DNA of 29,564 nt from a virus, in IMG/VR virus record IMGVR_UViG_3300043464_001570, positions 1-29,564 of that record. One strand, written 5' to 3'. Shown here piece by piece: positions 1-29,564 of the stretch. The first letter of the stretch is position 1, and every line of letters starts with the position of its first letter. Position numbers and translations under genes: made by a program. The notes beneath the pieces are model-generated. The model made no database searches and was not told the DNA's origin. It saw nothing but the letters and a program-made list of their open reading frames with translations.

Positions 1-637
1 CTTCACCACGCGACACCGACACGAACACGTCACACGACCGCATCAAATCAGCTTCCTCATCAGGGGTCATCCAATGTCGCCACACCACCACATTCGGATA
101 ACCCAAATCATCCGGTGCCGACAGATACGGGGGAACAATCTTGATATGCAACTCACAGTCAGGTAACTGCATCTCGTTGAACACCTTCAACACAACATCC
201 AACCCTTTGCGATGCCACTCTGAACCGCCACACAAGATACGGAACTTACGGGTCTGTTCACGCTCCACAGGGAAATAGATACTGCGATCAACCGCCAAGT
301 TCACTACCCGAACATTGTCATGGAACTCTGAGAACAATTCCCAGTTGTGAACACTTGGAACAACGATGGTGTCGAAATAATGCAGATATTCGGAGAACTC
401 TGGTGGAAGCCAGTTTGTTTCCCACATCGTAAGAAGCGCAGGCTGCTGATCCGACATCCAGCCTTTCACCAGATTCGGTCGAAGCGCAAACACCACCCGC
501 TCCGCATCATCACACAACTCAACTCTGCTTGCGAGCGCAGACCGCAAACCAGAAACCATTTTGCCGTAACCAACATGGGGCAGGTTCACCCCAACCAAAC
601 TCAGGTATTGGGAATGATCCCCGTTTCCACCTGCCAT
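1..637 (-). CDS. Glycosyltransferase, GT-B type (3' end beyond window)
   Basis: An open frame of 212 codons runs from ATG at 637 off the left edge of the window without a stop. The N-terminus reads as a GT-B glycosyltransferase: a Gly-rich nucleotide-fold start (VGVNLPHVGYGKM, residues 15-27), then GGSEWHRKGLDV at about residues 137-148. The RKGLDVVL pattern is typical of the start of the second Rossmann domain in GT4-like enzymes. Such enzymes move a sugar from a nucleotide-sugar donor; in phages they modify virion proteins, DNA or host surface glycans. The substrate here is not visible. The start overlaps the preceding gene by 37 nt and a purine-rich AAGAAAA lies just before ATG. Its place at the end of the virion module, after fibre-like genes, suggests glycan decoration of virions, which is inference. 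Confidence 0.75.
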   Translation of the reverse strand, partial: MAGGNGDHSQYLSLVGVNLPHVGYGKMVSGLRSALASRVELCDDAERVVFALRPNLVKGWMSDQQPALLTMWETNWLPPEFSEYLHYFDTIVVPSVHNWELFSEFHDNVRVVNLAVDRSIYFPVEREQTRKFRILCGGSEWHRKGLDVVLKVFNEMQLPDCELHIKIVPPYLSAPDDLGYPNVVVWRHWMTPDEEADLMRSCDVFVSVSRGE

Positions 638-885
638 TTTTCTTCAGCCCTCTTTTCCACTTCAGCCGAACCATCAATCTTGCGTGGCTGCAAACCATCT
701 TTACGCAAACGCTTATATGCGTCCAAATCTTTGTCTAGCACACGATCCTTCGCCTCGATAACAGCTGAACGAGCACTACCAGCACGAGTCGGCATAGATG
801 AGGCACCGAACTGGATGCCTGCTGTACGGCAACCGAAACATCCCTCAACATCCAAATATGGGTGGGTTTCTTGATGCTTTATCAC
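601..885 (-). CDS. Small phage protein with CFGC motif, unknown function
   Basis: The gene encodes 94 aa starting at GTG, which overlaps the TGA of the upstream gene (GTGA) and has a GGGGAG ribosome site before it. The N-terminus HPYLDVEGCFGC holds a His and a CxxC pair. Small proteins with a similar HPxxEGCFGC start are familiar from actinophage virion modules, but I know no established function. The C-terminal half is charged and likely helical (about residues 45-90). The CxxC together with the nearby His could bind a metal; this is inference. It is translationally coupled between a small virion-type protein and the glycosyltransferase. Confidence 0.7.
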   Translation of the reverse strand: MIKHQETHPYLDVEGCFGCRTAGIQFGASSMPTRAGSARSAVIEAKDRVLDKDLDAYKRLRKDGLQPRKIDGSAEVEKRAEEKWQVETGIIPNT

Positions 886-1178
886 GTGATGTACTCCCCG
901 TAACCAGCTGCCGTTAGTGACGCAACCTCATCGGCTGTCACCTCAATGTTGTGCCCACCATAGTAAACCTTGCTGACCGTTGTCATGTCACCAGGCTGAT
1001 TCTCTGTATAGGTGCCATCCGTCAACAGATAGACGTTTCGACCGCGAGGGGTGGCGTTACGGTGCGCAGCCAACCGGTTCGCTAACCGTTGCTCAGCAGA
1101 AAGGATGAAGCCTCGTGCCTGATTTTCGTACAAGGTTGGTCGAACAAAGTTATCTGTGGGTGGGGTGAATGTTGCCAT
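882..1178 (-). CDS. Small virion-associated protein sharing a C-terminal module with its neighbour
   Basis: The gene encodes 98 aa, and its ATG overlaps the stop of the 532-aa gene (TGATG). The last 50 residues hold YLLTDGTYTE, VSKVYYGGH and EVASLTAAGYGEYIT. The same order occurs at the end of the 532-aa neighbour (YKLTDGSYTT, VTKIWYGGR, EVVELTEAGFGASIT). The shared module is probably a small beta-rich fold used for assembly or attachment. It has no recognised enzyme motif. The N-terminal part (residues 1-45) is unrelated to the neighbour apart from an ANRL segment. A minor structural role is inferred from position and from the shared module. Confidence 0.7.
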   Translation of the reverse strand: MATFTPPTDNFVRPTLYENQARGFILSAEQRLANRLAAHRNATPRGRNVYLLTDGTYTENQPGDMTTVSKVYYGGHNIEVTADEVASLTAAGYGEYIT

Positions 1179-2776
1179 CAGGTGATGCTCGCTCCGAATC
1201 CTGCCTCGGTCAACTCTACAACTTCTGCGTCGGTGAGGAAATGGTCGCGGCCACCATACCAGATTTTTGTTACCTGCCCAAGATCGCGCTGGGTGATGGT
1301 TGTGTAACTGCCGTCTGTAAGTTTGTATAGGTTGAGTCCACGCACGTTTGTGCGGTTGTAGCGTTGCAGACGGTTCGCTGCGTCACCGCCACCGAAGTAT
1401 CCACCTGGATAGGTTTCCGTGTAGGGGACACGGAAGATATGCGATTTGGTCCAATCTGCTGATCCGTCGCCTGCTCCTGTTGCTGTTCCTGTGCGGCGAT
1501 TGATGCGGGCACCAACTGTCGTTTGCGTACCTGTACCTGAACCTGTAGCGGTGCGCAACACAACAAGAAGCTGCGTCGTACTAGAAAATCCTTCACCCGA
1601 ACCTTCGGCAATCCTCAGCAGGACAAGGGTTTCAACACTGCTAGAAGAACCGATACCGGACCCTGTAGCGACACGGATTTTAGTCACACTAAACGCAGAC
1701 GATGACGACCCTGCTCCCGATGCTGTGGCGGTTCGTAAACGTTTGACAAGGAACAAACCATTGTCACCAGTAGATGCCCCACCAGAACCGTATGCGGTGC
1801 GAAGCAGTCCGTGAACTATCGCGTTATTTGATGTGCCTGTACCTGAGCCTGTGGCGGTTCGGACAGCAACTATTTTCTTTGTCGCAGATCCAGCACCCGT
1901 CCCTGAACCTGTAGCGGTGCGCACAATGGTTGGTGGACCGATATAGAAACGTCCTGCACCGTTGACGAAACCGAATGAAAAATCTGTGTGGATGCCAAGT
2001 CGAAGTTGGGTTACTTTTGTGGCGGCTGTTGCTGTCCCAGCACCAGACCCAGTGGCAGTTCTATCAAATGTTGAAAGGGCAGCAACTTCTCTGAATGTGG
2101 CGTATGCTGTTGCGAAACTGCTAGAACTTGGGAATGTTGTATCCCATGTTTGAGTTCCATTCCCTGTAACAATTTTATATTGCGAAAACGCCTGCATGGA
2201 TGTGAGAGCAGTGCCAGAATCCGCATTTGCCACATAAGCAGATGACCAAGAACCCCTTGTTGTGTCTGAGTCACCAGTCACAACACCATTGTTTTCGATG
2301 GCAAGAAAGTAGACCAACGCATCGCCAGATGTCATAGTCGTTGTAGACCTCGACGATGAAGACGCATCACCAGTAGGACTGAAAACATTATCGCTAATTT
2401 GGCTGGGTTTTTTATTCGCTGCAGCACCAATTTTGAATGTAACGGCGGCTTTTGCGGTCGTGTTATTCAGAAAGTTGACAGTGATTGAATCCGATACAGA
2501 CAACGCATTTTGCACAACACAAAAATAAATAGCGCCACAGGCAAGATTATTTTGGGATGCCCCTTGCTGTTTTACGCTCCGAACAAGCGTATATGTGTTT
2601 GATTGAGAATCAGTAACCGACGAAAACGGCAAACCGCCCTGTGCGGTTGAATTATCGGCGGCGATACAAACCACAACACCATCATTCGCAGAAAACGAAA
2701 CCGTTGGAGTAACAACCAGCGTCGAAGACGAGGTGTTAGAAGTTGCGCTACCCGCCTCAGAAATCGTTAGAGCCAT
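1178..2776 (-). CDS. Repeat-rich fibre or surface protein
   Basis: The gene encodes 532 aa. Residues 1-235 are Ser/Thr/Val-rich and beta-like, resembling a carbohydrate-binding or Ig-like virion domain. About residues 239-438 are imperfect repeats, mostly of 20 residues, each starting R-T-A-T-G-S-G-x-G and ending in a hydrophobic stretch such as IVAV or LVLL. The C-terminal 50 residues form a module shared with the 98-aa protein downstream. No enzyme motif is seen. Together with its place after the capsid gene, this suggests an extended tail-fibre or head-surface protein; the alternating glycine/hydrophobic pattern would suit a fibrous beta structure. The start ATG follows a short GGGG...CCCC hairpin that may mask its ribosome site. 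Confidence 0.75.
   Translation of the reverse strand: MALTISEAGSATSNTSSSTLVVTPTVSFSANDGVVVCIAADNSTAQGGLPFSSVTDSQSNTYTLVRSVKQQGASQNNLACGAIYFCVVQNALSVSDSITVNFLNNTTAKAAVTFKIGAAANKKPSQISDNVFSPTGDASSSSRSTTTMTSGDALVYFLAIENNGVVTGDSDTTRGSWSSAYVANADSGTALTSMQAFSQYKIVTGNGTQTWDTTFPSSSSFATAYATFREVAALSTFDRTATGSGAGTATAATKVTQLRLGIHTDFSFGFVNGAGRFYIGPPTIVRTATGSGTGAGSATKKIVAVRTATGSGTGTSNNAIVHGLLRTAYGSGGASTGDNGLFLVKRLRTATASGAGSSSSAFSVTKIRVATGSGIGSSSSVETLVLLRIAEGSGEGFSSTTQLLVVLRTATGSGTGTQTTVGARINRRTGTATGAGDGSADWTKSHIFRVPYTETYPGGYFGGGDAANRLQRYNRTNVRGLNLYKLTDGSYTTITQRDLGQVTKIWYGGRDHFLTDAEVVELTEAGFGASIT
1460..2062 (-). repeat. Tandem 60-bp coding repeats (RTATGSGxG units)
   Basis: Within the 532-aa gene, about nine units of roughly 20 codons follow each other. 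The start of each unit (Arg-Thr-Ala-Thr-Gly-Ser-Gly) is best kept; the second half varies but stays hydrophobic. At DNA level the 'GCGGT' and 'CCTGTACCTGA' words on the plus strand recur once per unit. One unit is longer (22 residues) and two are degenerate (RIAEGSGEG, RTAYGSGGA). The layout is that of protein repeats that can expand or contract by recombination. Confidence 0.8.
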
Positions 2777-2796
2777 AAGGGGTTATCCCCTAACGG

Positions 2797-3159
2797 CTAG
2801 TCGAGCGACAAGGTGAGAGAAGTGATCTGAAACGTATCCCCAGCAGTAACAGCGGCAGAAGAAGACAAAGCACCAGACCACAAACAGTTCCCCGCAGAAG
2901 CATTATCCCAAAGCGACCAATGTGAGTACGTTTCTGTTGCCGCGACGTTGGTCCATTCAAGAGTCGCAGAAGAAGCCAACGAACCCGACGAAGCAGCCGA
3001 CCACGACACCGACTTACGAGTAGTCTCAGTCGCAGCGTTGCTCGTGCCCGCCTCGCCTGGGTCGCCGGTGTGCAACTTGACGTAAGTGGTGGTGACAGCA
3101 AACGACTGATTCCTCAGAGTGTCAAGTAGTGCGTTTTCGGCGTAGTTAGAAATTGACAT
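2797..3159 (-). CDS. Head decoration or tail-fibre-type phage protein
   Basis: The gene encodes 120 aa beginning MSISNYAENALLD and containing YVKLHTGDPGEAGT (about residues 26-39). Later come YSHWSLWD and a C-terminal SSAAVTAGDTFQI segment. This pattern (N-x-x-E-x-x-x-L, then LHTxDPGExG, then HxSxWD, then VTAGDTF) belongs to a widespread small phage family often annotated as head decoration or tail-fibre protein; its exact role is not settled. The gene starts 7 nt after a TACACT box with no Shine-Dalgarno site, so its mRNA is probably leaderless. It follows the capsid gene and its terminator. Confidence 0.75.
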   Translation of the reverse strand: MSISNYAENALLDTLRNQSFAVTTTYVKLHTGDPGEAGTSNAATETTRKSVSWSAASSGSLASSATLEWTNVAATETYSHWSLWDNASAGNCLWSGALSSSAAVTAGDTFQITSLTLSLD

Positions 3160-3166
3160 CGCGACA

Positions 3167-3175
3167 AGTGTAGCA
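3167..3175 (-). promoter_or_regulatory. Extended -10 promoter, leaderless start
   Basis: The minus strand reads TGCTACACT, then 7 nt, then the ATG at 3159. This is a TGN-extended TANNNT -10 box, placed so that transcription would start at or next to the start codon. No Shine-Dalgarno sequence is present. It lies directly after the capsid terminator, so it would restart transcription for the fibre-like genes. Confidence 0.55.
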
Positions 3176-3177
3176 AA

Positions 3178-3223
3178 CGCAAAAAGCGGGGAACATCAGG
3201 TGAAACACCCGATGCTCCCCGCT
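3178..3223 (-). terminator. Intrinsic terminator after the major capsid gene
   Basis: Read on the minus strand, AGCGGGG pairs with CCCCGCT, the inner segments GCATC/GATGT and GGTG/CACC add further pairs, and the stem is followed by TTTTTGCGTTT. It lies directly downstream of the capsid stop codon. It probably separates the very high capsid transcript from the genes that follow. Confidence 0.85.
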
Positions 3224-3245
3224 CTGCGAGGGACAGCTAAATCAA

Positions 3246-4211
3246 TTAGCTGTTTGCGCCGATGCTGGACGACGACTCGATGCGACGGAGCGATGCCTCA
3301 CGGAATCGACCGTAACCGCCGAGCCAGTACCAGCCGATCGGGTTGAAACGCATGAGCGAATCCACGATCGGGCCGCGAACGACCTTCGGGAACGCGCTGT
3401 TGCCATCAACCTGGCTGTACGCCTTTGCGAGTGCCTGACGACCCATGATGTGGGTGCAGTACACGTCGATGGTTCCGGTGGTGCTGGTGCCGTTCGAGGC
3501 GTTCTCGAAGACCTTTGCACGTGGCGTTTCGATGAAGCGCACCGACTCGAAGGTGCCGATCTCGCCGTTGTAGATGTTGGCGGTATCGACAGCGACGTGC
3601 GGAGCGTTCCACGAAGCGTTGCCGGTTTCACGACGCAGGTCGTACGACACGTCTGGGTGAATGAAACCCATGTAGTAGCCGTTGAACGTTGCGACGTTGG
3701 CCTTGCGAAGCTGTGCGGTCACCTTGCGGATGTCGTTGGCTTCGATGATGTCTTCTGCTGCAACCGTGACACGGCTCGACGGATCGGACGATCCACCGCC
3801 ACCGTAGACAACGTTCGTGCCACCAGCGAGAACTTCGCGGATGACCTGATCGATGGAGTCACCAGCGTTGTAGCCGATGACGTTCGCTGCGGTGACATCC
3901 ACATCGAGGAACGAGGTTCCACGAAGCTTGGCGGTCGTGTTGACGGTGTTGCCGTACTCGGCAAGGGTCACCGTGACCTGCGAATCGCTCATCGCGACCG
4001 GATCAACGTCTGCCGTTTCCGAGAGGGTCGAGGTTGCTGCTGCGAGATCGGAGAAGATCGTGAACGTCACCGACGAACCAGGCATGGACTGGTTGGTTGG
4101 CTGCACGTCTGCCGCCTGATCGAACAGAAGTTCAGAGCGCAACGCGAAGTATGCGATCTGATCGTATGCTGCCTGATCGACAGACAGCGATGATTGCTGG
4201 GTGTAAGCCAC
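3246..4211 (-). CDS. Major capsid protein, N4-gp56 family
   Basis: The gene encodes 321 aa starting at GTG with AAAAGGAAG upstream. The sequence fits the N4-gp56 family of HK97-fold capsid proteins. FIHPDVSYDLR lies at residues 183-193, followed by an IYNGEIGTFESVRFIETP segment (213-230). A basic/aromatic C-terminal region includes NPIGWYWLGGYGRFREA. This is the shell subunit of the head. It follows a scaffold-like gene and is followed by a strong terminator, the usual arrangement for the most abundant virion protein. Its length is ordinary for the family. Confidence 0.93.
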   Translation of the reverse strand: MAYTQQSSLSVDQAAYDQIAYFALRSELLFDQAADVQPTNQSMPGSSVTFTIFSDLAAATSTLSETADVDPVAMSDSQVTVTLAEYGNTVNTTAKLRGTSFLDVDVTAANVIGYNAGDSIDQVIREVLAGGTNVVYGGGGSSDPSSRVTVAAEDIIEANDIRKVTAQLRKANVATFNGYYMGFIHPDVSYDLRRETGNASWNAPHVAVDTANIYNGEIGTFESVRFIETPRAKVFENASNGTSTTGTIDVYCTHIMGRQALAKAYSQVDGNSAFPKVVRGPIVDSLMRFNPIGWYWLGGYGRFREASLRRIESSSSIGANS

Positions 4212-4238
4212 TTGGCTACTTCCTTTTTGTTTGGGGGT

Positions 4239-4682
4239 TTACAGGTTTTCTGCTTCAGCTCTCGCCTGAGCCAAGATCTGCATCACTTCATCGGCTGAAC
4301 GTGCCTGCTTGATTTTGGTGCTGTAGTCAACAACCGGTTCGCTTGTGTCACCCGCACGAGCAGCCTGAGCCACCCTGTTCCACGCCTGCTGTTCACCAGA
4401 CGTGTCTTGCTTACGAATGAGACTTGCTTCCTCGGCCGCCTGTCGGATTGCTTCCGGTGAAAGTTCACCGTCATAGCCCTTCACGAAATACTTGGCGGCT
4501 GGATTCGACAGATCAAGACCTGCCTCAACAAACGCCAACTTCCGTTCGGCTTCCGCTTTGGCTACGACCTGCTCTTTCAAAGCCTTATTTTCGGCTTCGA
4601 GTTTCCGCAGATGTGCCCTAACGGGATCCTTCGGCTGTTGCTCTACCGCGTCCTCATCAAACTCAAAGTTTGCTTCTGACAT
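4239..4682 (-). CDS. Capsid assembly scaffolding protein (probable)
   Basis: The gene encodes 147 aa and is acidic and strongly helical. Residues 20-50 form a likely coiled coil (HLRKLEAENKALKEQVV), followed by Glu/Ala/Gln-rich helices to the C-terminus. It has no Cys and no enzyme motif. An acidic coiled-coil protein directly upstream of the capsid gene is the usual place and look of a scaffolding protein, which guides procapsid assembly and then leaves the head. The start has a clear site, AGAAGGAG then 6 nt then ATG. The assignment rests on context and composition, not on a recognised domain. Confidence 0.75.
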   Translation of the reverse strand: MSEANFEFDEDAVEQQPKDPVRAHLRKLEAENKALKEQVVAKAEAERKLAFVEAGLDLSNPAAKYFVKGYDGELSPEAIRQAAEEASLIRKQDTSGEQQAWNRVAQAARAGDTSEPVVDYSTKIKQARSADEVMQILAQARAEAENL

Positions 4683-4701
4683 GGCTCACTCCTTCTGCCC
4701 A

Positions 4702-4724
4702 CATCTGGACGGAGGGACCAGATG
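4702..4724 (-). promoter_or_regulatory. Leader hairpin before the scaffold gene
   Basis: A perfect 7-bp stem (CATCTGG / CCAGATG) has a 9-nt loop that on the mRNA reads UCCCUCCGU. It sits about 10 nt before the AGAAGGAG ribosome site of the scaffold gene. The CU-rich loop could pair with that purine-rich site. A second small stem (ATCGG/CCGAT) lies further upstream in the same leader. Translational control is inference. Confidence 0.4.
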
Positions 4725-4796
4725 GCTGCAAAGTCTCACCCTTGTTTTCACATCGAAATCGGGGGGTTCCGATGGTGTCCCTGTTGGAACACTCGC

Positions 4797-4805
4797 AGTG
4801 TAGCA
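4797..4805 (-). promoter_or_regulatory. Extended -10 promoter for scaffold and capsid genes
   Basis: The minus strand carries TGCTACACT, the same nine bases found before the 120-aa gene at 3167-3175. Here it lies about 115 nt upstream of the scaffold ATG, giving a structured leader. It would drive the scaffold and capsid genes separately from the upstream virion genes. The -35 side has no clear hexamer; an extended -10 may not need one. Confidence 0.5.
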
Positions 4806-4806
4806 C

Positions 4807-4823
4807 ACACCACTGTCAGTGGT
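4807..4823. promoter_or_regulatory. Near-perfect palindrome ACCACTG-N-CAGTGGT, candidate operator
   Basis: A 7-bp inverted repeat with a single central base lies directly behind the stop codon of the 358-aa gene and just upstream of the TGCTACACT box. A closely similar 16-bp word (14 of 16 bases) lies in another intergenic gap at 24905-24920. It could be an operator for a phage regulator or a short hairpin. It has no T-tract, so a terminator is unlikely. Confidence 0.35.
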
Positions 4824-5899
4824 TACTGTGCGGTGCCTGCACCTGTCTCGATCGAGCCTGATGTGGCTCCGGTGGTGCGAGTGAACTGACCGCCACCAGC
4901 GAACTCACCGACACGCAACCTACGACGACGCGCCAACTCTTGCTCAGCCTGAACGTTCACACCGAACTGCTGCTCCACGATCTGCTGCTGGGTCAAAGGT
5001 GTTTCCCCAGCAAACGTCTGGGTCAGCTCACCCAGCGCACCAATCTCAGCAAACCCACGCTGGGCTTCAGCCTCCGTAATACCGCGTCGAGCCAAATCCT
5101 CGGCGAGTGCACCAGTCAACTGGATGCCACCCTGCTCGGCTCCACGGGCAGCGATCTGAGCAGCACGAGCCTGACGGGTCAGTAGCGGTGCGGCACGTTC
5201 AGGGTCAAGGAAGTAGGCAGCCAACTCAGCCTCACCCACCCCGTACAACTGTTGCATCTGGCGCTTCACCTCAGGGTCAGCGTCAGCGACCGCACGATAA
5301 CCCTGCTGGACACGCTCATTCAACTCAGACGGAGAAACATCACCTTCGAGAAGTGCGGTGAAGTCATCGTTCTGGTCATAGAAGTTGGCTGGCATACCGT
5401 TCGCTCGAAGCGTTTCCCGATACTGGTTCTCCAACGCAATATACGACGCAGGATCCAACTCAGACAAACCTTTACGGGCACGGACAGCGTTCGCAGCGAA
5501 ACGCTTCTGATATGCGGGCTGTTCACGCAACGCATAGATGATTGCGTCAGGGTTGTTGATGTTGACGGTTTCACGCACGATGATCTGGTTGTAGGTGTAG
5601 TCGGCTAGTTCGCCAAGACCGTAACTGGACAGCACGGTGTTGATGGTGGAACGGGCATCCTGTCGACGCTGGTTCGCAGCCAAAGCCTCAGCCGCAGCAC
5701 GTGCCTCACGGTCCAAACGCATCTCACGAGCAATCGGATCCTCGGGTTCCTCAACTGGTTCCAATGGTGGCAGAGTGGTTGCGTTGACCAGCGTATTACG
5801 AAAGTTGTAGAAACGATCAAAGTTCGCCTGCTGAGCCGCCGCTTCCTCCTGTGCGCGACCCTGCTCAGCCCTCATCCCAGCATCAAAAACATCACTCAT
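4823..5899 (-). CDS. Virion-associated protein, unknown family
   Basis: The gene encodes 358 aa and is Ala/Glu/Gln/Arg-rich. It is mostly helical and has no membrane segment and no Cys. An N-terminal acidic/proline stretch (about residues 45-55, LEPVEEPEDP) follows a helical start. A repeated pattern of short helices continues to about residue 330, and the tail is Gly/Thr-rich. The start ATG overlaps the stop of the 691-aa gene (TAATG), so the two are co-translated. Its position between the portal and capsid genes suggests an internal head or ejection protein. I recognise no domain. Confidence 0.7.
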   Translation of the reverse strand: MSDVFDAGMRAEQGRAQEEAAAQQANFDRFYNFRNTLVNATTLPPLEPVEEPEDPIAREMRLDREARAAAEALAANQRRQDARSTINTVLSSYGLGELADYTYNQIIVRETVNINNPDAIIYALREQPAYQKRFAANAVRARKGLSELDPASYIALENQYRETLRANGMPANFYDQNDDFTALLEGDVSPSELNERVQQGYRAVADADPEVKRQMQQLYGVGEAELAAYFLDPERAAPLLTRQARAAQIAARGAEQGGIQLTGALAEDLARRGITEAEAQRGFAEIGALGELTQTFAGETPLTQQQIVEQQFGVNVQAEQELARRRRLRVGEFAGGGQFTRTTGATSGSIETGAGTAQ

Positions 5900-7974
5900 T
5901 ACTGAACCTTCCCAAACGCTCTAGCAATCGACAACGCCACATCCGTAGCCTGCTGATTCGCCTGCTTCGTATATTGCCAACCGAAACGCGAATCAGACTT
6001 CAAACGCTCAATCCAATCACCAAGCGACATCTGACCAGTCTCCTTCGTACCGAACGCCTGAAGATACGGGCCAGAGAACATATCAATCTTGTCTTCCGGT
6101 TGCTCCAAGATCTGTGCCGCATACTTCTGATAGTTGCCACCGATTTCTTCGAGCGTCAACCCGCGATCAATCTGATCTGCGAGCTGTGGCATCGCACCCT
6201 TCGCCCAGTTCTGCGCCTTCTGACGCAACCCCTCCTCGGTCAACACCACACCTGCTGCGGTTGGCGCACCGGTAAGGATGGACTTCAGTTCAGCGTCACT
6301 CACGTTGTAGTTGTAGGCGCGACCGATAGCACGGATTCTGTCTGCGTCAGCGGCTTCCATCGCACGGGTAGCAATTTTTGAAGGCTGGTCAGTTGGCTTC
6401 AAAATGTACGAGTACGCGGCTTGGGTCAACCCCAAACCAGTCAAACCCTTACGAGCAGCATCAGCGGCTAAAGCATTGAGAGTGGTTTCATCCAACCCAA
6501 TATCGCCAAGTTCATTCTTGAGTTCAAGTTTCTTTGCGTCGATAAGGGTCTTTTGATTTCCTGGAGTGGACTGGTCAAACGCTTTCGCGGCAGAAGCAGT
6601 GTTGAGGAAATAGTTGGTTTGGGCAAGACGAAGTTCAAACGCTTTGATTGAGGCTTCAGTTTGTAGACCCTTGAACTCACCGTTCGGATTTGCCGCTGCA
6701 ACCATCAGATCGATTACGTCCTGACCGAAATGTGCTACAGCATTATCTGTGAGCCAGTCGTTGCTGTACGCAGGGAAACGCTGACGAAGAATGTCTTTCC
6801 ATGCGTCAGGGGAAACAGGTTGACGCGGAACGCGCGCACCCTTTCCGCCATTACCGGTTCCACCACCACCAGATGGTGTTCCTGGGGTTGGATTGGTGAT
6901 TGGGGTTTTCTTGACCACCATTCCGCCACGCACACCAGGAGGCGCTGCGGTTGTCGCACTAGTCGGGGCAGTAACAGTTGTGGCACCAGTCCGCGCTCTC
7001 GTTGATGTTGCTGTTATCGGAGCAGCCGTAACATCCTGGGTTCCACCACGCAATTCTTGTGCTGCGGTCTTCGGTTGCTGTTGAACAAACTGTTCAGCCT
7101 GCGCAGGGGTAGCAGCACGAAGCTTGTTGGCGCGATCAGTAAACGCTGCAAGTTGACGCGACTGTTCCTGATCTCGAATAGTGGTATTGGTCAGAACACG
7201 ACCGAATCGATCAACTTGTTCTGGGACAACAGTTGAGAATTCCTTGTCAGCTTCAGCTAGCGCACGATCAATCGTTTGGTCAATGGTGGTTTCGACACGT
7301 GGGGCAACATAGAACTGGGTTGACTTGGTGGTGCGACCGTACTCATCAACGATGATCGGAATGTCCTGCGAACGATACTCCTGAACACGCTGGGTAATTT
7401 TGGACATCACCTTCTTCCACGCTGTCGCCAACACAAGTTGTTGTTCAGACGGAGAAAGTCCAGCCTCATACGTGCCTGGTGTAGAAATCCGCTTTTCAAT
7501 CGCTTGGGCTTCCGCAACAGCGTCGTCGTAAGCCTTCAGTTCCTTATCGTTTGGGTTGGTGGCAACCTTGTAACGCTGCTGAATGTCATAAACCTCACCC
7601 GCAGTAAGCACCACATAATCCGGTCCAAACTTCTGCTCTTGACGAAGGGAATACTTGTCTTCCCATGCTTTGCGTTGACTGATTTGCGCTGGAAGTGTCT
7701 TCTTCAGTAGGTCGTATGAGTTTGCTTTCGCAGCATCAAATAGTTGTTCGTTAGAGAACTTCGCTGTTTTGGTATCGCCGTTAGCAAGTTTCCACGTATA
7801 GGTCTTACCCTTGACAAAACCCTTTTTCAGTTCGTTATAAAACGCCCGCAACTCAGACAGTTCTATTTCGAGTTGTTCAACACTCTTTTCAATAGGCGGA
7901 GCAGGAACTTGGACATTTTCTCCAGTGAGATTTACTGCTGCTTCGGAGCCACTAATTTTGAGATCGTCAGCCAT
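5899..7974 (-). CDS. Large virion protein with central Thr/Pro/Gly linker
   Basis: The gene encodes 691 aa. Residues 30-300 are helical and charged. About residues 315-385 form a low-complexity linker rich in Thr, Ala, Pro and Gly, including a GGGGTGNGGKG stretch. The C-terminal 300 residues are helical, ending near FGWQYTKQANQQATD. No catalytic motif is recognised. The two-domain-with-linker build and its place in a chain of overlapping genes between portal and capsid suggest a virion core or ejection protein. The start overlaps the stop of the 262-aa gene (TAATG) with only a weak ribosome site, so coupling is likely. Confidence 0.72.
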   Translation of the reverse strand: MADDLKISGSEAAVNLTGENVQVPAPPIEKSVEQLEIELSELRAFYNELKKGFVKGKTYTWKLANGDTKTAKFSNEQLFDAAKANSYDLLKKTLPAQISQRKAWEDKYSLRQEQKFGPDYVVLTAGEVYDIQQRYKVATNPNDKELKAYDDAVAEAQAIEKRISTPGTYEAGLSPSEQQLVLATAWKKVMSKITQRVQEYRSQDIPIIVDEYGRTTKSTQFYVAPRVETTIDQTIDRALAEADKEFSTVVPEQVDRFGRVLTNTTIRDQEQSRQLAAFTDRANKLRAATPAQAEQFVQQQPKTAAQELRGGTQDVTAAPITATSTRARTGATTVTAPTSATTAAPPGVRGGMVVKKTPITNPTPGTPSGGGGTGNGGKGARVPRQPVSPDAWKDILRQRFPAYSNDWLTDNAVAHFGQDVIDLMVAAANPNGEFKGLQTEASIKAFELRLAQTNYFLNTASAAKAFDQSTPGNQKTLIDAKKLELKNELGDIGLDETTLNALAADAARKGLTGLGLTQAAYSYILKPTDQPSKIATRAMEAADADRIRAIGRAYNYNVSDAELKSILTGAPTAAGVVLTEEGLRQKAQNWAKGAMPQLADQIDRGLTLEEIGGNYQKYAAQILEQPEDKIDMFSGPYLQAFGTKETGQMSLGDWIERLKSDSRFGWQYTKQANQQATDVALSIARAFGKVQ

Positions 7975-8762
7975 TACGAGCCACCCAAGATTCGTGCCGT
8001 GATGTCAGCAACACGAGCAAAGTTATATGCCTGTTCTTCCGCTGGCGCAACATTGCCTGGGGCCATTTCAATAAGTGTAGATGTCTGCACATCTGTGCCA
8101 CCACGAATCCGACCCTGGATGCTGGCAACCTGCTGCTGACGTTCCTGTGGGGTAAGCGCACGACCCAAAGACGCAAGCGCCTGCTCATCAAGTGCACGAC
8201 CCAAATCAATCGCTGACGGGATCTTGCGACCAGCACCAGGAGAAGACACTGGGTTTTCCTGGCGAATGAAGTTCAACGATGTGCGCCAATCGTAACCATA
8301 TTCGTTTGATGTAAGCAATATCTGTTGCATTACCTTCAGGTCGGCTGGAGTAAAACCTGTTGCGGATGGCTTGATCTTCCCGTCATACAGCCCGCGCTGA
8401 TACATCTCATTGAGAAATGATGAACGTTCTGTTGCATCCATTGAGCGAAGTTCGGTGTACGCCTCACGGGTTGCGTCATAACGTTGACGCACGATTCGAC
8501 CGGAACCGTCAACCAAACTCTTACCCGCGTAGAGATAGCCGGTAATTGTTGATTTTGTGCGTGGACGATCCGCACTACCAGTGATGGTTTGTGAATACTG
8601 CGGGATGAACGCTTGCTGATCGGCTTGGACCATTTCTGGAGTAACACCAGTAACGGGTCGAAGGAACGGCTGTTGCCCCTTGTCGGTTGTTGCAGCTGGT
8701 GGGCCGCCAACACCAAGACCAGCGGGATCGGCAGGATTCACAGGCTTTGGGTCAGTGCTCAT
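7974..8762 (-). CDS. Virion-module protein, unknown function
   Basis: The gene encodes 262 aa. The first 35 residues are Pro/Gly-rich and probably disordered, and the rest is helical with scattered aromatic residues (NEYGYDWRTSLNF near residue 152). The C-terminal region is Gln/Arg-rich. The ATG overlaps the end of the 1523-aa gene by 4 nt and has an AGAGG site. No family is recognised. It is translationally coupled with the long genes on both sides, so it probably acts with them in the virion. Confidence 0.7.
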   Translation of the reverse strand: MSTDPKPVNPADPAGLGVGGPPAATTDKGQQPFLRPVTGVTPEMVQADQQAFIPQYSQTITGSADRPRTKSTITGYLYAGKSLVDGSGRIVRQRYDATREAYTELRSMDATERSSFLNEMYQRGLYDGKIKPSATGFTPADLKVMQQILLTSNEYGYDWRTSLNFIRQENPVSSPGAGRKIPSAIDLGRALDEQALASLGRALTPQERQQQVASIQGRIRGGTDVQTSTLIEMAPGNVAPAEEQAYNFARVADITARILGGS

Positions 8763-11700
8763 TGGTCAACCTCTGATTGTAACTCGCGTTCCCAGACACG
8801 AGAGAAATCTGGTGTCTTTGCCGCAAGAGTCGTACCGATATTAGCCAACCAGTCACGTAGTGGTTCGGCTGCCTTTGCAGAAGCGAAACCTTGCGCTGAC
8901 CCACCAGCAGCCACATACTGAGCAATCGCCTGGTCACGATACGTGAGATAGTCGCTTACTGCTTTTGCTGTCGGATTACCCTGCAAACGCGGATCCTGAA
9001 CCGCTTGCTGCATCTGGGCAACCTTCTGGTCGAACTCACCAACCGTAAATACTGGTACAGCAGGGAAACCTGGATACTTGCGATTCAATTCGACGCGAAC
9101 ATTACGCAACCAAGCCCTCTGTTCTTCATTTGGGTACGGTCCGATCTGCGAACGGTAAGCCCGATATTGGGCGGAACCGATTCGGTACTCAGCCTGCTCC
9201 ACAATCTGTTTCCCAGACAAACGCTCACGCTTACCGGTACGAACCTGCCGCTCCCAAGTCGTGAAATCAAAGTCGGATCCACCAGGCGCAAAATAGGCTG
9301 CAACATCAGGGAACTGCTCAATGAGTCCAGCATTTGTACGTTCCCAGTCACCAAACTCTTTCGTAGCCTCCAACCCACCCACGGTTGCCTTGCTCTTAGA
9401 CGACAGATACAGCATCGCGTCATCACCGTAGATACGCAAGAACTCGCTCACAGCAGTGTCATAGTTCTCGTTCTGTAAACGGTAGAACTCTTTGATGAGC
9501 TGAGAGGCGTAGATGTCGCCCTCTTTGGTGTCGATCACGAACTCGTTGCTTGGCGCGGCAGGCCCGATGAACTGACCGAGTGCTCGCATCGCAGTCAAGA
9601 TTCGTGCCTTACCTTTAGCGTCCTCCAATAATTGTTGACGCTGTTGCGGGTCATCCATGTTGTAGTCGCCTGATGCGGCAAGAGCACGGAGCGTGTCGGC
9701 GTAGGTGTTGCCGAGAATGGTGTCCATCTTGTTCGGGTTGTCCATGAGTGCGGACTTTGCTTTTTGCGCCCACGATGGCAAACCGAGTTTCCCTGCTGTG
9801 GTTCGACCATACGGCAAAAGAATCGAGATGATGCCATCGAACGTAGGAGTGTCTGGGAGCATCCCGACAGGGATCTGCGCAACAGGCCCGATAGCCGGGA
9901 TAACAGACAAGCCGATTGATAGACGCTTTACAGGTGCCTGCAACGGAACCTCTAAACCTGGGCCACCACCAAGTTTTGTGATGAGTTTGCTGATTTCACC
10001 AGACATTGGGAAGTTGAATGAATACTCACCGGATACAGGGTCGCGATAAAAGAAACCGTTTCCGTCTGCGTCTGGGTCGGCGTTTGCCAAACCGTTGAAG
10101 ACCTGCTGGGTTCGACGGATACGGGTTGGATCCTCAGCAACAAGACGAGCATAGGTTCCGAGAACTTCGCGCCACGCAGCACCGAACGGTACGACGATAC
10201 GCAGAGCATCTTCAAGGTTGTTGCGGCTGGTTGCGTTGAACAGTGCGTCCTTTGTGGATTGGAGCGCCATCAAACCCGCATAATCGTCAAGATCACGAAT
10301 CGTTCCGGTTCCATTAGCCTGGGCTGCAAGTTCCTGTATTTTCTTCCAGTTCGCCTTGCCACCCACATAGTCCGATGCCTTCATTTCAATTGCAGCAGCA
10401 CGGGTCTTGATGCTGGCAAGAAGATCTTTGGCTTCTGTCGGAGTCAATGAATCAACGTTTTCTGCGACGCGCTCATAATAGAACTGGCGGTACACAGGTG
10501 AGCGTTCCAGTTTGTTGACGAAACGCTTCTCGTACAGTTCGTGGAAGAATAGGTTCGTCATACGATCTAGTGCTCGACTTGCCGGAGAACTTTTATCTGG
10601 CGTTGCGTAACGCTTGGCGAGTTTCACCTTGTCAGGAAGATTTGCGCTCATCCGCTTTTCGTTCACAAGGCGAGTAAGTTCTGCGCGCCCACGCGCAAAT
10701 TCTTCTGCTTCTGCTTGGCTGGTTGCTTTGCCTGTAAAACGGTTATTTGACACGCGACGCATCAACCACCTGTCGCCATTGGTGGTTTGATATACGTCAG
10801 TAACTACCGCCTGGATTCGTTCACCGTTTGCGTCTTTCCCAAGATCAATAAGCGTTCCGCGTCCACGATTTACTGGCCCATCCACAAACTGTGATGGCTG
10901 AATATTATTAGCGAACTCAGTGAATGTTTCGTTCAACGGGACACGCTTATATCCGACAGCGAACGCCAGATCAGCGTCACCACCAGTCTTCAAGTTCACT
11001 CGACCTTTTGCAAGATGGTCAATCCACTGGCGCAGAACATCGTCATCTATGCCGCGGACAGGAACCTTGATCGAGTAGTCGGCATCACCAATAATGTTGA
11101 TTCCGTTATCCAAATACTTCTCGATCTGGGCGAGCGCTTCACGACCCTTCGGATTGTTCTTCAAATAGTCCACAAGCTCATCAGTTGGGATGCCCTTAGC
11201 AACAGCGTTCTCCAATGTGTCCTTAGAAATTTGAATCAACTCATCTACCAGGCCACGCGCCCAAAGCTCGGCACCATCTTTTTTGCGAGAAATAATGTCG
11301 AAGTCTTTTCTTGAACTACGGCGCACAGCGGGAACAACATCGTCCAATCCACGTCCAAGAGAAATCTGTTGTGACTCTGCGTAGTAGTCGGTTACTTCGT
11401 CAAACTGGTCAGTGAGTCCACGGATACCCTCGTCGAAGTTCCTGCCAATAATTCGTTCGGCACCCTTGTCCCCGATAACCCATTGGATATAGCGCAACGG
11501 GTGGTTGAAGAAGCCATCCTTGCCGATGGTTGCGATACGCACCTGAGCGTCGAACATATTGCGCATGATGTATCCACCGGTAGCTAGCGTCAATGGCTTC
11601 CACACCTTGTTCTGCACGTACTCAGCTAGCGCAATAGCGGCACGTGGGTCTGCGTCTGCGCGAGAAATCATCTTCTTCAATATCGGGTTTGCGGTCACAC

Positions 11701-13330
11701 GACGCAACGTTCGTATATCTGGAAGTACGTGGGTTCGATCCAATAGCTCGACAACGGAACCTGGGCCATGCAAGCGAAGCGCCTTCAGGCTTTGTGGTGT
11801 CAAATTGCCAAAGACTGCTGGATCAATTTTCCCTGACTGAATGAGGGCCTGTACGAAACCTGCGTCCGTTGGATCTCCTGCCTCGTCAACGAAGTATGCC
11901 CGTGTCTCGTCAATGCTTTCACGCACCTTTGCGAACAGGTCTTTACTAATGACTTCAGGTACGCCATCCTCATCCAGCAGGGTTTTGACGGTGGCATCAA
12001 ACGCATCACGCGCCATATCCAAACCAGTTTTTGTGTCATCGTTCAACGCATCAAACATGGTTCGCATCAACTTGCGCCCGTCATCTGTTTCTGTGTAGCC
12101 AGACTTGATGGTGTTTAGATAGTTGTTGTAGTTCTTTAGCGCCTTCATTTTGTCGAAGCTGTTGCCGTGAAGAATGAAGTTGTCCGGCATTTCGGTCAGA
12201 GCACGGGACTGTCTCCACGTATTGACCAAAGGGGTCCGCTCCTTATAGAACAACTGTGAACCGCGGATGTCGCGGATGTCGGTTGGGAGGGCACGAGCAG
12301 AAACCTGGTCCAACACTGCGGTCTGTTCACCGAGGATGCCAAGAATCTGGTCGGTTGTTTTCGCATCAGCAAGTTTCTTGGCTGTAGTCAAATCAATCTT
12401 TCCATCAAACACATCACGGAACATTCTCACCGGATCTTCTTCACCAGCAACAATGTCAAGTAGACGCTTTGCCCGTGCATCGGAGGTCATGAAACGGGTG
12501 AACTTGGAGGTGTCCCATGCCACTTTTTCGGCTTGCGTCAAACCAGCAAGCGCCTTATCCGCAACAAGCGCAATCTTCTTTGCAGCCGAAATCTCCTCAG
12601 CGGTTTGGATTCCTGCAATGGTGGCTCGACCCGCACGAGCACCAGCCAACGCCTTGCCACCAACAATCGTCGGGTCGGCACCGATGTTCACTACAGCATC
12701 AAGGACACCGGACAGAATCGAATACTCTTTGGAACCTGGGGTGAAGAACACATCAGCTGCGCCACGACCAATCGTCCACGCTGAGTCACCGACAGTGCCA
12801 CGGAAACGGCGGGCACGTTCAGCCTGCTTCTCAACTGCTTTTCCACCCATGAACCAGCCCTCACCAGCAAGCCCAGAGTCCTGAAACATAGTTCCGAGCG
12901 AAGTCGATTTGAAGAAGCCATCCCAACCATCAGGATCGTTCGGTGATGCGATCTGTGACGCAACGTTCTGTGCGATCTCTGGGGCAAGGTTCAGTGTTGC
13001 GAATGACCAGCGTGAAACAGCCTTCGCTTTATCAAACACATTACGTTCCCACCAGCTCTTTTGACGCTGACGAGTCGTATCTACCTTTTCAGGTGCAATC
13101 TTCGCTTGAATCTCCGAAGCCAACTGGATGGCTTGTGGCGATGCACCACCCTTAGCGAGCGTAAGCACCTGCCCTGGGGTCAGCCACGGACTATTGCGAT
13201 AGATCTGTGCTGCGGCTTGCGCAACTTGTGGGGATGCGTTTGTGCGATAGAGGGCGTTTTCCTGCTTGTTTGCAGAAATCGTGTCAAAGATTTTCTGTTC
13301 GGTTACACCATCAATGAAGTTTGATGGCAT
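8759..13330 (-). CDS. Very large internal virion or ejection-type protein (1523 aa)
   Basis: The longest gene of the window encodes 1523 aa. It is mixed helical, with many short charged blocks and a few hydrophobic stretches near residues 1130-1180 (IGLSVIPAIGPVAQIPVG and a following IISILLPYG). No polymerase, lysozyme or protease motif was seen by eye. It lies between portal and capsid in a set of five overlapping genes. Long proteins in this place in short-tailed phages are often packed in the head and injected with the DNA. A tape-measure role is less likely: coiled-coil repeats are not dominant and no tail-tube genes flank it. Its function is inferred from size and position only. Confidence 0.75.
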   Translation of the reverse strand: MPSNFIDGVTEQKIFDTISANKQENALYRTNASPQVAQAAAQIYRNSPWLTPGQVLTLAKGGASPQAIQLASEIQAKIAPEKVDTTRQRQKSWWERNVFDKAKAVSRWSFATLNLAPEIAQNVASQIASPNDPDGWDGFFKSTSLGTMFQDSGLAGEGWFMGGKAVEKQAERARRFRGTVGDSAWTIGRGAADVFFTPGSKEYSILSGVLDAVVNIGADPTIVGGKALAGARAGRATIAGIQTAEEISAAKKIALVADKALAGLTQAEKVAWDTSKFTRFMTSDARAKRLLDIVAGEEDPVRMFRDVFDGKIDLTTAKKLADAKTTDQILGILGEQTAVLDQVSARALPTDIRDIRGSQLFYKERTPLVNTWRQSRALTEMPDNFILHGNSFDKMKALKNYNNYLNTIKSGYTETDDGRKLMRTMFDALNDDTKTGLDMARDAFDATVKTLLDEDGVPEVISKDLFAKVRESIDETRAYFVDEAGDPTDAGFVQALIQSGKIDPAVFGNLTPQSLKALRLHGPGSVVELLDRTHVLPDIRTLRRVTANPILKKMISRADADPRAAIALAEYVQNKVWKPLTLATGGYIMRNMFDAQVRIATIGKDGFFNHPLRYIQWVIGDKGAERIIGRNFDEGIRGLTDQFDEVTDYYAESQQISLGRGLDDVVPAVRRSSRKDFDIISRKKDGAELWARGLVDELIQISKDTLENAVAKGIPTDELVDYLKNNPKGREALAQIEKYLDNGINIIGDADYSIKVPVRGIDDDVLRQWIDHLAKGRVNLKTGGDADLAFAVGYKRVPLNETFTEFANNIQPSQFVDGPVNRGRGTLIDLGKDANGERIQAVVTDVYQTTNGDRWLMRRVSNNRFTGKATSQAEAEEFARGRAELTRLVNEKRMSANLPDKVKLAKRYATPDKSSPASRALDRMTNLFFHELYEKRFVNKLERSPVYRQFYYERVAENVDSLTPTEAKDLLASIKTRAAAIEMKASDYVGGKANWKKIQELAAQANGTGTIRDLDDYAGLMALQSTKDALFNATSRNNLEDALRIVVPFGAAWREVLGTYARLVAEDPTRIRRTQQVFNGLANADPDADGNGFFYRDPVSGEYSFNFPMSGEISKLITKLGGGPGLEVPLQAPVKRLSIGLSVIPAIGPVAQIPVGMLPDTPTFDGIISILLPYGRTTAGKLGLPSWAQKAKSALMDNPNKMDTILGNTYADTLRALAASGDYNMDDPQQRQQLLEDAKGKARILTAMRALGQFIGPAAPSNEFVIDTKEGDIYASQLIKEFYRLQNENYDTAVSEFLRIYGDDAMLYLSSKSKATVGGLEATKEFGDWERTNAGLIEQFPDVAAYFAPGGSDFDFTTWERQVRTGKRERLSGKQIVEQAEYRIGSAQYRAYRSQIGPYPNEEQRAWLRNVRVELNRKYPGFPAVPVFTVGEFDQKVAQMQQAVQDPRLQGNPTAKAVSDYLTYRDQAIAQYVAAGGSAQGFASAKAAEPLRDWLANIGTTLAAKTPDFSRVWERELQSEVDQ

Positions 13331-13707
13331 TAGAAACCGTCACGGGTGTATGCGTCAATAAGATCTGCGAGATCATCGTTCGGAAACATCTCGTAGATTG
13401 CTCGAAGTTCTGCGAGCGCAGAATCACCAGAAGGCATCGGGATACCAGCAGCAGTTGGTGACGGTCCAGCACCAAACGGTGCACCAGCCGTGATCGGTTC
13501 CATCGGGCGCTCGGTTGGGCGAGTCAACGAACCCAACGTTCCAGGCACCGGACGCTGAGCAGCAGCAACATCCACAGGCGACTTGCCCATCGGTACTGCG
13601 CGTTGCGCATCCATCTGCTGTTTAGCCATACCGTAGGTTTGACCTGTCGCTACTTTCGCAGCAACGTTCTGAAGATCGCTCCGATTCGAGTACGGGGTGT
13701 CAGACAT
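13330..13707 (-). CDS. Pro-rich small virion-module protein
   Basis: The gene encodes 125 aa. About residues 35-90 are rich in Pro, Ala, Gly and Met and look disordered, while the C-terminal 30 residues form an acidic helix (ELRAIYEMFPNDDLADLI). A clean TTAGGAGG site precedes its ATG. Its stop overlaps the start of the 1523-aa gene (TAATG). It follows the portal gene by one base. A role as a linker or assembly factor is possible; no family is recognised. Confidence 0.65.
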   Translation of the reverse strand: MSDTPYSNRSDLQNVAAKVATGQTYGMAKQQMDAQRAVPMGKSPVDVAAAQRPVPGTLGSLTRPTERPMEPITAGAPFGAGPSPTAAGIPMPSGDSALAELRAIYEMFPNDDLADLIDAYTRDGF

Positions 13708-13708
13708 T

Positions 13709-15472
13709 TCAGCCTCCTAACTGTGCGAGCAAATCACCGATAGGTGGAGGACCAGCAGGTGTTGGCGGTGCAGCTTGCATTTCTGCGCCCATACCTGGCA
13801 TCGCCAACCCTGGCATCGTTTCAGGTGCACCCTGAGGTGCCATAGCCGCCTGACGGTCACGTGCTCTCTGATCCGTGCGCTTCACAGCCTCAAACAACGG
13901 GACATCTTGCTCAACCACCAGACGGGTTAGATACGCCAAGTCCTCTGGTTGATACGGGCCATCAGGATTCGAAGCCTGCTGCTGAATACTCTGAAGTAAA
14001 GCACTCTCCACCCCTTCCGCAATAATTCGGTCATGTTCTAGATCAGGGTCGGTGATGAGCGGGTCCGCTTCACGCGCTGATTCTTTGCTCATCAATCCCG
14101 TACCGAGCCGCTGACCTAGACCAATAATCAGGCTGTTCACATCTGAGCCTGCCGCCGAATACGCAACATAATGGAAATCGGATTCCCACAGTTTGTTTGG
14201 CGTGTATGAATCTTGTCCCACTGTGGCGCGACCAGGAATATAGAATGACTTCTTTTCGTTACCCCAATACGCTTTCTCAATCGCGATAGCGATTTTGTCC
14301 TCAGCCAGAATGGATTGCTCAAATGTCGTTTGCGCTTCTTGAACTCGATAGTCAACTGTTGCAGAAAGAACGGATTCGCCGCGCCGACCGGTACGGATAT
14401 TTGAAGCGGATTCGCCACCAAATTCCGCTGGAATGGCACCTTCAAGCCGTTCCTGACGCTCCAACCGATCCAACGCCGTGTCAGTCTTGTAACCAGGGTT
14501 GAGTTGCTCGGAGCGGATGTCGCCACCTTTGACGATACCGATGACACCAGCAGCAGGATCCGCAACCTGAATGATCTCAGGGTTCTCACCAGAACGCGCA
14601 ACCAGATATTCGGCAGGGAAGATACCGCGCTCAATAGCGATCTCTGTCAACGCTTGTAGACGGGCACGGGTGTAATACATCCCTAACACACCATCGAACT
14701 GTCCTTTCGGGCGATCCAATGTGATGCGGTTAGCAACAACAGCCAACGGCATCTCGGTACGGTTCGGGATGTATTCAACCATCACAGCCCCAAGACCAGA
14801 TGACTCTGCTGGGGTCAGGTGAGCGTCGTTCTCTGCACCCATAACAACAAGCTGAATTTCGTATGGTGATACGTATTCGAGCATTGTGTAACGGGTATCA
14901 GCATCAATACGCCCCATACGCAAACGATTGGTGACAAGTTCACCGTAGGTGCGAATCAGGTACGAGGCGGTGACACGATACGAGAAAATGCAGTCTTCGG
15001 GTAGCGGATCATCAGGATCATCAATCGGTGCCGCGAAAGTATCCAACGGGTTACGTACAGACCAGGTTGGCATCAACGTTTTGAAATCAGGTTTGATAAC
15101 AACCGCCGACTGGCTGTAGCCGAGCAGGTGACGGGAGCGGCGACGCATCTTCATCTGCATACGGTTGTGATCCCACATGGAAAGCATCGCCCGCTTACGG
15201 GTACGAGCCGAACTCTTGGACCGCTCCGAACCTTCCTTCATTGGTGGGAAGTATGGGGATGGCATCGTGGATGCGACACGCATCGACATTTGATCCAAAC
15301 CTTGCACAAGCAGGTTCGCTACAGACGACTTCGCGTTCCTGTCCAGCTCGTTGAGTGGTACAATGACATCACCGTTTGCGAGTTCGCGTACACGGCGCAT
15401 CTGCTCATGCACAGGCCCCAGTGCCCTACGACGCTGGTTGTAAAGTTCAACGATTTCGTCTGTGGACAGCAT
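13709..15472 (-). CDS. Portal protein
   Basis: The gene encodes 587 aa. The N-terminus (residues 1-60) is a helical start typical of portals (YNQRRRALGPVHEQM), followed by NLLVQGLDQMSMRVAS and a basic segment. The middle carries alternating beta and helix, and the C-terminal 60 residues are Gln/Pro/Met-rich (PGLAMPGMGAEMQ). The portal is the dodecameric ring through which DNA enters and leaves the head and on which the terminase docks. It lies two genes after the large terminase and before the virion proteins, as expected. The start codon is 7 nt after a TATCGT box with no ribosome site, so a leaderless mRNA is likely. Confidence 0.85.
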   Translation of the reverse strand: MLSTDEIVELYNQRRRALGPVHEQMRRVRELANGDVIVPLNELDRNAKSSVANLLVQGLDQMSMRVASTMPSPYFPPMKEGSERSKSSARTRKRAMLSMWDHNRMQMKMRRRSRHLLGYSQSAVVIKPDFKTLMPTWSVRNPLDTFAAPIDDPDDPLPEDCIFSYRVTASYLIRTYGELVTNRLRMGRIDADTRYTMLEYVSPYEIQLVVMGAENDAHLTPAESSGLGAVMVEYIPNRTEMPLAVVANRITLDRPKGQFDGVLGMYYTRARLQALTEIAIERGIFPAEYLVARSGENPEIIQVADPAAGVIGIVKGGDIRSEQLNPGYKTDTALDRLERQERLEGAIPAEFGGESASNIRTGRRGESVLSATVDYRVQEAQTTFEQSILAEDKIAIAIEKAYWGNEKKSFYIPGRATVGQDSYTPNKLWESDFHYVAYSAAGSDVNSLIIGLGQRLGTGLMSKESAREADPLITDPDLEHDRIIAEGVESALLQSIQQQASNPDGPYQPEDLAYLTRLVVEQDVPLFEAVKRTDQRARDRQAAMAPQGAPETMPGLAMPGMGAEMQAAPPTPAGPPPIGDLLAQLGG

Positions 15473-15477
15473 TTACA

Positions 15478-15495
15478 CCACGATAACACACTAAA
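15478..15495 (-). promoter_or_regulatory. Leaderless promoter of the portal gene
   Basis: The minus strand reads TTTAGTGTGTTATCGTGG. It contains TGTTATCGT, an extended -10 box, with 7 nt between the box and the portal ATG. The same 18-mer with one change (TATCTT) recurs at 15832-15849, after the terminase gene. That repetition in two neighbouring gaps supports a real promoter word. Confidence 0.6.
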
Positions 15496-15500
15496 CGGAA

Positions 15501-15806
15501 TTATCGTTCTTTGCGCTTCACTTTCATCGCACGACGGTCGGCATCAAGTACTGGATATTTGAGGCGGGATTCTTTTGTACGACGATTCCCCCTTCTTGCT
15601 GCTCCAGACATCCACCCAAATACTTCTCCGTCATTGAAAAGAATCGGGTCGCTACGATGGTACCAGTCTTGTAACGGCTTTTTCGTTTCCGGTTCCATCA
15701 TTGGTTTCCGCTGATTTCTTGGCTTGCGTGACTCATCAACAGGTGGACGAGGGCCAGCCTTCTTTGGTGCCGCCTTCTTTGGTGCCGCCTTCTTTTTTGC
15801 TGCCAT
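15501..15806 (-). CDS. Small basic protein with Lys/Ala/Pro tail
   Basis: The gene encodes 101 aa, with a TAGGAG ribosome site 6 nt before ATG. Residues 1-20 are a histone-H1-like tail built from AAKKKA and APKKA words, and the rest remains strongly basic. A central segment (FNDGEVFGWMSGAARRG) looks folded. A DNA-binding or head-internal role is plausible because it lies between terminase and portal. No family is recognised. It has its own promoter word upstream. Confidence 0.7.
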   Translation of the reverse strand: MAAKKKAAPKKAAPKKAGPRPPVDESRKPRNQRKPMMEPETKKPLQDWYHRSDPILFNDGEVFGWMSGAARRGNRRTKESRLKYPVLDADRRAMKVKRKER

Positions 15807-15831
15807 TATGTGCTCCTAGATCCGTGTGTCT

Positions 15832-15849
15832 CCAAGATAACACACTAAA
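15832..15849 (-). promoter_or_regulatory. Extended -10 promoter between terminase and the basic-protein gene
   Basis: The minus strand reads TTTAGTGTGTTATCTTGG; its TAG is also the stop codon of the terminase gene. The TGTTATCTT box lies 27 nt before the ATG of the 101-aa gene, leaving room for its TAGGAG site. It is an 18-base near-copy of the portal promoter at 15478-15495. Confidence 0.5.
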
Positions 15850-17821
15850 TCCAAGACGGTCGCCACATTCTCGGAGGCGTTTTCACCGGACCAAGATTCG
15901 GCATATGCAACTCTGCGAACCAGTGAGCCATCACCAAGTCCGTCCCGTTCTTCTTATCGCGAGTCCACGACGACATTTCCTCTACAAACGCCAACGTCTT
16001 CCAATTTTCCCGCATCGTCGGGAGACGAACCTGCCCTGTGCGCCACAGTTGTGGCAGTAGAGCCTCAACACCCAAGTTTTCGTCCAGTTTGTTGCGGGAA
16101 GTGGTGTGCGGAACCACCATCACCCCATGCAAAGCCTGCCATTTACGCACGAAATCGTGTGCCAGCAGGAATCGTTGCGCTGCGTTCACCTCAACCACCC
16201 AATGCGAAATCGGATACCCCATCTCAAAGGCCCGATTCTGCCAATCTTCCATGATTCCGCTATACACACGGCTCGTAGTGTCGTAGCCGAGGAGCTGTTC
16301 TGCGGTGAGTTTGACTCTTTCCACGTCAATCAGGAAGCGGAGGTTGGTTTCGGGCTGGAAAATCCACCATTGGATAGCCCAAAACATGGTTGGACTCGGA
16401 TCCACCGAAGCAATCGAGATCAGTGGGGGCTGTAAACCAGCAGGAATGTACCCTGGTCGACGTTCGTTATCGATGCAACCTGGGTAGAGCACCCCATCGG
16501 GGCCGATTCCACCGGTTGCCCACACTCGTTCGATTAGATAGTTCCCTTCGGCTTGGTCTTCTTGCTGGTAGACGACCGCGAATTTCGCTGGGTTGGAGTG
16601 TTTGATGTACGAGAGGTCTTTCCAGGAGAGCCGGTACGGGTCGAGGAGCGGTCCGTTCGGCCACGCTGGGCTGGTGTTCCTTTTGCTTTGGAGTCCTGTG
16701 TCGAGGTCTTCGTAGTAGGCGCGGTAGATGAGGTGATGGTATTTCTGTTTTTTGAGCGGTTCTTTGACTTCGGAGAGGTCGGTGACATCTGATCCGTCGT
16801 AGTCGTCTTCAAAGTCTTCGTAGGTGACTTTGGAGAGGCAGTGGGCGTAAAGGTCGAGGGGTCCGAGTCTTTGTCCGATAACTGCCAGAAGGCCACCTGG
16901 ATCGACACGCGCTTCAGCCATCGAATCCCATCTTTCAATAAGTTTGTCACGAGCAGCTGACTCCTTCGCATTTTCTGGTGAGGCCACGTCATCAAACAAA
17001 CAGAGATCGGCGCGATGTCCGATGAATTCTGATTCGATGCCGTACGCCGACACGGTTGGTTCTTTGTTATCTAATCCACCGAGGTCTTCTTGTTCCACGA
17101 TGAACTCCTCAGCCCGCCACAAACTCCCCGCGGTAGAAGGCTTGAATCTTCCATAATCGATAGCCAAACACCCCTCAGCCTTTATTGCCAACCCTTTATC
17201 AATCAGCACAGGGTCAGGGTCCAACGGGAACTGACGCTCCAACGTTTCACGGATACGACGCGAATACATTTTCGCCAACGCCTGCGAAACCGACCCAATC
17301 ATCACACGAATCTTCCGATTCTTGACTATCTGCCAAACAGCGACATCATGGAACAGGGTGGATTTACCGGCACCAGGCGGACAATTCAAAACCAGAAACT
17401 CTTTCTCATCCGACAACAACCACTGCTCAATCTTGTATGCAGCATCCACCTGCCACGGGCTAGGGACACGCCCCAAATATCTGCGCCTGAAAAAGTCGAA
17501 ATCGATTAGCCCACGTTTCGCGTCCTCCGACAGGCGATCATGCGGAATAACTGGTGGCAGGTCAGACACATCCATAACCTTCTGCCACGCATCATGCTGA
17601 ACCCCACCCTCCCCCTTACGGATCTTCGCCCCATCAAGCTTCGCGATCTCCAACTCCGCTTTCGCTTTACGCTTCCGCGCATCCCACCCCTGAGCAGTGT
17701 TGTAATGCACCCCAGCAATCTTTGCTGCTTCCTTGATCGTCATGCCTGATGCACGGGCCTGCCAGAAACGTGCGACATCCTGTGGCGGAACCTGCCGCCT
17801 CCCACTCCTCCCAGCTGGCAT
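15845..17821 (-). CDS. terL: Terminase large subunit with N-terminal helix-turn-helix
   Basis: The gene encodes 658 aa. The Walker A motif CPPGAGKST lies at about residues 147-155 and a Walker-B-like LCLFDDV at about residue 273. An RNase-H-type nuclease half follows, with SVDPSP, VVEVN and NGTDLVMAH as candidate acidic positions. The enzyme cuts the concatemer and pumps DNA into the head through the portal. Unusually, residues 20-55 (TIKEAAKIAGVHYNTAQGW) form a helix-turn-helix like those of small terminase subunits, and no separate small-subunit gene is apparent nearby. The start ATG has an AGAAGG site and lies 3 nt after the stop of the 244-aa gene. Confidence 0.9.
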   Translation of the reverse strand: MPAGRSGRRQVPPQDVARFWQARASGMTIKEAAKIAGVHYNTAQGWDARKRKAKAELEIAKLDGAKIRKGEGGVQHDAWQKVMDVSDLPPVIPHDRLSEDAKRGLIDFDFFRRRYLGRVPSPWQVDAAYKIEQWLLSDEKEFLVLNCPPGAGKSTLFHDVAVWQIVKNRKIRVMIGSVSQALAKMYSRRIRETLERQFPLDPDPVLIDKGLAIKAEGCLAIDYGRFKPSTAGSLWRAEEFIVEQEDLGGLDNKEPTVSAYGIESEFIGHRADLCLFDDVASPENAKESAARDKLIERWDSMAEARVDPGGLLAVIGQRLGPLDLYAHCLSKVTYEDFEDDYDGSDVTDLSEVKEPLKKQKYHHLIYRAYYEDLDTGLQSKRNTSPAWPNGPLLDPYRLSWKDLSYIKHSNPAKFAVVYQQEDQAEGNYLIERVWATGGIGPDGVLYPGCIDNERRPGYIPAGLQPPLISIASVDPSPTMFWAIQWWIFQPETNLRFLIDVERVKLTAEQLLGYDTTSRVYSGIMEDWQNRAFEMGYPISHWVVEVNAAQRFLLAHDFVRKWQALHGVMVVPHTTSRNKLDENLGVEALLPQLWRTGQVRLPTMRENWKTLAFVEEMSSWTRDKKNGTDLVMAHWFAELHMPNLGPVKTPPRMWRPSWI

Positions 17822-17824
17822 TAC

Positions 17825-18559
17825 TTACCTTCTATTGGTGCGCGACTTACCCGTGTTCGATTTCTTCGAAGAATCCCTTTTACCTGCCGCATAACCAGCA
17901 ACAAGACCAGCCGTACCTGCAACAACACCACCACCAGCGGCACCAGCAACAATGCCGCGTCGTGCACCTTGCGCAGAATAACGAGCAATTCTTGCAGCAT
18001 CCTTTTCAGCCATCTTGATCCGACGCTGCACATCACCAAGCATCTGAGCTTCGGTACGCACAGGGGTCACACGATACGAGGAACGACCCTCAGAAACACC
18101 ACCAGGAGTGACAACGGTCCCGCGCATACCCTTGATTTTCCCACCAGGATTAGGTGTCATTGATTCAATCTTGTCCAAAGAACGATCAAACGCCCGATCA
18201 CCCAAACCCTGACCGATCTGGTTGGCCTTCGTGTTGATTGCTTTCGTGACAAACTTTGGTGCGCGAATACCAATTGGAGAAGCAGCCATACCAGCAACAG
18301 AAGCATCAAGGGCAGAACTCAACTTCTGCTTCACAGGCATATCCCGCATCTTCTTGTTCTGCATTGTTTGGCGACTGTAATTCCCTAAACCCTTTTGAGC
18401 GTTCGTTACTGGTTTGCCACGTTCCGCAGCACGACCGGTCTTGCCCAACTCCTGACCAAGAAGTTTTTCCTTCTTCGAAGACTGTGCTCGCATCTTCTTG
18501 CCACGCTCAGCTGCACGACCCTGCTTACCGCGTTGCGATCCACCCTTAGAAGAAGCCAT
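17825..18559 (-). CDS. Basic protein with Gly/Ala-rich C-terminal hydrophobic segment
   Basis: The gene encodes 244 aa starting at the ATG of MASSKGGSQRGKQ; the open frame extends further upstream, but the promoter box and lack of a ribosome site fix this start. Residues 1-70 are very basic, with two RAAERGK repeats. Near residues 200-228 lies a Gly/Ala/Val-rich hydrophobic stretch (GAAGGGVVAGTAGLVAGYAAG) that could span or insert in a membrane, followed by a basic tail. No family is recognised. It precedes the terminase by 3 nt and may be a small-subunit substitute, a DNA-binding protein or a virion protein. Confidence 0.6.
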   Translation of the reverse strand: MASSKGGSQRGKQGRAAERGKKMRAQSSKKEKLLGQELGKTGRAAERGKPVTNAQKGLGNYSRQTMQNKKMRDMPVKQKLSSALDASVAGMAASPIGIRAPKFVTKAINTKANQIGQGLGDRAFDRSLDKIESMTPNPGGKIKGMRGTVVTPGGVSEGRSSYRVTPVRTEAQMLGDVQRRIKMAEKDAARIARYSAQGARRGIVAGAAGGGVVAGTAGLVAGYAAGKRDSSKKSNTGKSRTNRR

Positions 18560-18565
18560 GCTGAT

Positions 18566-18574
18566 ACCATAACA
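18566..18574 (-). promoter_or_regulatory. Extended -10 promoter, leaderless start of the 244-aa gene
   Basis: The minus strand reads TGTTATGGT, then ATCAGC, then ATG. The TANNNT box is 6 nt from the start codon and no ribosome site is present. The pattern matches those before the 98-aa, portal and 120-aa genes. Confidence 0.5.
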
Positions 18575-18576
18575 GA

Positions 18577-18639
18577 TGTGTTGGTGGGTGTGCCGTCGAG
18601 CACCCCCTCCGCTCCGGTTTCTCCCCGCCCACCAACACA
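18577..18639. repeat. 12-bp perfect inverted repeat upstream of the 244-aa gene
   Basis: TGTGTTGGTGGG (18577-18588) pairs perfectly with CCCACCAACACA (18628-18639), with a 39-nt GC-rich spacer. The element lies between the upstream terminator and the promoter box of the 244-aa gene. It could be a regulator-binding site or a cruciform. It has no T-run, so it is not a terminator. Confidence 0.6.
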
Positions 18640-18641
18640 CC

Positions 18642-18675
18642 AAAACAAAAAGCCCCCCACCCGAAGGCAAGGGGC
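18642..18675 (-). terminator. Intrinsic terminator with TTCG tetraloop
   Basis: The minus strand reads GCCCCTTGCC, loop TTCG, GGTGGGGGGC, then TTTTTGTTTT. The stem is 10 bp with a few G-T pairs and is capped by a stable C(UUCG)G loop. It ends the transcript of the 98-aa gene (stop at 18690). Confidence 0.9.
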
Positions 18676-18689
18676 CAGATGCTTGGAAG

Positions 18690-18986
18690 CTACTTCAACT
18701 TCTTCTTTTTTGGTTCCCTCATCGGGCGAACAGATGGATTTTTGGTGATAGGCACCTTACCTTTAGCAATAGGTGCGGCAAGATTCGGGCTTGCGTAATC
18801 AGGAAAGGTTCGTTGATTTGATGTTTTGACTTTTGGATTGTCAACAAAAACTGTTTTTCTTTGCTGAGCGGTCATCGGTCGCAAATTTCTTTTTGCATAG
18901 GAACCAGGGGCTGGTTCGTTTATTGACTTTCTGTAATCAGCAAGCGAACCCTGATAGTTCGGCTTTACAGTTTTCTTCGATGCCAT
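18690..18986 (-). CDS. Small basic protein, unknown function
   Basis: The gene encodes 98 aa starting at MASKKTVKPN; a longer in-frame start exists upstream, but the promoter box 6 nt before this ATG favours the shorter form. It is rich in Lys, Arg, Pro and Asn and ends in EPKKKKLK. There is no Cys and no clear domain. Its MAS-K start resembles those of the other small basic proteins of this module. It stands as its own transcription unit between a leaderless promoter and a strong terminator. A nucleic-acid-binding or head-internal role is a guess. Confidence 0.6.
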   Translation of the reverse strand: MASKKTVKPNYQGSLADYRKSINEPAPGSYAKRNLRPMTAQQRKTVFVDNPKVKTSNQRTFPDYASPNLAAPIAKGKVPITKNPSVRPMREPKKKKLK

Positions 18987-18992
18987 GTTGTA

Positions 18993-19001
18993 AGAGTAGC
19001 A
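18993..19001 (-). promoter_or_regulatory. Extended -10 promoter, leaderless start of the 98-aa gene
   Basis: The minus strand reads TGCTACTCT, then TACAAC, then ATG. The box is again 6 nt from the start codon, with no ribosome site. It is the first candidate promoter of the leftward virion module. Confidence 0.5.
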
Positions 19002-19021
19002 GAGGTGTGGTACAGTCACAG

Positions 19022-19202
19022 ACAGCTTCATCAAGTCCCTCATGTCGGGAGACACAGGGCACCCACGTGCGTACACCCCTTGCAAGGTGCGGGCAGCAAA
19101 CAGGGAAACCTGGGTAGACCTCTCATCATCGAATGAGGGGAGCAGCGAGAGAACGTAACTCAACAACTGGTGTCGGCTAAAACAAACTGGCTACGGCGAC
19201 CA
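19022..19202. other. Non-coding stretch with several short hairpins, possible RNA
   Basis: No credible gene is seen here. On the plus strand, CAGG-GAAA-CCTG forms a GNRA-type hairpin (19100-19112 area). TCCC pairs with GGGA near 19036-19050, CACC with GGTG around the CCTTGCAAGG palindrome, and CCTCTCAT with ATGAGGGG near 19119-19140. The GNRA loop would exist only on a plus-strand RNA. The stretch may be part of the origin or encode a small RNA. Confidence 0.35.
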
Positions 19203-19318
19203 TTCCACACACCCTGTGGATAAACCGTGGGGGAAGCCACAAACACACTCACTCGAAGCATTAGCCAAAAAGAATGTGTACACACACGTACACAAAGTTA
19301 TCCACAACCTGTGGACAA
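19203..19318. other. Cluster of DnaA boxes, candidate replication origin
   Basis: TGTGGATAA (19215-19223) and TTATCCACA (19298-19306) are exact consensus DnaA boxes in opposite orientation. TGTGGACAA (19310-19318) is the reverse of TTGTCCACA, the form common in Actinobacteria. The last two form an inverted pair with a 3-nt spacer. A degenerate partner, TTCCACA (19203-19209), faces the first box. A GTACAC-ACAC-GTACAC repeat lies between, and an A/T-rich patch follows near 19366-19385. Genes diverge from here on both sides. Together these support an origin recognised by host DnaA. Confidence 0.65.
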
Positions 19319-19451
19319 ACCCCACCCCCTCCCTTCCAGAGCCGCTACACAAAACCACACGTAGAGAAAAACGCTTATATGTATGGATCACCGGGCGTGC
19401 CTCGGCAGACCCCGGGTTGTGTGTGTGCGGTGTGTGGCGGCTTCGTCACTG

Positions 19452-19522
19452 TCGGTGGTCAGTGTGCGCGACCACTCTCCGTGAACACTTGACCACCGAA
19501 CACCCCCCTACCCACGGAGAGT
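19452..19522 (+). other. Interlocked inverted repeats, possible pseudoknot RNA
   Basis: CGGTGGTCAGTGT (19453-19465) pairs with ACACTTGACCACCG (19485-19498) with one bulge. ACTCTCCGTG (19474-19483), inside that loop, pairs perfectly with CACGGAGAGT (19513-19522) outside it. This is the topology of an H-type pseudoknot, or of two mutually exclusive hairpins. The stretch holds no credible gene and lies between the DnaA boxes and the plus-strand cassette. A control RNA or an origin structure is inference. Confidence 0.5.
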
Positions 19523-19583
19523 AGCGAGATCACCACCCTAAGTAATCCGCGCATAATGCCGCCTAGCGTGTCGTGGTGGCTAC
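19521..19583 (+). other. Bulged stem-loop upstream of the plus-strand promoter
   Basis: GTAGC (19521-19525) and CACCAC (19531-19536), separated by a 5-nt bulge, pair with the continuous GTGGTGGCTAC (19573-19583). It begins where the preceding pseudoknot-like repeat ends and shares two bases with it, so the two structures may compete. Confidence 0.4.
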
Positions 19584-19595
19584 TGGGGGTGGTAC

Positions 19596-19624
19596 TTGCA
19601 TTGTGTTGGTGGGGGGTGTATCTT
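19596..19624 (+). promoter_or_regulatory. Candidate promoter of the plus-strand cassette
   Basis: TTGCAT (19596-19601) and TATCTT (19619-19624) are spaced by 17 bp, each matching the vegetative sigma consensus at four positions. They lie about 70 nt before the first GTG of the cassette. No competing promoter is obvious in the gap. Confidence 0.45.
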
Positions 19625-19695
19625 GGGTGGTGCCGCGTAGGTGCGCGGTAGTTTGCGGGGTGGCTTGCAAGCTTGGTTGATTAGGAGGGTGATTA

Positions 19696-19872
19696 GTGAA
19701 CACTGAGAGAGTGCCGCATAGCGGGGCCGTCGTGGTGACGGCGTTAGTGAGTGACGGGGCGGGTCCGTGGTATCTGTCGCGTACGTATTATGGGTACACC
19801 GTGGCCGAAGCGCGGCGGGCGTATCGTGCATATTGCAAGGAATACAGTCTGACGATGGAGGGGGGCCGCTGA
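19696..19872 (+). CDS. Small protein, first gene of the plus-strand cassette
   Basis: The gene encodes 58 aa starting at GTG with a strong TTAGGAGGG site 5 nt before it. The middle, WYLSRTYYGYTVAEARRAY, is an aromatic/basic segment followed by a helix, a build common in small actinophage and plasmid proteins. No function is known to me. Its stop overlaps the start of the ArdC-like gene (TGATG), so the two are translated together. It shares the GC-rich codon use of the cassette. Confidence 0.7.
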   Translation: MNTERVPHSGAVVVTALVSDGAGPWYLSRTYYGYTVAEARRAYRAYCKEYSLTMEGGR

Positions 19873-20285
19873 TGGCACGTAAAACATATACACCGGAGCA
19901 GCGCGAAGCGGTAAACGTTTACCGTGCGCGGCTGATCGAAGCCGCCCGCCTGATGGAGGAGGAGCAGCCCGCGGACATTGATCTAGCGGCTGCAGTGTTG
20001 GCGGGCTATTCGCGTCGCAATATCGCGCTGATACTTGTGCAGTGCCAAGAACGGGGCGCTTCGTTCCCGCAAGCGGTAGCGGGCTTCCATCAGTGGCGAC
20101 AGGCGGGCCGTATCGTGCGCAAGGGTGCTAAGGGGTACGCGATATGGGCCCCCATCGTGCGTAAGAATGACGATGTGGAGGAGGGGCCGCGCGGGTTTAC
20201 TATGCGGCACGTGTTCGACGTGGCAGATACGGACCCGATAGCGGCAGATAGTCCCGATACGTTGCGGGCGCTAATGGCAAGTTAG
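19872..20285 (+). CDS. ArdC-like protein (N-terminal ssDNA-binding domain only)
   Basis: The gene encodes 137 aa. YSRRNIALILVQ (residues 46-57), GFHQWRQAGRIVRKGAKG (71-88) and FTMRHVFDVADT (109-120) follow the order of the N-terminal domain of ArdC antirestriction proteins (N-x-x-x-I-x-x-Q, then W-x-x-x-G-R-x-V-x-K-G-x-K-G, then VFD-x-x-x-T). In ArdC this domain binds single-stranded DNA and is followed by a zinc metalloprotease-like domain. Here the protein ends after the first domain and no HExxH motif exists. It may protect incoming DNA from host restriction, consistent with the ArdA gene next to it. The stand-alone domain could be a functional short form. Confidence 0.75.
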   Translation: MARKTYTPEQREAVNVYRARLIEAARLMEEEQPADIDLAAAVLAGYSRRNIALILVQCQERGASFPQAVAGFHQWRQAGRIVRKGAKGYAIWAPIVRKNDDVEEGPRGFTMRHVFDVADTDPIAADSPDTLRALMAS

Positions 20286-20293
20286 GTAGGTGG

Positions 20294-20380
20294 CCCCGTC
20301 CGCTTGGGCGGCTGCACGTTCATGACGTGCACGGGGCGCGATGGCGGGATAGTCTCGCTATCACGGGGCCAGTGGTGGCC
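20294..20380 (+). other. Structured leader: multi-hairpin RNA element, copy 1
   Basis: Between the ArdC-like gene and ardA, CCCCGT (20294-20299) and ACGGGG (20331-20336) can close a three-way junction holding CCGC-TTGG-GCGG and GCACGT-TCATG-ACGTGC. Separate hairpins follow: GATAG-TCTCG-CTATC (20348-20362) and GGCCA-GTGG-TGGCC (20367-20380). The ardA ribosome site lies just after. The same layout recurs at 21504-21565. No T-run follows, so a simple terminator is unlikely. Confidence 0.5.
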
Positions 20381-20402
20381 ACGTTCACGATTAGGAGGAG
20401 AT

Positions 20403-21005
20403 ATGTCGGTATCTACTACGACGGGGGAGCCGCGCGCGTGTGTCGTGTGTCTGTCTTGTCTCAATGAGGGGCGGGCGCTTGGCGTATGGCTTCATATTGA
20501 GGACGCGGCGGTCGAAGCTGACGCTTCAATCGGCTGCTATTGCGAGGGCGGCGACCCTTGTACGCATATCACTTATGGCGGGCAAGGTGAAGCCGCCAAG
20601 TATCCAAGCGGGGCGCTATACGTGGCGTGTAAGCGTTGCGGCGGTGATGAATGGGAGATGGCGGACTGGGAATATCTGCCGCCATCGTTGCGGACCGTGC
20701 GCGGGTTCTACGAACTAGCGCAAGAATGGGCGGCACTTGACGACCCCGAAGCCTTGTATATCTTCGCCAAGTGGTACGACCCCGCGGGCAAGTTATCGGT
20801 ATCGGAGTTAGTTACCGCGCACGAAGACAGATATTGCGGAGAGTGGGACTCATTTAGGGATTATGCGGAGCAGTACGCCGAAGACACCGGCGATCTAGCG
20901 GCGATGCCTGAACACTTGGCCCGCTATATCGACTGGGACGCATACGCGCGCGACCTTGAGCATGACTACTACTACGACGGCGGGCACGTGTGGAGGTCCT
21001 ACTAA
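20403..21005 (+). CDS. ardA: ArdA antirestriction protein with Cys-rich insert
   Basis: The gene encodes 200 aa after an AGGAGGAGAT site. The fold-defining ArdA parts are present: CLNEGRALGVWL (residues 19-30), DEWEMADWEYLP (82-93), a helical middle, YCGEWDSFRDYAEQYAEDTG (144-163) and LARYIDWDAYARDL (172-185). ArdA proteins are acidic DNA mimics that bind type I restriction-modification enzymes and block them. Family members are usually about 165 aa. Here residues 44-81 are extra and hold C45, C47, C53, C76 and C79, with further Cys at 13, 16 and 19, so a bound metal is possible. It lies beside the ArdC-like gene and shares its composition. Confidence 0.88.
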   Translation: MSVSTTTGEPRACVVCLSCLNEGRALGVWLHIEDAAVEADASIGCYCEGGDPCTHITYGGQGEAAKYPSGALYVACKRCGGDEWEMADWEYLPPSLRTVRGFYELAQEWAALDDPEALYIFAKWYDPAGKLSVSELVTAHEDRYCGEWDSFRDYAEQYAEDTGDLAAMPEHLARYIDWDAYARDLEHDYYYDGGHVWRSY

Positions 21006-21397
21006 TGGCACGTCGCAAAGTAGGCAACATTCCCGCCATCGTCAAAGCGTACGAGGTCGATATAAAGCGGGCAGAACGTAACGCTAAGGGCGCGCAAGGT
21101 CCGGCGCGTGAAGCTTGGGAGCGGTACGCGGCAGATACGCGGCGACACTTGCTAACACTGCAGCGGGCTATCGATAGCGGGGCCGTGAGCGGTGAGCCTG
21201 ACGCGGCGGAGGGTGTAGCGCCCGTGGTGAAGCGTAAGCGGGCCGCGAAGCCGAAGCCAGTAGCGACACCGGAGCCGGTCCGCGATGAGTTTGCGCACTT
21301 GCCAAGCGATCAAGCGGCGTGGGCGCGTCACCTGATGAGCCTTGAACGTGAGGACCTAGCACGCTTCGCGCGACGACGTGAGGGGGTGAGATCGTGA
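21005..21397 (+). CDS. Basic protein of the antirestriction cassette, unknown function
   Basis: The gene encodes 130 aa. Its ATG overlaps the ardA stop (TAATG), with GGAGG upstream in the ardA end. Residues 1-60 form a basic helix; about residues 75-95 are a Lys/Arg/Pro/Ala linker (VVKRKRAAKPKPVATPEP), and the C-terminus is an Arg-rich helix. No family is recognised. Tight coupling to ardA suggests a shared role. The basic charge would suit DNA binding or pairing with the acidic ArdA; both are inference. Confidence 0.7.
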   Translation: MARRKVGNIPAIVKAYEVDIKRAERNAKGAQGPAREAWERYAADTRRHLLTLQRAIDSGAVSGEPDAAEGVAPVVKRKRAAKPKPVATPEPVRDEFAHLPSDQAAWARHLMSLEREDLARFARRREGVRS

Positions 21398-21495
21398 GCG
21401 ACACACTGAGGGCACTTCTATTCATCTGGACCCCCACAGTGGTAGGGGTGGGGATATTGGACTACTTCTACCGTAAGAATAACCCGCGCAAGTAG
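21394..21495 (+). CDS. 33-aa single-pass membrane protein
   Basis: A GTG start overlaps the previous stop (GTGA), with GAGGGGG upstream. Residues 5-22 (LRALLFIWTPTVVGVGIL) form one hydrophobic membrane helix, followed by a basic tail (YRKNNPRK) that would stay in the cytoplasm. The overlap, ribosome site and matching composition support a real gene. Its function is unknown. Confidence 0.55.
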   Translation: MSDTLRALLFIWTPTVVGVGILDYFYRKNNPRK

Positions 21496-21503
21496 GCGCG
21501 GCT

Positions 21504-21565
21504 CCCGTCGCCGTGTGGCGTGATCTTCAATGATGAACGGGGACGATCTAGGGACGGACCCTAGA
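21504..21565 (+). other. Structured leader: multi-hairpin RNA element, copy 2
   Basis: CCCGT (21504-21508) and ACGGG (21537-21541) enclose CGCC-GTGT-GGCG and TTCA-ATGA-TGAA. A perfect 7-bp hairpin TCTAGGG-ACGGA-CCCTAGA follows at 21547-21565, then the AAGGAG ribosome site of the next gene. The order matches copy 1 at 20294-20362, including a GCAAGT word at the upstream stop codon. Confidence 0.5.
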
Positions 21566-21584
21566 CAGACACAAGGAGCAACCA

Positions 21585-21842
21585 GTGAAGATAGATAGGC
21601 AGACAGTGGAGCGGTGGCGGCAAGCTATCGCACCGTTAGATACACCGGAGACACGGGCGCGATATATTGCCCGCGATATCAGCAACGCGCACACGGTACG
21701 CGATATCAATGCGCGCTATAGCTTCGATCTTTTGTGGGCCGCCATCGATAGGGGTGCGATGGCCTACACCGATCTGAGCGGTTACGAAGATACCCATATC
21801 GCTACGGCGTTGCGTCGTATCGTCCCGAAGCTGGAGGGCTGA
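21585..21842 (+). CDS. Small protein of the plus-strand cassette
   Basis: The gene encodes 85 aa starting at GTG, 5 nt after AAGGAG. It is mostly helical, with TVERWRQAI at the start and RARYIARDI near residue 25. No domain is recognised. It is the first gene after the second structured leader. Its codon use (many ATA, GCG, CGG) matches the cassette. Confidence 0.65.
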   Translation: MKIDRQTVERWRQAIAPLDTPETRARYIARDISNAHTVRDINARYSFDLLWAAIDRGAMAYTDLSGYEDTHIATALRRIVPKLEG

Positions 21843-21844
21843 CG

Positions 21845-22114
21845 ATGGATATAAACGTACTGATTCACGAGCTATCACAAACTCGTGACCCGATGAATGA
21901 CTACGTGCCCCGCGCTATATGGGTGGATACGTTCAGCGGCACCTATGGCGGGGTCGATAGTCTCGCGATCATTGACGTAACCGAATGGTCCGAATATGAC
22001 TTCGACACTTGGGATGCGATGAGCGACCGGCAACGGAATAACTACGCCAACGGATACAAGTGCTGCGACGGGGACTACTACGGACCCGCTGAATACGTGA
22101 CGAGGGGCTACTAA
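21845..22114 (+). CDS. Small acidic aromatic protein
   Basis: The gene encodes 89 aa with GGAGGG upstream. It is rich in Asp, Tyr and Trp (WSEYDFDTWDAMS, CCDGDYYGPAEY), strongly acidic, and carries an adjacent Cys pair. A strongly acidic small protein next to ArdA could be another DNA-mimic inhibitor, but nothing in the sequence proves this. Its stop overlaps the next start (TAATG). Confidence 0.65.
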   Translation: MDINVLIHELSQTRDPMNDYVPRAIWVDTFSGTYGGVDSLAIIDVTEWSEYDFDTWDAMSDRQRNNYANGYKCCDGDYYGPAEYVTRGY

Positions 22115-22350
22115 TGGATAGGCAGATATCGGCACGGATTTATGAGATCGAATACAGCTGCTCCCCTGGCGGGGTGGATTGCTTCGCGGTTGAAGTGGGC
22201 GAGTTTGGTGGCCCTGACTTCGTATATCGCGAAGACTTCGGGAGTGCACCGGACGCGCTCGCGTGGCTGATTAGTAACTATCCCGTTACACAGCTGAACC
22301 TGACGGTGCAGACATTGGCGTGGTACTTCACGACGGAGGGTATCCAATGA
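22114..22350 (+). CDS. Small protein of the plus-strand cassette
   Basis: The gene encodes 78 aa and is acidic, probably a mixed alpha/beta fold (IYEIEYSC, then FAVEVGEFG, then PDALAWLI). No family is recognised. It is coupled at both ends: TAATG with the preceding gene and ATGA with the following one. Coupling and composition support a real gene. Confidence 0.65.
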   Translation: MDRQISARIYEIEYSCSPGGVDCFAVEVGEFGGPDFVYREDFGSAPDALAWLISNYPVTQLNLTVQTLAWYFTTEGIQ

Positions 22351-22709
22351 GATACGACGAGTGGGCCGCTATCGGTCACGCGAACGGGTGGCTAGGTGTA
22401 CGCACCGAGGACCCCGCCACGTCGCGTAGGGGTGCTGCATCGTTAGCGGTGCGGGCTGGGTCGCAGCGGGCGCTGCTATTGGAGCGTTACGCGGCGGGCA
22501 GTATGACCGATGAGGAGGCCGGATACCAGTCCGGACTAGCCAGTAGGCCGCGCTGCTGCTATTGGAAACGGTGCAGTGAGCTACGTCAGGCGGGCCATAT
22601 CAGGCCGACAGGTGCGGAGCGTATGTCTTCGGCGGGTGTGCCGCAGCAAGTGTGTGAGATCACCGAGGACGGAAGGAGGACGCTCGATGCGTTGGCGGCT
22701 GCACGGTAG
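22347..22709 (+). CDS. Winged-helix-like DNA-binding protein
   Basis: The gene encodes 120 aa; its ATG overlaps the previous stop (ATGA) and a GGAGGG site is present. Residues 45-90 read as a winged helix: a helix (SQRALLLERYAA), a short helix-turn-helix (TDEEAGYQSGL...SRPRCCYWKRCSELRQAGHI), then wing residues and a final ITEDGRRTLDAL helix. Similar small winged-helix proteins occur in actinophages and plasmids and are taken as regulators. It may control this cassette. An adjacent Cys pair (CC) in the recognition region is unusual. Confidence 0.65.
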   Translation: MRYDEWAAIGHANGWLGVRTEDPATSRRGAASLAVRAGSQRALLLERYAAGSMTDEEAGYQSGLASRPRCCYWKRCSELRQAGHIRPTGAERMSSAGVPQQVCEITEDGRRTLDALAAAR

Positions 22710-22956
22710 GAATATCAAGCGCAAGGTGCTGAGCTATCGGGGCGCGTTCGCAAAGCCATCCACCGAGGTGTGGATAGTGCGACGCTCCGATGGGTTGATC
22801 TATGCGGGACCGTACCGGTATCAGGGGCAAACGTTCACGCGGGTGGAGGCTATGCACTATCGGTATGGGTCGCAATCCGCAGCGCAACGCGCGTTGGAAG
22901 AACTAGGTGGAGAGCACTACCATAGGGGCAAGATCGAAGTAGTGAGGGTTCAATGA
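22687..22956 (+). CDS. Last gene of the plus-strand cassette, unknown function
   Basis: The gene encodes 89 aa starting at ATG after a strong GGAAGGAGG site that lies inside the end of the preceding gene (23-nt overlap). It is basic, with a short beta-rich core (TEVWIVRRSDGLIYAGPY) and a C-terminal helix plus strand. No family is recognised. A structured gap and a strong terminator follow, marking the end of the cassette. Confidence 0.65.
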   Translation: MRWRLHGRNIKRKVLSYRGAFAKPSTEVWIVRRSDGLIYAGPYRYQGQTFTRVEAMHYRYGSQSAAQRALEELGGEHYHRGKIEVVRVQ

Positions 22957-22962
22957 TGTGAC

Positions 22963-23002
22963 GCGACATATAAAGCGGTAGCCCACCTAGCTACCGTGTC
23001 GC
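22963..23002. other. Bulged stem-loop in the convergent gap
   Basis: GCGACA and CGGTAG, separated by a 7-nt bulge, pair with the contiguous CTACCGTGTCGC; the loop is 9 nt. On the minus strand the inner hairpin is followed by CTTTATAT, so it may act as a weak terminator for the leftward Cys-rich gene. The layout (two stems, one-sided bulge) resembles the element at 19521-19583. Confidence 0.45.
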
Positions 23003-23010
23003 GCCCACAA

Positions 23011-23068
23011 GTGGCCCGCTCCCAGCTGTCCCCCTAATCCGGCTGGTTGAGCGGGTCACTTTTCTTTT
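23011..23068 (+). terminator. Terminator of the plus-strand cassette
   Basis: GTGGCCCGCTC (23011-23021) pairs with GAGCGGGTCAC (23049-23059) with one G-T pair; the inner CCAGC/GCTGG extends the stem. TTTTCTTTT follows at once. It lies about 55 nt after the last plus-strand stop codon. Confidence 0.85.
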
Positions 23069-23207
23069 GTGCGCTATTGGAAACGGCTTCCATATAGGAC
23101 GGGATTAGGCGGTGTTTATTGGGGTTGCTGCACACCGGTGGTTCACTCAGCTTGACGTACACGGTGCACGTGCGCTTGCATCGGGGGCAACGGTAGGTCT
23201 GTCTCAC
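23034..23207 (-). CDS. Small Cys-rich zinc-finger-like protein
   Basis: The gene encodes 57 aa starting at GTG, overlapping the stop of the previous gene (GTGA). Residues 6-15 read RCPRCKRTCT, a CxxC knuckle, followed by SEPPVC near residue 26. Small proteins of this look (YRCPxC...V...SEPPxC) are common in actinophage genomes and probably bind zinc; their role is unknown. The 3' end runs through the loop and one arm of the plus-strand terminator. No strong ribosome site is seen, so it probably depends on translational coupling. Confidence 0.65.
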   Translation of the reverse strand: MRQTYRCPRCKRTCTVYVKLSEPPVCSNPNKHRLIPSYMEAVSNSAQKKSDPLNQPD

Positions 23208-23452
23208 GGCTCGTACACAATGATCGGGGTACGTTCACCGGCCCATAATCCTACGATGTTGTACTCGACATACTCGGAAGCGTCGTCCTCGTCCATCCCC
23301 TGCTCGATGAATGATTGCACGAGACGCCGGTATGAATAGATTGCGACCGGCTCCATATCGACACGGGATCCGTAGCCAATAAGTGCGCTATCGCAAGCGT
23401 CAAACAGCACAGCACCATCGGCGTACTCGTTGATGAAGTCTCGTGTGTTCAT
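23204..23452 (-). CDS. Small acidic protein, unknown function
   Basis: The gene encodes 82 aa; an upstream in-frame start exists, but AGGAG 7 nt before this ATG and the ATGA overlap with the preceding gene fix the start. It is acidic with many Asp/Glu and Tyr residues (DDASEYVEYNIVGLWAGE). It has no recognised domain. It forms an overlapping chain with the Cys-rich genes on both sides. Confidence 0.65.
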   Translation of the reverse strand: MNTRDFINEYADGAVLFDACDSALIGYGSRVDMEPVAIYSYRRLVQSFIEQGMDEDDASEYVEYNIVGLWAGERTPIIVYEP

Positions 23453-23766
23453 TGTGTTCTCCTGCATGAGCAAAATTGGGATGTCCTGTAGGTGAAGCCG
23501 AGTTGTTGGATGGGTGTGCCTTCGATGAAGCCGGTGTTTCCGCACTTGTCGCAACCGATCTCTGCGAGTTGACGGTTCATGACCTTACGGAACATCGCTT
23601 CAATAGCGTTCAAGTCTGGGAACTTTGGTAACGGTTTGCAGTCTGCGAGCACTTGTTTGCCGTGTTCGCTGGTTGCGTCGATGATGATTTCGGAGTGTTT
23701 CCACCCGTTCTTCAACGTGTTTCGTGCGATGTTCGTGGTTGGCCAGAATGAGCAGAGGCGGTCCAC
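23449..23766 (-). CDS. Protein with C-terminal zinc-knuckle motif
   Basis: The gene encodes 105 aa from a GTG start. Residues 1-65 are helical with a KFPDLNAIEAMFRKVM segment. The C-terminus holds CDKCGNTGF and CSC, a pattern resembling the DnaJ-type or phage zinc knuckle CxxCxGxG...CxC. It may bind zinc and nucleic acid. The start is uncertain: no good ribosome site precedes GTG, and the same frame continues upstream for 10 sense codons to the TAA of the coiled-coil gene. Confidence 0.6.
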   Translation of the reverse strand: MDRLCSFWPTTNIARNTLKNGWKHSEIIIDATSEHGKQVLADCKPLPKFPDLNAIEAMFRKVMNRQLAEIGCDKCGNTGFIEGTPIQQLGFTYRTSQFCSCRRTQ

Positions 23767-23796
23767 AAAGAGATCTATTTCCGCTGCTGAAGTTGT

Positions 23797-24012
23797 TTAG
23801 AGTTCGATGCCTTGCGCGATATGTGTGCGCAGGCGTGAGATCACACTCGTTGCTTCCTTCAAACGGCGGCGAGTGTCCTCCAGCTCGTTGTGCAGATCCT
23901 CGGCCACGTCTTTGAGGTCGTCGCGTTCGTCACGCAGACGCTCGTTCGCGATACGCAAAGCATCGCACCGGTTCTGCCATTCCTCTAGTTCAAACTCGAT
24001 CTCGTCGGTCAC
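23797..24012 (-). CDS. Coiled-coil protein
   Basis: The gene encodes 71 aa from GTG (24012), which has a GGAGAGGAA site; a longer form from ATG 24048 is possible. It starts inside the end of the WhiB gene. Most of the protein is a long charged coiled coil rich in Leu, Arg, Asp and Glu (NERLRDERDDLKDVAEDL). It has no other motif. It could be an oligomerising partner of its neighbours; the role is unknown. Confidence 0.6.
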   Translation of the reverse strand: MTDEIEFELEEWQNRCDALRIANERLRDERDDLKDVAEDLHNELEDTRRRLKEATSVISRLRTHIAQGIEL

Positions 24013-24268
24013 GCCGTATTCCTCTCCGTTGTCTCGTAGTGTACCCACCCCAGATGCCGTGATGGATGTAGTTGTTCAATGCGAACTCTAGACAACGCTT
24101 CCGCACGGGGCACAGACCGCATATCTTTTTGGCTTCAGCGATTAGGATGTGCTGTTGGGGTGTGCGTGGCTCGATAAAGAACTTGTCGGCTGGCATACCT
24201 TTGCAGTTCGCGTCAGCGAAGAAACTGGTGTCGTTGTCGTATAGGGGATCCATCTCCGCGAGAATCAT
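23990..24268 (-). CDS. WhiB-family Fe-S transcription regulator
   Basis: The gene encodes 92 aa starting at the ATG after AAAGGAG. Four Cys (22, 50, 53, 59) sit in the family order C...CxxCxxxxxC and would bind a [4Fe-4S] cluster; GIWGG (71-75) is the WhiB signature turn, followed by an Arg-rich DNA-binding tail. WhiB proteins occur only in Actinobacteria and their phages, where they act with the main sigma factor. Phage copies can change host division or superinfection, as described for WhiB of mycobacteriophage TM4. It starts 2 bases after the stop of the lysozyme-like gene, so the two share a transcript. Confidence 0.9.
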   Translation of the reverse strand: MILAEMDPLYDNDTSFFADANCKGMPADKFFIEPRTPQQHILIAEAKKICGLCPVRKRCLEFALNNYIHHGIWGGYTTRQRRGIRRDRRDRV

Positions 24269-24270
24269 GG

Positions 24271-24804
24271 TTAGCTCCTTTTCCACGGTTGCCATCCTGC
24301 CACCTGCCACAACAGAAGTCCAGCCTGAAGATTGGTGAGCGGATCAAGCAGGGGTTCTTGGGTGCAGATACCCATCTGTTTGCAGATCAGTCCGGCGTAC
24401 TGCGGATGGTCCTGCTTCCAGTGCACACCGTTCAACTGGAGCAGTCCTGTGTCGGAGCGGTGGTTCCATTCGGTGACGTGAGTGATCTCACAGAACTTGT
24501 TCACTGCGTCCCCACCTCGACGGTTCGGGCAGCCACCCGATTCTCTGAGGATGATGTGACCGAGGCGTTTCCAGGTGCGTTCAGGCCAGCCAGCCTGTGC
24601 TGCTAGTTGGGGGAGCCATGAGATGTCGCCGTGACGGAACACGATGGGTGTCTCTAAACGCCTCTCAGAAGCGATAGGACCCTCTCTGAGGGGGGTGTAG
24701 GTCTGGAACGGGGGGTTGGCTGGGGCTTCGGCTGCGTAAACGATGCTGCCGAAGGCGATCAGCCCTACCGTGAGTGCGGCTGTAAGCCGTGTAAATATCC
24801 TCAT
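24271..24804 (-). CDS. Exported lysozyme-like / lytic transglycosylase protein
   Basis: The gene encodes 177 aa after a GGGAGGGAA site. Residues 1-24 form a signal peptide (basic start, hydrophobic core, cleavage near VYA-AE). The SLT/lysozyme-like domain follows, with HIILRESGG placing the catalytic Glu at residue 88, then SDTGLLQLN (117-125) and a final LQAGLLLWQVAGW helix. Four Cys (92, 105, 141, 147) could form disulfides outside the cytoplasm. The enzyme would cut peptidoglycan during lysis or remodelling. No holin is seen next to it; export would be by the host Sec system. Confidence 0.8.
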   Translation of the reverse strand: MRIFTRLTAALTVGLIAFGSIVYAAEAPANPPFQTYTPLREGPIASERRLETPIVFRHGDISWLPQLAAQAGWPERTWKRLGHIILRESGGCPNRRGGDAVNKFCEITHVTEWNHRSDTGLLQLNGVHWKQDHPQYAGLICKQMGICTQEPLLDPLTNLQAGLLLWQVAGWQPWKRS

Positions 24805-24816
24805 CGATTCCCTCCC

Positions 24817-24846
24817 AGAATATCAAAGATGACGAACAGGTTACAA
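24817..24846 (-). promoter_or_regulatory. Promoter of the lysozyme-like/WhiB operon
   Basis: On the minus strand, TTGTAA (24841-24846) and TATTCT (24817-24822) are spaced by 18 bp, with TGA before the -10 box. The -10 box lies 12 nt before the ATG, so the leader is very short and may keep only part of the ribosome site. A terminator hairpin lies just upstream. Confidence 0.5.
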
Positions 24847-24892
24847 AATAAGGGTATCGCCCCAGCCGACCAGATTTTGACATCGGCTGGGG
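24841..24892 (-). terminator. Hairpin terminator after the nuclease gene
   Basis: CCCCAGCCGA pairs perfectly with TCGGCTGGGG (10 bp, 13-nt loop); on the minus strand an interrupted T-run (CCCTTATTTT) follows. It lies between the 152-aa gene and the promoter of the lysozyme-like gene. The 30 nt after it overlap that promoter's -35 box. Confidence 0.65.
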
Positions 24893-24904
24893 AGAATCAC
24901 ACCT

Positions 24905-24920
24905 ACACCAGTGACAGTGG
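24905..24920. promoter_or_regulatory. Copy of the CCACTGnCAGTGG-type word
   Basis: ACACCAGTGACAGTGG matches the word at 4807-4822 at 14 of 16 bases. Both lie in short gaps behind a leftward gene and ahead of a new promoter. It may be a shared operator; chance is not excluded. Confidence 0.25.
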
Positions 24921-24938
24921 GTTCCCTTTGCGTGATCC

Positions 24939-25397
24939 TTACGAGATGAGAGCCAACAGCTCCGCGAACTCTGTGAGCGACATCAACACGATACCGTCAC
25001 TCGTACCATCCGGCATCGCGATCATCGCGAAAGGACGGACATCTCCCAACGCTTTGGATGCTTCAGACTGCGAACGAGCAGCATCGAAACGTGTAGCAAT
25101 CGGACCCACCTGGCTACCCGCTTTGACTTCGACACGAAACATCCCGCCCCAATGTTCCTCATGGCGAGTGCCTGCATTACCTGTCGCAGCAAGACCCAGT
25201 TTCTTCCGTGCACGTCGAGCTTTGCTATCACCCTTAGTGCGGTTCCTTCTTCCACGAGCAACAGGGTCGCCACATCCCTTGACCCGTCGTTTACCGTCAC
25301 GGCCTTCACGTCCCAAAGTTCCGAACTTAGGGCATCCAGCGACCGTGCACTTGTCTTTGCGTCCTTCACATTCTCCCTTTCGGTTCTGTTCCAGCAT
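24939..25397 (-). CDS. Putative PD-(D/E)xK-like nuclease or resolvase
   Basis: The gene encodes 152 aa. Its ATG overlaps the stop of the recT gene (TGATG); GTG one codon earlier is also possible. The N-terminal part has four Cys (10, 17, 22, 42) in a basic region, like a zinc ribbon. Then come RHEEHWGG (78-85), FRVEVKAGSQV with the Glu-x-Lys pair (90-92), AARSQSEASKA and a C-terminal strand plus helix. The E-x-K step after a strand is what the second half of a PD-(D/E)xK nuclease looks like. Similar proteins are frequent in actinophages without firm function. Its place directly behind RecT suggests a recombination role. Confidence 0.6.
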   Translation of the reverse strand: MLEQNRKGECEGRKDKCTVAGCPKFGTLGREGRDGKRRVKGCGDPVARGRRNRTKGDSKARRARKKLGLAATGNAGTRHEEHWGGMFRVEVKAGSQVGPIATRFDAARSQSEASKALGDVRPFAMIAMPDGTSDGIVLMSLTEFAELLALIS

Positions 25398-26506
25398 CAC
25401 TTCGGGTTCAGGGTGTCGATGATCTGTGATGCTTCACCCTTCGTCAAGTCATCCAGCTTGCTGATCGGGCGACCAATCGCATCGGTGCACAGTGAAGCAA
25501 GGTCTTCGTTCGTGATGATGTTCACGTTCCGTGCCATCTTGCGAATCACACCCAACTGTGGTGCGGTTGCAGGTGCGGACGGATCCTTGATCTTCGGCTT
25601 GCTGTTCGCGGGGTGTGATTGGATTGCTTCGACCGGTACCCCTTTCGCACCGAACATATCGACCAACTCAGCCTCCACATCAGCGACCGTGCGAATCGGG
25701 TAGCCTTCCACGAACTCTGGCTCAGGTTCCACAATCTCGGCATCCTGAATCGGGGAGAACAAATCCTCCTTCACCTTCTTGAACGCTGCCCGCAACGCTG
25801 GCATATCAGACTCACGGATCTCTTTGCCTTCCAGCCCAGCAGTCTTGATGACTTCGGTGTGGCTGATCGGCACAGCATCACAAGCAGCCTTGAACCGTGC
25901 CAGATTGTCTGCCGATACGACAGGGTTGATCTCACGGATCTCCGCCATCTGTGGTGCAGCTGGAGCGTTATCAGCCTGCGACATCTCCTCAGCCGTGTAC
26001 AAACCAGACAGGTCTTGTGGGAACGCTTTACGCAACGCGAGCGCCTCAGCACACTTCGCCAACATACGGTGCGGCATCTTCGCCCACAACCCCATCGGCT
26101 TCCCATCCTTGCCTGTCTGCACATACTCCTCGATACGTGCGGTAGCCGTGAAGTTGCATACCTGTCCGTCCACAATCTTGCGAACCGTCACCGTCGCAGA
26201 CAAAGGCTTACCGTTTTCTTCGACCCAGGTTTCGTCTGAACCTGCGTACTTGCCGGTGCGTTCAGCAATCAAACGGTATCCATCGATGCCAGTCTGAATG
26301 GTGTAGCGGGTGGCGTTCGCACGACCATCCCAACGACCCACCATATAGATCTGCTTTGCGAACGGATCCAACCCTGTGCGTACACACTGGTGGAAGAACA
26401 CGGCGAGATCACCGTCCGATACTTTGTCCACACCCAACTGCTTCAAGGTTGCCACCTGCTGTGGGGTGAAGCCTTGCTGGTCTGGTGCAATCACGAGGTT
26501 GCTCAT
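25397..26506 (-). CDS. bet: RecT/Bet-family single-strand annealing protein
   Basis: The gene encodes 369 aa, with AAAGGAG before ATG. The Bet/RecT pattern is clear: GLDPFAKQIYM (45-55), TGIDGYRLIAERTG (72-85), and MPHRMLAKCAEALALRKAFP (144-163). The C-terminal 170 residues are acidic with a disordered linker. The protein anneals complementary single strands exposed by the partner exonuclease, in replication and recombination of phage DNA. Its ATG overlaps the stop of the YqaJ exonuclease gene (TAATG), the usual exonuclease-annealing pair. Confidence 0.93.
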   Translation of the reverse strand: MSNLVIAPDQQGFTPQQVATLKQLGVDKVSDGDLAVFFHQCVRTGLDPFAKQIYMVGRWDGRANATRYTIQTGIDGYRLIAERTGKYAGSDETWVEENGKPLSATVTVRKIVDGQVCNFTATARIEEYVQTGKDGKPMGLWAKMPHRMLAKCAEALALRKAFPQDLSGLYTAEEMSQADNAPAAPQMAEIREINPVVSADNLARFKAACDAVPISHTEVIKTAGLEGKEIRESDMPALRAAFKKVKEDLFSPIQDAEIVEPEPEFVEGYPIRTVADVEAELVDMFGAKGVPVEAIQSHPANSKPKIKDPSAPATAPQLGVIRKMARNVNIITNEDLASLCTDAIGRPISKLDDLTKGEASQIIDTLNPK

Positions 26507-27453
26507 TACTTGCTCTCCTTTGCGACGATCCGCATGGTGCGGAATGTTGTTTCTTTTTTGAACTTGGCGGCCAACGCTGGATGCTCCGCCTCAAACTTCT
26601 TGGTATCGAACGAGGTGCGCTTGCTGTTCTTCCACGACACGACCACCGTGCCATCAACGGAACCGTATTCGCAGTCCTGCAAGATCATTGCGATCTCACC
26701 CTTCAACTGTTCTTCCAACTGTTCGGCTTGACGCTTCTGTTCACGAGCCAACGACAACCGTTCTAAAGTGTCGTAGATCTCATGGCCCAAGACGACGGTG
26801 TTTTCTATGCCCTGTGGGTAGAGGGTGGCGGCGTTGTCGTAAGTGGGATCAGCGATATCTGGCATCATGCCCATGTCAATGAAGCTGAGGAACCGGCGAA
26901 CTGCGTCAATGTGTATCTGCTTTTCGTCACTGCTCACGGTCTGTGTATGGAAATGCAGTTCCAGATTCGAGTCGAACACGATCCAGTTGATTTCGTGACT
27001 GTCAGTGCAGATCGCCTGCTGTACTCCCTGCCAATACCAATAACGTGGCAACTGTCCTTGCCAACGCTTGTTATAGGTTTTCAGTTCGTACACCTCCCCT
27101 AACGGGTCCATCCCGTCGATGGTGGACAGGAGTCGCACACCGTCCTCGTCGTATGCGTACAGCACATGGGGTTCGGTGATGGGTTTGCCCAGGATTTCGG
27201 ATGCCCACCTGAGTAGTGGTTCTTCGAGGATGGTGCCTCGTCGCATCGCATCGTTCTGTTCTTTCGGTGCAGGGGGTGTCACCGAGAGAAGTTCGACAGC
27301 GAGATCAGCTGGGGTGGTGTACTTGTGTTCGTTGTGGACGACTGCTGCGACCGATGCGGTCACACGGGTTTCCCCGTCCTTGTTTTTCCATCGAGCTGTC
27401 AACCATTCTTGGCTGCCGTGCTTCGGTTTTGGTTCTGTGTATCTGTTCTGCAT
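26506..27453 (-). CDS. YqaJ-type recombination exonuclease
   Basis: The gene encodes 315 aa starting at the ATG after GGAAGGAG; an in-frame start 19 codons upstream lacks such a site. Motifs of the lambda-exonuclease-like PD-(D/E)xK fold are in order: GSQEWLTAR (13-21), RGTILEEPLLRW (72-83, acidic), STIDGMD (110-116, Asp) and YELKTY (122-127, Glu-x-Lys), then YWQGVQQAI. It degrades one strand at DNA ends to give tails for RecT/Bet. The C-terminal part holds a coiled-coil stretch of Gln/Glu/Arg. It lies directly upstream of and coupled to bet. Confidence 0.9.
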   Translation of the reverse strand: MQNRYTEPKPKHGSQEWLTARWKNKDGETRVTASVAAVVHNEHKYTTPADLAVELLSVTPPAPKEQNDAMRRGTILEEPLLRWASEILGKPITEPHVLYAYDEDGVRLLSTIDGMDPLGEVYELKTYNKRWQGQLPRYWYWQGVQQAICTDSHEINWIVFDSNLELHFHTQTVSSDEKQIHIDAVRRFLSFIDMGMMPDIADPTYDNAATLYPQGIENTVVLGHEIYDTLERLSLAREQKRQAEQLEEQLKGEIAMILQDCEYGSVDGTVVVSWKNSKRTSFDTKKFEAEHPALAAKFKKETTFRTMRIVAKESK

Positions 27454-27484
27454 ATGGTTCTCCTTCCGTTGCAGATGGTTTACC

Positions 27485-27760
27485 TTAGGGGTGTAACGAG
27501 GTTGTGTCAAGAACCTTGATGTCTCGGACCATCCCTACTGGGATATGGATTGCGTGGATTCCTTCGCCTTTGCAGAGGGTTTGCCAGACGGTGACGTGCT
27601 GATCTTTGGAGCCTGGTTCCCCTACCGGTATCAGGAATCCTACGGTGTCTACCAGCATTTCGCCATCGTCTTCATACTTTTCTAGGTCGAGCCAGCCTGC
27701 GTCACTCATGTGGGTGTCGGCCCATTGGACGAGGACAATGGTTTTATTCGTCTGAGTCAT
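27485..27760 (-). CDS. Small phage protein, unknown function
   Basis: The gene encodes 91 aa with GGAGAAAA before ATG. It begins with a beta-rich run (TIVLVQWADTHMSDAGWLDL) and continues with a FLIPVGEPG loop. The VQWxDTH/GW pattern recalls a small family found in many phage early regions, whose function I do not know. It precedes the YqaJ gene by about 30 nt. Confidence 0.7.
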   Translation of the reverse strand: MTQTNKTIVLVQWADTHMSDAGWLDLEKYEDDGEMLVDTVGFLIPVGEPGSKDQHVTVWQTLCKGEGIHAIHIPVGMVRDIKVLDTTSLHP

Positions 27761-27839
27761 CGGTCTTTTCTCCGCAGCGTGGGGTTCGTGGGATTACACC
27801 GTCATAGACGCATGGGCAGATCTTGATGTCACGACCCAT
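27744..27839 (-). CDS. 31-aa Cys-containing small protein (tentative)
   Basis: The frame opens with ATG overlapping the previous stop and ends inside the start of the next gene. It holds CPC and a third Cys (RCGEK), a possible metal site. The ribosome site is weak (AAAGAG). Overlaps on both sides fit the packed style of this arm, but the gene is short enough to be chance. Confidence 0.4.
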   Translation of the reverse strand: MGRDIKICPCVYDGVIPRTPRCGEKTDDSDE

Positions 27840-28083
27840 AACGCTTAGTTTCTCTTTTGATAAGCGCTGCCGTTCCTTGCTGTTCTGCTTCGTCTTGCAG
27901 GTCTGGCACTACGCAATCCCAACAGGTTCGTATCTTCCAGTTTGGGCACACAGAGATGTGTAGACCCCAATTTTTCCATCGGCGCAACCGTTGAATTTCG
28001 TCGGATGCTCCAAAGCAGAGTTCCTGCTCGTTGCTCGTGTATGGAACATTGTCCAACAGTTCAGTTATATCTTTACCAGACAC
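27829..28083 (-). CDS. Small Cys/Trp-containing protein
   Basis: The gene encodes 84 aa from GTG with GAGGAG before it; a longer frame without such a site is ignored. The middle holds WKNWGLHISVC and TCWDCVVPDL, with CxxC flanked by Trp, suggesting a small metal-binding or structural knuckle. Its function is unknown. The start overlaps the end of the 52-aa gene by 11 nt. Confidence 0.65.
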   Translation of the reverse strand: MSGKDITELLDNVPYTSNEQELCFGASDEIQRLRRWKNWGLHISVCPNWKIRTCWDCVVPDLQDEAEQQGTAALIKRETKRYGS

Positions 28084-28231
28084 GGACGTTCTCCTCGTAG
28101 TGTTCTTTCGCACCCTTCGGGTCGCCTTCCTGAAGATACTCGTGCATGATGCCAGCGATGTCCTTCCACTTCTGCACCTCTGCGTCAAGCTTCTTGATGT
28201 GCTCAGTCATAACGGATAGCGGGTCTTGCAT
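28073..28231 (-). CDS. 52-aa helical protein
   Basis: The frame starts at ATG 28231, two bases after the metallophosphoesterase stop; a second ATG lies at 28210. It encodes a charged amphipathic helix (KKLDAEVQKWKDIAGIM) and ends in an acidic/aromatic tail. Fill of the gap, overlap with the next gene and helix pattern support a real gene. Its function is unknown. Confidence 0.55.
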   Translation of the reverse strand: MQDPLSVMTEHIKKLDAEVQKWKDIAGIMHEYLQEGDPKGAKEHYEENVRVW

Positions 28232-28233
28232 GG

Positions 28234-29241
28234 CTAGTCCAACCAGACTGTGTACTCGGCTGTCGTTCGACCCTTCACAGGATCCACGAAATGCAGACGC
28301 TGGGAGGGCTGTCCGACTGCTGCGATAAACGCACGAGCGTACTCGTTGTGTGACTCTGGTGAACCGGTCACGAAGATGCGACCAGCGTTAGCCATCGTGA
28401 GCGTCATCGGGGTGTGCCAGTGCCCCATATAGCAGTCTTGGAACTCCTCGACCACACCCGTAGACCAGGCGTTCACTTTGCGGAGGATGCCGAACGCTGG
28501 AGTGTTACCACCGAACGAGTTGATCTCATCACCATGCACCAGCAGTGCACGATAGGAACCGATATTCACTATTTGATACCAGTTCGATGACATCTGCCAA
28601 CTCACGTTCTTCAGATGCGCGGTGCGCTCAGACGCGATGCGATACGCCATACGGTCGATGTTGTCACCGGCAGGCATATCGCCCTTGCGACCCAACCGAC
28701 CGTGGTTGCCGTACTCGCACACCACATGAACCTTCTCAAAGAACCCAGCGAGTGAAGCCACCATCGTTTCCATCACCGAAGTCGCCTCAAACAACTGCTC
28801 AAACAGATGCGCCTCAACCTCGTACGCCTGTCCTGGGAAGATGCCGATGCCTTCCACCATGTCGCCACCAAACATCAAAGTGCACTCCTTGACGGGATGA
28901 TCCGCACGTTGGATGTCGGTGAGCGTCATCACTTTCTCGGTGAACTGCTCGATTCGTTTCGCCAGCGTGGACACACCGAACGACACGGTGCGCTTACCCA
29001 GCTGCCAGTCCGTAGCGTGAACCAACGCAACCTCGGTCTTACCTTTGCGGGTGTCCTTCTTGAATGGGACAGGTTTACGGGTTGGGGTGGCACGGGCCGC
29101 GTCACGCGCAGCCTGATACACCGCCTCCACCATGTCATCCGACCGCTTCTTCGCACGAGCTTCCTTCTGCTGTGCAGTCTTCAACGCTGCACGAAGATCA
29201 GCGATCTCGGCCTCTAACTGGATTTCGCGTTCAAGCGCCAT
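28234..29241 (-). CDS. Metallophosphoesterase (SbcD/Mre11-like phosphatase or nuclease)
   Basis: The gene encodes 335 aa with AAAGGAA before ATG. Residues 1-50 form a coiled coil. The calcineurin-like metal motifs follow in order: ATDWQ (76-80; the usual D-x-H has Gln in place of His), GGDMVEG (125-131), YGNHGR (177-182), VHGDE (235-239) and GHWHTP (273-278). Such phage proteins are usually called DNA repair exonucleases or phosphoesterases. The family includes both DNA nucleases and phosphatases, and the sequence does not settle which. It lies in the replication/recombination arm. Confidence 0.85.
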   Translation of the reverse strand: MALEREIQLEAEIADLRAALKTAQQKEARAKKRSDDMVEAVYQAARDAARATPTRKPVPFKKDTRKGKTEVALVHATDWQLGKRTVSFGVSTLAKRIEQFTEKVMTLTDIQRADHPVKECTLMFGGDMVEGIGIFPGQAYEVEAHLFEQLFEATSVMETMVASLAGFFEKVHVVCEYGNHGRLGRKGDMPAGDNIDRMAYRIASERTAHLKNVSWQMSSNWYQIVNIGSYRALLVHGDEINSFGGNTPAFGILRKVNAWSTGVVEEFQDCYMGHWHTPMTLTMANAGRIFVTGSPESHNEYARAFIAAVGQPSQRLHFVDPVKGRTTAEYTVWLD

Positions 29242-29479
29242 GACTGTATTCCTTTCGACGATAAGTAGCGATGGATGCGGCAGTCAACTTGATTCCCCTG
29301 TTCGCGAGCGCTCGACTTATCGCCCCAGCAGAAATGCTGTGGTCGTTGATCGCCGCCCAGAAGTCGTCACGATCCTCGTCGGGTAGTTCTTCAGCGATAC
29401 TGAAGATGAGCGGTCTGCGACCGCTAGTTCCCTGCGCTTCTTTTATTTCGGTTAGCAGACTTCCCTTTGTCTTGCTCAC
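29231..29479 (-). CDS. Small protein with helix-turn-helix-like C-terminus
   Basis: The gene encodes 82 aa from GTG with TTGGAG upstream. It overlaps the metallophosphoesterase start by 11 nt. The C-terminal half (ISAGAISRALANRGIKLTAASIATYRR) reads as a helix-turn-helix, with a short acidic helix before it (ELPDEDRDDFWAAI). It may bind DNA, perhaps as a regulator. The pattern (SxxAISRAL...G..) is shared by many small phage proteins. Confidence 0.65.
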   Translation of the reverse strand: MSKTKGSLLTEIKEAQGTSGRRPLIFSIAEELPDEDRDDFWAAINDHSISAGAISRALANRGIKLTAASIATYRRKEYSHGA

Positions 29480-29564
29480 GCTGTTCTCCAATCAATGCGT
29501 TGATCTTCTCGATTACATCCCACAACGCATCAGCTTGATCTCTTGCCGGTGTCACCCTCAAAAG
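29424..29564 (-). CDS. 3' end of a further leftward gene (partial)
   Basis: A frame enters from the right edge and ends at TAG 29424. The visible 46 codons form a helix (DQADALWDVIEKINALIGEQ) and a basic tail. A GTG at the fourth visible codon could instead be its start. It overlaps the next gene by 56 nt, which is longer than the other overlaps here. Confidence 0.4.
   Translation of the reverse strand, partial: LLRVTPARDQADALWDVIEKINALIGEQREQDKGKSANRNKRSAGN

Follow-up and report, generated by a model that had tools for sequence, protein, structure and literature searches.

An exchangeable accessory cassette of either orientation, with an ArdA-like gene, in uncultured phages akin to Beephvirinae

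Proteins of the ArdA family are established inhibitors of type I restriction enzymes. In conjugative elements, ArdA occurs with ArdC-N among the polyvalent proteins, and Iyer and colleagues proposed that the DNA-binding ArdC-N domain brings ArdA to incoming DNA (PMC5512222). Clusters of anti-restriction genes and methyltransferases are also characteristic of plasmid leading regions, for which early expression near the entering end has been proposed (PMC11541004). An ArdA-like gene has been noted in the phage Abafar (PMC11536984), and 29 Streptomyces phage records contain an ArdA, in most cases similarly placed. In the Streptomyces Beephvirinae Kumquat (gp65-84), Manuel, FlowerPower and Abafar, a right-end block of small genes that includes an ArdA lies between the terminase and the replication genes on the circular map and is transcribed away from the terminase side. 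In Kumquat, the terminase is gene 1 and the ArdA is gp75, placed in the small-gene block at the opposite end, beside the genome end.

The locus considered here belongs to a linear virus record of 29,564 bases (G000), the whole of which is referred to as the window. Its capsid protein is 41-44% identical to those of Kumquat, Manuel and other Streptomyces phages, and the related capsid together with the gene order terminase-portal-capsid marks the window, on sequence grounds, as a fragment of a podovirus of the Beephvirinae type, akin to those of Streptomyces. RecT, YqaJ and an exonuclease are also encoded. Two related contigs, G018 and G025, each measure about 39.5 kb, so that about 10 kb are absent from the window. 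A DNA-level search found no close relative among annotated phages, and a terminase scan of 84,980 species gave no prophage match pointing to a host.

Ten plus-strand open reading frames (g1 to g10; Table 1) face minus-strand neighbours on both sides. An earlier note, made from the window's letters and reading frames, had described them as tightly packed and running against their surroundings, and an independent gene call based on codons and Shine-Dalgarno sites recovered the same ten at 19696-22956. Overlaps, which that note had placed at most junctions, occur at six of the nine (1, 1, 4, 1, 4 and 23 bases), and the remaining three have gaps of 2, 117 and 89 bases. The strong terminator that it saw is likewise borne out, as a 129-nt stretch has a folding energy of -58.4 kcal/mol (z -5.8), a stability matched by none of 200 shuffles. 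Its candidate promoter was not recovered, as a consensus scan of the 530-base gap gave no match to a sigma-70-like site; in the whole region, such sites number 2, against 2.9 expected. An Rfam search for structured RNA in the gap gave no match. The operon probably starts in this non-coding gap and would end at the 23.0 kb terminator.

Table 1. Positions of the features discussed, in window coordinates; percentages are identities in related loci.
Feature	Position	Strand	Description
Capsid	3246-4211	-	product matches Phage_capsid_3
Portal	13709-15472		
Terminase large subunit	15845-17821	-	left flank anchor; phrog_38, E 4e-63
Left border	17822-19695		two basic minus-strand ORFs beside terminase, then mostly non-coding stretch
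DnaA-box-like sites (three)	19215-19318		TTATCCACA at 19215-19223 (minus) and 19298-19306 (plus); TTGTCCACA at about 19310-19318 (minus)
g1	19696-19872	+	58 aa; family of 10 loci, every one plus-type; 58% in G018
g2	19872-20285	+	137 aa; stand-alone ArdC-N (ssDNA-binding type) domain by Pfam PF08401, 32.7 bits
g3	20403-21005	+	200 aa; ArdA anti-restriction protein by Pfam PF07275, 79.5 bits
g4	21005-21397	+	130 aa, basic; 5 loci, plus-type only
g5	21394-21495	+	33 aa; one membrane helix probable (by eye); 91% in L185
g6	21585-21842	+	85 aa; 57-61% in L136, L192; phrog_9817 weak
g7	21845-22114	+	89 aa, acidic (net -10); cluster of 18 loci, both orientations
g8	22114-22350	+	78 aa, acidic (net -8)
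g9	22347-22709	+	120 aa; possibly winged-helix-type DNA binder (fold guess by eye); phrog_18663, E 7e-17; plus-type hallmark (12/12 loci); 69% in L185
g10	22687-22956	+	89 aa, basic; plus-type hallmark (12/12 loci); 85% in L185
Intrinsic terminator closing the operon	23010-23070	+	long hairpin, then CUUUUCUUUUG
Right border	23034-23766	-	minus-strand flanking genes, conserved beside cassette in both orientation types

We regard it as probable that this block is one, plus-type, allele of a conserved, exchangeable accessory cassette found across a large group of uncultured podoviruses akin to the Streptomyces Beephvirinae, an early operon that includes a type I anti-restriction ArdA. A terminase-anchored scan yielded 53 further contigs having both flanks, and in all 53 the site between the terminase and the small flanking gene is occupied, by a stretch of 3.7-7.4 kb. 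With the flank genes set aside, each cassette is essentially one-directional, 29 being plus-type like that of the window and 24 minus-type. Gene calling in these stretches (53 complete cassettes and the window) gave 687 proteins, which form 242 clusters, 142 of them singletons, and several families, including ArdA and g7, occur in both orientation types. Nine of the ten window genes have homologues at the locus in related uncultured phages; g8 is the sole exception, and a search for its homologues found none. The cassette sits between the terminase and a set of small flanking genes, which are followed by the recombination genes (RecT, YqaJ).

Both orientations occur among close relatives. Mapped on the terminase tree, orientation must have switched nine times or more, and in two sets whose terminase proteins are identical both states are found. 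The terminase of the minus-type L182 is 100% identical to that of the window over the compared columns, and an unrelated minus cassette, with only g7 (77%) in common with the window's block, is found in a phage whose terminase protein is identical. Two minus-type sisters, L134 and L135, are about 90-95% identical to the window in the DNA of the flanks; within the cassette the match is confined to g7, inverted and at about 80% DNA identity (77-78% in the protein), and the gap contributes a short conserved block at 19275-19332. The plus-type L185, with a terminase 99.4% identical to the window's, shares g5, g9 and g10 but not the rest of the cassette. Taken together, these patterns of sharing indicate that cassettes are replaced as units, with turnover of single genes in addition. 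Phase variation by simple inversion of a cassette was considered and rejected, because the plus and minus cassettes of the sisters share only g7. In trees built on tblastn-confirmed rows, ArdA shows two orientation changes, the types being kept nearly apart, and g7 shows six, of which the starred branches force four, with a short protein underlying the tree and the outlier row L196 to be ignored. Whole cassettes of either direction swap among close relatives, and single genes such as g7 also pass between plus- and minus-type cassettes. The route of cassette exchange is presumably homologous recombination within the conserved borders, for which the phage-encoded RecT would be available.

Conserved blocks of the left border (GGTGTCGGCTAAAA, TGGCTACGGCGACC, CGTGGGGGGAGC, CACAAAACCACAC, AAACGCTTATA) align across plus- and minus-type sisters, and the 10-mer GTGTCGGCTA is present in 39 of the 54 loci. 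This border is likely the site both of the genome ends and of cassette exchange. In Kumquat the equivalent position is occupied by a direct terminal repeat of 264 bp, and synteny with that phage would place the window's cassette against the genome end. Many contigs break 0.4-2.3 kb upstream of the terminase, although strain variation at the cassette border would give the same picture. A search for the conserved border blocks in Kumquat, a distant relative with a capsid 44% identical, did not find them. By analogy with the cultured Beephvirinae, the cassette would abut the genome end and be expressed early, and T7 ocr and the plasmid leading regions (PMC11541004) suggest that it may enter first. 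There are also differences from these systems. The similarity between the Kumquat ArdA and g3 is weak (E 0.005), and the Kumquat small-gene block and replication genes run mostly in one direction, whereas the window's block opposes its neighbours. Unlike a plasmid leading region (PMC11541004), the window is phage double-stranded DNA with no transfer strand, relaxase or single-strand promoter, and its order of entry is a presumed one.

The Pfam score of g3 is well above the cut-off of 27 bits, the protein matches PDB 2w82 by profile and sequence (E 2e-6), and its structure model (pLDDT 87) aligns with 2w82 over model residues 9-200 (Foldseek E 1.4e-4; Z 8.2 over 153 residues), so that the elongated ArdA fold is predicted to span the whole protein. 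The net charge of -23 (pI 4.3) is as strongly negative as DNA mimicry calls for, and as such a mimic the protein would inhibit type I restriction enzymes. Compared with the ArdA of Tn916 (ORF18, the protein of 2w82), g3 has the same full-length fold, acidic charge and YNEG..G.W-like motif at the start, but identity is only about 20-25%, and the window copy has a 14-residue insertion and two CxxC pairs in its N-terminal part. These cysteines constitute a new detail, seen in the alignment: C16, C19, C76 and C79 are invariant in the ArdA clade of g3 (14/14 sequences; CxxC...CxxC), and the Kumquat ArdA is without them. The arrangement suggests a candidate zinc site, possibly a zinc knuckle in the first domain. 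A full-text literature search returned no paper presenting a site of this kind in its title or abstract, which does not in itself prove novelty.

Next to it, g2 matches ArdC-N over residues 43-102 (profile positions 41-101 of 123; cut-off 22.6 bits). A Pfam search of its 137 residues for a C-terminal metallopeptidase gave no further domain; g2 is therefore a stand-alone ArdC-N protein and not a full ArdC. Accordingly, the earlier description of ArdA and an ArdC-type protein side by side is correct as to adjacency, both genes passing the Pfam cut-offs, but for g2 it extends to the N-terminal ArdC domain only. The combination is that of the conjugative elements (PMC5512222), except that in the window the genes are separate and small and the metallopeptidase domain is missing. 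Binding of incoming DNA is one possible role for the ArdC-N protein and recruitment of ArdA to that DNA another, with g2 and g3 acting as separate proteins. The best match of g2 is in the related phage L137 (62%), and its homologues on plasmids are 30-43% identical.

By sequence, an anti-defence domain is recognizable in only these two of the ten genes, and the other eight are putative host-interaction or regulatory genes. The g7 model (pLDDT 73) gave only weak uncultured-phage matches in BFVD. Assignment of g7 to a known fold was rejected, as Foldseek returned no PDB match below E 0.001, a result that does not make the fold a new one. Homologues of g9 are found in 20 further viral contigs (45-55%).

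How far the cassette is devoted to defence is a separate matter. One alternative, which we consider a serious possibility if one that we would not quite favor, is an operon for early host takeover or regulation in general, where anti-restriction genes ride along only occasionally and the majority of the genes are unconnected with defence. Of 49 other complete cassettes, 7 (about 14%) have ArdA and none has ArdC-N. Anti-restriction is therefore not what the locus constantly provides, the window's pairing is an unusual one, and the locus is more aptly described as an accessory cassette in which anti-restriction genes recur than as a proven counter-defence island. The same reading gains from g9, which is seen in other phages without the remaining block genes, and from the presence of a DNA polymerase processivity factor, a primase, a RusA-like resolvase and GP88 among the recognizable families of the locus. 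Most families there have no match to a known anti-defence protein. However, the sole recognized functions in the window's block are anti-restriction ones, methyltransferases are likewise present at the locus in relatives, and the fast turnover fits an arms race.

The block also differs in composition, as the earlier note had maintained from its GC content and codons. G+C is about 0.60 against about 0.53, and in synonymous codon use the block lies at a distance of 0.123 from the flanks, beyond that of any flank block of the same size (mean 0.069, sd 0.012, maximum 0.103). The strand-symmetrised tetranucleotide distance is 0.494, compared with 0.17-0.25 for windows away from the block; since this test is strand-symmetric, an orientation artefact was rejected as the source of the signal. 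All four codons singled out are raised relative to the flanks (CGG 0.28 against 0.10, GCG 0.54 against 0.26, ATA 0.23 against 0.05, CTA 0.22 against 0.07). Relative to their own flanks, plus-type cassettes show the same increase (CGG and GCG in 26/29, ATA in 25/29, CTA in 24/29), and minus-type cassettes share it for ATA (22/24) and CTA (20/24) but not for CGG (14/24) and GCG (8/24). Tetranucleotide log-ratios correlate with those of the window at a mean r of 0.51 for plus-type and 0.34 for minus-type cassettes, against about -0.24 for the window's own flank blocks. Because the codon bias recurs in the plus-type cassettes of relatives, it is a property of the locus and no mark of one recent plasmid import.

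Part of the composition signal is strand-bound. Coding-strand GC skew at four-fold degenerate sites is -0.36 in minus-type cassettes (24/24 negative) and +0.10 in plus-type cassettes (21/30 positive), and these opposite signs mean that G tends to be enriched at silent sites on one and the same physical strand in either gene orientation. This might suggest that the deviant composition reflects a strand-dependent pressure acting locally, close to a replication origin or genome end, rather than the origin of the genes. The cumulative GC skew minimum near 19 kb and the three sites in the gap that may serve as DnaA boxes would agree with such a pressure. However, skew cannot account for the strand-symmetric tetranucleotide shift or the raised G+C, DnaA-like boxes are present in only 10 of the 54 loci, and the effect in plus-type cassettes is weak, so that we consider this explanation unlikely.

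A bolder form of the cassette reading, which we think distinctly unlikely, would make the locus a true allele-swapping site, at which whole anti-defence operons of opposite polarity and probably different timing take each other's place in phages otherwise almost identical, with most of the more than 200 largely unknown clusters being counter-defence and g3 representing a zinc-binding ArdA subfamily. As to timing, an operon could run from the genome end inward or outward toward the genome end.

The origin favored by the earlier note, a recent plasmid-derived anti-defence island inserted in a phage, is very improbable: it would suit the deviant composition, the 28 plasmids (many actinobacterial) and no phages among g2 relatives in annotated collections, and the theme of ArdA beside ArdC-N known from conjugative elements (PMC5512222), but nine of the ten genes lie at the same site in related phages, g3 is nearer to these (42-57%) than to plasmid ArdA (26-34%), the codon signature is recurrent, and the position is fixed in all 53 relatives. 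What stands of that proposal is the phage context and the accessory nature of the block; plasmid origin falls for nine genes, and g2, the only one that is mainly plasmid-like in annotated collections, has its best match in a phage.

Overall, the exchangeable cassette provides a natural catalogue of 242 clusters, mostly without known function, in which anti-restriction genes recur, and offers counter-defence screens in actinobacterial phages a bounded, small group of genes to begin with. Why a single locus should accept operons running either way is a further, testable question that it raises. Finally, the CxxC...CxxC pair in the ArdA clade of g3 suggests a metal-stabilised variant of the classic DNA mimic.

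Across all cassettes, the exchangeable small-gene blocks between the terminase and a small flanking gene, physical strand matters more for silent-site GC skew than does gene direction. On the coding strand, this skew is -0.36 in minus-type cassettes (negative in 24 of 24) and +0.10 in plus-type ones. A protein of ~206 aa (cluster 2) recurs in the cassettes of 21 relatives in both orientations, for example at L214:6049-6669 of an uncultured virus contig, and is possibly the source of one PHROG match among the cassette families, to a DNA polymerase processivity factor. In some relatives, a C5 cytosine methyltransferase gene is inserted at the right cassette border (see table). Judged by eye, the region L134:9048-9734, adjoining the terminase, is adenine methyltransferase-like.

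Features of the window and of related contigs
Feature	Position	Detail
C5 cytosine methyltransferase genes	L134:3370-4556; L117:1680-3188; L186:3636-4976	inserted, cassette right border
Conserved non-coding blocks	window 19000-19480	between terminase and cassette; e.g. GGTGTCGGCTAAAA
Three DnaA-box-like sites	window 19215-19318	TTATCCACA (two), TTGTCCACA (one)
Overlapping ORF pair	window 24829-25422 (+); 24939-25400 (-)	opposite strands
Neighbouring proteins	window 1178-2776; 882-1178	532 aa; 98 aa

Elsewhere in the window, both overlapping ORFs are kept in relatives (plus strand ~75%, minus strand ~84%), and the minus-strand ORF is the likelier gene. The C-terminal ~66 residues of the 98-aa protein are similar to those of its 532-aa neighbor, a likeness also found in relatives.

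In the largely non-coding gap between terminase and cassette, the conserved blocks are kept in plus-type and minus-type loci alike, with the core of GGTGTCGGCTAAAA present in 39 of 54 loci; these blocks are perhaps a packaging or genome-end signal. The cumulative GC skew reaches its minimum near the three DnaA-box-like sites. Across loci, TTRTNCACA is about fourfold denser in the gap than elsewhere (0.22 vs 0.055 per kb), and only 10 of the 54 loci carry at least one copy there. The stretch containing the three sites is a possible replication origin.
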